In this document: in pieces, positions 1 to 64,000 of the stretch | Numbering within the stretch: position 1 is the first letter of the stretch | Layout of the letters: every line of letters begins with the position of its first letter | Assembly (NCBI RefSeq): GCF_023698535.1 | Contig: NZ_JALJCL010000006.1 | Location: 1 to 64,000 of the forward strand | Source of the DNA: Halorientalis regularis | GTDB taxonomy: Archaea > Halobacteriota > Halobacteria > Halobacteriales > Haloarculaceae | Direction: 5' to 3' | DNA: 64,000 nt | Program-made: the position numbers and the translations under genes | Notes under the pieces: generated by a model | Seen by the model: only the letters and a program-made list of their open reading frames with translations | Database searches by the model: none | Told to the model about the DNA's origin: nothing

Positions 1-2
1 GC

Positions 3-95
3 TTCGCCGTGCGAGCGCGTTCGTGGTTCCGTGAGTTCCGAGAAATCGCTCTGATGTGTGTCGTCTATAACATCAAGCGGGCTGTGAAACAGTGA
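3..95 (+). CDS. C-terminal end of an insertion-sequence transposase (partial)
   Basis: The window opens inside a reading frame whose visible 30 residues end EIALMCVVYNIKRAVKQ before a TGA. This tail resembles the C-terminus of haloarchaeal IS5/IS4-type DDE transposases, where a YNIKR-like segment closes the catalytic fold. The catalytic residues lie outside the window, so neither the family nor activity can be settled. The lower-G+C stretch that follows fits the flank of a mobile element. Confidence 0.5.
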   Translation, partial: FAVRARSWFREFREIALMCVVYNIKRAVKQ

Positions 96-343
96 ATTCC
101 ATCGCAGTATGGCGATTCAACACAGCCTATGAGAGTGTAAAACACCGAGATGACCCGATTGAGCGGTTAGAACTTTATCATGCCTGGAACACGAGTGCAG
201 CCCTAAAAAGAGGAGCAGTCGCTATTGCTATCTTGACAGCATTCATCTCTCGTAGCAAGCAAGGATACAGACTGGGTATCTTCGTTCTGGATTTTGTCAC
301 TCATAAATTGTATTTTGATGACGATAAATGGCGAGTAGATTAA
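92..343 (+). CDS. hypothetical 83-residue protein
   Basis: This frame starts at a GTG overlapping the stop of the upstream transposase and runs 83 residues. Base composition is clearly more A+T-rich than the neighbouring housekeeping genes, as expected for DNA brought in with the adjacent insertion sequence. There is a hydrophobic stretch around residues 40-52 (AVAIAILTAF) that is too short and polar-flanked for a secure membrane helix. I recognise no family. It could be a chance frame or a relic. Confidence 0.25.
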   Translation: MNSIAVWRFNTAYESVKHRDDPIERLELYHAWNTSAALKRGAVAIAILTAFISRSKQGYRLGIFVLDFVTHKLYFDDDKWRVD

Positions 344-513
344 TTCCTGTAAACATCAGGAACGCGAGGCACCAGTGCCCTCGGAGCAATCATTTGCATC
401 GAAACAAACAGGCAATATTGTCTGTGTAGCATGGGCAAATTGCTTCCTTCGCCAGCAGAATAATTAAGTAAGCGGGCCGCTGTCTATCCATTTGCGCTGT
501 TCCGAGAAGGTAA

Positions 514-587
514 GCCGGTGGAGGGATTTGAACCCTCGGCCTATTCCTTACGAAGGAATCGCTCTAGCCAGTCTGAGCTACACCGGC
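514..587 (-). tRNA. tRNA-Thr (anticodon CGU)
   Basis: The minus strand folds as a complete cloverleaf. The 7-bp acceptor stem is GCCGGTG with CACCGGC, the D arm holds AGCTCAGACTGGCT, the anticodon stem ATTCC/GGAAT carries loop TTCGTAA with anticodon CGT at positions 34-36, and the T arm contains GGTTCAAATCC. CGU reads ACG, hence threonine. No intron is present and CCA is not encoded. Confidence 0.95.
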
Positions 588-707
588 AGACTCGTTTTGG
601 TCGTCTGCCGAGTCCTACATCGCTCTGCTCTGCAGGACACCGGCACGTGTCTGCGTGTATCAGACTGTGGGTGCATAACCGCAATAAGGGTTGCGAATCG
701 GAGCGGC

Positions 708-1742
708 TCACCGCGTCAATCGCACGTCCAGCACGACGTTGAGTTCGTGTGGGGCGTACGACCGCACCGTGTGACGCGTTTCGACCGTCACGTCGTACGC
801 CGGTTCGGCCGCCGCCCTGATCGCCCGCTCGCCGGGGCCGTAGGGATCCTCCTCGTGCTGGATGTCGTAGTAGTGCAGGACTGCCTCGTCGCCCGCCAGC
901 GCCACCGCCGTGTCGAGGAACTCGTCGGCGCTGTGAGGCAGGTTCATCACGATCCGGTCGGCCCACCCCTCGTACTCGCCGGCCACCTCGCGAACACCGT
1001 CACTTCGCTGCGCTCGTGACGAGCCCGAGACTACGTCTCGGACGTCCCCCTCGATGGCCGTCACCCGATCCGCGACGCCGTTACGACGGGCGTTCTCCCG
1101 GAGGTACTCGATGGCCGTCCCGTTGAGATCGACGCCGACGGTCTCGGCCCCACGTTCCGCAAACGGGATCACGAACGGGCCGACGCCCGCGAACATGTCG
1201 AACGCGCGCTCGCCCTCCTGGACCTGTCTGGCGACCCGGTGGCGTTCGGTCGCCAGCCGCGGCGAGAAGTACACCTCGGCGAGATCGACCGCGAACTCAC
1301 AGCCGTACTCGCGGTGAACCGTCTCCGTGGCGTTCCCGTCACCGGCTAGCACCTCCCAGTCTCTGACCCGGAGGTCGCCCTTGACCTTCGAGGCGCGGTT
1401 CAACACGGTGTGGACCGGCAGTGCCGACTCGACGATGGCGTCGGCCAGCGCGCGTGCGCGCTCGTCGTCGTCCTCGTCGACGATCGCCGCGTCGCCGATC
1501 CGTTCGTAGGAGACGTCGAAGTCGACCAGCTCCGCGGGCATCGTCTGTGTCTCGCGGACGGGTGCATCGTGATCGACCACCTCGAACTCGTCGGGCACGG
1601 CGACCGGGTCGACGACGGGGATGTACAGCCACCCGTCGGCGTGTTCGATCCCGTGAGTGTCGTCGATCAACTCGGCGGCCGCGAGGTCCTGGCGGGCACG
1701 CTCGCCGTCCTCGCGGGCGACACGCACGCATGGCACCGACAT
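708..1742 (-). CDS. trm5: tRNA (guanine37-N1)-methyltransferase Trm5
   Basis: A 344-residue SAM-dependent methyltransferase of the Trm5/TYW2 family, which makes m1G37 next to the anticodon to hold the reading frame. Visible landmarks are the middle-domain ERIGDAAIV (80-88), the SPRLATER segment (160-167), SAM motif I DMFAGVGPF (182-190) and the catalytic-site NLPHSA (267-272, NPP-type). The ATG at 1742 was chosen because the longer upstream frame lacks coding character and a TATA-like element lies about 28 nt before this ATG, giving a leaderless mRNA. A loop at about residues 239-252 (SGSSRAQRSDGVRE) is encoded by a 22-bp palindrome and is probably an inserted sequence. Divergent from the diphthine synthase gene. 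Confidence 0.92.
   Translation of the reverse strand: MSVPCVRVAREDGERARQDLAAAELIDDTHGIEHADGWLYIPVVDPVAVPDEFEVVDHDAPVRETQTMPAELVDFDVSYERIGDAAIVDEDDDERARALADAIVESALPVHTVLNRASKVKGDLRVRDWEVLAGDGNATETVHREYGCEFAVDLAEVYFSPRLATERHRVARQVQEGERAFDMFAGVGPFVIPFAERGAETVGVDLNGTAIEYLRENARRNGVADRVTAIEGDVRDVVSGSSRAQRSDGVREVAGEYEGWADRIVMNLPHSADEFLDTAVALAGDEAVLHYYDIQHEEDPYGPGERAIRAAAEPAYDVTVETRHTVRSYAPHELNVVLDVRLTR
999..1020. repeat. short palindromic element with 11-bp core (copy 1)
   Basis: Inverted arms GTCAC/GTGAC enclose a TCGCTGCGCTC core inside trm5. The same TCGCTNCGCTC core, in different arms, occurs three more times in the window (22550, 41378, 41428). Here it encodes an extra polar loop in Trm5. Confidence 0.6.
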
Positions 1743-1767
1743 GTCTGTCCGTGGGCCACCGCGGGCG

Positions 1768-1800
1768 GTAAGCCTTCGGTTCCATGCCGGGCCGTTTAAC
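1768..1800. promoter_or_regulatory. divergent promoters for trm5 and dphB
   Basis: GTTTAAC at 1794-1800 lies about 27 nt before the dphB ATG. On the other strand GGCTTAC at 1768-1774 lies about 29 nt before the trm5 ATG. Both spacings are those of haloarchaeal leaderless promoters and support the chosen starts. Confidence 0.6.
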
Positions 1801-1823
1801 CGCGCCGCCCGCCCAGCAGTGGT

Positions 1824-2603
1824 ATGCTCACGTTCGTCGGTCTCGGACTGTACGACGAGCGCTCGATCACCGTCGCGGGCCAGGAACGGCTCCGCGACGC
1901 CGACCGGGCGTTCGCCGAGTTCTACACCTCCAACCTCGTCGGCACCACCATCCCGGAGCTGGAGGCCCACCACGGCCTCGACATCGAGGTCCGCGACCGC
2001 GCCGGCGTCGAACAGGACCCCGACCCGATCCTCGACGCCGCGGCCGAGGGGGACGCCGTCTTTCTGACCGCCGGCGACCCGATGATCTCGACCACCCACG
2101 TCGACCTCCGACTGCGCGCCCACGACCGCGGCATCGAGACCGATGTCGTCCACGGCACGACCGCACAGACCGCCGCGAGTTCGCTCACCGGTCTCCAGAA
2201 CTACCGCTTCGGGAAAGCGACGACGCTCCCCTTCGAGCGCGCACACGGCGGCGACGGGGTCCCCGACAGCCTCGTCGAAACCGTCGCCGACAACGCGGAT
2301 CGGGGCCTCCACACACTCGTCTACCTCGACATCAAGGCCGCCGACGGTGACTACATGACCGCCGACACCGCCGCCGACCTGCTCGCGACCGAGTACGACG
2401 ACCGCCTCGCCGTCGCCGTCTGCCAGGCCGGCAGTCCGGACCCCACCGTCGTCGCCGACGACCTCGCCGCGCTGGCCGACCGGGACTTCGGCCCCCCGTT
2501 GCACCTGCTCGTCCTCCCCGGGGACCTCCACCTGCTCGAACGGGACGCACTGGTCGAACTGGCCGGGGCCCCCGAGACACTCGTCGAAGCGCGGACGATC
2601 TAG
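1824..2603 (+). CDS. dphB: diphthine synthase (diphthamide biosynthesis methyltransferase)
   Basis: A 259-residue member of the tetrapyrrole-methylase fold, archaeal Dph5/DphB. It trimethylates the modified histidine of elongation factor 2 on the way to diphthamide. The N-terminus MLTFVGLGLYDERSIT, the glycine-rich TAGDPM loop (82-87) and GTTAQTAAS (111-119) are typical, and length matches the archaeal family. A TATA box about 27 nt upstream fits leaderless expression. It stands alone, divergent from trm5 and convergent with archaeosortase A. Confidence 0.95.
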   Translation: MLTFVGLGLYDERSITVAGQERLRDADRAFAEFYTSNLVGTTIPELEAHHGLDIEVRDRAGVEQDPDPILDAAAEGDAVFLTAGDPMISTTHVDLRLRAHDRGIETDVVHGTTAQTAASSLTGLQNYRFGKATTLPFERAHGGDGVPDSLVETVADNADRGLHTLVYLDIKAADGDYMTADTAADLLATEYDDRLAVAVCQAGSPDPTVVADDLAALADRDFGPPLHLLVLPGDLHLLERDALVELAGAPETLVEARTI

Positions 2604-2604
2604 C

Positions 2605-3573
2605 TCACTCGCCGTCGGCACGGACCGGGGCGGCACCGAGTGCCCCCCGCAGGTCGTACTCGCTTCCAGTGGCCATGTACAGCAGGTCCTCGATGACGAT
2701 CAGCACCTCGGGGAGTTCCCGCACGACCAGCCACGTAATCGCGACCAGCGCGAGGACGGACCCGCTCTGGGCGAGGATCCGGTCGGCCCAGTAGTACGAC
2801 ACCAGTCCCGGGTCCGCCGCCAGGTCGAACGCGAACACGCTGGCGGTCAGTTCCGGGACCAACTGCATCTTCATGTTGCCGAAGGAGAGCCCGATGAACA
2901 CGTTCCGGACCAGGTTGAGCGCGTAGATCACGGGGATCGAGATCGCCAGCGCGCGGAATTTCCGCCGGAGCGGTGCGCGTACGGCCGCGATCAACCCCAC
3001 GAAGATGGCCATACTCCCGATGCCGGTGCACGCGATGATGATCGTGTACGTGATCCGGTAGCCCGGTTCGGGGTTGAAGACGAACGTGTTCCGGAACGGT
3101 TCGTGGCTCGAATCGATGGCGCTCCCGAGAACGACCCCGGGCTGATAGCCCAGCAGGCTCATCAGGAACTCCGTCTGCCGGGTGACCATCTCGATGAGAA
3201 CTTCCTGCAGGACGAGAATCGCCTCGAAGGGCAGGAAGACCGCCCCCATCACCGCGATGGCTCGCGAGAGGACGAACAGCGAGTCACGACCCCGTCGGAG
3301 CAAGAGTGCGACGTACAGACAGCCCGGGACCGCGATCAGCGTCCCGATCCCCTCGACGATGCTCTTCTGCACGAACGCGAAGTGGTAGATCTGGGTGAAC
3401 CAAAAAAAGGCAAAGAGCCCCCAGGCGGCGACGGTGACGGTCCGGGCAACGTCACGGTGCAGGTCGTACCAGTCGAGGACTGCGCCAGCAGCGAACGTCG
3501 CGACCACCAGCCACGCCAACGGGTCCGACCACTGCGTGAACCACTCCAGGACGCCCAGCACCGTCTCGATCAT
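2605..3573 (-). CDS. artA: archaeosortase A
   Basis: A 322-residue polytopic membrane protein of the exosortase/archaeosortase superfamily. ArtA cleaves PGF-CTERM proteins near the tripartite C-terminus and allows lipid anchoring of the product on the outer face of the membrane. The conserved triad is visible: Cys182 in IIACTGIGS, Arg223 in NLVRNVFIG and Arg265 in YYWADRIL. About eight hydrophobic segments precede and surround these. Its likely main substrate, the S-layer glycoprotein with a PGF-CTERM tail, is the next gene upstream on the same strand. A TATA-like CATATGAC lies about 27 nt before the ATG, so it can be expressed separately from the S-layer gene. Confidence 0.95.
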   Translation of the reverse strand: MIETVLGVLEWFTQWSDPLAWLVVATFAAGAVLDWYDLHRDVARTVTVAAWGLFAFFWFTQIYHFAFVQKSIVEGIGTLIAVPGCLYVALLLRRGRDSLFVLSRAIAVMGAVFLPFEAILVLQEVLIEMVTRQTEFLMSLLGYQPGVVLGSAIDSSHEPFRNTFVFNPEPGYRITYTIIIACTGIGSMAIFVGLIAAVRAPLRRKFRALAISIPVIYALNLVRNVFIGLSFGNMKMQLVPELTASVFAFDLAADPGLVSYYWADRILAQSGSVLALVAITWLVVRELPEVLIVIEDLLYMATGSEYDLRGALGAAPVRADGE

Positions 3574-3696
3574 TCAGGCAATCGTACGGCCAAGTCGGTC
3601 ATATGTCTTGTCGTTGCTGGAGCGGCCGGTACACGACTGCGGGCTGGTTCGGTACCGCCGCGGTCACGGAGCGGCGCTGTCGCTACCCGAGTAGCG

Positions 3697-3736
3697 TCGA
3701 AAGAAAAGCGTCAGTTAGGGCCGGAAGGAATTCCGG
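3697..3736 (-). terminator. putative terminator of the S-layer gene
   Basis: Just beyond the S-layer stop the minus strand has CCGGAATTCCTTCCGG, a 6-bp stem with 4-nt loop, then a T-rich stretch (CTTTTCTTTC). This hairpin plus T-tract is what one expects for ending a very abundant transcript before artA. Confidence 0.55.
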
Positions 3737-3739
3737 TAG

Positions 3740-6700
3740 TTAGTCGCGGCGACGGACTGCGAGCAGCGCAGCGGCGACCAGTGCGACCAGTGCGAGCACG
3801 GCGGTGAAGCCGGGCCCAGTCTGGGTGGTCGTCTCTGCGGGCTCTTCAGTGGCAGGTGCGTCGGTTTCCGGTTCCGGCGTGTCCGTGTCCATGTCCGGCG
3901 TGTCCGTGTCCGGCGTGTCCGTGGTCTCGGGCGAGATCGTCGCGGAGTCGATCACGGCCGAGCCGTTCAGGACGTACGGACCGTCCGCAGTGCCAGAGCC
4001 GGCGAAGTCGAAGGCCTCGTTACCGTTCGTGTCCAGGTGCGCCATGGCCACGAGCGTGGTGTTTCCGGAGAGCGGGCTGATCTCGACTTCCGTCGTGAAT
4101 TCGCCCGGACTGAGGTACTCGGAGTTGCCGATGATTTCACCGCTGGCCGAGCCGGAGTGGATGGCGATGAAGCCACCTTCCGACATCGTGCCAGTCACTT
4201 CGACGGTACCGTCACTGACTTCCTGGTCGTCGAAGGTGACCTGTGCCGTCGGCGCGCTGCCGATGACACCGGGGGTGTCGTAGTCATCGTCGAAGCCCTG
4301 CGCGTTTGCGACGAACGACGCGTTCTGTGCGCGGTCGGAGAGATCGACCGTGGTGCTGAACGTGCCGTTCCCGGAGACGATCGCCGTCGGGTCCTCGAGG
4401 AACGGACTGTCGCCCGTGGAGCGGAGCCGGATGTTCAGCTCCGTCCCGGGTGCGACGCTCGTGGAGCCCGAGATGACCTGACCCTGTGCGGCGGCGACGC
4501 GGATGACGTCACCCTGGTCAGTGTCGAAGTCGATGGACTGCTCGACGATGGCCGCCTCGTCGGTGACGGTCTGCGTCTCGTCACCGATGTCGGAGTCCTC
4601 GAAGGTAGTCCAGTTGGCGACGTAGTCCTCACCGTCAACCATTCCGAGGCTGGCGGCGCTGGGACTCGGAACGCTGTCCGAGAGATCCTGACGGATCAGC
4701 TGCGCGTTGGCTTCGTCGACGACGACGAACACCGAGGAGTTGCGCTCGTCCGGAACGACCTTCATGCCGTTACCGGTGGTGGCGCCCAGGAGCAGCTCCT
4801 TCTCCTGCTGGTTCGCGGCCGTCGTGCCTTCGGTCTGCACGACGCTGAACTTGTAGTCGCCGCTCTCGTCGTAGTTCGTGATCGTGTTGAACGCCTCGGC
4901 GAAGTCGTCGGAGGTCTGATCCTCGACGATCTTCAGGGCGCCGAACATGCTGGTCGACTGAACCTGATAGACCAGGACGTCGTCCTCCGCGATGGAGTTG
5001 TCCGTGGTCAGTTCGCCAGCGTTGGCGAATTCGTAGATCTCCGCGGGTTCGTCTTCGTCCACGTCGGAGAAGGCGTCGCCGGGCATCGTCCAGCTGGTGA
5101 TGCCGGAGACCTGCGGTTCGACGATTTGGACCGTACCGACGTCGAGTTCGCTACCGTCCTTGGTAACGTTGACATCGTACTGTGCAGGTTCCATCGGGCC
5201 GTCGATACCGGCATCGGGCAGGTTACCGTCCTGACCGAGCGGACGCATGCCCGTGACCGAGACTTCGTCCTCGTTGTCGTCGGCCGTGACGGCGTACGTG
5301 AGCGAGAGGTTCGCTCGTGTGTTCCGTTCGGCTTCGGTGCCGGACGCGAGGGTGTTGAAGTTCACGCCACCCGAGGTCTGGACGAAGCTATTGAGGTAAC
5401 TCGGGAGGTCGTCGTTCCGACCCGCGAGGTAGGTGTTGACGTTGACCGTGACGATATTGTCGTCGTTACCGTCCTCGATGTCGAACGTGGCGTTGAAGTT
5501 GACGTCGTTGAAGCCGAGGTTGACCGTCGCGGTGTCGGTCTCCTCGAGCCGGATCGGGATGACAGCGTAGTCACCCTGTGCGGCCGTGGAGACGCCACCG
5601 CGGAGGATGGTCGCCTCAACGTCTTCTTCTTCTTCGACCGTGACGGTCGAGGCGTCCGTGACACCGGTGTCCGTGACCTCGAACTCGAACTCGTAGTCGC
5701 CAACGTCGATGTCCGAGAAGTTGGCCGTGATGTTGGAGTCACTGCTCGTACCGTTGAACAGGACACCGTCACCGCTGACACCGTTCAGATCGCTCGCGTC
5801 CTTGATGCCGGTGAGCGAGTTGTCGTCGTCACCGTCTTCGAACTCGTCGTCGAAGACCTGGGTGATTTCGCTGTCGTCGAGACCGTCAGCCGTAACCAGC
5901 AGCTGGTAGCCGGTCCGTGCGGAGTCGGCCTCGAGGTAGATCTCTTCCTGTGCCGAGGAGTCGGACTGGAAGCCGACGTTCACGTTCTGGGACGTGACGG
6001 AGAAGGAAGCAGCCTGGACGACAGTGTTGATTTCGCCACCACTAGCGACTTGGCTGGTATCGACCGTACCGTCACTATCGAATTCGTCGCCGCCTGCTGC
6101 ACTGTAGTCGCTGTTGCCTGCAATACCGTCGTTGTCGAAGTGGATGACGTTATTGTTACCTTGTCCGTCGGTGATCGCGTACGTCCCTTCGAGGTTTTCG
6201 GTGCTGATTATGGCTTCACCGTTGCTGTCGAGGGATACCTCTTGGACAAGAGAGCCGGACGGGATGCGTTCGCCACCGCCGTCGGCGGACTCGGTCTCGC
6301 GAATGTCGACCTGCTGGTTGGCCAGGTCGGTCTTTTTGATGACGAGGCGCTGGCCCTGCCAGTAGGTGTCACCGGAGGTGAGCGTCTCGTCGTACTGGTC
6401 GTTCTGTCGCTCGGTCGGGTTGGTGTCTTCCTGGGCTGCGATGCCACCGGAACCAACCGTCAGAAGACCGGACGCGGTCCGACCGGAGCTCTGCGGATTG
6501 ATGTCGACGGTACCACCGTAGTCACCGTCGCTCGGGAACTGGACATTGGTGGCCAGCTGAACGGTGACCTGGTCACCGACGTCTAGGTCGCTTGAGCTGA
6601 AGGAGCTGGCGGCCTGGACGGTGATGGTCGAACCACCGTTGCTGACCTGTTCGACGGTCACGTCGTTGTTGTTGTTGAACGTCCCCGAACCGTCCTCAAC

Positions 6701-7009
6701 GTTGTCAAGCCCATCGATGAAGATGGTGACGTCGCTGTCGTCGAGGTTACTGAACGCGTCCCCGAAGCTCGGGAACGAAATCTGTACTTGCTGGAAACTG
6801 TCGTCACTCTCGAGGTCAACCTCCGCGTGGAGGGTATCCGTTGAGCCTGCAGCCGGAGTACCACTTGGGTCGTCGACCCCGGAGGTACCGAACTGCGCGT
6901 TTGTAGCCGCTGCAGCCGTTCCCGAGAACGCGATGAAGCCGGCGAATACCGACGTGACCATCAGCGTCGCGAGGAACAGACTGCGAATCTTGTCGCGTGT
7001 TCCTGTCAT
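3740..7009 (-). CDS. csg: S-layer glycoprotein with PGF-CTERM anchor
   Basis: A 1089-residue secreted protein forming the surface lattice. The N-terminus has a Sec signal of the haloarchaeal S-layer type (RSLFLATLMVTSVFAG, cleavage expected after the AAAA near residue 34). The mature part is acidic, rich in beta-type Thr/Val and Asn-X-Ser/Thr sites. The C-terminus has a Thr/Asp/Pro/Glu-rich spacer (repeated TDTPD), then PGF at about 1066, a hydrophobic helix and RRRD, which is the PGF-CTERM signal processed by ArtA. The ATG at 7009 was chosen because the signal peptide begins there; 60 further in-frame upstream codons look non-coding and fall in the leader. Known S-layer genes carry O-glycans on the Thr-rich spacer. 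Confidence 0.95.
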   Translation of the reverse strand: MTGTRDKIRSLFLATLMVTSVFAGFIAFSGTAAAATNAQFGTSGVDDPSGTPAAGSTDTLHAEVDLESDDSFQQVQISFPSFGDAFSNLDDSDVTIFIDGLDNVEDGSGTFNNNNDVTVEQVSNGGSTITVQAASSFSSSDLDVGDQVTVQLATNVQFPSDGDYGGTVDINPQSSGRTASGLLTVGSGGIAAQEDTNPTERQNDQYDETLTSGDTYWQGQRLVIKKTDLANQQVDIRETESADGGGERIPSGSLVQEVSLDSNGEAIISTENLEGTYAITDGQGNNNVIHFDNDGIAGNSDYSAAGGDEFDSDGTVDTSQVASGGEINTVVQAASFSVTSQNVNVGFQSDSSAQEEIYLEADSARTGYQLLVTADGLDDSEITQVFDDEFEDGDDDNSLTGIKDASDLNGVSGDGVLFNGTSSDSNITANFSDIDVGDYEFEFEVTDTGVTDASTVTVEEEEDVEATILRGGVSTAAQGDYAVIPIRLEETDTATVNLGFNDVNFNATFDIEDGNDDNIVTVNVNTYLAGRNDDLPSYLNSFVQTSGGVNFNTLASGTEAERNTRANLSLTYAVTADDNEDEVSVTGMRPLGQDGNLPDAGIDGPMEPAQYDVNVTKDGSELDVGTVQIVEPQVSGITSWTMPGDAFSDVDEDEPAEIYEFANAGELTTDNSIAEDDVLVYQVQSTSMFGALKIVEDQTSDDFAEAFNTITNYDESGDYKFSVVQTEGTTAANQQEKELLLGATTGNGMKVVPDERNSSVFVVVDEANAQLIRQDLSDSVPSPSAASLGMVDGEDYVANWTTFEDSDIGDETQTVTDEAAIVEQSIDFDTDQGDVIRVAAAQGQVISGSTSVAPGTELNIRLRSTGDSPFLEDPTAIVSGNGTFSTTVDLSDRAQNASFVANAQGFDDDYDTPGVIGSAPTAQVTFDDQEVSDGTVEVTGTMSEGGFIAIHSGSASGEIIGNSEYLSPGEFTTEVEISPLSGNTTLVAMAHLDTNGNEAFDFAGSGTADGPYVLNGSAVIDSATISPETTDTPDTDTPDMDTDTPEPETDAPATEEPAETTTQTGPGFTAVLALVALVAAALLAVRRRD

Positions 7010-7152
7010 AGTTTGTGTTTGTGCTTTTCGGGCGGTGCCAGCATCTTTCCCGAGTGACAGCCGCGGCCCGCACGACCGCCGCGGGGAGACTGCCAAACCG
7101 TACTCGATACTGTCACCATAGTTAGGGGTACGGACGGAGCAACTGGCGCTCA

Positions 7153-7160
7153 TTATAAAT
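7153..7160 (-). promoter_or_regulatory. TATA box of the S-layer gene
   Basis: ATTTATAA on the minus strand, preceded by an A-rich ACCACAAAGC that may be the BRE. Transcription would begin near 7130, giving a leader of about 120 nt. A long leader is unusual for haloarchaea but has been described for S-layer genes. Confidence 0.6.
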
Positions 7161-7445
7161 GCTTTGTGGTCAAATACGCGGCTTGACACCGCCCCACATA
7201 CCCAGATATCGCCGTTTCGAGCGCCTATTTCGGCGATTTGGCCTCAGATGTGAGGGTGTCAGTCGTTCGTGTCACAGGCGTCTGACACGAGCGGTCGGCT
7301 CACAGTCGTCCGCGCCTGGCGCGCAGTCGGGACAGTAGCTGGTGACTTCCGGACCGAACCCAGTATCCAACCGATAGATCGGACGGACGTTCGAGTGGGC
7401 CACCAAAGAGTACGGTGCCGAGCCTGTCGTGTAGCCGGTTCGTTC

Positions 7446-7478
7446 TCAGTTCGTGACGACCTCGACTTCGTGGCCGTC
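7446..7478. repeat. 33-bp direct repeat, left copy (relic of VOC gene end)
   Basis: Identical to 8292-8324, which is exactly the last 11 codons (DGHEVEVVTN plus stop) of the VOC gene. This copy no longer belongs to a gene. Between the copies lie only the toxin-antitoxin genes and their upstream region, so the pair looks like an insertion or duplication boundary. Confidence 0.85.
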
Positions 7479-7580
7479 GAGAGCCACAATGAGCACCGGC
7501 TGGTGGTCCTACTGTTATCGGTGTCTGTTACAGCAGCAGGTGGAGAAACATTTACCCAGTAGAAGATACTACGGTTTCTC

Positions 7581-7868
7581 ATGGCTACGTCCGTCAAGAT
7601 GGACGAGGAAACCAAGTCCCGACTGGAAGAACTGCAAGCCGAGATCAAACTCGAAACGGGACGGAAGGTGACACAGCAGGAGCTCCTCGACAGGATCGTC
7701 ACGCACGCGCTGGCGACCAGGTCTGAGGTCGTCGATTCCTTCAGAGAACGGACGGTCCCGCTGAGCGACGAGGAGATCGAGACGTTCAATCAAGGCACCT
7801 TCGACTCCGGGACCGAGACCGACGAGGATGACATCGACCAGCTCGTCTACGAGGAGGATCACCTGTGA
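7581..7868 (+). CDS. VapB-like antitoxin
   Basis: A 95-residue acidic protein directly upstream of, and overlapping by 4 bp (GTGA), a PIN-domain toxin. The first 55 residues (MATSVKMDEETKSRLEEL, then a second helix with QQELLDRIV) look like a ribbon-helix-helix DNA-binding unit. The C-terminal 40 residues are very acidic and probably wrap the toxin. By analogy with VapBC it should repress its own promoter and neutralise the RNase. Function is inferred from context and fold. Confidence 0.75.
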   Translation: MATSVKMDEETKSRLEELQAEIKLETGRKVTQQELLDRIVTHALATRSEVVDSFRERTVPLSDEEIETFNQGTFDSGTETDEDDIDQLVYEEDHL

Positions 7869-8302
7869 GCGTCCTCGTCGATACCGGCGTGCTGTACGCC
7901 CACCACGACGAGGGCTCGTCCAGACACGACTCGGCGGTCGCGGCGGTGAACGCGATCAACCGAAGAGAGTACGGCCAACCCTACGTGAGCGACTACATCT
8001 ACGACGAAACAGTCACGCTCACACGTGCCCGCGCGGACGACTTCGAACCTGCAAAGCGCGTCGGGCGACGAATCCGCGGCGCTGGCGAGTTCCCGTCTCC
8101 GTTTCGGATGCTCCACGTCACGACGGACCGCTTCGACGCCGCGGTCGAGGCCTTCGAGCGGTACGACGATCAGCCGCTCAGTTTCACCGACGCAGCCAGC
8201 GTCGCGCTCTGTGAAGAGGAGGGAATCGACCGGATCTGCAGTTACGACGACGATTTCGACGGAATCGTGGACCGATTCGACCCTTCGCGGATCAGTTCGT
8301 GA
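7865..8302 (+). CDS. PIN-domain ribonuclease toxin, VapC-like
   Basis: A 145-residue PIN-domain protein with a GTG start inside the antitoxin stop. The acidic residues that bind Mg/Mn are visible: Asp6 in VLVDTGVL, Glu in YIYDETVT (about 48), Asp in SFTDAAS (about 112) and the YDDDFDG cluster (about 129-135). VapC enzymes cut tRNA or rRNA when the antitoxin is lost. Its 3' end overlaps the 3' end of the convergent VOC gene within the right copy of the 33-bp repeat, so the last codons come from that shared sequence. Confidence 0.85.
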   Translation: MSVLVDTGVLYAHHDEGSSRHDSAVAAVNAINRREYGQPYVSDYIYDETVTLTRARADDFEPAKRVGRRIRGAGEFPSPFRMLHVTTDRFDAAVEAFERYDDQPLSFTDAASVALCEEEGIDRICSYDDDFDGIVDRFDPSRISS

Positions 8303-8324
8303 CGACCTCGACTTCGTGGCCGTC
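8292..8324. repeat. 33-bp direct repeat, right copy (true VOC gene end)
   Basis: The last 11 codons of the VOC gene on the minus strand, repeated without mismatch at 7446-7478. The toxin frame also ends within this copy. Confidence 0.85.
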
Positions 8325-9047
8325 CATGGTCTTCGTGAACGCGTAGCGGTTGCCACAGCTCTCGGGATCGCGGTAGTCTTCGGCGTGGCGAGTCAGCAGT
8401 GTGCCCCAGAACTCGTGGAGGTCGTCGGCCTGGACCGCGACGTGGCCCCAGGCGTCGCCGATGTCGTACGTGCGCCCGTCGTAGTTGTAGGTGAGTTCGA
8501 CGGACATCTCCTCGGGGGCGGCGTCCTCGGGCTTGAGGAAATACAGCGCGAAGTCGTCGAACTCCTCCCGTCGAAAGAGCTGGTACTCCAGTTTCCGGGT
8601 GAACCAGCCGATAGCTTCGTCGGCGTCCGCCACCCGCAGCATGGTGTGATCGAGACTCCACTTCGCGCCGTGGTCGCGCTCGACGATCTCGATCTCGTGG
8701 CCGTCCGGATCGGTCACGAACGCGTACTGCCCGCCACAGGAGTCGGGGTCGCGGTAGTCCTCGACGCCGCTGTCCATCAGTTCGTCGTAGGCCTCGTACA
8801 CGTCGTCACACCGGACGGCGACGTGCCCCCACGCGTCGCCGAAGTCGTAGGTCCGGTCGTCGTGGTTGTAGGTGAGTTCGAGCAGGGCCCCGTCCTCGTG
8901 TTTGTCCGCCGGGCCGAGGAAGACGTTGGTGAAGGTGTCGGCCTCCCAGCGGCCGTACTCCTCGTAGTCGAAGTGGGACTGGTACCAGTCCAGGGACTCC
9001 TCCAAGTCCTCGACGCGCATCATCGTGTGGTCGAGCGTCGCGTGCAT
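8292..9047 (-). CDS. VOC-family protein with two glyoxalase-like domains
   Basis: A 251-residue protein made of two similar halves, residues about 4-118 and 128-251, each beginning LDHTMMRV or LDHTMLRV. Each half carries the positions used for metal in glyoxalase I: His in DHTM, Glu in LELTYN/VELTYN, His in GHVAV and Glu in GHEIEIVE/GHEVEVVT. Lactoylglutathione-lyase or dioxygenase activity is possible but the substrate is unknown, since most haloarchaea lack glutathione and use gamma-glutamylcysteine. The ATG at 9047 matches the start of the first domain; upstream codons in frame are shadow sequence. Confidence 0.85.
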   Translation of the reverse strand: MHATLDHTMMRVEDLEESLDWYQSHFDYEEYGRWEADTFTNVFLGPADKHEDGALLELTYNHDDRTYDFGDAWGHVAVRCDDVYEAYDELMDSGVEDYRDPDSCGGQYAFVTDPDGHEIEIVERDHGAKWSLDHTMLRVADADEAIGWFTRKLEYQLFRREEFDDFALYFLKPEDAAPEEMSVELTYNYDGRTYDIGDAWGHVAVQADDLHEFWGTLLTRHAEDYRDPESCGNRYAFTKTMDGHEVEVVTN

Positions 9048-9093
9048 ATCCGTTGGCTGGGGTGGCGCGCCGAAAAGGATATCGACGCCGGGT

Positions 9094-9612
9094 TCAGTAG
9101 CGGAAGATCGACAGGAGATCCGTCCGGTAGTACCGCCAGACGAGCCCCCACAACAGGACCGTCCCGAACGGGAGGGCGAGGTACGGCCCCGGACGGCCGA
9201 AAAAGCCGAGCGCGAACAGCAACTGCCCGAACCCGGCGAAGACGAACATCGCCGCCGTGACCCGCGAGTCCTCCCGCCAGACCAGTCCGGCGAGCGCACT
9301 CGCCAGGCCCACCGCAAAGAGCAGGACGCCCAGTCCCCACGCGTTCATGTACTCCGGCCGGGCGGCCGAGAACCGAAAGTAGTAGTCGGTGATCAGCGCG
9401 ACGCCCGCGGGATCGAAGTTGACGATGCCGAACGTGAAAAACAGCGAGAGGTATCCGTCGGTGAGAACGGCGTTCCAGGGCGCGAGGGCGACGGCGATCA
9501 GCACGGGAAGGCGGCGATACTGGCGGACAGCATCGGGAACAGTCCCGGACGACTCCCGTGCCTCGTCCCGAGTTTCGTCGGGTTGCCGTTCTCCGCCGTC
9601 GGTCCCGGCCAT
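9094..9612 (-). CDS. haloarchaeal integral membrane protein, unknown function
   Basis: A 172-residue protein with about four hydrophobic segments (VLIAVALAPWNAVL, GLGVLLFAVGLASALAGL, AAMFVFAGFGQLLFALGFF, ALPFGTVLLWGLV) after a polar 30-residue N-terminus. The ATG overlaps the DRG stop by one base (TGATG), which argues for translational coupling and decided the start over a GTG one codon earlier. I do not recognise a characterised family. Confidence 0.75.
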   Translation of the reverse strand: MAGTDGGERQPDETRDEARESSGTVPDAVRQYRRLPVLIAVALAPWNAVLTDGYLSLFFTFGIVNFDPAGVALITDYYFRFSAARPEYMNAWGLGVLLFAVGLASALAGLVWREDSRVTAAMFVFAGFGQLLFALGFFGRPGPYLALPFGTVLLWGLVWRYYRTDLLSIFRY

Positions 9613-10724
9613 CACTTGCGGGTCACGAGTCGGAGCACGTCCTCGTCGGCGAGTTCGTGGTCCTGACCCACCTGTTGCTCGTCGTGTTTGGCGCTGGGCC
9701 CGGAGACGCGGGCGAAGCGGAACCGCTCCTCGAACTCGCCGCCGAGTTTCTCACAGGCGTCCTCGACGGTGTCGCCCGAGCGCAGGATGAGCGGCTCGTC
9801 GTAGTCGACGCCCCGACCCGGTTTGTCCATGTAGATCCGGATCAGCCCGAGCGCGTCCCAGATCCGCTCTTTCAGCGCGTCCAGCCCCTTCCCCTCCGTG
9901 GCGCTGATGAACACCGCCTCGTCGGGGTCGATGTCGTGGTCCCGGAGGTTCGCCTCGACGGTGGGCAGGTAGTCGGGTTCGATCAGGTCAGCCTTGTTGA
10001 CGACCTCGATGGAGGGGAGGTAGACCCGGTTGTCCATCACGCCGTCGATGAGGCGGTCGATGTCGACCTGTTCGCCGACGGTCACGTTGGCGTTGACGAA
10101 CCCCTGGTCGCGGAGGACCTGCTTGATCGTCTCCTCGTCCAGATCGAGGTCGGCGCTGGCGTTCACGTCGATGCCGCCTTTCCCCTTCCGGCGGATGGTC
10201 ACCCGCGGCGGTTCCGTGTCGACCCGGACGTCGTTCTTGTATAGTTCTTCGCGCAGGCGCGCGTACTGGTCGATCTCGAACACGTCCATGACGAAGATCA
10301 CGAGATCGGCCGTCCTGACGACCGAGAGGACCGCTTGCCCGTCACCGCGGCCCTCGGCGGCACCCTCGATGAGCCCGGGCACGTCCAGCATCTGGATGTT
10401 CGCGCCGTTGTACTGGAGCATGCCGGGGTTCACGTCGAGGGTCGTAAACTCGTACTCGCCGACCTCGCTGTCGGCGTTGGTCAGGGCGTTCAACAGCGTC
10501 GATTTGCCGACGCTGGGAAAGCCCACGAGGGCGACGGTGGCGTCGCCGTGTTTCTCGACGGCGTACCCGCCACCACCGCCCGAGCCGGACTGTTTTTTCT
10601 CGAGTTCCTCTTTTTTCTGTGCGAGTTTGGACTTCAGCCGGCCGATGTGGGCCTCCGTCGACTTGTTGTACGGAGTCTCGGCTATCTCCTCCTCGATCTC
10701 CTCGATCTCCTCCTCCAGGCCCAT
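9612..10724 (-). CDS. drg: DRG-family GTPase with TGS domain
   Basis: A 370-residue Obg-like GTPase of the developmentally-regulated-GTP-binding (DRG/Rbg) type, which associates with ribosomes. It begins with a charged coiled coil (1-46), then a glycine linker and the G domain: G1 GFPSVGKS (68-75), G3 DVPG (114-117), G4 NKAD (243-246) and SATEG for G5. The C-terminal 75 residues form a TGS domain. Length and order match archaeal DRG. A TTTTGAG-type TATA with an upstream GAAAG lies about 27 nt before the ATG. It is followed by an overlapping membrane-protein gene. Confidence 0.93.
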   Translation of the reverse strand: MGLEEEIEEIEEEIAETPYNKSTEAHIGRLKSKLAQKKEELEKKQSGSGGGGGYAVEKHGDATVALVGFPSVGKSTLLNALTNADSEVGEYEFTTLDVNPGMLQYNGANIQMLDVPGLIEGAAEGRGDGQAVLSVVRTADLVIFVMDVFEIDQYARLREELYKNDVRVDTEPPRVTIRRKGKGGIDVNASADLDLDEETIKQVLRDQGFVNANVTVGEQVDIDRLIDGVMDNRVYLPSIEVVNKADLIEPDYLPTVEANLRDHDIDPDEAVFISATEGKGLDALKERIWDALGLIRIYMDKPGRGVDYDEPLILRSGDTVEDACEKLGGEFEERFRFARVSGPSAKHDEQQVGQDHELADEDVLRLVTRK

Positions 10725-10913
10725 TAGGGGACAGTCGGCAACCGCGACTCAAAAGCGCTTTCGTTGGGCCCCGTCGTTGGGCCGTCGACCCCACTGACTG
10801 GGAATGACGCCGGGGAATTATGCGACACGGGTGAGCAAGCTACGGAGGGATGCACACCGGAACCGGCCGGCCTGTCGCTCCGATCCGGACTCACTGGTAC
10901 CGGGAGGGTATCG

Positions 10914-12374
10914 ATGAGTAGCGACAGTCACGGCGAACGCAAACCAGAGGCGGAACTCGGCCTGCTCGACGCGACCATGATCGGCATGGGCGCGATGATC
11001 GGCGCGGGCATCTTCGTGTTGACCGGCCTGGCCGCGGAGATCGCCGGCCCGGCCGCGATCGCCGTGTTCGCGTTGAACGGCGTCGTCACGGCCTTCACCG
11101 GCCTCTCCTACGCCGAACTCGCCTCCGCGATCCCGAAGAGCGGCGGGGGCTACGCCTTCGTCCGCGAGGTGTTCGACGACCTGAGTTCGTTCCTGATGGG
11201 CTGGATGCTCTGGTTCGCGTACATGATCGCCGGCGCGCTGTACGCGCTGGGTTTCGCCCCCAACTTCCTCGAACTGCTCCACGTCTACGGGTTCGCGCCG
11301 GCCCCCGATCAGGTGGGCGCGGTCGCGCTCCCGCTGCTCGACGCCGCCGTCCCGATCAGCGTTGGCCTGGCGTTCACCGCGGTCCTGTCGCTGGTCGCGC
11401 TGAACGCCGCCTCGGCTGCGGCCAGCGGGAGCGTCGAGACCATCTTCACCCTCGTGAAGGTCGGCATCCTCGTCGTCTTCGTCGCCTTCGGCGCGCTGTC
11501 GCCGATGTTCTCGACCGCCGAGTTTCAGCCACTTTTCCCCGCGGACGGCGGTGCCTTCGCCATCCTCCCCGCCATGGGTCTGACCTTCATCGCCTTCGAG
11601 GGGTACGATCTCATCACGACGGTGACGGAGGAGGTCGAGAACCCGCGCGAGAACATCCCCAAGGCGATCTTCCTGAGCCTCGCCGTGACCGTCGTGGTCT
11701 ACCTGGCGGTGGTCACGGTCGCCGTCGGGACGCTCGGAGCGCAGGGCCTGGCCGAGGCCGGGGAGGCCGGCATCGCACAGGCGGCCACGGCATTCATGCC
11801 GACGGGGCTCCCGGTGATCCAGAACGGCGGGGCGATCATCGTCTTCGGCGCGGTGTTCTCGACGCTGACCGCACTGAACGCCGTCGTCATCGCGTCCTCG
11901 CGGGTCGCGTTTTCGATGGGACGTGAGGGACAGTTGCTCCCCTCCATCGGGCAGTTACACCATCGCTTCGGGACGCCCTTCGTCGCGATTCTCGCGAGCG
12001 CGGTCGTCATGCTGGGGTCCGTGGCCCTGCCGACCGAGAGCGCGGGCAACATGTCCAGCCTGTTTTTCCTGCTCTCGTTCATCGTCGTCAACGGCGCGGT
12101 CATCCGGTTGCGCCGGGAGCGACCCGACATGAGACGACCGTACGAGATGCCCTACTACCCGGTGCCGCCGATACTCGGAATCGTGCTGAACCTCGTGCTG
12201 ACTGGTGTGCTCGTCTGGTATCTGGTGCGAACGGACCCGCTGGCGCTGGTCCTCAGCGTCGGCTGGATACTGCTCGGCGGGCTGGCCTATCTCGGCCTGA
12301 ACCGGTGGCGGTCTGCCGGCGAGACCGGTGGGACCGGGACGCCTGCGGACGCGGTTCCACAGGAGGACGACTGA
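10914..12374 (+). CDS. APC-superfamily amino-acid permease
   Basis: A 486-residue transporter with about 12 membrane segments. The N-terminal GMGAMIGAGIFVLTG is the substrate-binding helix-1 motif of APC amino-acid transporters, and FIAFEGYDLITTVTEEVENP is the conserved segment on helix 6 and the following loop. The substrate cannot be read. The ATG at 10914, behind GGGAGG, gives a normal N-terminus; 50 codons upstream in frame are not coding-like. The next gene, a TrkA-type nucleotide-binding protein, begins 1 nt after its stop, so they form an operon. Confidence 0.88.
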   Translation: MSSDSHGERKPEAELGLLDATMIGMGAMIGAGIFVLTGLAAEIAGPAAIAVFALNGVVTAFTGLSYAELASAIPKSGGGYAFVREVFDDLSSFLMGWMLWFAYMIAGALYALGFAPNFLELLHVYGFAPAPDQVGAVALPLLDAAVPISVGLAFTAVLSLVALNAASAAASGSVETIFTLVKVGILVVFVAFGALSPMFSTAEFQPLFPADGGAFAILPAMGLTFIAFEGYDLITTVTEEVENPRENIPKAIFLSLAVTVVVYLAVVTVAVGTLGAQGLAEAGEAGIAQAATAFMPTGLPVIQNGGAIIVFGAVFSTLTALNAVVIASSRVAFSMGREGQLLPSIGQLHHRFGTPFVAILASAVVMLGSVALPTESAGNMSSLFFLLSFIVVNGAVIRLRRERPDMRRPYEMPYYPVPPILGIVLNLVLTGVLVWYLVRTDPLALVLSVGWILLGGLAYLGLNRWRSAGETGGTGTPADAVPQEDD

Positions 12375-12375
12375 C

Positions 12376-13032
12376 ATGACTCAGGACCTGAACGTCATCA
12401 TCGTTGGCGGTGGACGCGTCGGTTTCCAGACAACGGCCATCCTCGCGGACAGAGGCCACGACATCACCGTCGTCGAGCGTGACCCGGACGTCTGTGACGC
12501 GATGGCCGACGAGTACGTCGCGACGATCATCCAGGGTGACGCGACCGACCCGGCGATCCTCGAACAGGCCGACGTGGAACGCGCCGACGCGATCGCAGGC
12601 CTGACTCAAAACACCGGCGTGAACCTCGCCGTCTGTCTCGAAGCCACGGAGATGAACGGCGACGACCTCCGGACCATCGCTCGGGTCGACCGCCTGGGCG
12701 GCGAGGAGTACACCCGGTTCGTCGACGCCGTCGTGTTCCCCGAGCGCGCAGGCGCGCGCATGGCCGCGAACGAGATAATCGGTGGCGACGTGGAGAGCAT
12801 CAGCGACGTGACCGAGACCCTCGACATCGTGCAGGTTCGGGTGGCCGAGGGTGCGCCGGCCGCGGGCAAACGGCTGGCGAACGTCAACTTCCCGACGGGG
12901 ACGCTCGTCGTCTCCGACGACGACGGCGAGCGCATCGCCGGCCCGGACACCACCCTCGACCCCGGGAAACGCTACGTCGTCGCCGTCGAACCCGACGTGG
13001 CCGACGAGGTCATGAACCTGCTTCGGGGCTGA
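12376..13032 (+). CDS. TrkA-type NAD-binding regulatory protein
   Basis: A 218-residue protein with an N-terminal Rossmann (RCK/TrkA-N) domain, VIIVGGGRVGF (8-17), an acidic end to strand 2 (VVERD) and QGDATDP, followed by a TrkA-C domain from about residue 140. Such proteins gate potassium or other cation and amino-acid transporters in response to nucleotides. Here it follows an APC permease with essentially no gap, so it probably controls that transporter. Its 3' end overlaps by 23 bp the convergent antiporter gene. Confidence 0.87.
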   Translation: MTQDLNVIIVGGGRVGFQTTAILADRGHDITVVERDPDVCDAMADEYVATIIQGDATDPAILEQADVERADAIAGLTQNTGVNLAVCLEATEMNGDDLRTIARVDRLGGEEYTRFVDAVVFPERAGARMAANEIIGGDVESISDVTETLDIVQVRVAEGAPAAGKRLANVNFPTGTLVVSDDDGERIAGPDTTLDPGKRYVVAVEPDVADEVMNLLRG

Positions 13033-14254
13033 CGGCGAGCTTTCGGACTCGCTCGATCGCGCTCGCGTTCTGGATCAACAGCGTTCCGACGATACTCATC
13101 ACCAGCACGTAGCCCACGGCGAAGGCCGGCACGACCTCGCCGAGCGTTCCGGCGTTGCCCCCGGCAGTCGCCGCCAGCGTCGCGAGGATCAGGGAGAACT
13201 CGCCCCGGGGAACCATCCCGAGACCGACACGAAGCGACCGTCGGGGGTCGAGGTCGTACACTCGGCCCGAGGCGGTCCCACTCAGGAGTTTGCTCGCGGT
13301 CGTTACGACCACCGCGACCACCAGCAGGAGCGCCACGTCGGCCAGCAGAGTCACGTCGGTCGTCAGCCCGATAGCGAAAAAGAAGACGGCCGCGAAGAAG
13401 TCGCGGGAGGGGGCGATGACGTGTTCGATGCGTTCGGTGTGGTCGGTCCCGCTGAACGCGGTGCCGACGAAGAAGGCCGCGACGGCCTCGCTGACACCCA
13501 TCACGAGCGCGACGCCCGCGACCAGCGTCGTCACACCGAGTACGCGCAACAGGAACAGTTCGTCCGAGCCAGTACTGAACAGCCGTTCGACGACGCCGGT
13601 CCCGTACCAGGCGGCGGCGAGCAACACGCCAAGGAAGGCGAAGGCGGTTCCGACCGAGACGGCGGCATCCGCCAGCGAGCCGCCGCCGAGCGCCACCGCC
13701 GAGAGGACGGCCAGATAGATCGCGATGAAGATGTCCTCGAACACCAGCGTGCCGAGGATCGGCCCGCTCTCGGGGTTTGCCACCCACCCCTCGTCGATGA
13801 TCGACTTGGTGATCACGGCCGACGAGGAGATGTAGACGATCCCCGCGAGAAACAGCGTCTCGACGGGCCCGAAGCCGAAGGCCAACCCGAGTGCGAGGCC
13901 GATGCCGAAGTTGAGTGCCAGGTCGATCACGCCGATGGTCGCGATGCGACGGCCGTCCCCGAGCAACTGGGAGACGCTGAACTCCAGTCCCAAAAAAAAG
14001 AGGAGGAGGACGATCCCGAGTTCGGCCAGGCCAGCGACGAGGTCGCTGTTCGAGACCAGTTGCAGGGACACGTCGCCGACTGCGCCGAGCGCGACCGGGG
14101 AGAGGTCACCCAGCGTGGTCGGATAGTTCGGGCCCACGAGGACGCCGATCACGATGTAGGCGGGGATGACCGACAGGCCGAACCGGTGGACGAGGGAACC
14201 AGCGACCGCGAGCGCGGTGATCGCGATACCGATCTCGTAGAGCGCGACGGCCAT
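13010..14254 (-). CDS. CPA2-type cation:proton antiporter
   Basis: A 414-residue Kef/GerN-like antiporter with 11-13 hydrophobic segments. IPAYIVIGVLVGPNYP (helix 2), LLLFFLGLEFSVSQL with its conserved FLGLEF and the glycine-rich central helices are family hallmarks. It likely exchanges K+ or Na+ for H+. It sits directly downstream of its regulatory subunit: the TAG of that gene touches this ATG with no gap. Confidence 0.88.
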   Translation of the reverse strand: MAVALYEIGIAITALAVAGSLVHRFGLSVIPAYIVIGVLVGPNYPTTLGDLSPVALGAVGDVSLQLVSNSDLVAGLAELGIVLLLFFLGLEFSVSQLLGDGRRIATIGVIDLALNFGIGLALGLAFGFGPVETLFLAGIVYISSSAVITKSIIDEGWVANPESGPILGTLVFEDIFIAIYLAVLSAVALGGGSLADAAVSVGTAFAFLGVLLAAAWYGTGVVERLFSTGSDELFLLRVLGVTTLVAGVALVMGVSEAVAAFFVGTAFSGTDHTERIEHVIAPSRDFFAAVFFFAIGLTTDVTLLADVALLLVVAVVVTTASKLLSGTASGRVYDLDPRRSLRVGLGMVPRGEFSLILATLAATAGGNAGTLGEVVPAFAVGYVLVMSIVGTLLIQNASAIERVRKLAVSPEAGS

Positions 14255-14779
14255 CTATTCGTCCTGACCCTCGTCGCTGTCGGTCGCGTCGCCGGTGTCG
14301 CTCCCGCCGAGCATCGCCTCCAGGCTGTTCTGTTCCTCGCGGGTGCCCAGCGTGACCAGCACGTCGCCGCCGGCGAGTTCGAACGCCGAATCGGGGTTCG
14401 GGTGAGTGTGATCGCCGCGCTGGACGGCCAGCACGGAGATGCCCGTCTCCTGCCGGAGGTCGGTCTCGCCCAGCGTCTTGCCGGCCAGTTCCGAGTCGGC
14501 GTGCAGGTCGAGCCACTCGATGAAGGCGTCGCCGAGGGGGACCTGAACCTCGTCGGTCTCGACGGGCTGGAAGAACGCGCCCTCGATGATCGAGCCGAGC
14601 TGGCGGGCCTGCTTGCCGGCGACGGAGAACAGTTTCTCGCTGTCGGCGTCGGGGTCGGACCGGCGGTAGACCTCGCGTTTGCCGTCGTGGTGGATGAGGA
14701 CGACCAGCCGCTCCCCGCCGCCGACCTCGAGCTCGAACTTCTTGCCCACGCCGGGCACCTCGGTCTCGTAGACGGTCAT
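14255..14779 (-). CDS. antiporter regulatory subunit with TrkA-C domain
   Basis: A 174-residue soluble acidic protein. The first 75 residues (MTVYETEVPGVGKKFELEV) form the small beta domain found in antiporter-linked regulators. Residues about 85-160 form a TrkA-C (RCK-C) ligand-binding domain (GKTLGETDLRQETGISVLAV). It precedes the antiporter in a two-gene operon with a zero-base gap. The ATG at 14779 is preferred because the longer upstream frame overlaps the divergent gene's promoter. Confidence 0.85.
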   Translation of the reverse strand: MTVYETEVPGVGKKFELEVGGGERLVVLIHHDGKREVYRRSDPDADSEKLFSVAGKQARQLGSIIEGAFFQPVETDEVQVPLGDAFIEWLDLHADSELAGKTLGETDLRQETGISVLAVQRGDHTHPNPDSAFELAGGDVLVTLGTREEQNSLEAMLGGSDTGDATDSDEGQDE

Positions 14780-14890
14780 ACCCTGAGAACGGAGTGGCTC
14801 GGGAATAAACCCAGTGTCACCAGCGACGATCGAACCCGAGTGTCGGCGACTGTTTCGATACACATATACGGCGAGATGGCGTTTTTCCCG

Positions 14891-15094
14891 ATGATGCCCG
14901 ACGCGGCTCTGCTGCGCGACAGTACGCAGATCCTGCTCCCGGAGGAAGCACTCGACGGCCTCCGGGAGGATCTGGAGCACCGGTTTACGCTAACGATTCG
15001 CTCTGAGGAGCAGGGGGTACGCATCCTCGGCAGTCCCGTCGAGATCAAGGAAGCGAGCGCGTACCTCTCTCGGAACGGTATTTCGGTCCAGTAG
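14891..15094 (+). CDS. small conserved haloarchaeal protein upstream of rpl11
   Basis: A 67-residue protein (MMPDAALLRDSTQILLPEEA at the N-terminus, ending NGISVQ). Haloarchaeal genomes usually carry a protein of this kind just before rpl11; from memory it resembles the VNG_1110C-type family. An earlier ATG at 14876 would add five residues, but the TATA-like CACATATAC lies about 27 nt before 14891, which supports the later start and a leaderless mRNA. Function unknown. Confidence 0.75.
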   Translation: MMPDAALLRDSTQILLPEEALDGLREDLEHRFTLTIRSEEQGVRILGSPVEIKEASAYLSRNGISVQ

Positions 15095-15218
15095 TCGGGC
15101 GACGCCGCCCACTGCCCCCGCTCTGTCCTCGCCGACCACGTCCGACCGCCGTGTGCCCGGTCGACACGCCGGCCGCGGAAAGCAACCGTTAAAAGCGCGC
15201 CTCCACGATAGGTTCGAT

Positions 15219-15701
15219 ATGGCTGGAACCATCGAAGTACTCGTCCCTGGCGGGCAGGCCAACCCCGGACCGCCGCTCGGCCCGGAACTCGGCCCGACGC
15301 CCGTCGACGTGCAGGCAGTCGTCCAGGAGATCAACGACCAGACCGAAGCCTTCGACGGCACCGAAGTCCCCGTCACCGTCGAGTACGACGACGAGGGTGA
15401 CTTCGAGATCGAGGTCGGCGTCCCGCCGACGGCCGAACTCGTCAAAGACGAGGCCGGCTTCGAGACGGGCAGCGGCGAACCCCAGGAGAACTTCGTCGCC
15501 GACCTGTCGGTCGATCAGGTCAAGCAGATCGCCGAGCAGAAACACCCGGACCTGCTGTCCTACGACCTGAAAAACGCCGCCAAGGAAGTCGTCGGCACCT
15601 GCACCTCGCTGGGCGTCACCATCGAAGGAAACGACCCCCGCAAATTCAAGGAGCGCATCGACGAGGGCGAGTACGACGAGCAGTTCGCGGCCGAAGCCTG
15701 A
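15219..15701 (+). CDS. rpl11: large ribosomal subunit protein L11 (uL11)
   Basis: A 160-residue L11. The N-terminal domain starts MAGTIEVLVPGGQANPGPPL, the proline-rich hinge found in all L11 proteins. The C-terminal rRNA-binding domain includes KQIAEQKHPDLLSYDL and EVVGTCTSLGVTIEG. It binds the GTPase-associated centre of 23S rRNA next to the L10/L12 stalk. GTTAAAA at about 15188 gives a TATA about 28 nt before the ATG. As usual in haloarchaea it is separate from rpl1-rpl10-rpl12, here by two carotenoid-related genes. Confidence 0.97.
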   Translation: MAGTIEVLVPGGQANPGPPLGPELGPTPVDVQAVVQEINDQTEAFDGTEVPVTVEYDDEGDFEIEVGVPPTAELVKDEAGFETGSGEPQENFVADLSVDQVKQIAEQKHPDLLSYDLKNAAKEVVGTCTSLGVTIEGNDPRKFKERIDEGEYDEQFAAEA

Positions 15702-15718
15702 CCCGAACGGCCCACTTC

Positions 15719-17278
15719 TCATTCGCTCGTCAACCTACCCAGTAGCGACTGCGCCGTGGCGTCCTCCCGGACCGCCGTCGCCGTGTGTTCGGCACTGATC
15801 AGACACATCGGGAGTCCGATGCCCGGCGTGGTGTACCCGCCGACGTAGTAGAGGCCGTCGGCACCACCCCGGTGGCCCGGGCGGAGCGGCCCGGTCTGGC
15901 GGAGCGTGTGGGCCAGCCCCAGCGCGGTCCCGCGTGGCGCGTTGACCCACTCGGCGAACTCCGAGACGCAGGCTGTCTCCTCGAATTCGATCCGGTCGCG
16001 CAGGTCGACGCCGGTATGTGTCGCCAGATCAGCCAGCACCTGCTCGCGGAACCGGTCTCTGACTTCGGGACCGTCGTCCAGCCCCGGCGCGATGGGGACG
16101 AGGACGACGACGGTGTGGTGTCCCTCGGGGGCCGCGTCGTCGTCGGTCAGCGACGGAACGTTCACGTAGTAGGCCGGGTCCTCGGGCCAGGCCGGCTCGT
16201 CGAAAATCGTCTCGAAGTGTGGCTCCCAGTCCTCGGGGAGGATCAGCGTGTGGTGTTCGAGCGGAGCCACGTCGCCTTCGACGCCCAGGTACAGCATGTA
16301 CGCCGAGGGGGCGTAGGTCCGGTCGATCCAGTAGTCGTCGTCGTGCCGACGCGCCCGTGTGGGCAAGAGGTCGCGCTCGACGTGGGCTGGGTTGGCGTTA
16401 CAGACCACGCGATCCGCGCGCAGACGGTCACGCTCGGTCGTGACCGTCGCGGGCGGTCCGGGGTCGATGGCAGTGACGGTCTCGTCGGTCCGGAACGTGA
16501 CCCCGTGTTCGCGCCCGAGGTCACGGAGGGCCTCGACGAGGCTGTAGATGCCGTTCTCGGGGTAGAACACGCCCAGTTCGAAGTCGACGTGGGCCATGAG
16601 GTTGTAGAGTGCGGGGGTGTTGTGGGGCGCGCCACCGAGGAACACGAGCGTGTACTGGACGAGTTGCCTGAGTTTCGGGTGGTCGAAGTAGTCGGCGGCG
16701 TGGTCCTGCATCGAGCCCAGGAAGGTCAGCCCGCGGGCGGAACGGGCCACGTCGAGGTCCACCCAGTCCCGGAGCCGGGGCCGGTCCTCGTAGACGAACC
16801 GCTCCATCCCGATCCGGTAGGTCTCGGCCGCCTCGTCGAGGTACTCGCGGAACGCCGCACCCGCGCCCGGCTCGTAGGACTCGAAGAGCTCCGCGACCGC
16901 CTCGGGGTCGTCCGGGACCGCAACCTCGTCACCGTCCTTCCAGTGGATCCGGTAGTGGGGATCGAGCCGTTCGAGCGCGTAGAAATCGTCCGGTTCGTGG
17001 CCGAACTGGGCGAAGTACCGCTCGAACACGTCGGGCATGAGGTACCAGGAGGGGCCGGCGTCGAACCGGAACCCCTCGCCCTCGATACGGGCCGCGACGC
17101 CGCCGAGGTCGTCGTTGCGCTCGATCAGGGTCACGTCGGCACCCATCGCCGCGAGGTACGGGGCCGTCGCCAGCCCGCCGACGCCGCCGCCGACGACGAC
17201 GGTTCGCTCGCCGGCCAACGGGTCACCGACGAGGTCGGGACCGTCCGGTCCGCGGAAGTCCTCACCGTGCATAGTCAT
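15719..17278 (-). CDS. crtI: phytoene/carotenoid desaturase, CrtI type
   Basis: A 519-residue FAD enzyme of the CrtI/CrtD family, which inserts double bases in the C40 backbone toward lycopene or bacterioruberin. The dinucleotide fold is RTVVVGGGVGGLATAPYL at the N-terminus, and the C-terminal FAD/substrate motif is YYVGGYTTPGIGLPM. Length and both motifs match haloarchaeal desaturases. Two ATGs (17278, 17272) are possible. Divergent from a Brp/Blh-like gene with a shared ACTCCCTAGT element just before each start, which suggests joint control of carotenoid making and use. Whether it is the phytoene desaturase or the 3,4-desaturase cannot be told from sequence alone. Confidence 0.9.
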   Translation of the reverse strand: MTMHGEDFRGPDGPDLVGDPLAGERTVVVGGGVGGLATAPYLAAMGADVTLIERNDDLGGVAARIEGEGFRFDAGPSWYLMPDVFERYFAQFGHEPDDFYALERLDPHYRIHWKDGDEVAVPDDPEAVAELFESYEPGAGAAFREYLDEAAETYRIGMERFVYEDRPRLRDWVDLDVARSARGLTFLGSMQDHAADYFDHPKLRQLVQYTLVFLGGAPHNTPALYNLMAHVDFELGVFYPENGIYSLVEALRDLGREHGVTFRTDETVTAIDPGPPATVTTERDRLRADRVVCNANPAHVERDLLPTRARRHDDDYWIDRTYAPSAYMLYLGVEGDVAPLEHHTLILPEDWEPHFETIFDEPAWPEDPAYYVNVPSLTDDDAAPEGHHTVVVLVPIAPGLDDGPEVRDRFREQVLADLATHTGVDLRDRIEFEETACVSEFAEWVNAPRGTALGLAHTLRQTGPLRPGHRGGADGLYYVGGYTTPGIGLPMCLISAEHTATAVREDATAQSLLGRLTSE

Positions 17279-17282
17279 CCCG

Positions 17283-17369
17283 ACTAGGGAGTGTCCCCAT
17301 TTCGAGCCTGTGCCGAATTCCTGCGGGTCGGGAACGGCCACCCACCCTTTTTCCGACCGACTCCCTAGT
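17283..17369. promoter_or_regulatory. shared motif in the crtI / Brp-like divergent promoter
   Basis: ACTCCCTAGT occurs once before each gene, read in the direction of that gene: at 17283-17292 (minus strand, followed by CGGG, about 5 nt before the crtI ATG) and at 17360-17369 (plus strand, followed by TCGGG, about 8 nt before the other ATG). The pair forms a 10-bp perfect inverted repeat with a 67-bp spacer. It is well placed for a common operator or a shared 5'-mRNA element. Confidence 0.55.
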
Positions 17370-17377
17370 TCGGGTCG

Positions 17378-18391
17378 ATGTTCGGCGTCGTCGAGCGACG
17401 GCTTCCGACCGAGGACGACGGGGCGGCCGGTCGCCTGCTGGTGGCGTCGTGGGCGCTGTTCGCCGGCCTGACCGTCCTGTTCGGGGCCGCCACCGTCTCC
17501 GGGAGGACCGTACCGATACGCCTTCAGGCCATCGCGTATCTGGCGCTGATGCTCGGGGTCAGCCTCCCCCACGGCGGGTTCGAGCACGTCGCCAACCTCC
17601 GCGGGCGCGGAGAGTCGGTCCGAGCCCGCTATCTGCTGGCGTACCTGCTGTTGATCGGCGCGTCGCTGGCCGTGTTCGTCCTCGCACCGGTCGCGGGCCT
17701 GGCACTGGCGGTCGCCATCACCTGCCTGAAAGGCGGGTTCGGCGGGCTGCACGTTCTCGAATCGACGACCGGCGGCGATCACCTGCGGAGTCGGCCACAG
17801 CGGGTCCTCGGGGCGCTCGTCCGCGGGGGCGCGGTGATGGTGGTCCCGATGGTCTCGCACCCGGGCGTGTTCTACATGGTCAGCGACTACATGGTGTCGC
17901 TGTTCGAACCGGGCGCGATGGCCGGTGCCATCTGGGTGTTCGAGTCGCCCGCCCGCGACGTGCTCTGGGGCGTGTACCTGCTGGCTCTCCTGGCACATCT
18001 GGGGTGGGGGTACCTGCGGGCCGACGGCCCCGGTTCGTGGCTCCCGGAGGCCGGCGAGACGCTGTTGCTGGTAGCCTTCTTCGCGGTGGTCCCGCCGATC
18101 CTGGCCGTCGGCGTCTACTTCCCGTGCTGGTACGCGACCCGCCAGACTGCTCGGTTGAGCGCGGACGGCCGGTCGCTCCGGGCAGTCCTCGCCCGTGTCG
18201 CTCGCGGTGCCGTCGCGCCGTGGCTCGGCGCGCTGGTGCTACTGGCCGGGCTGGCGGTCGCGCTCCCGAGCGCACCGACGACCCCGACCGGGTGGGTCGC
18301 GCTGTACAGCGTGTTCGTCGCCGTGATCGCGGTGCCACACGTCCTCGTCGGGTCGTGGCTCGACCGCCAGCGAGGGATCTGGACGACGTGA
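17378..18391 (+). CDS. Brp/Blh-like beta-carotene dioxygenase homologue
   Basis: A 337-residue polytopic membrane protein resembling Brp/Blh beta-carotene 15,15'-dioxygenases, which make retinal for rhodopsins. The first motif is present as LPHGGFEH (63-70), then GGLHVLES, and AVPHVLVGSW near 318. The third motif, usually WHSxRH with two metal histidines, reads WYATRQ here (251-256), so two expected iron ligands are missing. It may have lost or changed catalysis. Divergent from crtI, which supports a carotenoid substrate. I assign the family with good confidence but not the activity. Confidence 0.7.
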   Translation: MFGVVERRLPTEDDGAAGRLLVASWALFAGLTVLFGAATVSGRTVPIRLQAIAYLALMLGVSLPHGGFEHVANLRGRGESVRARYLLAYLLLIGASLAVFVLAPVAGLALAVAITCLKGGFGGLHVLESTTGGDHLRSRPQRVLGALVRGGAVMVVPMVSHPGVFYMVSDYMVSLFEPGAMAGAIWVFESPARDVLWGVYLLALLAHLGWGYLRADGPGSWLPEAGETLLLVAFFAVVPPILAVGVYFPCWYATRQTARLSADGRSLRAVLARVARGAVAPWLGALVLLAGLAVALPSAPTTPTGWVALYSVFVAVIAVPHVLVGSWLDRQRGIWTT

Positions 18392-18409
18392 TCGGTCTGG
18401 TTCGACGGG

Positions 18410-18498
18410 TTTAAGTTTCACATTGGCGTCGTTCCGGGTGAGACAGGCTTCGCCTGTTTCACTGACCCGTAGGAGCGTTACGCGTACTACGGAGGTGA
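18410..18498 (+). promoter_or_regulatory. rpl1 promoter, L1-type leader hairpin and Shine-Dalgarno
   Basis: TTTAAGTTT at 18410-18418 is the likely TATA box, giving a leader of roughly 65-75 nt. The leader folds as CGGG/CCCG (18435-18438 with 18466-18469) enclosing a 9-bp stem TGAGACAGG/CCTGTTTCA (18439-18461), with four unpaired bases on the 3' side only. Two helices split by an asymmetric loop is the shape of the L1-binding site in 23S rRNA, used for feedback on L1 operons in archaea. GGAGGTGA at 18491-18498 is a strong ribosome-binding site, unusual beside the many leaderless genes here. Confidence 0.65.
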
Positions 18499-18501
18499 AC
18501 G

Positions 18502-19140
18502 ATGGCAGATCAGGACATAGAGCAAGCAGTATCTAGCGCAATTGAGGAGGCACCGCCGCGGAACTTCCGTGAGACGGTCGACCTCGCGATCAACCTGCGC
18601 GACCTAGACCTCGACGACCCGTCGAACCGCGTCGACACTGGCGTCGTCCTCCCCGAGGGGACGGGCCAGGAGACGAGTATCGTCGTCTTCGCGGAGGGCG
18701 AGACCGCCCTGCGTGCAGAGGACGCCGCCGACGACGTGCTGGACGGCGACGACCTCGAAGAACTGGGCGACGACGACGACGAGGCCAAGGACCTCGCCGA
18801 CGAGACCGACTTCTTCATCGCGGAGCAGAACATGATGCAGGACATCGGTCGCTACCTCGGTACCGTCCTCGGCCCGCGCGGGAAGATGCCGGAACCGCTC
18901 GACCCCGACGACGACGTCGTCGAGGTCGTCAATCGAATGAAAAACACGGTGCAGCTCCGGAGCCGCGACCGGCGGACCTTCCACACGCGCGTCGGCGCGG
19001 AGGACATGGCCGCCGAGTCGATTGCGGACAACATCGACGTCATCCTCCGGCGCCTGCACGCCGAGCTCGAGAAGGGCCCGCTGAACATCGACTCGGTGTT
19101 CGTCAAGACGACGATGGGCCCGGCCGTCGAGGTGGCCTAA
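18502..19140 (+). CDS. rpl1: large ribosomal subunit protein L1 (uL1)
   Basis: A 212-residue L1, part of the mobile stalk near the E site. The conserved core [18 protein letters not shown] is followed by the RNA-contacting C-terminal strand ([14 protein letters not shown]). An acidic loop ([12 protein letters not shown]) is a halophilic feature. It heads an L1-L10-L12 operon: the L10 ATG comes 1 nt after its stop. A hairpin resembling the 23S rRNA target in the leader suggests translational autoregulation. Confidence 0.97.
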
Positions 19141-19141
19141 C

Positions 19142-20191
19142 ATGAGCGCAGAACGCAAGACAGAGACCATCCCACAGTGGAAAAAGGAGGAAGTCGACGA
19201 CCTCGTCGCCACGCTGGAGCAGTACGACTCGGTCGGCATCGTCAACATCGCCGGGATTCCGAGCCGTCAGCTCCAGGACATGCGACGCAACCTCCACGGC
19301 ACCGCCGAGCTCCGCGTCAGCCGGAACACGCTGATGGAGCGTGCCCTCGACGAAGTCGACGACGGGCTGGCGGCCCTCACCGAGTTCATCGGTGGCCAGG
19401 TCGGCCTCATCTGTACGAACGACAACCCGTTCACGCTGTACCAGCAGCTGGAGGCCTCGAAGACCTCCGCACCGATCAACGACGGCGAGGTCGCCCCCGA
19501 CGACATCGTGATTCCGGAGGGCGACACCGGGATGGACCCGGGCCAGTTCGTCGGTGAACTCCAGGCCGTCGGTGCAGAGGCCCGGATCCAGGAAGGATCG
19601 ATCCAGGTCATGGCCGACTCCACGGTGCTAGAGGCGGGCGAGACCGTCGACAGCCAGCTCGCCAACGTGTTGAGCGAACTGGGCATCGAGCCCAAGGAAG
19701 TCGGGCTGGACCTGCAGGCCGTGTTCGCCGACAGCGTCCTCTTCGAGCCCGACGAGCTCGAACTGGACGTCGAGGCGTACCAGGCGGACATCGAGGCCGC
19801 CGTCGCGGGCGCACGCAACCTCTCGATCAACGCCGTTTACCCGACCGCACAGACCGTGGGGTCGTTGCTCGGCAAGGCGTCCGGCGAGGCCAAATCGGTC
19901 GGCCTCCAGGCGGCCATCGAGGACGAGGACTTCATGCCCGACCTCCTGAGCAAGGCGGACGGGCAGGTCCGGGCGCTGGCGGCCCAGATCGACGACCCCG
20001 AGGCGCTCCCCGAGGCGCTCCAAGGCGTCGAGACGGCCGCGCCCGAAGCCGAGACCGAAGCCGAGCCCGACGAGGGCGACGACGAGGACAGCGAGGCGGA
20101 CGACGAGCCCGAGGCTGAACCCGACGACACCGACGACGATGACGACGACGACGGTGATACGGGCGATGCGATGGGCGCGATGTTCGGCTAA
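19142..20191 (+). CDS. rpl10: large ribosomal subunit protein L10 (uL10, P0)
   Basis: A 349-residue archaeal P0. The N-terminal L10 domain ([19 protein letters not shown]) binds the GTPase centre of 23S rRNA, the insertion domain follows (about 110-180), and the C-terminal helices hold L12 dimers. It ends with a long Glu/Asp-rich tail and the P-protein terminus GDAMGAMFG, close to the factor-binding tail of P-proteins. Second gene of the L1 operon. Confidence 0.97.
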
Positions 20192-20193
20192 CA

Positions 20194-20201
20194 ACTAAAT
20201 A
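20194..20201 (+). promoter_or_regulatory. internal TATA-like element before rpl12
   Basis: ACTAAATA lies about 25 nt before the rpl12 ATG in the short gap after rpl10. It would permit extra, leaderless rpl12 transcripts, useful because L12 is present in several copies per ribosome. Confidence 0.4.
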
Positions 20202-20222
20202 CCACCAACCAGACTACGAACC

Positions 20223-20585
20223 ATGGAATACGTTTACGCAGCACTCATCCTGAACGAGACGGGCGAAGAGATCAACGAAGACAACATCACGGGCGTCCTC
20301 GAAGCGGCGGGCGTCGACGTCGAGGAGTCTCGCGTCAAGGCCCTCGTCGCGGCCCTGGAGGACATCGACATCGAGGAAGCCGTCGAACAGGCCGCAGCGG
20401 TGCCGGCCGGCGGTGCAGCTGCCCCCGCGGGCGGCAGCGCCGACGGTGAACTCGAAGAGGGCGGCGACGAAGCCGAAGCCGAAGACGAAGGCGGCGACGA
20501 AGCCGAAGCCGAAGCCGAAGACGAAGGCGGCGACGACGAAGACGAGGGTGACGGCGGCGAAGGCCTCGGCGAGCTGTTCGGCTAA
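20223..20585 (+). CDS. rpl12: large ribosomal subunit stalk protein P1/L12
   Basis: A 120-residue archaeal P1. Residues 1-60 form the helical dimer that docks on L10 ([20 protein letters not shown]). An Ala/Gly hinge follows (about 60-73). The tail is nearly all Glu/Asp with an imperfect duplication ([10 protein letters not shown] appears twice) and ends GLGELFG, the factor-recruiting tip. Last gene of the operon; a T-rich stretch (CCGTTTTATC) after the stop may end transcription. Confidence 0.96.
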
Positions 20586-20741
20586 TCGCGGCCCAGCGAT
20601 CTTCTCCGTTTTATCTCCGTTCGGTAGTGGCGTCGCTTCGGTCCCACGCTGCCCCACAGACGGCGGTGGAACGGTCGTATCGGTACGTACTTTTACGTAG
20701 CTGTCTGTTCGAGACCGAAGCGAGGCCCGTTCTCGAACACG

Positions 20742-22706
20742 ATGGAGGTGCAAGTAACGCCGTACACCCTGCCACTGGGGTTTGCGGTCGTGATCGCGAC
20801 CGTCGGCGCGGTGATCGCCTGGCGCCAGCGGAAGGGCCGCACCGAGATCTGGGCGATGGGCGTGCAGATCTCGCTGGCGCTGTGGTCGCTGTTCACGCTG
20901 TTGACCGTCTCGACGGTGTCGCTGTTCTGGAAGCGGCTGTGGTTCGCGCTCTTTCTCCCGACGATTCCGCTGCTCGTCGTCACGGCCTGGCTGTTCACCG
21001 TCCACTTCGTGGGCCGTCGCGACTGGCTCACCCGGCCGCGAGTGATCGCGCTCCTGGCGTTCCCCGTGGTCACGCTCGCGTTCACCCTGACCGGCGGGAT
21101 TCACGGGCTCTTTCTGGTCGACGTGTGCGTCGACCGGAGTGGGTCGTTCGCCCTGCTCACCTACGAGTTCGGGGTCGGGGTGTACGCGATGGGGGCTGTC
21201 GCCTACAGCATCGCCATCGGCTACAACGCGTTGCTGGCCCGGCGGATGCTCCGCTCCCGGAACGTCTATCGGCAGATCAGCGCCGTCGTCTTCGTGGCGA
21301 CGCTCGCTATCGGTGTCGTGACGGTCCTCTCGTTGGTCGATCTCAGCCCGTTCCCCCACTTCATGCTCGTCCCGTTCGTGTACCTCGTGGTCGGCGTCGT
21401 CCTCCTGCTGGGGACGGGGAGCGTGACGTTCGTCCGGATGGTTCCCATCGACCGCGTACTCGCGGTGGTCGGGTCGCGATTCGACAGCACCGTCCCGCTG
21501 GCCCGTGACTTCGTCCTCGAAGCCGTCGACAACGGCATCATCGTCGTCGACGACGAGGATCGGATCGTCGACATCAATTCGACAGCAAAGCGGATGCTCG
21601 GACTGGACCAACCGGTCGGGCAGCACCTGGCCGCCGTCGTCCGGCCGGAGTGGGTGCTAGAGTGTGGTGAGGTGGGGCCGGTACTCTACGGGAACGAACC
21701 GGTCCACGAACTCGACGACGAGGCGTGGGTCGAGACGCCCGACGGCGAGCGGTGTTATCAGGTGACGATCTCCGCGCTGGGCGAGGGCGAGCAGGCACGT
21801 GCACACGTCGTCTTGCTCCACGACATCACCGACCGGAAGCGTCGGGCGGAGCAGTTACAGGAACAGAAGGAGACGTTGCGGTCACGGAAACAGCAACTCG
21901 AACACCAGAACGAACGGCTGGACCAGTTCGCGGGGATCGTCTCCCACGACCTGCGGAACCCGCTCAACGTCACGTCGGGCTACCTGGAACTGTTCGACGC
22001 ACGGATCGAGGGCGACGACGATACCGTCGAAGTCGAGGCCGAAACGGTCCGCGAACTCGCACGAGCTACCGACCGGATGGAAGGCATCATCGACGACGCC
22101 CTGACGCTGGCCCGGGAGGGGAAAGCGGTCACCGAAACCGAAGCCGTCGATCTGGCCGAGACCGCCGAGACTGCCTGGGAGACCGTCGACACCGCCGAGG
22201 CCACGCTGACGGTCGACGCCGACGCCGTGATCGCGGCTGACCGTGGCCGGTTGCGAACCATCTTCGAGAACCTCTTTCGTAACGCCGTCGAACACGGTCG
22301 CGGGGACGTGACCGTCACCGTCGGCGCGCTGGATCGCAACGCGGTGACCGGATTCGTCGTCGCCGACGACGGGCCAGGCATCCCGGACGAAAAGAAAGAC
22401 GAGGTCTTCGAACACGGGTTCACCACCAGCGACGACGGGACCGGGTTCGGACTGGCCATCGTCCACGACGTCGCCAGCGCCCACGGCTGGGACGTGACCG
22501 TCACCGACAGTGAGACGGGTGTCACCGCGAGTGAAACGAGTGGTGGCTCGGAAGACGAGCGGAGCGAGTCTTCCGGCGGTGCACGATTCGAGTTCACTGG
22601 CGTCGACCGGGCGGGCGGAGACCCCCGGATCGGCGGTACGCTCGACCGCGAACAGGACCCATCGCCACGACCCGAAGCCGACAATCAGCCGGCAACCGAG
22701 GACTGA
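20742..22706 (+). CDS. membrane sensor histidine kinase (7TM-PAS-HisKA-HATPase)
   Basis: A 654-residue kinase. Seven hydrophobic segments fill residues 1-230, the N-terminal 7TM sensor type common in haloarchaea. A PAS domain follows (about 250-365), then a coiled linker, the H-box SHDLRNPL with phospho-acceptor His402, N-box NLFRNAVEHG (about 511) and G-box DDGPGIP (about 543). A loop near the end (SGGSEDERSESSGG) is coded by a 25-bp palindrome like the one in trm5. No response regulator is adjacent, so the partner is unknown. The ligand cannot be predicted. Confidence 0.9.
   Translation: MEVQVTPYTLPLGFAVVIATVGAVIAWRQRKGRTEIWAMGVQISLALWSLFTLLTVSTVSLFWKRLWFALFLPTIPLLVVTAWLFTVHFVGRRDWLTRPRVIALLAFPVVTLAFTLTGGIHGLFLVDVCVDRSGSFALLTYEFGVGVYAMGAVAYSIAIGYNALLARRMLRSRNVYRQISAVVFVATLAIGVVTVLSLVDLSPFPHFMLVPFVYLVVGVVLLLGTGSVTFVRMVPIDRVLAVVGSRFDSTVPLARDFVLEAVDNGIIVVDDEDRIVDINSTAKRMLGLDQPVGQHLAAVVRPEWVLECGEVGPVLYGNEPVHELDDEAWVETPDGERCYQVTISALGEGEQARAHVVLLHDITDRKRRAEQLQEQKETLRSRKQQLEHQNERLDQFAGIVSHDLRNPLNVTSGYLELFDARIEGDDDTVEVEAETVRELARATDRMEGIIDDALTLAREGKAVTETEAVDLAETAETAWETVDTAEATLTVDADAVIAADRGRLRTIFENLFRNAVEHGRGDVTVTVGALDRNAVTGFVVADDGPGIPDEKKDEVFEHGFTTSDDGTGFGLAIVHDVASAHGWDVTVTDSETGVTASETSGGSEDERSESSGGARFEFTGVDRAGGDPRIGGTLDREQDPSPRPEADNQPATED
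22550..22574. repeat. short palindromic element with 11-bp core (copy 2)
   Basis: Arms GGAAGAC/GTCTTCC enclose the core GAGCGGAGCGA inside the histidine kinase gene. It adds a Ser/Glu/Asp-rich loop in the ATPase domain without breaking the frame. Confidence 0.6.
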
Positions 22707-22761
22707 TACCGCCGACTGGCCCACGAGCGCTTAAGTAGGAAGGCGGGACCACCCGTTCTCG

Positions 22762-24009
22762 ATGGCAGTCTCGACCTGGCTGGGTGTCCGGATCGCGGTC
22801 GCGCCGTCGGCCGCGGCTCTGGCGCTCGCCTTCGTCACCGGCGGTGCCGCACTCGGCGTCGTGAGCGGGTTGATCCCGGGATTACACGCCAACAACATGG
22901 CGCTGCTGCTCGCCGCGGGCGCGTCCGCGGTGCCCGGGCCACCGCGGCTGATCGGGGCGGCGATGCTGGCCGCCGGGACGATGCACACCTTCCTCGACGT
23001 TGTCCCGGCGCTGTCGCTGGGCGTTCCGGACCCCGCGATGGCCGCGAGCGCACTCCCCGGCCACGAGTTGGTACTGGCAGGCCGGGGTCGAGAGGCCCTG
23101 CGGCTGTCGGCGCTCGGGAGTGGGCTCGCGGTGGCGCTGGCCGTGCCGCTGGCGATGCCGGTCACCGAGGCGGTGACGGCACTCTATCCGACGATTCGGG
23201 CCAATCTGTCGGCCGTGCTGGCGGCCGTGGCGGTCGGGCTGGTGACGACCGAGGGGAGCTATCGTGCGAAACTCGGTGCCGGACTCGCCCTGACAGCCAG
23301 CGGTGTTCTGGGACTCCTGACGCTCGATCTCCCGACGAACGGGCTGGTGAACGCCGGCGGAACGCTGGCACCGCTGTTCGCGGGGTTGTTCGGCGCGCCA
23401 GTCCTGATCGACGCACTGGGTGGAGGGGGCGTGCCGCCACAGGACGACGCGACGCTCGCGCTCTCGAAGCCGGCAGTCGGTGGGCTCTCGGCCGCGGGCA
23501 CGCTTTCGGGCGCAGTCGTGGGGTTTCTCCCCGGCGTCTCCAGCGCCGTGGCCGCGACTGGCGCGTTGCTGGCTGTCCCCTATCGGTTCGGCGCGCGGGG
23601 GTTCGTGGTAATCACGAGCGGTGTGAATACGGCGAATACGGTCTTCGCGCTCCTGGCGTTGCGCGCACTCGGGTCGCCACGGACGGGCGTGCTGGTCGCG
23701 CTCGAATCGAGCGGCGCGCCGCTGGCCTTCCCGCTCCTGCTGGCCAGCGTCGCGTTGACGGCCGCGCTCGGGTTCGTCCTCGTCCCGACGGTCGGGGACC
23801 GCTACCTATCGCTGGTCGGGGCGCTCGATTACTGGATCCTCTCGGTCGCTGTGCTGGCACTGCTACTCGGACTCTCGTTCGTCTTCGCCGGCCCCGTCGG
23901 AGTCGGCATCTTCACCGTCGCGACGGTGATCGGGCTGGTCCCGCCACGGTTCGGGTCGCGGCGGGCGACGCTGATGGGCGTGTTGCTCGTCCCGCTGGCA
24001 CTGGGTTAG
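22762..24009 (+). CDS. TctA-like (DUF112) membrane permease
   Basis: A 415-residue protein with about ten hydrophobic segments arranged as two similar halves. Each half has a GxxPG signature: GLIPGLHANNMALLLAAG near residue 38 and GFLPGVSSAVAATGALL near residue 255, as in TctA subunits of tripartite tricarboxylate transporters and their archaeal single-gene relatives. No TctB or periplasmic TctC gene is nearby, so it may act alone. CTTAAGTA about 30 nt upstream is a plausible TATA box. It overlaps the convergent pilin gene by 4 bp. Substrate unknown. Confidence 0.8.
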   Translation: MAVSTWLGVRIAVAPSAAALALAFVTGGAALGVVSGLIPGLHANNMALLLAAGASAVPGPPRLIGAAMLAAGTMHTFLDVVPALSLGVPDPAMAASALPGHELVLAGRGREALRLSALGSGLAVALAVPLAMPVTEAVTALYPTIRANLSAVLAAVAVGLVTTEGSYRAKLGAGLALTASGVLGLLTLDLPTNGLVNAGGTLAPLFAGLFGAPVLIDALGGGGVPPQDDATLALSKPAVGGLSAAGTLSGAVVGFLPGVSSAVAATGALLAVPYRFGARGFVVITSGVNTANTVFALLALRALGSPRTGVLVALESSGAPLAFPLLLASVALTAALGFVLVPTVGDRYLSLVGALDYWILSVAVLALLLGLSFVFAGPVGVGIFTVATVIGLVPPRFGSRRATLMGVLLVPLALG

Positions 24010-24515
24010 CAGTACGTGGCTGCCGGCCCGGTCGCCTGCCGTTCGATCTCGACCTCCTGCACGATGTGTGACGTTTCCTGGTCGGGGCGGTAGATCAACT
24101 GGTAGGTTTCGCCCGCGCAGGCGGCGTTGAGGGCACCGTCGCTGCCGTGGCCGTCGATGTGGACGTGATCGTCGGCCGTGATCTCCTCACTGCCAGTCCA
24201 CACGTCGACCCAGGCCACGTCGTTCCCGTCGCTATCGACGACGAACAGTTTCGTCCCGTCGACCGTCTCACCGCCGGTGTGGGTGATGTTGAGATACGGC
24301 CGGTCGGCGTCGTTGCCCGCCCCGTCGGCCTGGTAGTGGGTGCTGACGGTGAACTGCGGCGCTGGCGTCCCCATCGACCCCCCGAAGCCGAGTGCGAGGT
24401 TCCCGACGACCGCGGCCAGGATCACGACGATCGCGACGACCAGAACGACGCCGACGACGTTCGAGACGGCGCGGTCCGCAGCCACAGACTCGAATCGGCG
24501 ACGCGAGTCGCTCAT
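24006..24515 (-). CDS. type IV pilin-like protein
   Basis: A 169-residue haloarchaeal pilin. The class III signal is DRAVSNVVGVVLVVAIVVIL: the prepilin peptidase PibD would cut just before the hydrophobic stretch, which then forms the pilus-core helix. The C-terminal domain is polar and acidic with Cys near the end. No pilus-assembly ATPase or membrane platform gene is nearby, so it is an orphan pilin that would use a core machine encoded elsewhere. GGTTAAG about 26 nt before the ATG is a good TATA box. Confidence 0.85.
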   Translation of the reverse strand: MSDSRRRFESVAADRAVSNVVGVVLVVAIVVILAAVVGNLALGFGGSMGTPAPQFTVSTHYQADGAGNDADRPYLNITHTGGETVDGTKLFVVDSDGNDVAWVDVWTGSEEITADDHVHIDGHGSDGALNAACAGETYQLIYRPDQETSHIVQEVEIERQATGPAATYC

Positions 24516-24572
24516 TATCCGGGATAGCCGAGCGTGCCACTTAACCCCACGAACGGTGTCGACGGCCGAAAG

Positions 24573-24977
24573 CTACGGATATTCCATTCGTTTGAAATAT
24601 ACGAGCATCCCGCCGGGGATTACCACCATCAGGAGCAGGACCGCCGGGTAGCCGTACCGCCAGGTCAACTCGGGCACGTTGTAGGGGCTGGCGGCGAAGT
24701 TCATGCCGTAGACGCCGGCGACGACGGTCAGCGGGAGGACGCTGGTCGCGATGACCGTCAACACCTTCGTCACCTCGTCGGTCGACTACGAGGGTGTGTT
24801 GAGGTAGATGTCCCGGGTGTCGGTGGTCAGGTCGCGGTAGGTCTCGGCGGCGGTGCCGAATTCGTCCGGAGTCGCGTCGCTGACTCTGACTCAGGTCGTC
24901 CCGGCCACGTCCCTGGCGGCGGCGAGCGCCTCGTACTCGGTCGCGCCGTCGGGCCCGCAGACAGCCGCTACGATCAC
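24573..24977 (-). pseudogene. corA: decayed CorA-type magnesium transporter
   Basis: The last 66 codons form an open frame with the CorA signature: TKVLTVIATSVLPLTVVAGV, then YGMNF, then a second membrane helix. Just upstream an in-frame TAG interrupts DIYLNTPS-STDEV. Further upstream the frame shows a CorA-like N-terminus (GPDGATEYEALAAARDVAGT) with a TGA where WVRV is expected after GTT. This joins the C-terminal part directly, so about 200 codons of the cytoplasmic funnel domain are gone. Two nonsense codons and a large internal deletion make it non-functional. Confidence 0.85.
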
Positions 24978-25235
24978 GGCCGTCTCCTCCCGCCCAGTGT
25001 GGCGGTGCGGGCCGTCACACCCCGACTCGGTTCGCCGTGCATACTCCGCCGCTCGCCCGCACGGATGATAAGCGTTCCCGGAACCGAGGGCGGGGCGAGC
25101 GGCTGTCGCCCGTCAGTCGCGCGTCGGACGCGTGACAGACGCTGTCCGATTTCCGGCGGAGAGAACCCACAGAGGGCACTCGGGCGGGTGTAAGGTTTAA
25201 CATACTGGGGGAGAAATCTCTACGCAACGGAACAC

Positions 25236-25760
25236 ATGACGATCAATCCACGCGATTACGACCTCGACGAACTCCGGAAGATGGCCCGGGAGCGGGGTGA
25301 CAGGCCCCGGTCGGGCGGTGACGGGAGTGACGCGCCCAGACCACCGACCGGAGACGGGGAAGAGAGCGCGCGCCCGGAGACGAACGGCTGGGACGGCCTC
25401 GACTCGGAGACGCCATCGCGCGACCAGTTCCAGAACGGCCTCTATCGGGAACTCCTGCCTCTGGAAGCCGGAGTCGACGATCTGGAGAAGCCGTATCTCG
25501 ACGCGCTACCTGAGAGCTACGCCGCCGAGCACGTCGTCTTCGAGTGGCTGGAGTTCCTGCTCTCGAACTTCGGCTATCAGGGGACCAACGAGGCCCTGCA
25601 GTACTACGAGTCGGTCGGCTGGCTCACCGAGGACGTGGAGGCGGCGCTGAACGACTACCTGCTCGGGCTGGAGAGCCCCAGCGAGGAGCCACGCGGCGGC
25701 ACCGTCGACGACCACAAACTCAGTCTCGTCTATATCGCGCGGCTCGTCTCGATGCAGTAG
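25236..25760 (+). CDS. orphan FlaD/FlaE (ArlD/E)-domain protein
   Basis: A 174-residue protein. The first 70 residues are charged and disordered. The rest has the archaellar FlaD/E domain: KPYLDALPESYAAEHVVFEW, then ALQYYESVGWLTEDVEAAL and YLLGLE. In motility operons this domain links chemotaxis signals to the archaellum motor. Here no other archaellum gene is present; instead an actin-like ATPase follows 99 nt downstream on the same strand. GTTTAACATA lies about 35 nt before the ATG. I infer a link between this adaptor and the actin homologue, not motor switching. Confidence 0.78.
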   Translation: MTINPRDYDLDELRKMARERGDRPRSGGDGSDAPRPPTGDGEESARPETNGWDGLDSETPSRDQFQNGLYRELLPLEAGVDDLEKPYLDALPESYAAEHVVFEWLEFLLSNFGYQGTNEALQYYESVGWLTEDVEAALNDYLLGLESPSEEPRGGTVDDHKLSLVYIARLVSMQ

Positions 25761-25859
25761 GCGGCCGACTGCGTCTCCGTCCGTCGTGGCCGCTACGTGT
25801 TTCGATTCCGAGTACAGGGAGAGAATATATACCAGAGCCGTGAGTAGCCGCGGCCGATC

Positions 25860-26912
25860 ATGAGTGATGACGAAGATTCGGACGGACCAGTGCCGGTCGG
25901 GGTCAAACTGGGGAGTACCCGGACCGTGATCGCCCTTCCGGACGGCGAGGGCGACCTGGAGACGGTCCGGACGCTGACCTGTCTGGCCACCTACGAGGAT
26001 CAACTCACGGGCGAGGAACGCGTGCTGTACGGCGACGAGGCGGCGACGGAGTATCCCGACCGCGCGCAATTCATGTTGCGCTCGGGCCTGCCCGAGGACG
26101 ACGACCGGGCCGAATTGACCAAGAAGTTCTTCGACGCCCTGATCCAAGAACACGACGTGCCCGCAGACAGCGTCGTCGTCTACGCCATCCCGACCATCGA
26201 CAACGAAAAGGGGCTGGCCAACCTCGAGTCGGTGATCGAGGAGAGCGCCGTCGGCGAGGCCGGCGTCCAGAGCTATCCCGAGTCGCTGTGTGGCTCGATC
26301 CCAGCCATCGGGGACGACCTGGAGGCGATCAGTGAGATCTTCACCGCAGTCAACATGGGCTCGACGAATCTAGAGGCCTCCGCGTACCGGCGCGGCGAGC
26401 AGTTGACGCCGTTCGCGACCGGCGCGGTGACGGGCAACGAGGTCGACCGGATGATCGCGAACAACGTCGAAGAAGAGACCCAGGGTCGGGTCAACATCGA
26501 CAAGACGACCGCCCGGGAGTACAAGGAAGACCACGCCGACTTCGTCGACTTCGAGCCCTTCACCGACGTGATCCAGCAACCCGGCGGCGGCTCACACGAA
26601 TTCACCATCGAGCGGAGCGTGATGGACGCCTGCAACGACTACCTCGACGAAGTGGTCGACGAGATCGCCAACAGCTTCCTGCCGGATCTGGCCAACGACT
26701 ACATGAAGGTGTACCAGCTGGCGCTGGACCAGCCCATCGTCCTGACGGGCGGAATGGCCTGTGTCCCGGGCATCGTCGAGGAGTTCGAGGAGCGCCTGAG
26801 CGAGGAACTCCAGCGTGAGGTGACGGCCACCGCACCCGAGCGGCCCGACCTCTCGGCGACCGTCGGCGCACAGCGCATCGCCGCCCACCTGATCGAGAGC
26901 GACAGTTACTGA
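25860..26912 (+). CDS. actin/Hsp70-fold ATPase, salactin/volactin-like
   Basis: A 350-residue protein with the actin-Hsp70 layout. Phosphate-1 loop VGVKLGSTRTVIA (13-25), phosphate-2 AVNMGSTNLEA (about 162-172) and the adenosine motif VLTGGMACVPGIVEEF (about 293-308) are in order and at normal spacing. The first Asp of phosphate-1 is Lys and that of phosphate-2 is Asn, unlike canonical actins. Size and divergence recall the haloarchaeal actin homologues salactin and volactin, which form filaments. TATATACC about 30 nt upstream suggests its own promoter behind the FlaD/E-domain gene. A role in shape or positioning is inference. Confidence 0.7.
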   Translation: MSDDEDSDGPVPVGVKLGSTRTVIALPDGEGDLETVRTLTCLATYEDQLTGEERVLYGDEAATEYPDRAQFMLRSGLPEDDDRAELTKKFFDALIQEHDVPADSVVVYAIPTIDNEKGLANLESVIEESAVGEAGVQSYPESLCGSIPAIGDDLEAISEIFTAVNMGSTNLEASAYRRGEQLTPFATGAVTGNEVDRMIANNVEEETQGRVNIDKTTAREYKEDHADFVDFEPFTDVIQQPGGGSHEFTIERSVMDACNDYLDEVVDEIANSFLPDLANDYMKVYQLALDQPIVLTGGMACVPGIVEEFEERLSEELQREVTATAPERPDLSATVGAQRIAAHLIESDSY

Positions 26913-27091
26913 TCGTCGGACCCGGCCCAGCACCGGTGCCAGCGGATGACCGTCGGACCGTCGGTCTCCGTCTCGGTCGCGGCCGCCGTTCGGGTCCGGA
27001 CTGCGGACTCCTCGGTTCGGCTCTCGCCGTTCTCGCGACTGTTCTCGACACGTCCGAGGCCGTCGGGCAGGTCCAGCGCCAACCGTGGCAT
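26906..27091 (-). CDS. small haloarchaeal protein, unknown function
   Basis: A 61-residue polar protein beginning MPRLALDLPDGLGRVENS. The start at 27091 is supported by GGTTTAGG about 30 nt upstream, the usual leaderless spacing. Its 3' end overlaps that of the actin-like gene by 7 bp. It has no hydrophobic segment or motif I recognise. Confidence 0.5.
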   Translation of the reverse strand: MPRLALDLPDGLGRVENSRENGESRTEESAVRTRTAAATETETDGPTVIRWHRCWAGSDDQ

Positions 27092-27212
27092 ACCCCACAG
27101 GGAGGCGACGGATCCACCTAAACCCCAGTCAGACACGCGTCGGCGCTGTGGCACACGCAAGGGTTGCTCGCCGGTACCGCGGGTTTGTTTTAGTATATTC
27201 GGTGTAAATATA

Positions 27213-27269
27213 ATGTCTGACGCACCATTGATCGAGCGCATGACTCATTATCAACGAGCATCATTGTAA
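27213..27269 (+). CDS. possible 18-residue leader peptide
   Basis: ATG to TAA encodes MSDAPLIERMTHYQRASL. TTTTAGTATATTC lies about 25 nt before the ATG in an A+T-rich patch, and the stop is 12 nt before the next gene. It could be a leaderless micro-ORF controlling that gene, or simply its 5' leader. Confidence 0.25.
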   Translation: MSDAPLIERMTHYQRASL

Positions 27270-27281
27270 CTGTGCGAACCC

Positions 27282-28670
27282 ATGTTGGCTTCCCAGGACG
27301 AGAACGCGATTTCCGACGAGGAGTTGCTTACAGGGACGGGTAGTGGGGGCGTTTTCGCGAGCGGCTACCTCCACGACAAGCCGCTCATCGAGTACCTGGG
27401 AGCCGCCGAACGCGTCGCGTTTCTGTTATCGAATAAGAAAAAGGGCGTCAGACGCGAGAACGACGAGGGCGCGACGGCGTACACGCCGGGCGACGGGTAT
27501 CAGGCCATCGCGGCCATCACCGACACGCGCGTCCTGTTCGTCGTGGGCGACAGCAACGGGACGGGCGATACCTCGTTCGCGGTTCCGTACACGGAGATCG
27601 AAGACGTGAAGACCCGGAGTGGGATGCTCACGAAAGGCGTCGATATCTGGACGACCGAGGGTGTCAAGTGGCACTTCGCGGTCCGGAGTACCGTCGACAT
27701 CGAACCCGCGGTCGAGTATCTGGAGCGGGCCGCGGTCGTCTGGTCGCGCGTCGAGAGTCAGCTCAGGCACGCGCGCAAGCACCTCGTGGACGTGGACGAG
27801 CTACTCTCCGAGGACGACCACGACGCGGCCCGCGCGGCCGCCAGCACAGCCAGGGATCACGTCGAGGAGGCCCAGCGGAAAGCGCCGGAGCTGACGACCA
27901 ACCGGGACGACGCCGTCTGGGAACGCGTCCACGATGTCGAACGGCGCCTCGACGCGAGCGTGATGGAGATCCACGTCTCGCGGGCCGAGAAACACGCGAC
28001 GGTCGCCAACGACGAGTGGCGACAGGAGCAGTACAACAACGCCTACGACGCGTTCCTGAAAGCGCGGACGGAGTACGAGCGGGCGCTGGACATCGCACGC
28101 GAACACGACTTCCCCGAGGAGAGCGACATCCGCGAGAACGCGGACACGGTGACACAGAGTCTGGACCACCTCTCGAAGTCGCCGCTCCGCCGCGCCGAGA
28201 CGGCCGCCGAACGCGCCAGGGACGCGGACGCGCCGGCCGTCGTGGCCGAGCAGTTCGAGGTCGCGCTGGAACGGTACCAGACCGCGCTCGTCCTCGACTG
28301 GGGGAGCGATCGGCAGCGATTCGCGGGCGACAGCAACGAATTGCGCGGGACCATCGAACGGGTCGTCGGCGAGCTCGTCCACACGCGTCGCCTGCTGGCC
28401 GCGTACCACCTGGCGGCCGGGACCCGTCTCCTGGCGGCCGGTCACCCCGACGCCGCGAAGGACGCTTACGAGAACGCACACACGGAGATCGAGGACGCAC
28501 GCACGGTCGCGAAGGAACTGAAACCCCAGCTGACGCCGATGCTCGAGGCGTCCGCCGACACGCTGGCCAGGTGTATCGAGGCCGCCGACGACCCAGTCGA
28601 CGACGGCTTCGAGTTCGTCGGCGACATGGCCGACGGCGACCCGCGGACCCGCCAGCTCTCGAACGACTGA
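27282..28670 (+). CDS. PH-like domain and helical-repeat protein, paralogue 1
   Basis: A 462-residue protein. Residues about 30-140 look like a bacterial-type PH/GRAM beta domain (AITDTRVLFVVG, VPYTEIEDVKTRSGMLTKGV). The rest is a long set of charged Ala-rich helices resembling TPR-like or coiled-coil hairpins. The gene at 30988 encodes a clear paralogue with the same domain order, and a DNA methyltransferase lies between. There is no signal or membrane segment. PH-like domains of this type often work at membranes or as scaffolds; the role here is unknown. Confidence 0.7.
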   Translation: MLASQDENAISDEELLTGTGSGGVFASGYLHDKPLIEYLGAAERVAFLLSNKKKGVRRENDEGATAYTPGDGYQAIAAITDTRVLFVVGDSNGTGDTSFAVPYTEIEDVKTRSGMLTKGVDIWTTEGVKWHFAVRSTVDIEPAVEYLERAAVVWSRVESQLRHARKHLVDVDELLSEDDHDAARAAASTARDHVEEAQRKAPELTTNRDDAVWERVHDVERRLDASVMEIHVSRAEKHATVANDEWRQEQYNNAYDAFLKARTEYERALDIAREHDFPEESDIRENADTVTQSLDHLSKSPLRRAETAAERARDADAPAVVAEQFEVALERYQTALVLDWGSDRQRFAGDSNELRGTIERVVGELVHTRRLLAAYHLAAGTRLLAAGHPDAAKDAYENAHTEIEDARTVAKELKPQLTPMLEASADTLARCIEAADDPVDDGFEFVGDMADGDPRTRQLSND

Positions 28671-28765
28671 GCCCCCCACGTGCTCCGCTCCAGCCCGGCC
28701 GGTGCGCCGCCGGTCCGGACTGCGGACGAGAGGTATTTGACAGGCCCGTCCGAACCGGGGAGCGA

Positions 28766-30943
28766 ATGGTTCCGTTCCGGGAGTTCGACATCGACGCCCA
28801 GCGCAGAGCCTACCGCAACGCGGCCCGGAAGCGACTCGCCGAGGACGGCCCACTCGCCGCCGCCCGCGACCGCTGGGCGTCGTACGTCCGAACCACCCAC
28901 GGCGACGTGTTCGCCGACCTCGACGCCGACGACCCCGTCGACCGGGCGTTCGTCGAGACGTGCTACGTCGACTTTCTCCTGGATTGCCTGCTTGATGCCT
29001 TCGAAGGCAAAACTGGTGTGACGATCACCAACCGGGAGCCGGGTACGAACACGGGCGCGACCGGCGTCGCGCTCGGTGACCTCCACGATCAGGTGTTGCC
29101 GCCGGACCAGGGCCGAGAGTCGGTCGTGACGGCCGTCGACGCCGAGCACTTGTCGCGGGTGACGCCGGCCCAGCTCCGGGATCTCTACACCGATGTCGTC
29201 TCCCGGGACGTTCGACTCGCGCTCGGTGAATACTACACGCCCCGCGGCGTCGCCGACCTCGCGCTCGACGCGCTCCCGGTGTCGGTGACCGACACGAGCA
29301 TCCTCGACCCGGGCTGTGGATCGGGGGTGTTCCTGACCGCCACACTGGATCGGATACGGCAGGAGCGGACCGGGCCTCCCGAATCGATCCTCGACGCCGC
29401 CGTCGGGTCGGTCGTCGGCATCGACGTGAATCCGGTCGCCGTCAAGTCGGCCACCCTCGCGTACTGCACGGCGCTGTTCGACGAACTCGACGCGACCGAC
29501 AGGGAGCGATTCGCGGTGCCAGTCTTCCTGACCGACGCGCTCGGACTGACCCGCGACGACGAGATCGAGTTTCGCGGAGCGTCGCTCGATACGACATTCG
29601 ATACCCTCGTAGGAAACCCCCCGTGGATTCCCTGGGAGCGCCTCTCCGAGCGGCTGAAGGACCGCTGGCGCGAGCGGTACGTCGAACCGCTGGACCTCCA
29701 GCCGCACGAGGGCGTCGCTGCCCGACTGGGCCACAGCAACGACGACGTGTCGGTGCCGTTCGCCTGGACCTGCGTCCACCGCTACCTTCGGGCCGGTGGA
29801 ACTGCGGCGTTCGTGCTGAAACGCGACCTGATGCGGGGGCCGGCCGGGGCGGTCCTCCGGCGACTGCGCGTCGGCGACCGGTCGCTCGCGCTCGCGGACG
29901 TACAGGACCTCTCGGCGCTCGATCCGTTCCCGGCGGTCGGTGCCAACACCGCCGTCTACGCGTTCCAGGCCGACGCCGAGCCGTCATTTCCCGTCCCGAC
30001 GACGGTCTGGACGCTTAGTGGCGGACAGGCGGACTTCGGCTCGGGGGACGCGTTGCGGGAGAGTGCGACGGCGACGGCGACCGAACTCGTCCCACTCGAT
30101 CCCGACGACACGACGACGGCATGGCTCCGGGCCGACGCCGAGCGGGCGGCACTCGGCAGCTGCGTCCACGAGATTAGACACGGGCTGAAAGACGACGCCA
30201 ACGACGTGTTCGGGCTCGCCCGGGACGAACTGGACCGGATCGAACCCGATCTGGTGTATCCGTATCTCAAGTCGCGACACGTCCGGAAGTGGGGGCTGAC
30301 GGGGCACGACCTGCGGCTGATTCCCCAGACGCAGGCCGGCGAGGACAACGAGGCGTGGCTCCGCGAGGAGTACCCCGAGACCTACGACTATCTCGACGCC
30401 AACCGCGACCCGCTGACCGACCGGTCCTCGTCGTGGCTCGACCGCGGCCCCTTCTACTCGGTGTTCGGACTCGGCGAGTACACCTGGGCCGACTACAAGG
30501 TCGCGTGGTGTCGCCTGGGGTTCAAACCGCACTTCACCGTCGTCTCGACCCGGGACGATCCGGACCTGGGTGAGAAACAGGTGATTCCCGGCGATCACTA
30601 CATGTTCGTTGCGACCGACGACCGGCGAACGGCCCACTACCTCTGTGCCCTGCTCAACGCCGCGCCCTACCAGCGGACGCTCCGGGACCTCTCCTCGAAC
30701 GGAAAGGCCAGTCTCTCGAAGTCGGTCGTCTCGGAACTCGACCTGCCTGCACCGGCGGACTGCCCGCACGCAGACCGGCTGGCGGACCTGTCTGCCGAGG
30801 CACACGAGCGGGTCGCCGCGGTCGATGAATCCCCGGACGGAGACCCAGAACTATCGGCCATCGAGACGGAGATCGACCGTCTCGTCGAGGCGTGGCTGGC
30901 CGGCGACGAGGCTGTCGCCTCACCGGAGGTACCGGGCGAGTGA
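28766..30943 (+). CDS. N6-adenine DNA methyltransferase, solitary
   Basis: A 725-residue gamma-type N6 adenine methyltransferase. Motif X/YTP region GEYYTPRGVADLAL (about 154), SAM motif I DPGCGSGVFL (181-190) and catalytic NPPW (284-287) are in order. The C-terminal 350 residues (YPYLKSRHVRKWGL, then ALLNAAPYQRTL) resemble the target-recognition domain of TaqI/Eco57I-class enzymes. I see no nuclease motif in the protein and no separate restriction gene nearby, so it may be an epigenetic or orphan enzyme, or part of a system with the flanking PH-like paralogues. The ATG at 28766 was chosen because the longer frame upstream overlaps the previous gene. Confidence 0.85.
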   Translation: MVPFREFDIDAQRRAYRNAARKRLAEDGPLAAARDRWASYVRTTHGDVFADLDADDPVDRAFVETCYVDFLLDCLLDAFEGKTGVTITNREPGTNTGATGVALGDLHDQVLPPDQGRESVVTAVDAEHLSRVTPAQLRDLYTDVVSRDVRLALGEYYTPRGVADLALDALPVSVTDTSILDPGCGSGVFLTATLDRIRQERTGPPESILDAAVGSVVGIDVNPVAVKSATLAYCTALFDELDATDRERFAVPVFLTDALGLTRDDEIEFRGASLDTTFDTLVGNPPWIPWERLSERLKDRWRERYVEPLDLQPHEGVAARLGHSNDDVSVPFAWTCVHRYLRAGGTAAFVLKRDLMRGPAGAVLRRLRVGDRSLALADVQDLSALDPFPAVGANTAVYAFQADAEPSFPVPTTVWTLSGGQADFGSGDALRESATATATELVPLDPDDTTTAWLRADAERAALGSCVHEIRHGLKDDANDVFGLARDELDRIEPDLVYPYLKSRHVRKWGLTGHDLRLIPQTQAGEDNEAWLREEYPETYDYLDANRDPLTDRSSSWLDRGPFYSVFGLGEYTWADYKVAWCRLGFKPHFTVVSTRDDPDLGEKQVIPGDHYMFVATDDRRTAHYLCALLNAAPYQRTLRDLSSNGKASLSKSVVSELDLPAPADCPHADRLADLSAEAHERVAAVDESPDGDPELSAIETEIDRLVEAWLAGDEAVASPEVPGE

Positions 30944-30987
30944 TTGATTAGGGAGGAGTATCAATACCGAACAGTTACGGGATCACA

Positions 30988-32286
30988 ATGGGGGGCAGCA
31001 CGAACGTAGAGCACACGGTGTCCAGCGACGGCGGTGGGAACGGCTACCTCGCGGGGGCGACGCTCGAGGACTTCTTCGAGGGGACCGAGGAGCCGGCGTA
31101 CGTCCTGACGAACGAGAAACGAGGGATCGAACACGAAGACGACGACGGCGAGCGGGTCGTCAAGCCCGGCGCCGACTACAACGCCGTGGCGGCGGTGACC
31201 GACGAGCGCGTCCTCTTGCTCGTCGGCGGCAACGAGGACGGCAACGGGCGAAACCGGAGCGTCTCACTGCCGTACACGGAGATCCGGTCGGTCGAGACCA
31301 GTAGTGGCATGCTCAAGAGCCGCCTGACGCTGACCGCACGGACCAGCGACCGCTACACGTTCTGGCTCGGCGGCCGCGAGGACTACGAGCACGTCGCGGA
31401 GTACGTCGAGCAGGCGATCTCCTACTGGGTGACCGTCGACCGCAGACTGGAGAAGGCCAGGGAACACCTCTCGGCGGTCGAGGACAAACTCGAAGACGGC
31501 GACCCGGCGACGGCCCGGACCGCGATCACCCGGACCGAGGAGTTGCTCGAGGACGCCGAGCAGGTGGCCACGGACTTCCGGGACGGCGACCACGCGATGC
31601 ACCGGCGGATCGCCCAGCTGGAGACGCGGCTGTCGCTTGCGCGGATCCGAACCCACTGGACCCGGGCGCGCCAGCTCGCCGGCGACGCCGAATCCGCCCG
31701 GAGCGAGGGCGAGTACGTCGAGGCCTACGAGACCTACCGTCGCTCGCTGGCGGAGTACGAACGCGCCATCGACCGCTCGGAGGGCGTCGAGTACCACGCC
31801 GTCGACGACATGGACGCGGAAGTGGCCGGCGTCGAGAAAGCTATCGACGAAGTGACTGGGGCCCCGCTCAGAAAGGCCACCGAGGCCTGCGAGGCCGCGA
31901 CCGACGCCACCGACCGAGAGACCGCCGTCGACCGCTGGGAAAGAGCGCTGGACGCCTGCCACGAGGCGCTCACGCTCGTCCTCCGTCGCGAGGACGTGTT
32001 CGACGGCGATCCCGACCCGCTTCGCTTCCAGGTCGAGTGGGCCGCACAGAAACTGGTCGAGGCCCACCAGGCCGTCGCGGACGAGGCCCGTGATCGCGGC
32101 GACACCGCACGCGAGACCGGCGACGCTGCGACGGCCCGCGACGCCTACGACCACGCCCGCGACCACTACGAGTCCGCCCGACGCGTCGCCGCCGAGTTCC
32201 GGTCGTGTGACCCCGAGCAGTTCGAGCGGGCCCTCGCGGACCTTCCCGACGACACGACCGCCGAGCCGGTCGACGCTCGCGCCTGA
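30988..32286 (+). CDS. PH-like domain and helical-repeat protein, paralogue 2
   Basis: A 432-residue paralogue of the protein at 27282. Matching landmarks are the beginning of the PH-like part (NGYLAGATLEDFFEGTE), AVTDERVLLLVGG and LPYTEIRSVETSSGMLKS, followed by the same type of charged helical repeats (HLSAVEDKLEDGDPATARTA). It lies 44 nt after the methyltransferase stop. The arrangement paralogue - methyltransferase - paralogue on one strand suggests a functional module rather than chance. Confidence 0.7.
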   Translation: MGGSTNVEHTVSSDGGGNGYLAGATLEDFFEGTEEPAYVLTNEKRGIEHEDDDGERVVKPGADYNAVAAVTDERVLLLVGGNEDGNGRNRSVSLPYTEIRSVETSSGMLKSRLTLTARTSDRYTFWLGGREDYEHVAEYVEQAISYWVTVDRRLEKAREHLSAVEDKLEDGDPATARTAITRTEELLEDAEQVATDFRDGDHAMHRRIAQLETRLSLARIRTHWTRARQLAGDAESARSEGEYVEAYETYRRSLAEYERAIDRSEGVEYHAVDDMDAEVAGVEKAIDEVTGAPLRKATEACEAATDATDRETAVDRWERALDACHEALTLVLRREDVFDGDPDPLRFQVEWAAQKLVEAHQAVADEARDRGDTARETGDAATARDAYDHARDHYESARRVAAEFRSCDPEQFERALADLPDDTTAEPVDARA

Positions 32287-32351
32287 GCGTTCTCATCCCC
32301 TGAGAACCCCCGTCTCGTTCTTCACTCCCGGTCTGCAACTCCCGGGTACCA

Positions 32352-32516
32352 ATGCGCGAGGATACCGAGCGACGCTGTACCGGATTCGAGGTCGGGAACG
32401 GCGACTACATCGTCTGCAACCCGGACAACGCCCACGCGTGGATCCGGTCGGACACGGTCGTCGCGCTGGACGGCGAGGTCGAGCAGGAACGGGACAGTTC
32501 GACCCGGCCACGCTGA
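32352..32516 (+). CDS. small protein, unknown function
   Basis: A 54-residue frame starting MREDTERRCTGFEVGNGDYI and containing VCNPDNAHAWIRSDTVVALD. The codon use matches neighbouring genes and the middle reads like a small beta-rich domain seen as short haloarchaeal conserved proteins. Two Cys are spaced too far apart for a classic zinc knuckle. No function can be given. Confidence 0.5.
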   Translation: MREDTERRCTGFEVGNGDYIVCNPDNAHAWIRSDTVVALDGEVEQERDSSTRPR

Positions 32517-32572
32517 GTCGACGGGCGTTCCAGACCGCCCATCTAAATACGTCCGGCCGACAACGGGCGACC

Positions 32573-32926
32573 ATGACTCCCTACCACGTGCGGCGGGCGT
32601 TCGAGACGGTCGCGACCGAGAGTGCCGGCACGACGGGCACGGCCAAGAGCGACGCCGCCGAGTCGGTCCGCGAGTCGGTCCGCGAGGCGAGCGGCGAGAC
32701 CTTCGAGTCGGTCACGACCGAGGCGACCGAGGTGTTCGAGTTCCCGGCCGGGCCGTTCGACCCCTACCGGATCACGGTCCAGGGGACGGTGACGGTGGCC
32801 GTCGAGAGCGACGACGAGACCAGCGCGACCGAGACCGGCGACCAGTTGATCGAGGACCTCCTGACGGCCGCAGGGCTGGACGGCTGGGAGTACCTGGACG
32901 AGGCGACGGTCGCGGGCACGGACTGA
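32573..32926 (+). CDS. acidic small protein, unknown function
   Basis: A 117-residue soluble acidic protein. Residues 15-60 are helical and rich in Glu/Ser/Thr (VRESVREASGETFESV), followed by a beta stretch (DPYRITVQGTVTVAVES). ATCTAAATACG lies about 30 nt before the ATG, in good position for a TATA box. I recognise no family. Confidence 0.55.
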   Translation: MTPYHVRRAFETVATESAGTTGTAKSDAAESVRESVREASGETFESVTTEATEVFEFPAGPFDPYRITVQGTVTVAVESDDETSATETGDQLIEDLLTAAGLDGWEYLDEATVAGTD

Positions 32927-32958
32927 AAGTACGGACGGGAACGCGGGTCCCCGCCCGT

Positions 32959-33201
32959 TCAGAGATAGTCGTCGGGGTCGCCTGCCGCGGGGTCCTCTGC
33001 AGTGTCCCACATATCGTCTGCGTACTCGTCTGCGACGTCGGGCGCACCCCGGTCGTCGCCGGACACGTCGCGCGTGTACGCGTCCAACCCCGCCGAGAGC
33101 AGCTCCTCGACGGCTTCCTCCTCCGTCACGAACTCCTCGTCGACGAGGCGTTCGAACTGCGCGTGAACGTCCTGTGGAAGCGAGACTTCGACGGTCGGCA
33201 C
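32959..33201 (-). CDS. ribbon-helix-helix (CopG-like) protein
   Basis: An 80-residue protein with a GTG start. The N-terminal VPTVEVSLPQDVHAQFERLV followed by TEEEAVEELLSAGLDAYTRD matches the strand-helix-helix pattern of CopG/RHH DNA-binding proteins; the C-terminal 35 residues are acidic. No partner toxin is adjacent: the divergent gene is a protease homologue. It is probably a small transcription regulator. Confidence 0.65.
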   Translation of the reverse strand: MPTVEVSLPQDVHAQFERLVDEEFVTEEEAVEELLSAGLDAYTRDVSGDDRGAPDVADEYADDMWDTAEDPAAGDPDDYL

Positions 33202-33269
33202 GTGTATCACTACCCGGTCGTGCGATTTCAATCTTTGGGCTTCGATGACAGGTTCGAGGCGACACGCCT

Positions 33270-34238
33270 TTGCTCGGGAGACGGCTATCCCCGCCACTGG
33301 GTCGGCTGGGACTGCGAGCGCTGATGGTCGGCGTCGGCCTCTCCCTGCTGGTCGGGTACGGGCTGGCCGCCTGGTTCGTCTACTCGATACTGGTGTGGTT
33401 CTGGGCGAGTCGACCACCGCTGGGAACGACGGTGGCCATCGTCGCGGTCACGACGCTGGTCTTCGGCTATCTCAGCTACCAGTACGGTACCAGCCAGTTG
33501 CTCGCGAGCGTCGACGCCGCCGACCTGTCGCGGGAGCGCGCGCCGGACCTGTACCGCCGTGCCGACCGACTGGCCGCGGCCATGCGCATCGAGACGCCGC
33601 GCCTCCTCGTCGCCGACATGACCGTGCCCAACGCGCTGGCGCTCGGCAGTCCCACCGACGGCGCGGTGGTCCTCGACCGGTCGCTGTTCCGCCTGCTCTC
33701 GCCCGCCGAACTGGAGGGCATCCTCGCCCACGAGTGCGCTCACCTGGAGAGCCGGGACAGCCTGGTCCAGACGCTGGCCTACAGCGGCCTGCGGACGGTG
33801 GTCGGACTCGTCACAATTCTGCTGTCGCCCGCGCTACTCTCTCTGACGGGGCTGGCCCGCGGCGTGGCCTGGATCCGCGGTCGGCCGACCCCGTAGGCCG
33901 AAGGGACCGTCGGCCAGTTTCGCCTGCTGGTCGGGAACGGTGTCGTCGTCCTCCTGTTCGTGTTCACGCTCGCGATCCGTGCCCACTCGCGCCGGCGGGA
34001 ACTGGCCGCGGACGACCGCGCGGCGTCGGTGACCGGCGACCCGCTGGCGCTGGCCCGCGCGCTGGCGAAGATCGGCCGCGTGCGCGGTCCCGAGTGGGGC
34101 CTGCTCTCGCCGCTGTACACCCGCGGCGACGAGGAGGGGACGCTCGGCCAGGCGCTCTCGACGCACCCGGCCATCGACGAACGCATCGAGCGCCTCCGCG
34201 AGCCCGCCCGAGCGACCGATTCGCGGCGGGGTCGGTAG
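33270..34238 (+). pseudogene. htpX: M48/HtpX-like membrane protease interrupted by an amber codon
   Basis: One continuous frame of 323 codons encodes an HtpX-type zinc protease, except for TAG at 33894-33896. Before it are two membrane helices, the protease domain start and HECAH (zinc motif HExxH, in GILAHECAHLESRDS). After it, in the same frame, come another helix and ELAADDRAAS, which holds the third zinc ligand Glu. The sequence reads RGRPTP-stop-AEGTVGQF, so one base change (for example TGG to TAG) explains it. The first part alone lacks the third ligand. The start is a TTG at 33270 or an ATG at 33324. Recent loss, a strain polymorphism or a sequence error are possible. Confidence 0.8.
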
Positions 34239-34294
34239 TTTCGACAGCCGACCCGAGCGACACCGCTAAGCCGCCGGGGTCGAACCTCGAGACG

Positions 34295-34405
34295 ATGTGT
34301 CTTCCCACCCTGCAGACCTGTGCCGAGGACGGCTGTGACCGCGTCGCGATGACCGGGAGCCGCGTCTGTTTCGGCCACGCCGAGACCGAGGAGATCGTCG
34401 GCTGA
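34295..34405 (+). CDS. 36-residue Cys-rich zinc-binding microprotein
   Basis: The frame encodes MCLPTLQTCAEDGCDRVAMT and then a CFGH ending. CxxxxC...C..H spacing suggests a single zinc knuckle, a pattern frequent among haloarchaeal microproteins. It lies just after the broken protease gene and 41 nt before the next gene. Function unknown. Confidence 0.5.
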   Translation: MCLPTLQTCAEDGCDRVAMTGSRVCFGHAETEEIVG

Positions 34406-34445
34406 GGACGAACCTTCATGTCACTCGGCCGTCTCCTGTCGGTCG

Positions 34446-35276
34446 ATGACCGACGAGACGGGGGAGTCGTGGCTGGCCGACGACTGGCAGCGCGTGGCGC
34501 TGGGGGTCGTGCTCGCGGTCGTGGTCCTGCTGGCGGTCGTGATCGGCGCGGTGTGGCTCTACGGCGGCCACCTCTACCGCACCAGCTACGAGAGCGAGTA
34601 CACCTACGAGGTGACGCTCGCGACCGACGGGACCCTGACGAACGCGACGCTCTATCTGCCAGTTCCGGAGGCGACCGACGCCGCCGACCTCGGTGGGGCC
34701 GCCGTCGAGCGAGGGACCGACCAGTCCGGACCGCTGGCCTACGAGGTGGTCGAGACCGAGCGGGGCCCGATGCTCGCCGTCTCGGCCGCCGAGTGGACGG
34801 TCACGCCCGAGTACTACCAGTTCGTCGAGCGGAACGGGCGCGGCGAGCGGGTCGAGATCTCCGAGTCCGAGTACGACACCGAGGATCCCTCGATGGTAGT
34901 CAACGACACGCGGAGCGTCCGCTTCGAGGTGACCGTCCCCGTCGACCGGAGCGTCGACACCGGGACGCCGTGGGCCGGCGAACCGTTGCTCCGCCCACGG
35001 GTCGACCGCCGACCGGGCGACTGTAACTCGCCCGGCCCAGACTGGCTCCGGTGCTACGCGTACGAGTCCGCGGTGTACGCGAGTTACGACACGGCCAGCG
35101 ACACCGAAGTGTACGCGTCGACGACGCTCTATGGTACCAACGCCTGGTGGGTCTTCGGCTGGGGTTACGACGAGTACCGCGACGACGTGACGGTGACGCT
35201 GGACGGCCCACAGGCTGGCTGGACCGACGCGACTGGCACCCTCGAAACCGACACGGACCAGCGCGACCCGCCCTGA
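34446..35276 (+). CDS. membrane-anchored surface protein, unknown function
   Basis: A 276-residue protein with a short acidic N-terminus, one strong membrane helix (residues 18-39, ALGVVLAVVVLLAVVIGAVW) and an outside domain rich in Tyr, Thr and acidic residues with several Asn-X-Thr/Ser sites (TNATLYLPVPEATD). The helix probably acts as an uncleaved signal anchor. It faces the carotenoid-oxygenase gene tail to tail with a 1-nt gap. No known domain. Confidence 0.65.
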   Translation: MTDETGESWLADDWQRVALGVVLAVVVLLAVVIGAVWLYGGHLYRTSYESEYTYEVTLATDGTLTNATLYLPVPEATDAADLGGAAVERGTDQSGPLAYEVVETERGPMLAVSAAEWTVTPEYYQFVERNGRGERVEISESEYDTEDPSMVVNDTRSVRFEVTVPVDRSVDTGTPWAGEPLLRPRVDRRPGDCNSPGPDWLRCYAYESAVYASYDTASDTEVYASTTLYGTNAWWVFGWGYDEYRDDVTVTLDGPQAGWTDATGTLETDTDQRDPP

Positions 35277-35277
35277 C

Positions 35278-36687
35278 TCACAGGTCCGGAAAGTACCGCC
35301 CGTGAAAGCCGAAGGGGACGGCGTGCGGAAGGCGCGCTCGTGCCCTGAGCTGTAGCGTTTCGGCATCGAACACGAGCAAATAGGTCCGCTCGGCGTCGGT
35401 ATCGAGCGCGGGCGCGAGGACCACCCCTTCGTCCTCCGCGTCGCCGTCGGGACGCTGGACCATCCGCGGTTCCTCGACGTAGGTTCCGTCTTCCCACCAC
35501 TCGGTGGCAGTGCCCGCTTCCGCGTCGACTTTCACCAGTCCGTTGGCTCCCGCACGGTCGGTCGCCTGGCCGTAGGCGTACCGGTACGGCTTCGTCCGGA
35601 CGGCCGGCGGCACCGTCGGGAGTTCGATCCCGCCCGGATGGCGGCGGTCGTCGGCGACTTCGCCCGTCCGCGGGTCGACCCGGTAGCGGTAGAGGTGGCC
35701 GTCCGGTGCGCCCGCGAAGCCACCCGAGCGGAGTTCCTCCAGGGCCAGCGCGTCCACGATGTCGGCGTCCTCGAAGGCCACGAGGTCGAGGACGACCGTG
35801 CCGTCGCGCTCGAAGGCGTTCACGTGGTGGAAGACGAAGAAGGGGTCGACGGTGGGATCGGCGACGATCTCGCCCGTCTCTCGGTCCAGCACGACGATCC
35901 GCGTCCCCGCGTCGGCGTCGTAGGAGAGCATCCCCGCGAAGCCCTCGGTCCAGGGCGCGAGTCCGCGAAGCACGTCGATGTGGAGCGGTGGCTCCAGCAG
36001 GACGACGTGGTTGGGCGTGACGGCGATATCGTGGACGTAGCCCGGCCCCTCGGCCGTGACGCGGCCGATCACCTCGCGCTGGTCGCTCCCGTGGGGGACC
36101 CGGTACACGTAGTACTCCGTCCGCCGGCCGAACGAGAGCCCGTAGCCGACGGACTCCCCGCGGTGATCGTCGACGACGAAGTGGGCCGTCGCCATCTGGG
36201 TCGAGACGCCGTCCTCGAAGCTGAACTCGCCGACGGTCTCCAGGGTGTGGGGATCGAACTCGATCCAGCGAGGGACCTCGGTCTGTGCGACGAAGCGGTC
36301 GCCGATCCGGGCGAGGTGGACGTTGGCGTTGTCGGTCGGTTCGGGCGGTCCCAGGGCACGAATCCATCGCCGGAGTTCGCTCAGCCCGCTCGCGCCGGTG
36401 GCGAACTGGCGGGTGGGCTCGCCGGCCTCGGCGCGGTCGTGGGCTTCGGTGCGGAGAAACCGGTTGGTGTACTCGATCTCGCCGTCTTCGAAGCTGTACC
36501 GGCGGAGCATGGCGAGGCCGTCGAACCAGTGGTTGACGTCGCCGCCGGCGTCGAACCGCCCCGGCCCGTTCCGGATGAGCGTCCCCGAGAGCCACGCCGG
36601 CACGGTGCCCGAGACCGGCAGGGATTCCTCCACTCGCTCCTCGGTCAGCGTCCGAAACCCCAGTTGCGCCGCCGTAGATCGTGACAC
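35278..36687 (-). CDS. carotenoid cleavage oxygenase (RPE65 family)
   Basis: A 469-residue seven-blade propeller enzyme. The four iron-binding histidines are visible in MATAHFV (about 166), YVHDIAV (about 219), FVFHHVNAF (about 286) and the C-terminal GFHGRYF (about 463). The N-terminal SGTLIRNGPGRFDAGG is also conserved. Such enzymes split carotenoids or apocarotenoids at a double bond to aldehydes such as retinal. It lies 64 nt downstream of a cytochrome P450 on the same strand, which could oxidise the product. The exact substrate cannot be read. Confidence 0.9.
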   Translation of the reverse strand: MSRSTAAQLGFRTLTEERVEESLPVSGTVPAWLSGTLIRNGPGRFDAGGDVNHWFDGLAMLRRYSFEDGEIEYTNRFLRTEAHDRAEAGEPTRQFATGASGLSELRRWIRALGPPEPTDNANVHLARIGDRFVAQTEVPRWIEFDPHTLETVGEFSFEDGVSTQMATAHFVVDDHRGESVGYGLSFGRRTEYYVYRVPHGSDQREVIGRVTAEGPGYVHDIAVTPNHVVLLEPPLHIDVLRGLAPWTEGFAGMLSYDADAGTRIVVLDRETGEIVADPTVDPFFVFHHVNAFERDGTVVLDLVAFEDADIVDALALEELRSGGFAGAPDGHLYRYRVDPRTGEVADDRRHPGGIELPTVPPAVRTKPYRYAYGQATDRAGANGLVKVDAEAGTATEWWEDGTYVEEPRMVQRPDGDAEDEGVVLAPALDTDAERTYLLVFDAETLQLRARARLPHAVPFGFHGRYFPDL

Positions 36688-36751
36688 AGGTAGAACAGGT
36701 GGTCGACGCTAATCAAATTGCGGGCGCTCCCTGCGTTCGGTGCAGGCGGTC

Positions 36752-38107
36752 CTACGCCCGGTCCTCGCGTGGCACCACTTCCATCGCCATCTCCTGGCGC
36801 GGATGGGCGGTCAGCGTCGGGAGCAGTTCCAGCGGAGACTCACCCTGGAAGTCGAGGCGGTACTGGTCCGCGACGGTGGCGACGATCAGCCGGGCTTCGA
36901 GCATCGCCAGGTGTTTGCCAATGCAGTGGCGCGGCCCGCCGCCGAACGGGAAGTAGGCGAACCGTGGCCGGTCCTTCCGGCGCTCGGGACTGAACCGCTC
37001 GGGATCGAAGGTTTCGGGGTCTTCCCAGTGCTCCTCCGAGCGGTGGACGGCCCACTGGGGAAGCATGATGCTCGCGCCTTCGGGGAGAGTGTACCCGTCG
37101 ATCTCGACCGGGCGTTTGGGCGAGCGGAAGATCGTGTACACCGGCGGGTAGAGCCGCATCGCCTCCTTGATGGCCCAAGTGGTGTATTCGAGGTCGCGCA
37201 CGTCGGCCATCGTCGGCTGGCCGCCGTCGAGTACATCGTCGAGTTCGGCGTGGACCCGGCGCTCGACCGCGGGGTGTTCCGAGAGCAGGTACCAGGTGTA
37301 GGTCAGCGTCAGCGCGGTCGTGTCGTGGCCCGCCAACAGCATCGTCATCATTTCGTCGCGCAGCTGCTCGTCGGTCTGTTCGCCGCGACTTCGGGCTCGC
37401 AGGAGGATCGACAGGAAGTCCATCGGGGCGTCGTCGTCGCCCTCGGTACCGATGTCGTCGCGGCGGCGGGCGACGATCTCCTCGATCACGGTCTCCAGTT
37501 CCGCGACCGCCGACTCGAACTCGGCGTCGTCGGGCATGGGCACCCAGTCGGGGAGGGCGAAGCGGATCGGGTCGGGCTCGAACCGCTTGCCCAGCGGCTC
37601 CAGTTGCTCGCGGACGTGGGCGACCCGCTCCGCGTCGAGTTCGACACCCATCATCAGGTCGAGGATGACGTCCAGCGTGACGCCGGTCATCGCCTCCTCG
37701 GCGTCGATCACGTCACCAGCCGCCCAGCCGTCGACCATCGACTCGGCGTGGCCGACGATGCGGTCGGCCATCCCCGAGAGCCGGGACATGTTGAACGCCG
37801 GATTGGCCAGATCACGCTGTTTCTGCCAGGTCTCGCCCTCGCTCAGCAGGAGTCCGTCGCCGAGCAAGTCGCCGAGGGCGTCGTCCTGAAACGCGGGTTT
37901 CTGGAAGTTCGCTGCGTCCGAGACGAGGATGCGCTGGATCGCCTCGGGGTCGGTGACCATGTACGTCTCCAGCGGCCCCATGTCGAACTGCGAGACGCCG
38001 CCGTAGGCCCGTTCCAGCGTCGTCACGAACGTGAACGGATCGCGGGCGTACTGGCGGCTACTTCCGAAGACGGGTTGCCCTTTGGGACCAGGTGGGGTCT
38101 GGGACAT
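36752..38107 (-). CDS. cytochrome P450
   Basis: A 451-residue soluble P450. The oxygen-binding I helix LLAGHDTTALTL (about 260), the K-helix KEAMRLYPP (ExxR, about 320), PERF, and the heme loop FPFGGGPRHCIGKHLA with Cys395 are all intact. It resembles the haloarchaeal CYP174-type enzymes known to me, with a bacterial CYP102-like style. The ATG at 38107 (MSQTPPGPKG) is chosen over one eight codons earlier because a TATA box lies about 27 nt upstream. Gene order AIM24 - P450 - carotenoid oxygenase suggests action on terpenoid or apocarotenoid. Redox partners are not in the window. Confidence 0.92.
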   Translation of the reverse strand: MSQTPPGPKGQPVFGSSRQYARDPFTFVTTLERAYGGVSQFDMGPLETYMVTDPEAIQRILVSDAANFQKPAFQDDALGDLLGDGLLLSEGETWQKQRDLANPAFNMSRLSGMADRIVGHAESMVDGWAAGDVIDAEEAMTGVTLDVILDLMMGVELDAERVAHVREQLEPLGKRFEPDPIRFALPDWVPMPDDAEFESAVAELETVIEEIVARRRDDIGTEGDDDAPMDFLSILLRARSRGEQTDEQLRDEMMTMLLAGHDTTALTLTYTWYLLSEHPAVERRVHAELDDVLDGGQPTMADVRDLEYTTWAIKEAMRLYPPVYTIFRSPKRPVEIDGYTLPEGASIMLPQWAVHRSEEHWEDPETFDPERFSPERRKDRPRFAYFPFGGGPRHCIGKHLAMLEARLIVATVADQYRLDFQGESPLELLPTLTAHPRQEMAMEVVPREDRA

Positions 38108-38115
38108 CGAGTTCA

Positions 38116-38784
38116 CTAGGGGCTGTACCAATAAATATCTGGGTCCGCCAGTGATGCCGAAAAGTCGGTCGCGTCGCGACCTCGGAGGAAGTCGTCGACG
38201 CCGATTCCGTCGTCGTCGTCACCGCCGCCACCGCTGCCGGGAATCTCCCCGGCGACCTTCTCGGCGAGGCTCTCGAAGTCGCGGTTCAGGATCCAGATCT
38301 TCCCCGGCCCCGAGAACGTCACGACTTTCCTCTCGCCGCCGAACGCGCGGCTCTTGACGCCGCCCGGACGGACGGTCGAGTACTGGACCGTCGAGTCGAA
38401 CGCGACGATGTGTTCGGTGTCGACGTTGAATTGCTCGCCTCGCTCCAGTTCGACCGTCTCCATCGCCCCGTAGCTGTCGACGAAGACCGTGCCCGTCCCC
38501 GTGAGCGTCAGAAGGAAGACGTCACCCCTCGTGAAGAACTTCGACGTACCCTGAAACTCCGTGCTGACCTCGACGTTGGGCTCGGAGGCCAGATACGATC
38601 CCGAGTCGGCGTAGATCGTCTCCTCGTCGAGAAAGCGGGCGCGCACGTCACCGGGGGCGGGTGGTGCGAGCGTCACGCTCCCGGGCTGTTGGGCAGTGAA
38701 GGTGTTCATGAATACCGATTCCCCGCCCAGCATCGACCGCTTGGCCGAGCCCAGCAGCCCACCGCTGCCGGTGTCCGTCCTCAT
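38116..38784 (-). CDS. AIM24-family protein, N-terminus probably lost
   Basis: A 222-residue member of the AIM24/TIGR00266 family of beta-sandwich proteins. TGSGGLLGSAKRSMLGGESV and FMNTFTAQQPGSVTLAP are core landmarks, and a Gly/Asp-rich tail ends in DIYWYSP. Family members usually have 30-40 residues before the first of these, ending in a motif like AEAGAMV. Here the frame upstream runs within about 50 bp into an IS200/IS605-like end, so the normal start seems to have been cut away. The ATG used is the first in frame; GTG or TTG codons slightly upstream are alternatives. Stop is 8 nt before the P450 start. Confidence 0.75.
   Translation of the reverse strand: MRTDTGSGGLLGSAKRSMLGGESVFMNTFTAQQPGSVTLAPPAPGDVRARFLDEETIYADSGSYLASEPNVEVSTEFQGTSKFFTRGDVFLLTLTGTGTVFVDSYGAMETVELERGEQFNVDTEHIVAFDSTVQYSTVRPGGVKSRAFGGERKVVTFSGPGKIWILNRDFESLAEKVAGEIPGSGGGGDDDDGIGVDDFLRGRDATDFSASLADPDIYWYSP
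38131..38138 (-). promoter_or_regulatory. TATA box of the P450 gene
   Basis: ATATTTAT on the minus strand, inside the last codons of the AIM24 gene, about 27 nt before the P450 ATG. It would give a leaderless P450 (and carotenoid oxygenase) transcript independent of AIM24. Confidence 0.55.
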
Positions 38785-38830
38785 CTCGATGCCGGGGTCG
38801 TGATTGGACTCCAAGCCTGAAACTCCCACC

Positions 38831-38870
38831 ACTCGGGACTCCTCCGCGTTTACGCGGCGGAGGATGTCAA
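38831..38870 (+). mobile_element. relic end of an IS200/IS605-type element
   Basis: ACTCGGGACTCCTCCGCG, then TTTACGCGGCGGAGG and ATGTCAA, forms a hairpin (CCTCCGCG/CGCGGCGGAGG with a TTTA loop). From memory this closely matches the right end of haloarchaeal IS200/IS605 (TnpB-carrying) elements. No tnpA or tnpB is nearby, so it is a solo end. It sits where the AIM24 N-terminus should be. Confidence 0.5.
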
Positions 38871-39001
38871 CGTACAAAAACGCACACACTAGTATTTTTG
38901 AGACAGGAAAGAATCGGCCGCGAAGTCGGTCGAACAGGCGTCTCACGGCCGAAAGCTTCCGGAGGCCAAACGGACTTCCGTCCGCCGGTCGTGGATGGGG
39001 T

Positions 39002-39583
39002 ATGGCCAACGCAGCAATCGTCGGCGGCGGTCCCGCCGGCCTGAGTGCCGCACTGTTCCTCCAGAAAAACGGCGTCGACACGACGGTGTTCGACACCGAC
39101 GGCACCTGGATGCACAAGGCCCACCTGTTCAACTACCCCGGCGTCGGCTCCCAGGACGGCTCCGCGTACATGGAGACACTCCGCAGTCAGGTCGACAGTT
39201 TCGGCGTCGACCGCGAGCAGGGCGAGGAAGTCACCGACGTGGCGGCCGGCGACGATTTCACTGTGACGACGTCCGATGAAGAATTCGAGGCCGACTACCT
39301 GGTACTGGCGACCGGCGCGAATCGCGACCTCGCCGAGGAGCTGGGCTGTGACTTCACCGAGGAAGACGTGGTCGACGTGGACGTGGACATGGAGACCAGC
39401 GTCGCGGACGCCTACGCCACCGGCGCGATGGTGCGGGCCGAGGAGTGGCAGGCCGTCATCTCGGCGGGCGACGGCGCGGCCGCCGCCCTGAACATCCTCA
39501 GCAAGGAGAAAGGCGAGAACTTCCACGACTTCGACACCCCTGCCGATGCCGACGCGACGTTCGTCGAGATGAGCGAGGAGTGA
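39002..39583 (+). CDS. thioredoxin-reductase-like FAD protein, single domain
   Basis: A 193-residue flavoprotein. AIVGGGPAGLSAALFLQKNG (4-23) is the FAD-binding fold, VLATGAN is the second nucleotide loop and the C-terminal TGAMVRAEEWQAVISAGDGA is the FAD-closing motif of thioredoxin-reductase relatives. The middle NAD(P)H domain with its CxxC is missing, so it cannot act as a normal thioredoxin reductase. Such short versions are common in haloarchaea; the partner is unknown. Divergent from the AIM24-P450 run. Confidence 0.8.
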   Translation: MANAAIVGGGPAGLSAALFLQKNGVDTTVFDTDGTWMHKAHLFNYPGVGSQDGSAYMETLRSQVDSFGVDREQGEEVTDVAAGDDFTVTTSDEEFEADYLVLATGANRDLAEELGCDFTEEDVVDVDVDMETSVADAYATGAMVRAEEWQAVISAGDGAAAALNILSKEKGENFHDFDTPADADATFVEMSEE

Positions 39584-39611
39584 TCCCGGCGTCTGGCGGT
39601 CCACCTGGCTC

Positions 39612-40250
39612 CTAGCCGACGTGGGCCGCGATCACCGCCCCTTCCGCTTTTCGCAGGAGTTCCCCGGCCGTGCTGGCCGCACAGTCGAGTTCGGCCGCCA
39701 CGTCCGCGACCGTCCCGTCGCGCGGGACCTCGTAGTAGCCCACCGCCAGCCCTGCTTCGAGCGCGGCCCGCTGGCGGTCGGTCAGCGTCGACGGCGAGCG
39801 CCGGCGCTCGAACTCGCGGACCCGCTCGATGGACACGTCGCCCAGCGTCGCGAGGTCGTCGTGGAACGCGCTGAGCGCCGTCGCCTCCCCGACCGCCTCG
39901 AACTGCACGACGCCGGTGTCGCGGAAGACGACCGGCGGGAGGAAGATCACGCCGGCGTCGGCGACCGCCGCCAGAATCGCCCCCGCGAACTCGTACTCGC
40001 GCTGTCTGAGGACGACGTAGGTTCCGTCGTCGTCCCCGACGAGCGTCCGATCCCGGACCGACTCGACGGCGTCGACCAGCGCCCCGGTCGCCGCCCGGTC
40101 GCCGTCACACCAGCACAGCGTCGTCGCGTCCGCCGTGGGACTCCACATCAACAGCTCCAGCCGCGTGACGACCGTCTCGTCGACGAGCCGTCGGTGCAGC
40201 GGATGCACGAACCGCTCCGGGTAGATCACCGAGAACCGAATGCGTTTCAT
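39612..40250 (-). CDS. Bat-type HTH transcription regulator
   Basis: A 212-residue protein. Residues 1-150 form an alpha-beta sensing part like those before HTH_10 domains (MKRIRFSVIYPERFVHPLHR). The C-terminal 60 residues are the bacterio-opsin-activator HTH: LTDRQRAALEAGLAVGYYEV, then TVADVAAELDCAASTAGELL. Such proteins activate nearby genes or metabolic operons; Bat itself controls retinal-protein genes, which may be relevant given the carotenoid genes close by. The ATG at 40250 gives the usual N-terminus. Confidence 0.85.
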   Translation of the reverse strand: MKRIRFSVIYPERFVHPLHRRLVDETVVTRLELLMWSPTADATTLCWCDGDRAATGALVDAVESVRDRTLVGDDDGTYVVLRQREYEFAGAILAAVADAGVIFLPPVVFRDTGVVQFEAVGEATALSAFHDDLATLGDVSIERVREFERRRSPSTLTDRQRAALEAGLAVGYYEVPRDGTVADVAAELDCAASTAGELLRKAEGAVIAAHVG

Positions 40251-40284
40251 CCCGTGTTCGGCCCCGAGTTCCCCCGCCACTGTC

Positions 40285-41232
40285 TTAATCGACGGGTTCG
40301 GCTCGTCGTCCGTCACGGTCGGCAGGTTCGGTCCGTCCCGAGCGGTGTCGGTCCAGCACGTCCGCACGGGTCCGGAGGAGCGTCCGGATGTGGTCGGCAT
40401 CGTCGACCGTCTCCAAGTGTGCGTCGGGGATCCGCTCGGCGAGCCGACGAACGCCCGCTATCGGGACGTTCGCGTCGGCCTCGCCGTGCCAGAAGCGGAC
40501 CGTGGTTTCGACAGCCTCGACATCGAACTCCCACGTCGCGGCCGCGTGCTGGAACTCGGTGATCGTACCCGACCGGTGTGTGGTCAGTGCCTCGACGAAG
40601 TCCGCGCGGACCACCTCGGCGGCCGCGTCCGGGATCGCCTCGGGGTCGTCGGTATACTGCCCGACGACGACGGACGGATCGCGACGCCGAGCCAGCCACG
40701 CCTGGCCGCGAAGGAGTCCGCCAAGCAACGTCGGCGTCGTCGTCGCCAGCCCACGCAAGAGTCGCTGTATCGCAGGCTCGGTCCCGCCACCGTCCGGCGG
40801 CGTCGCTCCGGCGATCACGTCGACCCGCTCGACACGTTCGGGCTCGGTGGCCGCCGTCGCGAGTGCGTAGGGACACCCGCCCGAGAAGGCGATCAGGCCG
40901 GCTCGTTCGACCCCGGCGTCGTCCAACACCGCAGTCACGACCCGTGCCGTGTCCCTGATCGACCGATTCGGCCACGGCGACGACGCCCCGAATCCCGGTC
41001 TGTCGGGCGCGAGAATCCGGATCCCGCGCTCCCGGGCCGCCGTGTCGAACAGTTCGCCCAGTCGCCGCGATCCCGGTGCCCCGTGGCAGAAGACGACCGG
41101 CCTTCCATCGCGCGCACCGTACTCCGCGTACGCGAGCCGTCGCTCCCCGTCCAGCGCAACTACGTTCGACCTCTCGTCACCGTCACCGACTCCGGCGCTG
41201 TCCCGACCGGTCTCGCGTGTCTGCATTGCCAT
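40285..41232 (-). CDS. alpha/beta-fold hydrolase
   Basis: A 315-residue alpha/beta hydrolase. The oxyanion loop VVFCHGAPGSR, the nucleophile elbow AFSGGCPY (Gly-rich Ser), the acid in the late strand (HGEADANVPI) and His in DDADHIRTLL give the catalytic triad. TATATAAA on the minus strand at about 41286-41293, roughly 55 nt before the ATG, should be its TATA box and gives a leader of about 30 nt. Two ATGs two codons apart (41232, 41226) are possible. Esterase, lipase or haloperoxidase-type activity cannot be distinguished. Confidence 0.82.
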   Translation of the reverse strand: MAMQTRETGRDSAGVGDGDERSNVVALDGERRLAYAEYGARDGRPVVFCHGAPGSRRLGELFDTAARERGIRILAPDRPGFGASSPWPNRSIRDTARVVTAVLDDAGVERAGLIAFSGGCPYALATAATEPERVERVDVIAGATPPDGGGTEPAIQRLLRGLATTTPTLLGGLLRGQAWLARRRDPSVVVGQYTDDPEAIPDAAAEVVRADFVEALTTHRSGTITEFQHAAATWEFDVEAVETTVRFWHGEADANVPIAGVRRLAERIPDAHLETVDDADHIRTLLRTRADVLDRHRSGRTEPADRDGRRAEPVD

Positions 41233-41377
41233 ACCCGTCGATACCCGCCTGTGGCGTGAGAGGGTAGTGGCGGATACATGCGGTGGTTTATATACTGCTA
41301 GGGAATCCCCGGTTGGCCCAGATGCTGGACGGCTACCGACCAACGCTTCACTCGCGGCGCTCGGGGTGAACCACGCC

Positions 41378-41398
41378 GAGACTCGCTCCGCTCGTCTC
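41378..41398. repeat. short palindromic element with 11-bp core (copy 3)
   Basis: Arms GAGAC/GTCTC enclose TCGCTCCGCTC, the same core as in the histidine kinase copy. Intergenic. Confidence 0.6.
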
Positions 41399-41427
41399 AT
41401 CAGATTCAAACCCACCGGACAGTTTCC

Positions 41428-41466
41428 GTGACGCCGCCGCTCGCTTCGCTCGCGGTGTAGCGTCAC
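41428..41466. repeat. short palindromic element with 11-bp core (copy 4)
   Basis: Outer arms GTGACGC/GCGTCAC and inner arms CCGC/GCGG enclose TCGCTTCGCTC. It ends 4 bp before the partial tRNA copy. Confidence 0.6.
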
Positions 41467-41470
41467 GAAA

Positions 41471-41492
41471 ATGGGTTGGGGCGGATTTGAAC
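41471..41492. repeat. partial tRNA-Val copy, distal att site
   Basis: 22 bp identical to 44010-44031 (acceptor and T-arm half of tRNA-Val). After one extra G the match resumes for CGCCGGCT, then ends. Confidence 0.85.
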
Positions 41493-41500
41493 GCGCCGGC

Positions 41501-41549
41501 TCAGCGCCTCACGAGGGCCAAAACAGCAGATTTGGCCGTTCGGCGCTGA
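41501..41549. repeat. nested inverted repeat next to the att site
   Basis: TCAGCGCC (41501-41508) pairs with GGCGCTGA (41542-41549), and inside it GGCCAAA (41516-41522) pairs with TTTGGCC (41531-41537) around an 8-nt loop. It begins 8 bp after the 22-bp att copy. It could be an integrase arm site, a folded RNA leader or a recombination-directing structure. Confidence 0.6.
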
Positions 41550-41621
41550 AAGCAAGTGGTGAACTTAGGTGTGTATAACACCGCCGTATCACGCAAGGCG
41601 GGGTCAGGTTCGGAGCAACCT

Positions 41622-42623
41622 ATGCCCCGATCAATGGAACCAGAACGAGCTGTCGAACGGTATCTCAAAGAACGACGACCGGAAGTGGCTGAATCGACGT
41701 ATCGCAACCACAAGTACGCGCTCAAACAGTTTATCCAGTGGTGCAACCAGATCGACCTCAACGATATTTCTGAATTGGACGGCTGGCATATTCACGACTT
41801 CAAAATTCATCGACGCGAGGAAGGCGGAGTCAATGAGGTCACCCTCTACAACAATCTCTGCACCCTGCGCGTATTCCTCCGCTGGCTCGAATCAATGGAA
41901 GTGGTGGACGGGGATCTAGCGGATAATATGGTCCTTCCGAATCCCGAAGACGACGCTCGGACGGACATGATCTCCGTTGCGCGAGCTAACGAGATGTTGG
42001 ATTATCTGGAGAAATTCGAGTACGCGACTTTTCGGCACGCCCTGTTTGCTCTGATGTGGGACACTGGATTCCGGATAGGAACAGTCCGTGCGCTTGATCT
42101 GGAGGACTACCACTCAGAGGATCGCTTCATCGAGGTGGTGCATCGACCCGAGGAGGGGACACCCTTGAAAAACAAGCATCAAGCTGAGCGGCAGGTCAAT
42201 CTCCACTCTTGGGTCTGCGATATAGTTGGCGACTATATCGAGATCCATCGAGAGGAATCAACCGACGACTTCGGGCGTGATCCGCTGTTCACAACGAAGC
42301 ATGGACGGCCCGCACGGCCTACTTTTCGGCCGCACATTTCAGCGCTCACCCGTCCATGTCATTATACGGGTGAATGCCCGCATGACCGGGAGATTTTGGA
42401 CTGTGAGGCATATGACTACAATTACGCCCAGCGCTGTCCATCATCAGTCTCTCCCCATGCGGTTCGTCGATCAGCTATTACCGCGTGGCTGAACGAAGGG
42501 CATCGGAAAGAACTGATCGGAGATCGAATGAACGTGAGTCCGAAAACGTTGGATAAGCACTATGACGCCCGGACTAAGGAGGAAAAACGCGATCTTCGCC
42601 GAGAAATGTTCGATATAGAATAG
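41622..42623 (+). CDS. tyrosine recombinase / integrase
   Basis: A 333-residue site-specific recombinase. Residues about 5-100 form the core-binding SAM-like domain (RYLKERRPEVAESTYRNHKY). The catalytic domain has Arg in DTGFRIGTVRAL (about 148), Lys in TPLKNKHQAER, HxxR in SPHAVRRSAI (about 285) and the nucleophile Tyr in LDKHYDART (about 317). A Cys-rich insertion (CHYTGECPH, about 243) may bind zinc. It lies just inside the distal att copy, as expected for the enzyme that moved the element. ATGs at 41622 and 41634 are equally possible. Confidence 0.92.
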   Translation: MPRSMEPERAVERYLKERRPEVAESTYRNHKYALKQFIQWCNQIDLNDISELDGWHIHDFKIHRREEGGVNEVTLYNNLCTLRVFLRWLESMEVVDGDLADNMVLPNPEDDARTDMISVARANEMLDYLEKFEYATFRHALFALMWDTGFRIGTVRALDLEDYHSEDRFIEVVHRPEEGTPLKNKHQAERQVNLHSWVCDIVGDYIEIHREESTDDFGRDPLFTTKHGRPARPTFRPHISALTRPCHYTGECPHDREILDCEAYDYNYAQRCPSSVSPHAVRRSAITAWLNEGHRKELIGDRMNVSPKTLDKHYDARTKEEKRDLRREMFDIE

Positions 42624-42690
42624 ATAGGAATGCGTTGTATAAAACCATCATGCGAACCTGTTGACACGGGGAGGGGCCAGCAAAGATAGT

Positions 42691-43224
42691 TCACCCGGTC
42701 TGCCAAACATCAAACAGATACAGTGGTATCCAGATCATTACAGTAGTTGATCCAAGAATAGTCAACAAACCTGAGATCCTGAACCACCATACGAAATCAA
42801 CACCCAAAGGATTGATTGGGGTAAACAGTGGAACTAGACTAATTATGGCACATAATATCCCAAGAAACCAAATAAAGAACGCCACAATCAATGTTCCTGT
42901 GGAGATACCTAGTGAATCAATCCACTGTTCTAGTGCCAATTTAACTTCATAGAGCCGGCGATTCGGTCGCCTCTGGCCTTCACCTTCCCACCGATAATAG
43001 GATCGTTCTTCCTGTCCGATCCGATCTTCATTGTTTGATAGTTGAGAGAGTTGATTTGCTACTGTACCAACCTTGCCAGCACGACAATCATTCTTGACAG
43101 CTTCAAAGACCTCCTGAGTTTCGTGTTCTGTGTCAGGATTTCTATATAGATATTCAATGATGGCACGTTTGGTATCTTGATTGGGCTTGTTGTACTCCTC
43201 CAGTAGTTCCTCTTTCTGCTTCAT
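42691..43224 (-). CDS. winged-helix membrane protein of the integrative element
   Basis: A 177-residue protein. The N-terminal 75 residues (KRAIIEYLYRNPDTEHETQE, then GTVANQLSQLSNNEDRI) look like a winged helix-turn-helix. Two membrane helices follow (about 108-132 and 147-172). DNA-binding domains tethered to the membrane are frequent in haloarchaeal viruses and plasmids. It may regulate the element. Oriented opposite to the integrase and A+T-rich. Confidence 0.7.
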   Translation of the reverse strand: MKQKEELLEEYNKPNQDTKRAIIEYLYRNPDTEHETQEVFEAVKNDCRAGKVGTVANQLSQLSNNEDRIGQEERSYYRWEGEGQRRPNRRLYEVKLALEQWIDSLGISTGTLIVAFFIWFLGILCAIISLVPLFTPINPLGVDFVWWFRISGLLTILGSTTVMIWIPLYLFDVWQTG

Positions 43225-43398
43225 ACAAAACCACCGGACAGAAACGGGCCATGATTCAAATCATACCCTCGAAGAACGCCTGTGATCAACATCACAACCA
43301 TATATTCTTTGAACTATCTCGAACGCTTATATTATTACCGCCCGTTGTTGTGACTGGATCATGACGCTTGAATCTGAGACAACGGAGGTTGCTTGAAT

Positions 43399-43740
43399 AT
43401 GCCGGAGATCGAGCATGGGTATCGGCGGGGCGTTTCCGTAGTCGTTGAAGCAATAATCGTTGCTGTACTTATCGGAGAGGTTGTACCGAAACTCGTTGAG
43501 GCAGGTATCTTTCCAAAGGGCCTGTTCTCAATTGCAATTGTACTCTCAATTGCCGGAACAGTTATGACTATAGATAAATCCCGATACTGGTCTTTTGGAT
43601 ACTTAGCAGGATTCTGTATCGGGATTGCGATTGCACTGCCTCCCCTCATTCAGACTGGATTCCTTGGTCTGTTCGATCTATTGCTCTACGGAGGGACTGC
43701 CATAGCTACGATTTTCTTGCGGGTGAAGATACATATCTGA
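43399..43740 (+). CDS. small membrane protein of the integrative element
   Basis: A 113-residue protein with three or four hydrophobic segments (VVVEAIIVAVLIGEVV, LFSIAIVLSIAGTVM, YLAGFCIGIAIALPPLI, LLLYGGTAIATIFL). The ATG at 43399 is preceded two codons earlier by a TTG. There is no known family. Similar short polytopic proteins are common cargo of haloarchaeal plasmids and proviruses. Confidence 0.65.
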   Translation: MPEIEHGYRRGVSVVVEAIIVAVLIGEVVPKLVEAGIFPKGLFSIAIVLSIAGTVMTIDKSRYWSFGYLAGFCIGIAIALPPLIQTGFLGLFDLLLYGGTAIATIFLRVKIHI

Positions 43741-43880
43741 TTCAGCGGGTACAGATAGGATTCCGGTCAAAGAGTCCACATATGACGAGTTGTGGCTGAT
43801 TGTAATCCATCAAATCAATTTTAATTATCTCACGTCAGAATCTGTATAGGTATTGCCATCTACAAGCCGACTTCCTTCTG

Positions 43881-43958
43881 ATGGCCCACCGCCGTCCCGC
43901 GCTCCGAGACAAATTCGAGTGGTTATTTCTCTGGTTCACAGCGAGAAAGCCGGGGTAA
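43881..43958 (+). CDS. possible 25-residue micro-ORF
   Basis: ATG to TAA encodes MAHRRPALRDKFEWLFLWFT and five more residues, amphipathic and basic. Directly after it GGGGTAAATTAAAGTAACCCC can form a short stem. Coding is uncertain; it lies between the small membrane protein and tRNA-Val. Confidence 0.2.
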   Translation: MAHRRPALRDKFEWLFLWFTARKPG

Positions 43959-44010
43959 ATTAAAGTAACCCCTACGCTGTCTTGTGGTTAGAAAAAACGA
44001 AGTGGGCGTA

Positions 44011-44085
44011 TGGGTTGGGGCGGATTTGAACCGCCGGCTTTCTCCGTGTGAAGGAGATATCATAACCGGACTAGATCACCAACCC
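44011..44085 (-). tRNA. tRNA-Val (anticodon CAC)
   Basis: A complete cloverleaf: acceptor GGGTTGG/CCAACCC with discriminator A, D arm TGATCTAGTCCGGTTATGA, anticodon stem TCTCC/GGAGA with loop TTCACAC (CAC reads GTG, valine), and T arm CGGCGGTTCAAATCCGCCC. No intron or encoded CCA. Its 3' half is the attachment site of the adjacent integrative element and was regenerated by the insertion. Confidence 0.95.
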
Positions 44086-44127
44086 GGCGCTCGGTGTTAC
44101 CCCTGCGCCGGACTTAAGGGTTACCTC

Positions 44128-44391
44128 TCAGGCTTCCGTCTGCCGGTAGGTCTCGATCTTTTCCCGGGCGTCCGCGATGGCCTCCTTGGCCTCGCCTTCC
44201 GCTCGCCCCTGAAGCTCTTTCAGGTCGGCGCGGATCTCCTTCAGCCGGTTTGGCTCCGGTTCGGTCTCGTCGCCGCCCATGACGGTGTCGATTCGGTCCT
44301 GAATCGGCTCCAGTTCCTCGACGATTCCTTTTTTCGCCGTCTCACCTGCACGTTTGAGGTAGTATTGCGCGTCTTCGAAGTGTTTGTTCAT
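44128..44391 (-). CDS. small coiled-coil protein, unknown function
   Basis: An 87-residue, strongly helical, charged protein (MNKHFEDAQYYLKRAGETAK at the start, RLKEIRADLKELQGRAEGEA later) predicted to form a helical hairpin or coiled coil. TTTTATCTG about 29 nt before the ATG is a good TATA box. It belongs to a type of short conserved haloarchaeal proteins but I cannot name a function. Confidence 0.7.
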   Translation of the reverse strand: MNKHFEDAQYYLKRAGETAKKGIVEELEPIQDRIDTVMGGDETEPEPNRLKEIRADLKELQGRAEGEAKEAIADAREKIETYRQTEA

Positions 44392-44503
44392 ATTCGTTGG
44401 TACGCCGAGGACAGATAAAAGGTTTGTGGCGCTACAGCTCCTAACCGCAAGACAGCGGCCAGGTATTTGACCTGTAGCAGACCGACCACAAGGTTTTTCA
44501 ATC

Positions 44504-44521
44504 TTTTAGGCATACCTAAAA
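44504..44521. promoter_or_regulatory. DtxR/Idr-type metalloregulator operator-like palindrome
   Basis: TTTTAGG-CATA-CCTAAAA, 7-bp perfect arms with a 4-bp spacer. TTAGG-N4-CCTAA is the half-site pattern of DtxR/IdeR/SirR-type iron or manganese regulators, which haloarchaea use widely. It lies 150 nt before the MBL gene and over 110 nt from the start of the coiled-coil gene, so its target is not obvious. Confidence 0.5.
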
Positions 44522-44670
44522 TCGGCTGGAACCCCGTCGGGGGGTCGGCCACGCGTCTGTCCCAACAACGCGTCCACCATGCCTCCGGCCGTCGAGGTGT
44601 CCGTGGGCATACCCTCGTCGGCCGGCTTTTCGACACAACCCTATTGTTCCACCGGCGGGTACGTGCTGCC

Positions 44671-45618
44671 ATGTTCACACGCCTCACGGTTCCGACGCCG
44701 TTCCAGGTCGGGGCGGTCAACGCCTACCTCGCCGGCCGGACGCTGATCGACCCCGGGCCGGACAGCGAGGAAGCCTGGTCGCACCTGCTCGACGCGCTCG
44801 AAGAACGCGGGCTCTCTCCGTCCGACATCGAGCGCGTTCTCGTCACTCACCCCCACCCCGACCACTTCGGGCTGGCCAATCGGTTCCGCGAGGTCGGCGC
44901 GTCCGTCGCCGCCACGCCCGACGCCGCCGCGATCATGGCCGACTTCGAGGGCCGGTTCGAGCGCGAGCGTGCGTTCTTCACCGACTTCTTCGAGCGCTGC
45001 GGGATGGCACGCTCGACCGCCGAAACCGTCACCGGCCTCCCCGAGGTGTATCTCCGCTACGCGCCCGACGTGGCGACCGATCAGGAAATCGTCTCGGGCG
45101 ATACCCTCGTCGTACAGGACACCGTCCTCGATATCGACGAGGTCATGGGCCACGCCGACGGCGAGTGTATCCTCTCCTACGACATCGACGGCGAGCGCCG
45201 CGCCGTCGTCGGGGACCACGTCCTCCCCGAGATTACGCCGAATCCGTTTCTCCTTCCGCCGGGCGACGACCGTGACGAGCGCCCGCGCGTCCTCCCCTCG
45301 TACAACCGCTCACTGGATCGTCTGCGCGACCGGGACTACGACCGGATGCTCCCGGGCCACCGCGAACTCATCGACGCCCCAGGCGAACGGATCGGCGAGA
45401 TCCGCGAAGCCCACGAGGAGCGGACCGACAACGTCCGCGACCTCGTGGACGGCCCGACCACGCCCGTCGACGTGATGGACGGGCTGTTCGGCGACCTTCC
45501 AGTTACGGAGTCGTTCGCCGGCATGAGCGAGGCCGTCGGCCACCTGGACGTACTCGAAGAGCGGGGCGACGTGACGATGCGAGACCGGGGCGGCGTCCTC
45601 GTCTACGAACCGGTGTAG
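44671..45618 (+). CDS. metallo-beta-lactamase-fold hydrolase
   Basis: A 315-residue MBL protein. The zinc motif HPHPDH (60-65), the next His in VMGHADGE, Asp in VVGDHVL and His in MLPGHREL complete the site. The C-terminal 70 residues form a winged-helix-like domain, as in LACTB2/glyoxalase-II-like proteins. These hydrolyse thioesters, esters or RNA; substrate here unknown. A TATA-like CCCTATTG about 28 nt before the ATG decides the start; 68 further codons in frame upstream are not coding-like. Confidence 0.85.
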   Translation: MFTRLTVPTPFQVGAVNAYLAGRTLIDPGPDSEEAWSHLLDALEERGLSPSDIERVLVTHPHPDHFGLANRFREVGASVAATPDAAAIMADFEGRFERERAFFTDFFERCGMARSTAETVTGLPEVYLRYAPDVATDQEIVSGDTLVVQDTVLDIDEVMGHADGECILSYDIDGERRAVVGDHVLPEITPNPFLLPPGDDRDERPRVLPSYNRSLDRLRDRDYDRMLPGHRELIDAPGERIGEIREAHEERTDNVRDLVDGPTTPVDVMDGLFGDLPVTESFAGMSEAVGHLDVLEERGDVTMRDRGGVLVYEPV

Positions 45619-45644
45619 GTGGCCGCCGGGTCGCCCACGCCTTA

Positions 45645-46181
45645 TCAGTACGTCGGACTCTCTTCGGGGACGCCCTCGCGTTTGTTGACCACGCGTGCGA
45701 GCGTGAACAGACAGTCCGAGAGCCGGTTGAGGTAGACGATGGCGGCGTCGTTGACGCCGGCTTCCTCGGAGGCGAAGGTGACCGCGCGGCGTTCCGCGCG
45801 GCGACAGACCGCCCGGGCCTGGTGGAGTTTCGCGCCCGGGTCGCTCCCGCTGGGCAGGATGAACCGCTCCAGCGGGTCGAGTTCCTCGTCGTAGTCGTCC
45901 ATCCACGATTCCAGTTCGTCGACGTGCTCGTCGGTGACCTGCGGGTCGTCTTCCTCGAGATTCGGGTTGGCGAAGTCGGCCTGGACGACGTGGAGGTGGT
46001 TCTGGATCGAGCGCAACTGGTCGTCCACGTCGTCGTACCCCGTCGGCCGGACGACGCCGACCAGAGCGTTGACCTCGTCGACGGTCCCGTAGGCCTCGAT
46101 CCGCGGACTCGCCTTCGACACCCGGTCCATGTTCCGGAGGTCGGTCATTCCCTCGTCACCGCGACCGGTATAGATCTTCAT
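45645..46181 (-). CDS. cob(I)alamin adenosyltransferase, PduO type
   Basis: A 178-residue PduO/MMAB-type ATP:corrinoid adenosyltransferase, which makes adenosylcobalamin for methylmalonyl-CoA mutase and class II ribonucleotide reductase. MKIYTGRGDEGMTDL is the ATP-binding N-terminus; EAYGTVDEVNAL, ILPSGSDPGAKLHQARAVCR and YLNRLSDCLFTLARVVN are all conserved. Length is normal. Convergent with the MBL gene and divergent from the rhomboid gene. Confidence 0.95.
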   Translation of the reverse strand: MKIYTGRGDEGMTDLRNMDRVSKASPRIEAYGTVDEVNALVGVVRPTGYDDVDDQLRSIQNHLHVVQADFANPNLEEDDPQVTDEHVDELESWMDDYDEELDPLERFILPSGSDPGAKLHQARAVCRRAERRAVTFASEEAGVNDAAIVYLNRLSDCLFTLARVVNKREGVPEESPTY

Positions 46182-46265
46182 ACCCCTACTGGGGCCGCCA
46201 GTTCCTTATAGTTCCCCGGCGGCGAGGGCGACGGAGTTTACTGGCGGGCGGCCCCCACTGATGGT

Positions 46266-46856
46266 ATGGTTACCGGCCGGAGTCCGACCGTCACGACGCT
46301 CACTATCTTCGTCGTGGTCTTCCTGCTGGAATGGGTCGCGATCCCGCTCGGGCTGTTCGGCACGCTGTTCGTACTGACCCCACCTGTCGCGGCCAATCCC
46401 TGGACGCTCGTGACGAGCGTCTACGCGCACATGACCCTCCAGCACCTGCTGGCGAACTCGTTCGGGCTCCTGCTCACCGGCGTCGTCCTCGAACGCGCGA
46501 CGACCCGCATACGCTATCACGCGTTCTTCGTCGGGACCGGAGCACTCGCCGGGATCACACAGATCACTGTCGGCGGGGCTCTCGGGACTGGCACCGGCGT
46601 TCTCGGCGCGAGCGGGGCCATCTTCGCGTTCGTGGGCTACCTCCTGGCCAGCAACCGGCTGACCGACACCGTCGTCGGCGGAATCGAGGTCTCCCCGCGC
46701 GTCCAGTTGTTCCTCTTCGTGCTCGTCGCCGCAGTCGTCACGCTCGCCACTGGCTCGGCCCGTGCGGCACTGATCGCGCACTTCACGGGGCTGTTCGTCG
46801 GATTAGTGGCCGGCCGGACGCACCTGCTGCAGGTCGACCGAGCCAGTTCGATATAG
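46266..46856 (+). CDS. rhomboid-family intramembrane protease
   Basis: A 196-residue protein with six hydrophobic segments. AHMTLQHLLANSFGLL is the HxxxN loop of helix 2, GASGAIFAF holds the catalytic Ser, and AHFTGLFVGL the catalytic His of the last helix, so the Ser-His dyad is complete. Rhomboids cut membrane helices; haloarchaeal ones affect glycoprotein processing. An ATG five bases upstream is in another frame. Confidence 0.85.
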   Translation: MVTGRSPTVTTLTIFVVVFLLEWVAIPLGLFGTLFVLTPPVAANPWTLVTSVYAHMTLQHLLANSFGLLLTGVVLERATTRIRYHAFFVGTGALAGITQITVGGALGTGTGVLGASGAIFAFVGYLLASNRLTDTVVGGIEVSPRVQLFLFVLVAAVVTLATGSARAALIAHFTGLFVGLVAGRTHLLQVDRASSI

Positions 46857-46920
46857 CACTCGGCCGTTTATCGCCCCCGAAACCGGGACGTTGAACTATC
46901 CCGCCGTGGAACCGTCGCGT

Positions 46921-47088
46921 ATGGCCATGGAACTCGAGCGGTCCTGTCCGAACTGTGGCGAGACGAAGACGTTCTACCGAGCCGCGAGCACGGAGCTGCA
47001 CCTCGGGCAGAAGGTCAAGTGGCACTGCCCGGACTGTGACTACGGCTTCGTCCAGATCGACAGCATCGAAACCGGCGCTGAAGCCTAA
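46921..47088 (+). CDS. small zinc-ribbon protein
   Basis: A 55-residue protein with two knuckles, CPNCGET (9-12) and CPDCDYG (36-39), the spacing of a rubredoxin-like zinc ribbon, with a basic middle (LHLGQKVKWH). It belongs to the widespread haloarchaeal HVO_2753-like small zinc-finger proteins. Leaderless expression is likely. Precise role unknown. Confidence 0.8.
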   Translation: MAMELERSCPNCGETKTFYRAASTELHLGQKVKWHCPDCDYGFVQIDSIETGAEA

Positions 47089-47272
47089 CCGCTCGTTTTC
47101 CGTTCCGTCCGGAGCCATCGCGGAGCCGCTGCACTATCGTACCCCGTCCCGAGGGACCGCCACACCCGTCACAGCGCCGCAACCGCCGGAATCCCAACCA
47201 GATTCGAGAAGCGGTGTCGCCGTGACGACCAGCGAATGCGGCCGGGTGCCGTGCTGAGATAAATGAGATATC

Positions 47273-48341
47273 GAGGGTGTCATAGAACTCTTCTCACACC
47301 GTGATGATCGTGCTTCCCGGATTGTCTCCGCGTTCATAGTTGGTGATTGCGACGACGAGGCGAAGGCACAGCGCAAGAAACACTTGCGCTCGTGCGTGGA
47401 CGCGGCCTCAGGCGTGCGTTCGCCCGAGGCCGCAGTCCTTGACTGATTCGTTGGTTCGTTCGACTCCTGTCCGGCGGTTATACGTCTCGTCTAGCGTCGA
47501 TTGCTTCAGTTGAACGTCCTCGCTGTGTTCGGAGATACGGTCTTCGATCCTGTACTCAATATCTTTCGGATCGTCGGTGTTTCGCGCGTTGTACGGGGCG
47601 ACTGGCACGACCCCTGCGGCCAGCAGGTGGTCGTGCCAGTCAAGCGTGTCGTAGGCGCTGTCACCGACCATCCACATCGGCGTGGCGACGGCGAGCGCGT
47701 CACGCGTGACGCGCATCGCCGTCTCCTCTGGCGCTTGCTTACTCTCGGTGAACTCAGCTGCAATCGGGATCTTTTGCCCGGTCGAGACGATCGTACAGCC
47801 GTAGCCGTAGTAGTACTCGTCGTCGGTTGGATCGTAGCACTTCGAGGCGTCTTGATCGGCGGGCATCGCCCTCACGTCGGTTGAATCGATGCAATAGGTC
47901 AGGTCGAGCAGGCCGCGCTGGGCGGCCTGCTCGACGAGTCGGTCGAAGACCTCGTCAACGACGTGTTCGAGGTCGGTGAGAAAGCGATCGACCGCATCTC
48001 TGGACGGCGGTCGATCGAAACCACAGCTGAGCCAAACGACCGTGTTCCGAAGCTCCCGCTCAACCGGACGAATCCCGTAGATGTCGTGGTAGTAGCAATG
48101 GAGGAAGCCACGCATCAGCTCTGGTGGTTCGTGCTCTCGTGTTCGCCCCGTCTCCTCCGGGGCGAACACGTCGAACTCTTCGAGAAACTCGAAGGAGAGA
48201 TGCTCAAACAACGCTAGCGTCTCGGTCTCCGCGACATTGAAGAACGTCTCTACCGAAGGATCATCTTGCAGGGTCGCTGAGGCCATACCATCTCAGCGTT
48301 CACCCTGCTCTTTGGTGTGGTACTCGTTCTATGACACCCTC
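47273..48341 (-). mobile_element. insertion sequence, about 1069 bp, ISH11-like
   Basis: Perfect 16-bp terminal inverted repeats GAGGGTGTCATAGAAC bound the element at 47273-47288 and 48326-48341, and partial identity continues inward. One transposase gene fills it. The length and transposase recall ISH11-group elements (IS5 family) of haloarchaea, from memory. The 7 bp on each side (AGATATC, TTAGAGA) do not match, so no target duplication is visible. Confidence 0.8.
47294..48286 (-). pseudogene. IS transposase with in-frame stop
   Basis: A DDE transposase of 330 codons interrupted near its end by TGA at 47408-47410. Before the stop are DSTDVRAMPADQDASKCYDP (first Asp region), VGDSAYDT (second Asp) and NRRTGVERTNE (Glu region). 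After it, in the same frame, GRVHARAQVFLALCLRLVVA and a TNYERGD end continue. A CGA-to-TGA change explains it. The shortened product keeps the catalytic residues but loses the last 37, so this copy is probably inactive. Confidence 0.85.
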
Positions 48342-48468
48342 TTAGAGAAACTAAAGATATTCTCCGACTATTCGGCGTATAACGCTCTCATCAAGCGATT
48401 TTTCAGTGGGTATATCGCGTCTCTGATAGCGTTAGCGACCCGCCGGCGGCGCAGCCGTCAAGGTCGCG

Positions 48469-48897
48469 GTGGACGAAACCGCTATCAAAATCAACGGCGA
48501 GTGGTCTTGGTTGTATGCTGCAATAGACATCGATACGAAGTTGATTCTTGACGTGCAGCTGTTCGGGCGGCATGGCACTGATCCGGCGGCTGCGTTCCTG
48601 CTTGGTCGCCGCGAAAAACACGATCTCTCCGACGCAACGTTCCTTGTTAATCAGTTTGGAGATCGGACTGGCCTTACTCGATTAGGATTGAACGGTCGAG
48701 TTAATTATACCGACCGGTACCTCATCGAAAAGTGGTTCCACGGGCTCAAAATGCGCATCGACCGTTTCCATAATTCGTGGGTGGGCAGTCGGGTGAGCGC
48801 ACGCGAGTGGTTTGATCAACTTGTGCATTACTACAACCATCAGAGGCCGCATCAATCGCTCGACGGTGGAACGCCAGCCGACGAGGTGCTAAACTAG
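48469..48897 (+). pseudogene. IS6-type transposase remnant
   Basis: The last 140 or so codons of an IS6-family (ISH15/ISH29-like) transposase: VDETAIKINGEWSWLYAAID, IEKWFHGLKMRIDRFHNSWV and HYYNHQRPHQSLDGG. The N-terminal helix-turn-helix half is missing, and the frame enters from unrelated sequence at about 48450. The second catalytic position reads FLVNQFGDR where FLVD-FGY is usual, so Asp is Asn. It is dead and probably lost its 5' end in a rearrangement near the ISH11-like element. Confidence 0.8.
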
Positions 48898-49000
48898 ACA
48901 GTGCCGATGGCATTTTTTGCGAGGCATAAACACTACTACTGCACCGCTACTAATATATAAAATGAAAAGAATTAATTGATTATAGCTATGTTGGTAGAAT

Positions 49001-49252
49001 ATGCCAGCAACGACCGGGGCATCGCATGGATTCGCTGCGTTCGCGACTCTAATAATAGGGACAGTGCTGTCAAAATTCGTGTGGGAACTCTTACCCCCGC
49101 TCGGGCAGTTTTCACTTACTGTGATTGAGTTTGTCCAGCGTACAACCGGTGCAAGAATACCGACGAACGAACAATTCGCCGGCGCTCTCATCGTTATGGT
49201 TGCTCTTTCGTTCTGCTGGGGCGTGATCTACCATGTCGGAAGACACTCCTAA
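49001..49252 (+). CDS. small membrane protein, unknown function
   Basis: An 83-residue protein with two hydrophobic segments (FAAFATLIIGTVLSKFVW and FAGALIVMVALSFCWGVI). A TATA-like stretch, TAATATATAAAATG, lies about 50 nt upstream in A+T-rich DNA. It is flanked by a dead transposase and the propeller/pseudokinase genes. No family recognised. Confidence 0.5.
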   Translation: MPATTGASHGFAAFATLIIGTVLSKFVWELLPPLGQFSLTVIEFVQRTTGARIPTNEQFAGALIVMVALSFCWGVIYHVGRHS

Positions 49253-49385
49253 CACAGAAATTCACTATTCGTCTAAACGGATTGGACTCGATAGAAAACC
49301 TGTGCGAACCCATAGTAGCACGAAGCCGGGCGCAGTTGAGGGCAAACCGACATCTCCACAAATGTGGCCGGCGATGATCCAGATT

Positions 49386-51200
49386 CTAAAATGATGTCCC
49401 ACTGTTATGCGGATCGTGCTGAAACATTCGCCACTCTCCGGTCACATCACCTGCAGATAACGCGTACACGTTGTCATCGTAACTTCCGACGTAGACTTTG
49501 CTATCTACCACCGCTGGCGACGATGATAACTTAAATCCCGCCTGAGAGGTCCATTGTTCGGTGCCCTCCGCTACGTCTATTGCATAGATGGCGCCATCGC
49601 GGCTTCCGATGTAGACAGAGCCATCTACCACCGCTGGCGATGATTCCACTTCCCCATCCGTCTGAAAGGACCACTGTTCGGTGCCATCTGCAGCGTCCAG
49701 CGCATACACGTTGCCGTCGTCACTTCCGACGTAGACCGTGTCATTCATTACTGCTGGAGAAGACTGGACATATCCGTCTGTCGGGAACAACCACTGTTCA
49801 CTACCATCCGTTGCATCCAATGCATACACGTTGTTGTCCCAACTTCCGATGTAGACCATACCATCCACTACTGCTGGCGACGAGGATAATTTAATTCCCG
49901 TTTGAAAAGACCATTGTTCGGTCCCAGTCGTAGAATCTATTGCGTACAGGTTACCATCGTCATTTCCGATGTAAACAGTGTCATCTACCACCACTGGCGA
50001 CGACCCAACTCCACTATCGGTTCGAAACTGCCACTGTTGGCTACCCTCCGCCCTATCCAGCGCGTACACTCTCTGATCGTAACTTCCGACGTATAGAGTG
50101 CCATCTACCACGGCTGGAGATGAATCCACCGTGCCGCCCGTCTGGACCGACCACTGTTCGGTGCCATCCCTCGCGTCTAGTGCATATACGCTATCATCCC
50201 AACTCCCGATATAGACTGTATCATCAACCACTACTGGAGACGACTGGACATATCCGTCTGTCGGGAACGACCACTGTTCACTACCATCCGTTGCATCCAA
50301 TGCGTACACGTTGGCGTCCCAACTCCCAATATAAACCATACCGTTCACTACTGCTGGAGATGAGTTTACTGAATTGTCGGTCCGAAAAGACCACAAAGTC
50401 TCGCCAGCGGTAGTTTTAATACCAGTTTGAGAGTCAGATGGAACTGACCCAGAGTCAGATTGGGTAAACAGGTACCACCCTACAGTCCCCATAGCACCCA
50501 CACCCAACAGGCCAGTGCCAAGTGCTGCACGGCGTGTCAGGCCGCTTTCTGTGTCAGTTTTCTCGCCAATTTCTTGATCGGTCGCACTTTCATCAGCAGT
50601 AGTTTCAGGTGCGGAACTAGCAGAACCGCTATCTCCATCAGAGTCAGATGTATCGCTGGCGTCGGACTCTGCGTCGCTGGTATCGGTGTCTTCTGCAACG
50701 GCGGATGCGGATCCCCCAGGAGCAGTGAGCGGATCTATGGGTAGCACGCGCTTGATCGCCGTTTTGAAAGCGTACGCGGAGTCGTAGCGGTCGCCGGGGT
50801 CGGCCGCCAGTGCTGTCAAGACCACGTCGTCAACCGCATCGTCAACACTTGGATGATCGGTAGCGTCACTCAGCACGGAGGGATCACTCTGCCCAACTCT
50901 GGCGGGATCGCCGGGTGGTTGTCCAGTGAGCACGTAGTAGGTGATGGCACCAAGACTGTACACGTCAGCTTCTTCAGACGCCATTTCGGAGTCGTCAGTA
51001 AGTTCAGGCGCAGTAAACGGCGTACTCACCGCCTGGTCTGCCGCAACCCGACAGGCCCGTTCAAGTCCCCAGTCGTCGACGAGGGCTTGTACGCCGTCAT
51101 CGGTTTCGGTGGCCCAGACGGTCTCGGGACTGAGCGCACCATGGGTCGTGTTGTAAAGAGCGGCGTTGCGGAGTGCTTCGGCGATGACTTGAATTTCCAT
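49386..51200 (-). CDS. pseudokinase C-lobe, membrane helix and PQQ-type propeller
   Basis: A 604-residue protein. Residues 1-155 equal the C-lobe of a Ser/Thr kinase fold: NTTHGALSPETV replaces the catalytic loop (no HRD Asp), VDDWG the DFG, and DVYSLGAITYYVLTGQPP the helix after the APE-like FTAPE. The N-lobe with its ATP loop is absent. An acidic Ser/Asp/Thr linker follows, then LTRRAALGTGLLGVGAMGTV (about 221-246, membrane helix with a twin-Arg), then an eight- to nine-blade propeller of 40-residue repeats (SSPAVVDGTLYVGSYDQRVY-like). The kinase part should be inside and the propeller outside. The missing N-lobe and lack of a clear promoter suggest 5' truncation. Confidence 0.75.
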   Translation of the reverse strand: MEIQVIAEALRNAALYNTTHGALSPETVWATETDDGVQALVDDWGLERACRVAADQAVSTPFTAPELTDDSEMASEEADVYSLGAITYYVLTGQPPGDPARVGQSDPSVLSDATDHPSVDDAVDDVVLTALAADPGDRYDSAYAFKTAIKRVLPIDPLTAPGGSASAVAEDTDTSDAESDASDTSDSDGDSGSASSAPETTADESATDQEIGEKTDTESGLTRRAALGTGLLGVGAMGTVGWYLFTQSDSGSVPSDSQTGIKTTAGETLWSFRTDNSVNSSPAVVNGMVYIGSWDANVYALDATDGSEQWSFPTDGYVQSSPVVVDDTVYIGSWDDSVYALDARDGTEQWSVQTGGTVDSSPAVVDGTLYVGSYDQRVYALDRAEGSQQWQFRTDSGVGSSPVVVDDTVYIGNDDGNLYAIDSTTGTEQWSFQTGIKLSSSPAVVDGMVYIGSWDNNVYALDATDGSEQWLFPTDGYVQSSPAVMNDTVYVGSDDGNVYALDAADGTEQWSFQTDGEVESSPAVVDGSVYIGSRDGAIYAIDVAEGTEQWTSQAGFKLSSSPAVVDSKVYVGSYDDNVYALSAGDVTGEWRMFQHDPHNSGTSF

Positions 51201-51320
51201 GCCCACAGCAGCGACACGACCGCTGCGGCTGCAGGCTCCAACACAACCGAAAAGAAGCCAGTGGAACCGGATAATGACGATGAGACCGCCGCTACTAGCG
51301 CAGCTCAATCAGAGTCCAAA

Positions 51321-52208
51321 ATGTCGCCACAAGAGGGTGCCGTATCCGAAGAATCAGCGGAAATGACTAACAACGCGCCGACCCAGAACCCTACTGCGAC
51401 CACCCCCTCTCGTGATCTCCCGGACCAGGAACCAGGTACCTACTGGTCGGACAGCGTCCGTATGCGGGACGGACCGATCCGGTACCACGACGGGAAGCTG
51501 GTCGACGAGACCACGGTTCGCGAAATCCGAGTCGCGACGCTTGAGCCAGTACTTGACGATGAGCCAAAAGATGCGTTTCAACAGACAGCCCGAAAATGGA
51601 CATCAATCAGTCAGAATGCACCGATTGCAACGGTATTCGAGGCAGGCGATACGAATGCTCCCTACGTCGCCTTCGATGTCGGTGAGATCAGCCTCCAGAA
51701 TGCACTGCCCGACCTCTCGACGACCGATAGAGTCGAATTGCTCGCCGATGTCGCCGAGGCACTCCGCCTGGGACGACTTTACAGCCACCGACACGGATAT
51801 CTTTCACCAGATGTCGTCCACATCACAATGAGCGATGGCCCACCACAAGCGTCAGTCAGCGAGTGGGGTCTTCGGCGATCAGTTGAGGCAGCGCTCAACG
51901 AAGGAACTCCGATCACGCCCTATAGTGCCCCCGAGCAGGTGCGTGATAACCAACTCGGCGAATCAGTCGATATTTATCAACTCGGAGCACTGGGGTGTTA
52001 CGTATTCACCGGTCAGCCACCGGTCGCCGATGAAGCCCCTGCGCTCGAAAGGGCCATACTTGAGGGGAACGTGCGGTCGGTTGCCGACGATGATCGTGTC
52101 CCCGAGGATGTAGCGCGGATCATCGACACGGCACTTTCAACAGAACCCGATCTGCGACAGAACTCTGTAAGAGCGGTCGAAGAGGCGTTCAAACGAGCAC
52201 ATGACTGA
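51321..52208 (+). CDS. kinase-like (pseudokinase) protein
   Basis: A 295-residue protein with a whole kinase-like fold after 60 disordered residues. The N-lobe is VREIRVATLEPVLDDEPKDA with no clear ATP lysine. The C-lobe has RHGYLSPDVVHI in place of HRDLKPxN and SEWG in place of DFG, then YSAPEQ and DIYQLGALGCYVFTGQPP. Both key Asp residues are therefore missing, stronger evidence for a pseudokinase than in its neighbours. Coding-like sequence (Thr/Asp/Glu-rich linker) continues upstream in frame to about 51203 without an ATG, so the true gene may have been longer. Head to head with the preceding gene, tail to tail with the next. Confidence 0.72.
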   Translation: MSPQEGAVSEESAEMTNNAPTQNPTATTPSRDLPDQEPGTYWSDSVRMRDGPIRYHDGKLVDETTVREIRVATLEPVLDDEPKDAFQQTARKWTSISQNAPIATVFEAGDTNAPYVAFDVGEISLQNALPDLSTTDRVELLADVAEALRLGRLYSHRHGYLSPDVVHITMSDGPPQASVSEWGLRRSVEAALNEGTPITPYSAPEQVRDNQLGESVDIYQLGALGCYVFTGQPPVADEAPALERAILEGNVRSVADDDRVPEDVARIIDTALSTEPDLRQNSVRAVEEAFKRAHD

Positions 52209-52258
52209 CCTTACGTATGGAAGCCACAGGTTTCGTCACAACTGCCGGTCAGCATTTA

Positions 52259-55200
52259 TTAGTCAAATATCGCAACGAGTTCTCGACGGAGTTCGTACGG
52301 TGAATCGAACCGCTTGTCTGGGTCCGTAGCCATCGCTGTTGCGACCAGTTCGTCAACAGCAGTTGGAAGTGATGAATCCACATTAGTCGGCCGTTCGAAG
52401 TCACGGTCTGCGATTGCGGATCGGAGATCGGCACCGTAGGCGAACGGTGGTTCATCGGTTAAGACACGATAGATTATTGCACCAAGCCGGTAGATATCGG
52501 TTGCAGTCCCGGCGGTCTCACCAGTGAGTTGCTCGGGGGCGGTATACGGTGTAACGGGTGGGTCCTCGATCCTTTTTTCGACAGTACGCTGCAACCCCCA
52601 GTCGGCCAGCGTTGCAATCAAACTGCCCTGCTCGTCTTCTGCAAGGAACACTGTCGTGGGTGTGATACCCCCATGGGCGAGGTTGTACATACTTCCGGTA
52701 CGGACCGCCTCAGCGAGATCAACGAGAATGTCGATCCGTTTGGGTCGTTCTAAATTAGTCAGAGCTTCGTCTAACCGACCGATACCAGGATCAAAGGCGA
52801 TCCACGGACGAGGGTCACTACCGTGGTCATAAACGGTTGCGACGTGGGTATTCTTGCTGATCCCCTGCCACTCCCGAGCAATTTTTTCGAAATCCGAGAC
52901 TGACTCCTCCTCGGAGTGTTCGGGGGCGAGCGCGTACAGATGGGTATGCTCCTCACTGATCTGATCAACCAAGGTACCTCGGTAGACGTGGACTGGACCT
53001 GTGTCATCGACAACCGAGGCCGATTCGATGGAATCACAGTCGCGAGCGAACCGAGTCGCAACCGAATCCGGTTCGGCGTTCTCCAAATCCGAACTGGAGG
53101 TAGCGGTCACATCATCGGTCGTTTCCGTAGTCGACTCGGCAGCCGACGGATCCGTTTCGGGGTCGCTCGAACGGGTATGTAATTGCGGTTCGTCGCCCAG
53201 TTTTCCGGTGACCACGGTCAACGAGCCGTCAGCTGTTCGGCAAAACACACTGTTACCCACGACTATAGGTCGCGATAGGACACCGTCGAGTCCGTGTGTG
53301 AACTTGTAGGAACCATCCGCAGCATTGAGTGCAACCAGATCACTCTCTGTTCCCACGTAAACTGTGTCGCCGACGACGACTGGCCCTGTCGTCGCATCGA
53401 TACTCGTCCGCCAGTTCTCGGTCCCAGTCCTAATGTCGAGTGCTCGGACATCCGAGTCAGTGGTTTGATAGATGTGACCGTGGGCGAGGGCAACAGCTGT
53501 CGGCTGGCCGCCCTCGTCCTTAGTCCACTGTTCCTTTCCTGTCTCGGGATCGTGAGCAGCTACTACCGAACGCGTCGTAATAATCAGTCTGTCACCGATC
53601 GCTAAGGAAGGGTTATGACCCCGTGTCTCAATTTGCCAGTGCTGGGTACCCGTCTCTGCGTCCAACGCGGTGATAGACGTGCCAGCCGCAATATAAACCG
53701 CCCCGTCAGCGACCGCGAGTGCTGTCACCTGTCCCTCACAATCGGTTTGCCACTTCTGACTCCCTCCAGCCAGGTGGTGACCCTGTACGCCCGTGTCTGT
53801 GCCGACGAAAACAGCATCGTCGGCGACGACGGTGGTGAGACCCTCGACCGATCGGGTCCAGCGTTCCTCACCATCTCGTTGTCGGTAGGCCTGAACGCCT
53901 TGGTCGGTGCCGACGACGACCAGTTGGTCGCTGACAACCGGTGGCGTCGGATTCTCAGCGTCGAGAGCGGTCATCAACTCGATATCACCCGATTCGAGTG
54001 CGACGCCGAGCAGAGCTCCCTCGTTGGTTGTGACGAACGCGTGGTCACCGTCGATTGCTGGCGAGGTGTCGACGGTGCTGCCCTCTGGCTGGATCCGGTG
54101 GGCAGTCTCGGGATCGGTACGTGGTTCCCGAGCGGTGGGAACGGCCGCTGTTTTCGTGGAGTCGTGGCCGGGGCAGGGCCAGTTGTCGACGCCGTGGTCG
54201 GTAGTGATCTGCGTGGTGGTCTTGGCGGACCCACGGCTATAGCGCCACGCACCCAACCCGGCGAGTGTCATGCCCGTGAGACCAGCCCCGCCACCTATCA
54301 GTAGATTTCTGTCGACGACGAACCCGTAGAGCGACTTGAGATGGCCCCCCTCTGTCAGCGCGTATACGTTGCCGTCTCTACTCCCGACGTAGACAGTCCC
54401 GTCGACCACCGCCGGCGACGAGGCCACCCGGCTGCCAGTCTGGAAGCGCCACTGTTCGGTCCCATCCGCCGCCGACACCGCGTACACGTTGCTGTCCCAA
54501 CTCCCGACGTAGACAGTCCCGTCAACCACCGCCGGCGACGAGTACACTGCGGCGCCAGTCTGGAAGCGCCACTGTTCGGTGCCATCCGCCGCCGACACCG
54601 CGTACACGTTGCCGTCTCCACTCCCGACGTAGACAGTCCCGTCGACCACTGCCGGCGACGGGGGCACCTGGTTGTCAGTCTGGAAGCGCCACTGTTCGGT
54701 CCCATCCGCCGCCGACACCGCGTACACGTTGCCGTCTCCACTCCCGACGTAGACAGTCCCGTCGACCACTGCCGGCGACGAGGACACCCCGTATCTAGTC
54801 TGGAAGCGCCACTGTTCGCTCCCATCCGCCGCCGACACCGCGTACACGTTGCCGTCTCCACTCCCGACGTAGACAGTCCCATCGACCACCGCCGGGCGCG
54901 AGGACACCCTGTAGTCCGTCTGGAAGCGCCACTGTTCGGTGCCATCCGCCGCCGACACCGCGTACACGTTGCCGTCCCAACTCCCGACGTAGACAGTCCC
55001 ATCGACCACCGCCGGCGGAGATCGCACCAGGTTGTCAGTCTGGAAGTGCCACTGTTCGGTCCCATCTGAAGCCGACACTGCGTACACGTTTGTGTCGTCA
55101 CTTCCGACGTAGACAGTCCCGTCGACCACTGCCGGCGACGAGGCCACCTGGCCGTCAGTCTGGAAGCGCCACTGTTCGCTCCCATCCGAAGCCGACAATG

Positions 55201-56848
55201 CATACACGCTTGTGTCGTCACTCCCGACGTAGACAGTCCCATCGACCACCGCCGGCGACGAGTACACCCCGGCGCCAGTCTGGAAGCGCCATTGCCCACC
55301 GATATTCTGTGTGGGTCCAGTCGTATTTGGCGCGTGACCGGTGTTGGCGGTGTCGTACTGATACTGTGGCCAGTCGGAGACGGACGACTGTTCGCTCTGA
55401 GCGGCCTCGACGCTCACGTTCGTTTCGGTCGTGGCCATCGCTCCGTCGGCGGTGGATACGCGCAACCGAACTGTGTATTCGCCGGCCTCCTCGAAGGTAT
55501 GAGTGACCTGCTGGCCTGTGGTGGTGAAATCGGAGTTGGCCCCGAACGCCCACTCGTAGGTTGCCGAACCTGGGTCGACGTTGGGCAACGTCGTGTTCAA
55601 AGCGTCGAAGGTAACCGCCGTGTTCGTCGTCACGGATTCGGAGTCGTATGACACCTGAGGTCTAATAACCGCCGACAACGCGTACACGTTGCCGTCCCTA
55701 CTCCCGACGTAGACAGTCCCGTCGACCACCGCCGGCGACGAGTACACCCCGGCGCCAGTCTGAAAGCGCCACTGTTCGTTCCCATCCGAAGCCGACACCG
55801 CGTACACGTTTGCGTCGTCACTCCCGACGTAGACAGTCCCATCGACCATCGCCGGCGACGAGTACACCCCGGCGCCAGTCTGAAAGCGCCACTGTTCGGT
55901 GCCATCCGAAGCCGACAACGCGTACATAATGACGTCGTCACTTCCGACGTAGACAGTCCCGTCGACCACCGCCGGCGACGAGTACACCCCGTCGTCAGTC
56001 TGGAAGCGCCACTGTTCGTTCCCATCCGAAGCCGACACCGCGTACACGTTGCCGTTGGTACTCCCGACGTAGACAGTCCCGTCGACCACTGCCGGCGACG
56101 AGGGCACCCGGCCGCCAGTCCTGAAGCTCCACTGTTCGTTCCCATCCGAAGCTGACACCGCGTACACGTTGCCGTCTCCACTCCCGACGTAGACAGTCCC
56201 GTCGACCACTGCCGGCGACGAGGTTACCGCTCTGTTAGTCTGGAAGCGCCACTGTTCGCTCCCATCTGAAGCCGACACTGCGTACACGTTTATATCGTTA
56301 CTCCCGACGTAGACAGTCCCGTCGACCACCGCCGGCGGCGAGTACACTGCGGCGCCAGTCTGGAAGCGCCACTGTTCGGTGCCATCCGCCGCCGACACCG
56401 CGTACACGTTGCCGTCCCAACTCCCGACGTAGACAGTCCCGTCGACCACCGCCGGCGACGAGCCCACCCATCCGCCAGTCTGGAAGCGCCACTGTTCGCT
56501 CCCATCTGAAGCCGACACCGCGTACACGTTGCCGTCCCAACTCCCGACGTAGACAGTCCCGTCGACCACCGCCGGCGACGAGTCCACCTGGCCGGGGGTC
56601 CGGAAGCGCCACTGTTCACCAATCGGCGCATTCGGCCCGGTTTCATCGGGATTGTGTCCCGAGTTACGGGCATCCACACAGTACATCGGATGGCCGCTGG
56701 TATCATCGACTTGCGCCTGGGCTCCGTCCACAGTCTCCTGACTACGCCCAGTGTTTGTACCAACACCCAACTGTGCGCTAGCCCCCGACCCCGCTAGGAT
56801 CGATGCTGCCTGTAACAATCGCCGTCGTGATAGTGTTCCATCAGTCAT
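52259..56848 (-). CDS. Tat-exported double propeller, membrane helix, propeller and pseudokinase
   Basis: A 1529-residue protein. The Tat signal is LSRRRLLQAASILAGSGASA. Then come propeller 1 (about 80-395, eight 40-residue PQQ-type repeats), a PKD-like domain (about 403-485, YEWAFG and HTFEEAGEYTVRLRV), propeller 2 (about 517-835, eight repeats), a membrane helix (LLIGGGAGLTGMTLAGLGAW, about 847-868), a diverged propeller 3 (about 890-1215), an acidic linker and a kinase-like domain (about 1263-1529). In that domain LAHGGITPTTVF replaces the HRD loop (catalytic Asp missing), LADWG keeps the metal Asp, and TPYTAPEQ and DIYRLGAIIYRVLTDEPP follow. Propellers 1-2 are outside, propeller 3 and the kinase fold inside. 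Possible TATA (AATATTTG) about 20 nt upstream; 96 nt below the membrane-protein gene. Confidence 0.82.
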   Translation of the reverse strand: MTDGTLSRRRLLQAASILAGSGASAQLGVGTNTGRSQETVDGAQAQVDDTSGHPMYCVDARNSGHNPDETGPNAPIGEQWRFRTPGQVDSSPAVVDGTVYVGSWDGNVYAVSASDGSEQWRFQTGGWVGSSPAVVDGTVYVGSWDGNVYAVSAADGTEQWRFQTGAAVYSPPAVVDGTVYVGSNDINVYAVSASDGSEQWRFQTNRAVTSSPAVVDGTVYVGSGDGNVYAVSASDGNEQWSFRTGGRVPSSPAVVDGTVYVGSTNGNVYAVSASDGNEQWRFQTDDGVYSSPAVVDGTVYVGSDDVIMYALSASDGTEQWRFQTGAGVYSSPAMVDGTVYVGSDDANVYAVSASDGNEQWRFQTGAGVYSSPAVVDGTVYVGSRDGNVYALSAVIRPQVSYDSESVTTNTAVTFDALNTTLPNVDPGSATYEWAFGANSDFTTTGQQVTHTFEEAGEYTVRLRVSTADGAMATTETNVSVEAAQSEQSSVSDWPQYQYDTANTGHAPNTTGPTQNIGGQWRFQTGAGVYSSPAVVDGTVYVGSDDTSVYALSASDGSEQWRFQTDGQVASSPAVVDGTVYVGSDDTNVYAVSASDGTEQWHFQTDNLVRSPPAVVDGTVYVGSWDGNVYAVSAADGTEQWRFQTDYRVSSRPAVVDGTVYVGSGDGNVYAVSAADGSEQWRFQTRYGVSSSPAVVDGTVYVGSGDGNVYAVSAADGTEQWRFQTDNQVPPSPAVVDGTVYVGSGDGNVYAVSAADGTEQWRFQTGAAVYSSPAVVDGTVYVGSWDSNVYAVSAADGTEQWRFQTGSRVASSPAVVDGTVYVGSRDGNVYALTEGGHLKSLYGFVVDRNLLIGGGAGLTGMTLAGLGAWRYSRGSAKTTTQITTDHGVDNWPCPGHDSTKTAAVPTAREPRTDPETAHRIQPEGSTVDTSPAIDGDHAFVTTNEGALLGVALESGDIELMTALDAENPTPPVVSDQLVVVGTDQGVQAYRQRDGEERWTRSVEGLTTVVADDAVFVGTDTGVQGHHLAGGSQKWQTDCEGQVTALAVADGAVYIAAGTSITALDAETGTQHWQIETRGHNPSLAIGDRLIITTRSVVAAHDPETGKEQWTKDEGGQPTAVALAHGHIYQTTDSDVRALDIRTGTENWRTSIDATTGPVVVGDTVYVGTESDLVALNAADGSYKFTHGLDGVLSRPIVVGNSVFCRTADGSLTVVTGKLGDEPQLHTRSSDPETDPSAAESTTETTDDVTATSSSDLENAEPDSVATRFARDCDSIESASVVDDTGPVHVYRGTLVDQISEEHTHLYALAPEHSEEESVSDFEKIAREWQGISKNTHVATVYDHGSDPRPWIAFDPGIGRLDEALTNLERPKRIDILVDLAEAVRTGSMYNLAHGGITPTTVFLAEDEQGSLIATLADWGLQRTVEKRIEDPPVTPYTAPEQLTGETAGTATDIYRLGAIIYRVLTDEPPFAYGADLRSAIADRDFERPTNVDSSLPTAVDELVATAMATDPDKRFDSPYELRRELVAIFD
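54361..55320 (-). repeat. eight tandem 120-bp repeats (propeller 2)
   Basis: Eight units of exactly 120 bp encode the blades of propeller 2. Long stretches such as CTCCCGACGTAGACAGTCCC are the same in all or nearly all units, including third codon positions, which implies recent expansion or gene conversion. Confidence 0.9.
55681..56620 (-). repeat. eight tandem 120-bp repeats (propeller 1)
   Basis: Eight further units of 120 bp, nearly identical to those at 54361-55320, encode propeller 1. The two arrays are separated by 360 bp holding the PKD-like domain and a linker. Confidence 0.9.
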
Positions 56849-56944
56849 ACGAAAGGCCCCATTCAAATATTGAGTCCGGGTTCACGGAACCACTCGGTTG
56901 CGTCGGCACCCGGGAACAACGTACCAAGGTATACCCTTCAACAA

Positions 56945-58234
56945 TCATTCTCCAGTCGGCAAGCTTACAATTTCAGCCTCTGTACTTGTGTTCTCATCAG
57001 TCTCCGTGGAATTTGTGCCCCTCGTGTTCGATGAGGAGTCATTTGTCGGCGTCACTGTGGATTGTGTACCGTTAGATTGGCTACCACTAGACTGGACTTC
57101 TGTCGCGTTCAGTGTGCCATTCCACACCATCTTCCGAGCGCCAGAGCTGTTTGTAACGTTGATCCGGTAGTCACCAGACTCTAAATCCGTCCATGATTTC
57201 GTAGCTGGAGAACTGTCGACTGTGTGGTTCTCTCCGATTTGGATCCCTGAGTTATTGAACAGACGGACAGTATGTTTGACATCGCTTGAGCCGTTCCAGC
57301 GGATAGAGATTGTGCTGTTCGCGTCGTAGGCAGTGACGCTATACGCTGAGACATCGAACTCACTCTGATTACCGGAGTCCGAACCGCACAAATCACCAAC
57401 CACAGGCAAATCAACGCTCACGCCGAGGAAGCACGCACCATAGAGTGCACCGCCGACGAGCAGAGCGAGCACTGCGATTCCGAACGCCGAAATGAGACCG
57501 ATACTGAGTAGTTTGTCTTTGCGGGTGAGGTCGTCGCCAGTCGAATCACCGCCCAGCGGTGACTGGTATCGTGAGTCGTTACCCCCCTGTGCACCACCGG
57601 CCAAGCCCCCTTGTTCTGAGCGCATGTTACTCCGGCGCTCCCGCGACAGTGCCGCTTCCGTATCACCGAGTGGAACCAGACCGGTATGATCTCCGGTTTC
57701 GATGACGATGTCGTAGCTCGATAGCTCGGAGCTCTCGGCATTGTCGGCGATGGCGACTTTGTTCGCCCTGCTGTTCCGCAATACATCCAGCAGCAGTGCC
57801 AGTGCCTCCCTGTAGTTCGAGACGCCAAATTGGGGCCGCTCACCCCGACTGATCAGTTTCGGGATCAAATCACGTGTCTTTCGATCGCCGGGGGGCGTCA
57901 ACCGGGACGCCTCGGGAATCAGATCGAAGACCGTCGAGTCCTCAGTTGAGGACTCGAGGATCATATCGTATTCACGAGTGACCTTCTCCTCAACGTCCGA
58001 TTTCAGGTTCTCGATCTCGCCAACGCTACTGGCCTCAAACTCGGCGTAGAACTGATCCAGGCGAGCGCCTTCCGACTCACGAGCTCTGAAGAAACAGTAC
58101 GCCCGGACGGAGTCGATACTCTCTATCGCGAGACGGACACCGTCGAAGAAGAAATTGGCGATCCGCTCGTTTTTGGGTGCTCCAGGATCGTCTAGAGGTT
58201 GACCCTGAGAGTCGTAGATGGTGAGGTCAATCAT
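56945..58234 (-). CDS. single-pass membrane protein with glycosylation-rich outer domain
   Basis: A 429-residue protein. Residues 1-200 are a soluble alpha/beta domain (MIDLTIYDSQGQPLDDPGAP, helices near 25-60, and a patterned FGVSNYREALALLLDVLRNS stretch) that I do not recognise. A Gly/Ser/Arg linker follows, then one membrane helix (243-270) and an outer part with an Ig-like strand pattern (SVTAYDANSTISIRWNGSSD) and at least ten Asn-X-Ser/Thr sites, ending in a Thr/Ser/Asn-rich stalk. The start is 1 nt after the GTPase stop, so it belongs to the same operon. It may link surface state to the GTPase. Confidence 0.75.
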   Translation of the reverse strand: MIDLTIYDSQGQPLDDPGAPKNERIANFFFDGVRLAIESIDSVRAYCFFRARESEGARLDQFYAEFEASSVGEIENLKSDVEEKVTREYDMILESSTEDSTVFDLIPEASRLTPPGDRKTRDLIPKLISRGERPQFGVSNYREALALLLDVLRNSRANKVAIADNAESSELSSYDIVIETGDHTGLVPLGDTEAALSRERRSNMRSEQGGLAGGAQGGNDSRYQSPLGGDSTGDDLTRKDKLLSIGLISAFGIAVLALLVGGALYGACFLGVSVDLPVVGDLCGSDSGNQSEFDVSAYSVTAYDANSTISIRWNGSSDVKHTVRLFNNSGIQIGENHTVDSSPATKSWTDLESGDYRINVTNSSGARKMVWNGTLNATEVQSSGSQSNGTQSTVTPTNDSSSNTRGTNSTETDENTSTEAEIVSLPTGE

Positions 58235-58235
58235 A

Positions 58236-59687
58236 TCAGGATCGCCTCCCGAACAGATCCAACAATTCGTCGAACCCGACTGTCATCACGGAGTTGGTGT
58301 CGTCTCTGATCGGAACGCGGTCACCGTTCTCGTTTACTTTCGTCTGGTAATATACAGGGTAAATTTCGGTCCCAGCAGTCTCCTGAATGAGACTCTCAAC
58401 CTGCTGACTGCCGCGGAGCCGCTGGTTGATGTACTCCCTGAACTCTTCTTGATATCGATGCGCTTCGAGACCACGTTCCTCACGGAATTCCTCAGCCATA
58501 ACGTCGGCTTTCGTCGCTACCAGAATCACACCGGTATTGTTTGCCTGGCGAAGAATATCGAAGTACTCAGTAATCTCAAGCGGTTCGTCGTTCATGAAGC
58601 GTTCTAGATCGAGTAGCAAGACCAGCGTATCAGCCTCTTCAACACCATCGACAAGTCGCTCAAGCGTCGCGTCAACCGAATCATCTGGAAGCGTTCCTGT
58701 GATTGCATCCGGCAATCGATTCAGATACTCACCTGCGTAGTCGATACTTTGCAGCCCAATGTTCGTCGGGAAAACACGTCCATGAACGTACTGGAACGAG
58801 AGGACATTCACCTCACCGCGGCCGGTAGCCTCAATGATCCACTCCGATTCTGGCCTGTCAAGTTCCTGAATCATGTCGACTAAGTCGTTACTTGGGTTCA
58901 GTGGTGTGTTGCTCGACGAATTAGACGTCTGTTCCAGCGCTTCTAGATAGGCCCCGATCAAAAAGAGACTCTTTCCCGACGCTCGTGGACCGAGAATGAA
59001 GAAATCGTGTTCAGCATCGTAAGTTACGAACTGTGCGAGAACGAATATGAACAGACCGCTAACGAGCATGTTTTTGAAGATTCCGGCCGTCTCGATGCCG
59101 ATCCCCTCTGAGGATGCTGTTGCAGTCTGTATACCATCTTGCGTGACGGTGAAGAGCTCCGGATATTGAATATGGTACTCGAAAAAGGCCGCAACCACGA
59201 TCAACACGAGAATACAGAAGATGCCAAGCGAGGCACGCCGAAACTCAAGTGCATCCGCCGTCTGGACTTGGAACAGTTTGCGTCCTCCGCCGATACCCAG
59301 GCCGATTATTAGCCCACCAATAAACCAGGGTGCTTCTGAAATGAAATTGATTTCAACGAGAAAGAGATTAAGCGAAAGTAATCCTACAAGCGAGATGAGC
59401 ATACCCAACCACAGAAGAGTTGCCTGGACACGCTTTTTAGGATCTAAAGTCATGAGTACGAGAAACCCTAAGAACAGCCCCAAAAACGCCATATTGAGTG
59501 CCGGTCGTGACATGCCAATCAAATAATGTAGCCGAACTGCCGAGCGAGCTAGATGTGCATTTTCCCATGCTTGGCCAATAAAAGTGGCAAGGGAATACGC
59601 CAGCACAATTATAACTGCGAAATAGAGTAGTAATTTCAGCTTCTCCCGATTCTCCTGAACGAAGCCAGCAATGTTATTCCCACTCAT
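58236..59687 (-). CDS. polytopic membrane GTPase
   Basis: A 483-residue protein. Six or so membrane helices occupy residues 18-220. The cytoplasmic C-terminal domain has Walker A GPRASGKS (233-240), a switch-II DYAG (316-319) that fits DxxG, and TKAD (392-395) as the guanine-specificity motif, so it is a Ras-like or dynamin-related P-loop GTPase. The strand before it, VLLLDLERFM, fits the core fold. It sits between the tubulin-like gene (11-nt gap) and the single-pass membrane gene (1-nt gap). I infer a membrane GTPase switch acting with the tubulin-like protein. Confidence 0.82.
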   Translation of the reverse strand: MSGNNIAGFVQENREKLKLLLYFAVIIVLAYSLATFIGQAWENAHLARSAVRLHYLIGMSRPALNMAFLGLFLGFLVLMTLDPKKRVQATLLWLGMLISLVGLLSLNLFLVEINFISEAPWFIGGLIIGLGIGGGRKLFQVQTADALEFRRASLGIFCILVLIVVAAFFEYHIQYPELFTVTQDGIQTATASSEGIGIETAGIFKNMLVSGLFIFVLAQFVTYDAEHDFFILGPRASGKSLFLIGAYLEALEQTSNSSSNTPLNPSNDLVDMIQELDRPESEWIIEATGRGEVNVLSFQYVHGRVFPTNIGLQSIDYAGEYLNRLPDAITGTLPDDSVDATLERLVDGVEEADTLVLLLDLERFMNDEPLEITEYFDILRQANNTGVILVATKADVMAEEFREERGLEAHRYQEEFREYINQRLRGSQQVESLIQETAGTEIYPVYYQTKVNENGDRVPIRDDTNSVMTVGFDELLDLFGRRS

Positions 59688-59698
59688 AGTTTCCCCAC

Positions 59699-62600
59699 TT
59701 ACTCTGAAGTTTGAACCATCTCAATATATTCATCGAGTAATTCCTGCGTGATTTCAGGTTCATCTCGCAGGAAGAACGCGACATCATCTTCATCTTCCAT
59801 GTTCATTAGATTCTTCCGCCGAACGTAGTAGCCATCACTCAGGCCGTAGCTGTGATGAACGAGGATGTCATCGCCGATATCTGCTTGTCGCTGTTGATAC
59901 CCGCTGAAATAGCCGTCCGCCTGAACGGCTTTCTTTATATTGTCAAGAAAGACACCGGATATGAACACACAGATACCGATATCCCACGGGCCGCCTACGT
60001 CTGATGCCCAACTTGTGTACGGGCTACTGGCACGGTTACCACCGCTACCGATGTCGAACGCGCCGGTAAAGATGTCCTCGACATCGATTGTTCCCGAGTC
60101 CAGCTGCGAAATCGCGCGACTCAGTACCGATACCCGGACTTTCATGTCGCTGTATCGGGATCGGCCCCGGCTCAGCTTCCGTCGCTTGAGTGATGTGTAT
60201 TCTTCGTTGCGTGCGTTTTTCGCTAACTCCTCCAGGTTCGCCCGAACACGCTGTGTCTCCTCTCGGCTGTTCAGGAGGTCGCTCTGCGCGAGGTCTTCAC
60301 GTCCAGTGGCACGAAAGACATCTTCCGGTTGCATATTTTTGATGTAGACGTGCCGATCGGACTCCGTGGACACGCTCCGGCTGGGTTCGGCTGAGTAGTC
60401 GTCCTGTTGGGCTCTGAACGACGTGCTCTGTTCTTCGTAGACCTCGCGCTTGTTGTTCAACCGCTGGAACAGATCGATCGTCGGATCGTACACTTCGATC
60501 CGGTCTTCGACATCGGTCAGTTCGGCCTGCAGTTTGTCGCGACGCTCTTCGATATCGTCTGTCTCGCCAACTTCAAGTCTGAATACACGACGAACAATAT
60601 CCCGTAGTTGGTCTTTGTCCGGATCTTCCGTAAGACTCGTTTCGAGTTCTCGGAGCAGGTCCTCGGGAGGGTCCTCAGCCTGCTCGCGCAACTGGTCCAA
60701 AACCCCGTCTCTAAGTGTGCGTTCCTCCCGTTCGACATCCTCGAGCACGTTCGACTCGTTGTAGGTCAATTCTGCGGTGAACTGGCCACCTGGTGGACCC
60801 ACGGAGAAGATACCACGATCATCCAGCCGGTTGTTCTGCATCCGGTAATCCTTGTGGGCCTGTTCTTTCTCTTCTTCAGTGGAACTCTGCCACGGCGCGA
60901 TGCTCTCGATTGTCCCTTCCTCCTGGTTCATATGGAAGAAAGCGACGCGACCCTGCTTGAGTTCCGAGAGCGAGCCCTCGATCGCCCGCCGATCCTCCTG
61001 AAAGTCGATTCCAACCTCGTTCAGGTCGTTTTGGACTCGATCCAACGCGTCTCGGACTCCGGATTCGGCGATTTGCTCCACTTCGTCTTCGGTATCGGCG
61101 TTGACGATGTTCGAGAGGAACTCATCAAGACGCGAACGGAGCGTGTTGAGGTCGGTCTCCAAGTCCATCCGAGCGATCTTTTGGAGGCGTGCAACGTCGT
61201 TTTCGACGTTGCGTTCCCAGTTGTTGACCAGACGCTTGACCTCCTCCGACTGCGCATCGCGTGCGTCTTCGAGTTCCTGAATCGCCTCTTCAAGCTCCGT
61301 CTCGAGTTGTTCCCGACGGTCTTCTAGGTCTTCGAGTTCCGATTCCAGTCGCTGGAGGCGGACACCGGGATTCGCGTTTGCACTGCCTGTCCCAATAAGG
61401 AATTCAAGTGCGTCGCGAATCTTCTTGTCGTCGACGGTTTTGATCCGACTAAGGATTTCCTTCCGCATCGCGATCAGTGTGAGATCCTTTTCTATAATCT
61501 CGGCCAGATGTTCATCGATGTTGTCGACGAACTGTCCCGTATCGCGACTGGTCGCATCGATAGCGCGAACCGACGCGGAGATCGTATCGACCTGCTGTGC
61601 GACGTCGCTGCTCTCCTCTTTTGCGTCCTCGATGATGTCCTCGAATATCGCAATGGACTCGTAATTCAACTCATTGAAGAGGTCGAACTCAAGCAACGTC
61701 GTCACCCGTTCGATCCGCTCGTTCAGGTCGGTTCGATCGAGATCACGGAGGCCGGTCTCCCCGTCTCCGAAGTGTTTGTCTAGGTGACGGTCGATCTCAG
61801 TGTAGATCTCCTCTTCGGCCTGTAGCGCTTCCTGTTTTTCGTCGAGAATGCCACGGAATGTCTGTCTGGCTTCGTTGATTGCCTCGACGTTGTATCGCAG
61901 GATCTGTGGGATCCCGATAGTAAAGGGCGCGTACTTCGGCGCATCGGCGAACGGATCTTCCAGTCCCTCCGTGTTGTAGTACGACGCCAGCATGTAGACG
62001 ACCGCCTCGTCGAACTCCTCGAGGAACCGGTCAGTCTGGATGCGGTTGCCCGTTTTGCCGTCGAATTCGGTCGGGTCGATCGGCAGCAGAATACGGTCTT
62101 TGAACACCTGTTCGTCGGTAAGCGAGAGATACTCCAGTTCAGAAAGTGCCGCGAACGCGTTCGTGTTCTCTTTGAGCCCTTCGAGGTGATTTGGCAGGAC
62201 CCCGAACAGCGTAATCTCAGCGGTCCGGTGGCGCTCTTTGAGGTGCTGAGCGAGGTCGGCAAGGATTCCCGAACCGGTCCCCCCGCCGAGGCCAGCCAGG
62301 ACTGCGACTTTCCCTTTTTCGGGTAGATCGATGTACTTCGAGATCTGATCGTCTTCGGCGTAGGCTTTATAATAGATTGCTTTCCCGAGCCCCCGTTTTC
62401 GGACGACACCCTTCGCAAAGTCGAGGTTTTCGTTGATGTGTTGGGGCTTGATCCACCAGTTCTCAGGGTCCATTCCGTTCCCTTCCGCTATCCGCGGAAC
62501 GGCCTCTTCACCGAGTAAATCAATGCTCCCGTCCAGCCTGATATCTTCGGTGACGAGTTTGTATTTGACCTCTATCGACCCGGGTCGCCCCTGATCTGTG

Positions 62601-62827
62601 TCCCGGACCTCTTCCTCAACCTCTGCGATACGTTGTCGGATGTCCGCGATCCGCTGTTTGTCGTTGTTCTGTTCGCCCTCAGCAGTATCCAGAATGGTAA
62701 CGGTCAACGACGGCGGGTCTGGTCTAGGTTCCAGAATCCCACGCAACACCCACTCGGATTCGAGAAGTTCCATCGCGATGGCCTTCCCTGCACCGCCAAC
62801 AGCAAAAATCCGGTCTGGAAACTTCAT
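59699..62827 (-). CDS. tubulin/FtsZ-superfamily protein with long coiled coil
   Basis: A 1042-residue protein. The N-terminus FAVGGAGKAIAMEL (8-21) corresponds to the first nucleotide loop of FtsZ, and AVLAGLGGGTGSGILADLAQ (175-194) contains GGGTGSG, the tubulin signature that holds GTP phosphates. Similar large tubulin-like proteins (FtsZ-like, Pfam Tubulin_2-type) are known in archaea and bacteria beside membrane proteins. After the GTPase part (about 1-400) lie long helices, including a Glu/Leu/Arg coiled coil (RLESELEDLEDRREQLETEL), and a C-terminal alpha/beta region. It is much longer than FtsZ or CetZ. A TATA box (CTTAATG) is about 30 nt upstream. First gene of the operon. Confidence 0.85.
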   Translation of the reverse strand: MKFPDRIFAVGGAGKAIAMELLESEWVLRGILEPRPDPPSLTVTILDTAEGEQNNDKQRIADIRQRIAEVEEEVRDTDQGRPGSIEVKYKLVTEDIRLDGSIDLLGEEAVPRIAEGNGMDPENWWIKPQHINENLDFAKGVVRKRGLGKAIYYKAYAEDDQISKYIDLPEKGKVAVLAGLGGGTGSGILADLAQHLKERHRTAEITLFGVLPNHLEGLKENTNAFAALSELEYLSLTDEQVFKDRILLPIDPTEFDGKTGNRIQTDRFLEEFDEAVVYMLASYYNTEGLEDPFADAPKYAPFTIGIPQILRYNVEAINEARQTFRGILDEKQEALQAEEEIYTEIDRHLDKHFGDGETGLRDLDRTDLNERIERVTTLLEFDLFNELNYESIAIFEDIIEDAKEESSDVAQQVDTISASVRAIDATSRDTGQFVDNIDEHLAEIIEKDLTLIAMRKEILSRIKTVDDKKIRDALEFLIGTGSANANPGVRLQRLESELEDLEDRREQLETELEEAIQELEDARDAQSEEVKRLVNNWERNVENDVARLQKIARMDLETDLNTLRSRLDEFLSNIVNADTEDEVEQIAESGVRDALDRVQNDLNEVGIDFQEDRRAIEGSLSELKQGRVAFFHMNQEEGTIESIAPWQSSTEEEKEQAHKDYRMQNNRLDDRGIFSVGPPGGQFTAELTYNESNVLEDVEREERTLRDGVLDQLREQAEDPPEDLLRELETSLTEDPDKDQLRDIVRRVFRLEVGETDDIEERRDKLQAELTDVEDRIEVYDPTIDLFQRLNNKREVYEEQSTSFRAQQDDYSAEPSRSVSTESDRHVYIKNMQPEDVFRATGREDLAQSDLLNSREETQRVRANLEELAKNARNEEYTSLKRRKLSRGRSRYSDMKVRVSVLSRAISQLDSGTIDVEDIFTGAFDIGSGGNRASSPYTSWASDVGGPWDIGICVFISGVFLDNIKKAVQADGYFSGYQQRQADIGDDILVHHSYGLSDGYYVRRKNLMNMEDEDDVAFFLRDEPEITQELLDEYIEMVQTSE

Positions 62828-63065
62828 CTATGGGAGATTGACAGCGGGGCTGACATTAAGTTTTGGATTGTGTAAGACTACGGATAGTGATGTCGATGTT
62901 GCCAACGGCTATTCATACCACACTATTCTGTTGCACTAATGAATTTTATAAATATTTTATCTTGAATAATAGATGAAAGACAGTACTACGGGTCGACAGA
63001 AGTTTCCAAAAAATGTCAAATGGATAAAGATAAATTGATTCGTGATGTGGATTTCGATACTTACT

Positions 63066-64000
63066 ATGAAGGAGTGCCCGAAGTCACGTCGGTCCGTGTT
63101 ACAAACAGTCGCTGGGATAGGAACTATAGGCGCAGTAGGAACGGGGGTCGGAACGGGGCAAACGGAAACAGAATCGTGGCCTCAATTCGGGTACGGTGTG
63201 GCGAACTCGGGCCATGCACCCGAGAACTCAGGCCCCGAATCTGCAGTCGAAGAACAGTGGTTGACGATGACATACGATAGAGTCCTGTCCTCGATAACGG
63301 TAGAAAACGGAAAACTGTATTTTGGGAATCGCCACGGCCTCTACGTGCTTGACAACTCAGACGGTAGCAAAGAGTGGGATTTTGCAGAAGCAGGTATCGT
63401 GTCATCGACCCCGGCGGTCGTAGATGGATCTGTTTACTTTGGCAGTCATGATAATCATGTTTACGCATTAGACGCCAGCGATGGATCGCAACAGTGGACA
63501 TACGAAACGGGGGATTACGTATACTCTTCACCCGTCGTCCAAGATGGGATGGTTGTCGTTGGGAGCGGCGACGGGAACGTGTACGCAATCAATCCATCTA
63601 ACGGCAGGGAGCTATGGAGTGCCCAAACAAGCGGGCCCGTGAACGCTTCGCCAGCTCTGGCGGACGGAACAATTTATATCGGCAGCCGTGATGGAAATGT
63701 GTACGCTCTTGATGCTGATGATGGTGCCAAAAATTGGACATTCGAGACCGGCAGTGGAATAGACTCTTCTCCAGCAGTCGGTGACCGGCAGGTATACGTC
63801 GGGAACCGTGACGGAACCATGTACGCACTGAGTACCGATGATGGGTCACGAGAGTGGACGACTGTGACCAGAGGTACTATTAAATCCTCACCAGCAGTAG
63901 CTTACAACTCCGTCTACGTCGGAAACGGGGACGGTACAATCTACGCACTGAATACACGTGACGGGACGGAACGTTGGTCAGTAGGTACCGGAAGCGCCGT
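63066..64000 (+). CDS. Tat-exported PQQ-type propeller protein (partial, runs off the end)
   Basis: An open frame from ATG at 63066 to the window end, 311 codons without stop. MKECPKSRRSVLQTVAGIGT is a Tat signal (twin Arg in SRRSVLQ), WPQFGYGVANSGHAPENSGP is the usual entry to haloarchaeal PQQ-binding-like propellers, and six 40-residue blades follow (VYFGSHDNHVYALDASDGSQ, then VYVGNGDGTIYALNTRDGTE). It diverges from the tubulin-like gene across 238 bp of A+T-rich DNA. A different frame starting at 63020 overlaps its beginning but lacks any propeller motif. The C-terminus, and so a membrane or kinase part, cannot be seen. Confidence 0.85.
   Translation, partial: MKECPKSRRSVLQTVAGIGTIGAVGTGVGTGQTETESWPQFGYGVANSGHAPENSGPESAVEEQWLTMTYDRVLSSITVENGKLYFGNRHGLYVLDNSDGSKEWDFAEAGIVSSTPAVVDGSVYFGSHDNHVYALDASDGSQQWTYETGDYVYSSPVVQDGMVVVGSGDGNVYAINPSNGRELWSAQTSGPVNASPALADGTIYIGSRDGNVYALDADDGAKNWTFETGSGIDSSPAVGDRQVYVGNRDGTMYALSTDDGSREWTTVTRGTIKSSPAVAYNSVYVGNGDGTIYALNTRDGTERWSVGTGSA

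Follow-up and report, generated by a model that had tools for sequence, protein, structure and literature searches.

A conserved three-gene core around an FtsZl1 tubulin-like protein in haloarchaea and the interchangeable receptor-type genes beside it

In a 64,000-nucleotide stretch of Halorientalis regularis DNA (contig NZ_JALJCL010000006.1, positions 1 to 64,000; here, the window), genes for a tubulin-like protein of the FtsZl1 (Tubulin_2) family (P1), a polytopic membrane GTPase (P2), and a single-pass surface protein (P3) form a core that is conserved across haloarchaea. An earlier note on this DNA had joined them with a fourth gene, P4, in a single unit. The first three are indeed conserved together; P4 lies outside the core, as one of a set of receptor-type genes that are enriched beside it, are interchangeable, and have their inner and outer modules swapped. 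We infer a general mechanism in which a membrane-bound, GTP-switched tubulin-like assembly would be gated by modular receptors, and we regard this reading as having about an even chance of being right.

The operon and its proteins

All four open reading frames (ORFs) reported in the earlier note are present on the minus strand: P1 at 59699 to 62827 (1042 amino acids [aa]), P2 at 58236 to 59687 (483 aa), P3 at 56945 to 58234 (429 aa), and P4 at 52259 to 56866 (1535 aa from a TTG start). By the ORF coordinates, 11 nt separate P1 from P2 and 1 nt separates P2 from P3, exactly as had been described. The third gap has the 96 nt given for it when counted from the ATG at 56848, the likely start of P4; with the TTG at 56866 it is 78 nt.

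P1 comprises an N-terminal GTP-binding fold, a helical and coiled-coil middle, and a conserved C-terminal domain. It matched the Pfam profiles Tubulin_2 (PF13809; 39 bits, cutoff 27) and Tubulin (35.5 bits, cutoff 33). The GGGTGSG GTP-binding loop (T4) spans residues 181 to 187 (62267 to 62287, minus strand), and five of its seven positions (G181, G182, G183, G185, and G187) are invariant in 42 homologues. An AlphaFold model built from the 42 homologues (mean pLDDT, 86.7; pTM, 0.64) returned only tubulin-superfamily proteins among its best 50 PDB matches in Foldseek, with CetZ2 first (E value of 1.1e-5) and gamma-tubulin, OdinTubulin, BtubA, and FtsZ also matched. The tubulin fold, whose absence from the model would have spoken against the earlier note, is thus supported. 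These structural matches span approximately 320 to 360 columns with modest target TM-scores of 0.28 to 0.49; the GTP-binding half is thus secure, and it is for this half that they support a likeness to tubulin. Beyond the GTP domain, the model contains long helices at residues 487 to 553 and 757 to 813, which make up the coiled coil, and a highly conserved region at 890 to 1040 with mixed helix and strand, the FtsZl1 type being mostly helical.

P1 retains the GGxGK loop, the GGGTGSG loop, and also an EFDxA motif. We propose that the helix bearing EFDxA (model helix 262 to 284, following the strand at 244 to 249) is H7; the T6-H7 elements could not be placed in FtsZl1 when the family was described (PMC2875224). 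In the homologue alignment, no conserved NxDxxD-like acidic motif (T7) follows the presumed H7. The order of strands and helices at residues 890 to 1010 suggested a split tubulin C-terminal domain, but profile comparison gave no support for an FtsZ-type C-terminal domain there (0.05%). P1 therefore shares with CetZ, FtsZ, and OdinTubulin the N-terminal GTP-binding fold with its GGGTGSG loop, but differs from them in exceeding 1,000 aa, in its long helical middle, in having no conserved T7 motif, and in giving no profile match to an FtsZ-type C-terminal domain. Without a conserved canonical T7, FtsZ-like polymerization-coupled hydrolysis should not be assumed, and given both differences, polymerization of P1 may differ or be absent. 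The genome of the window also contains FtsZ/CetZ-type genes that are separate from P1.

P2 has about six hydrophobic helices followed by a C-terminal GTPase domain, in agreement with the six-helix GTPase described earlier. Its motifs are a Walker A sequence, GPRASGKS (58968 to 58991, minus strand), a G3/Walker B sequence, DYAGE (58728 to 58742, minus strand), in which a glutamate follows DxxG as reported for DO-GTPases, and a third motif, ATKAD. In the alignment of clade A, Walker A, DxxGE, and TKxD are kept with few exceptions. In clade B, an additional, divergent copy of the GTPase is frequent, and its P-loop is degenerate in several loci. The arrangement of about six helices would place the GTPase domain inside the cell. 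Neither P2 nor P3 gave a confident Pfam match.

P3, as had been claimed, has one transmembrane helix and an outer domain rich in potential glycosylation sites. In its AlphaFold model, a very confident inner, cytosolic domain (residues 1 to 212) is followed by a helix at 244 to 269 (57428 to 57505, minus strand; about 242 to 269 by another estimate) and a beta-sandwich ectodomain at 295 to 378 (57101 to 57352, minus strand), which in Foldseek matches fibronectin-type (FNIII) and other Ig-like domains. No PDB match to the inner domain was seen among the matches listed, which were taken up by the FNIII ectodomain. P3 itself has 13 N-X-S/T sequons in the outer part and 1 in the inner part. Across the family, the frequencies are 3.3 per 100 aa outside and 0.59 inside, with 281 outer sequons seen versus 103 expected on shuffling and 52 inner sequons versus 49, an enrichment that indicates that the C-terminal part lies outside the cell. 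The outer domains of the family are variable, and include FNIII, CarboxypepD_reg, PEGA, and CARDB types.

Conservation of the core and its relation to FtsZl1

Approximately 20 kb was read around 41 further sites, giving 42 haloarchaeal loci with the window. A relative of P2 adjoins P1 in 42 of 42, mostly with an overlap of a few bases or less than 65 nt apart; conservation of the neighbors in other genomes had been set beforehand as a check, and for this pair it was complete. P3 is next in order at 32 of the 42 loci by direct search, and the clade-B loci carry a recognizable version. Pairwise distances for P1, P2, and P3 agree closely (r of 0.945 to 0.986; none of 999 permutations as high), as would follow from a cassette inherited together, with shared genome ancestry also contributing to the agreement.

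Methanogens form a separate clade in which the layout is a two-transmembrane-helix protein, P1, P2, and a one-transmembrane-helix protein. P2 is homologous between haloarchaea and methanogens (hhalign, 99.6%; E value of 1.8e-23), and the P3 inner domains, which align from the first residue (75.8%; E value of 2.3e-5), are probably homologous as well, judging from this profile alignment. All three genes recur, in unchanged order, on a plasmid of Methanohalobium. This copy falls inside the haloarchaeal clade (SH-aLRT of 99) on a long branch, and this placement suggests transfer. A protein with an S-layer domain is encoded near this copy.

The family was described by Makarova and Koonin in 2010 from Halorhabdus utahensis (Huta_2050 to Huta_2056) and tied to membrane remodeling (PMC2875224). 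The Halorhabdus locus encodes a 1051-aa tubulin-like protein with a coiled coil, a GTPase, and three kinase genes; the GTPase is membrane associated in archaea, and the family is patchy, usually occurring beside an ordinary FtsZ (PMC2875224). P1 belongs to this family, having a GGGTG(S/T)G domain, a coiled coil, an operon with a GTPase, and kinase-like genes nearby, and its locus shares the patchy occurrence. The combination of tubulin-like protein, membrane GTPase, and kinase that the earlier note drew together was already on record in 2010 (PMC2875224), and the family and its GTPase and kinase neighbors are known. There are also differences. The 2010 paper stresses vWA and OmpA partners, vWA being frequent and not universal (PMC2875224), whereas both are absent from the operon in the window; a vWA partner is present beside a clade-B copy (L069/L121) and at a further Tubulin_2 locus (L211). 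The kinases were labeled PKs in 2010, whereas the kinase domains read here are mostly pseudokinases. The 2010 paper does not name P3, which its families A1 and A2 may include. A literature search, mostly outside subscription journals, found no experimental paper on FtsZl1 16 years after its naming.

Relatives of P1 occur in 46 of 392 Halobacteria genomes, from 23 of 86 genera, and in none of five other genomes of the same genus. The GC content of the core is below that of control windows from the same genome at 21 of 24 loci; in the window, positions 48 to 64 kb have 55.7% GC compared with 66.4% for 1 to 42 kb, and transposase-like genes lie at 47.4 to 48.9 kb. Four plasmid records carry P1 relatives. 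No relative was found among 50,697 phage records, and a phage origin was rejected on this ground. An element bounded by tRNA genes was likewise rejected as the carrier of the operon, since the only pair found (41472/44011) flanks a different, 2.6-kb element. A second full P1-P2-P3 core is present in the genome of the window, on contig C19 (86% identity in P1), where the neighbors are a CAP-domain protein and a fusion of a kinase-like protein with a periplasmic-binding-like domain. At locus L038, whose P1 shows 60% identity to that of the window, a kinase-like gene stands on both sides of P1-P2-P3.

Receptor-type genes beside the core

P4 begins with a twin-arginine motif (SRRRLLQ) and contains PQQ propellers, a PKD domain, and, at its C terminus, a kinase-like domain, upholding the earlier description of a Tat-exported propeller/pseudokinase. 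A transmembrane-like stretch at about residues 855 to 873 is followed by an inner propeller; its hydropathy is weak (1.4), which leaves the topology uncertain, and the Tat-type start together with this weak helix would put the pseudokinase domain (52283 to 52951, minus strand) inside the cell. In that domain the HRD loop reads HGGITPTTV and the DFG motif reads DWG. Only the DFG aspartate is kept in the alignment; the HRD aspartate, the catalytic asparagine, and the beta-3 lysine were not found, a loss of catalytic residues by which P4 is predicted to be a pseudokinase and not an active Ser/Thr kinase. Most of the related domains likewise lack the HRD aspartate and the beta-3 lysine; among those that could be read, the HRD aspartate survives in just one, and the kinase-like copy on contig C19 keeps HLDLKPDN. 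The union of a kinase-like domain with a PQQ-type propeller is shared with receptor kinases of the AfsK/PknB type (462 bits against the NCBIfam AfsK model, below its cutoff of 1300; PknB proteins are the nearest structures). Unlike these, P4 has its Tat-exported propeller at the N terminus, a second propeller inside, and catalytic residues that have been lost.

Two further kinase-like genes in the window are absent from the earlier note. One, at 49386 to 51308 on the minus strand, encodes a kinase-like C-lobe, a transmembrane helix, and a PQQ propeller, its 5' part (the N-lobe) apparently missing; the other, at 50853 to 52208 on the plus strand, adjoins the operon, and its true start is probably downstream of 50853. 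Four kinase-like genes lie beyond P1. Three of them are wholly outside the window, and the fourth begins at 63042 on the plus strand, where 63042 to 64000 is the 5' part of a divergent P4 paralogue (Tat signal, propeller, transmembrane helix, propeller, and pseudokinase; 1144 aa) that runs to contig position 66476. Over 28 kb, seven kinase-like genes ring the operon (seven matches within 50.8 to 77.4 kb of contig C42), and 8 of the 11 kinase-like matches in this genome are beside its two core copies.

Receptor-type genes, counted as those with a propeller, a pseudokinase, or an MIT/TPR-like module with HHH, lie near the core at 20 of the 33 clade-A loci and in none of 40 control windows of 20 kb drawn from the same genomes (Fisher P value of 1.3e-9, which is too strong given the non-independence of related loci; the receptors come from about ten separate lineages). 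None was found at the other 13 of the 33 loci, and no kinase-like gene at 20 of the 33, a result that rules against P4 as a core gene. The link proposed earlier between a propeller/pseudokinase receptor and the tubulin-like module thus exceeds chance, but as a swappable layer and not as a fixed member. Kinase-like modules occur at 13 loci and MIT-like modules, a label that rests on a subthreshold Pfam score (26.5 versus 30), at 7; the two never occur together (hypergeometric chance of about 0.02, for loci that are related and not independent). Propeller-transmembrane units are carried with either a pseudokinase or an MIT-like inner module. Conversely, a pseudokinase and transmembrane helix are joined to an ectodomain homologous to that of P3 at four loci (L052, L058, L059, and L062) and to a periplasmic-binding-like domain at L006, and a pseudokinase precedes several transmembrane helices at L038.

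A proposed mechanism and its alternatives

In the mechanism that we propose, the trio would form the center of a single machine at the membrane. P1 would be a cytosolic GTP-binding protein of the tubulin superfamily with a long helical arm, P2 a GTPase switch embedded in the membrane, and P3 an anchor in the membrane whose inner domain is conserved and whose outer beta-sandwich varies. In P4-type receptors, a single transmembrane helix links a sensor on the outside, such as a propeller, to a pseudokinase or MIT/TPR-like module on the inside. These receptors would relay the conditions outside the cell to the inner complex, and would probably do so through binding and not through phosphorylation. 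A ligand or the state of the envelope would change the receptor and P3, P2 would switch its GTP state in response, and P1 would then assemble at, or be released from, a patch of membrane. Physical contact, this order of events, the formation of filaments, and the signal itself are presumed in the scheme, under which a signal would control the cytoskeleton; the most likely output would be local reorganization of the membrane or envelope. A more specific form is tentative: the interchangeable single-pass receptors, whose ectodomains are propellers, beta-sandwiches, or binding-protein domains and whose inner modules are pseudokinases or MIT/TPR-like, may act allosterically on the trio, which would make it an archaeal tubulin switch that receptors gate from the outside in.

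The alternatives overlap in part with this explanation. The one that survives best, although we consider it rather unlikely, is membrane remodeling or vesicle biogenesis, with P1 filaments bending or tubulating the membrane, P2 acting as the GTP switch, surface proteins picking the site, and receptors being regulatory only. The tubulin fold of P1, the membrane location of two of the three core proteins, and the company of GTPase, kinases, and membrane proteins in which FtsZl1 is found (PMC2875224) are consistent with it. However, the patchy distribution given above is ill suited to a basic cell function, T7 is not conserved, and one of the referees of the 2010 paper considered that its data could hardly settle the idea (PMC2875224).

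An NTP-dependent antivirus conflict system akin to the GAP1-N2/DO-GTPase systems, in which P3 or the receptors would sense invasion, P2 would switch, and P1 would be effector or scaffold, appears improbable. Tubulins, in some cases with coiled coils, are present in about half of the GAP1-N2 systems, whose GTPases include one with four N-terminal transmembrane helices (Kaur et al. 2020, PMC7159879); FNIII components, kinase variants, a membrane setting, and the DxxGE motif are further points in common (DYAGE in P2, DTAGE in a P-loop protein from one such system in archaea). The paired GTPases of clade B, vWA and Hsp70 near one plasmid locus, and a core that is patchy, low in GC, duplicated, and plasmid borne also fit. 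Unlike those systems, the locus has no GAP1 that we could find (the P3 profile scored 0.1% against archaeal GAP1, and the genome of the window has no PF20013 match), no zinc ribbon was seen in P2, and the FNIII domain is P3's own ectodomain. GAP1-N2 exceeded its cutoff in 1 of 197 genomes of the phylum, which is not the genome of the window. P2 scored 14.6 bits against DO-GTPase2 (cutoff 27), with subthreshold matches in 12 of 35 family members; no DO-GTPase profile match exceeded the cutoff in 116 genomes of the class, and against two P-loop proteins of the archaeal GAP1-N2 system P2 reached a nonsignificant 20% and 0.7%. In favor of P2 being a DO-GTPase there are only the DxxGE motif and these subthreshold matches. 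No toxic effector is recognizable, and PADLOC matches among 125 neighbor proteins are scattered single cases, which do not suggest a defense island.

Still less probable is an envelope or surface-assembly platform, on which P3 and P4 would construct S-layer or glycoprotein structures, or check them, over P1 as a cytosolic scaffold only. The variable outer domains, the sequon enrichment, and the S-layer-domain protein near the Methanohalobium copy agree with it, but it leaves two conserved nucleotide-switch proteins and the inner pseudokinase and MIT-like modules unexplained. A TubZ-like partition system for plasmids or other elements, suggested by the tubulin superfamily and the four plasmid copies, is very improbable and largely refuted by context, as the two partners of P1 reside in the membrane, a conserved DNA-binding adaptor is lacking beside P1, several copies are on contigs of 3 to 4 Mb, and the phage records contain no match.

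To our knowledge, the three-gene core with P3, the swappable and enriched receptor layer, the pseudokinase state, the clade-B GTPase pair, and the methanogen link had not been set out before, although the 2010 supplement may list P3. The fixed core of three, with its probable third subunit, and the receptor layer turn a vague idea of membrane remodeling into defined parts that are open to rebuilding or deletion in haloarchaea. If the receptors act on the trio as an outside-in tubulin switch, the whole would be a modular transmembrane signaling system with a cytoskeletal output, and receptor gating of a tubulin-like assembly would link signaling to the cytoskeleton in archaea in a way known chiefly from eukaryotes.

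Genomic surroundings of the operon

The operon, whose core encodes the tubulin-like protein P1, the membrane GTPase P2 and the single-pass protein P3, is surrounded by a 28-kb receptor cluster, which comprises the window's own kinase-like genes and four more on its contig (C42). The first of these four begins in the window and ends past it (63042 to 66476), and the others lie past the window at 66577 to 67620, 72002 to 73657 and 74122 to 77430; three of the four carry propellers. Two transposase-like open reading frames, at 47408 to 48286 (minus strand) and 48469 to 48897 (plus strand), lie at the left border of the low-GC region that contains the operon. The window also holds a small, low-GC integrated element (41472 to 44085), with a recurrence at 41472 of at least 21 nucleotides of the 3' end of a tRNA-Val (44011 to 44085) and a tyrosine-recombinase-like gene on the plus strand (41556 to 42623) immediately inside that repeat.

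A second copy of the core in the same genome

Contig C19, of 14.8 kb and 50.7% GC, bears a second copy of the core, accompanied by a kinase-like protein that is fused to a periplasmic-binding-like domain and retains the motif HLDLKPDN. A CAP-domain protein gene lies downstream.

Related tubulin and GTPase systems

A distinct, shorter Tubulin_2 subfamily of about 900 amino acids is common in one family of the phylum (f16). In the three loci read, its neighbours have one to three transmembrane segments, and no P2 relative was found beside it. In an archaeal genome (G552, positions 429 to 11478 of locus L170), genes for an Hsp70-like protein and a probable GrpE accompany one for a GAP1-N2 protein and those for a pair of P-loop proteins, of which one carries the DTAGE motif; the set looks like a full GAP1-N2/Hsp70 system that lacks tubulin.

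In clade B, a subgroup of the haloarchaeal P1 loci, a second, divergent GTPase paralogue lies near P1 (L073 to L077). The P-loop of this paralogue is degenerate in several of these loci, which suggests that the clade-B GTPases form an active/inactive pair. On one plasmid, p117, vWA and Hsp70 genes lie upstream of a clade-B P1 gene (L121, 1 to 3101; L069, 13117 to 16204), with an ISH3-family transposase in between, an arrangement reminiscent of bacterial tubulin/Hsp70 GTPase systems.
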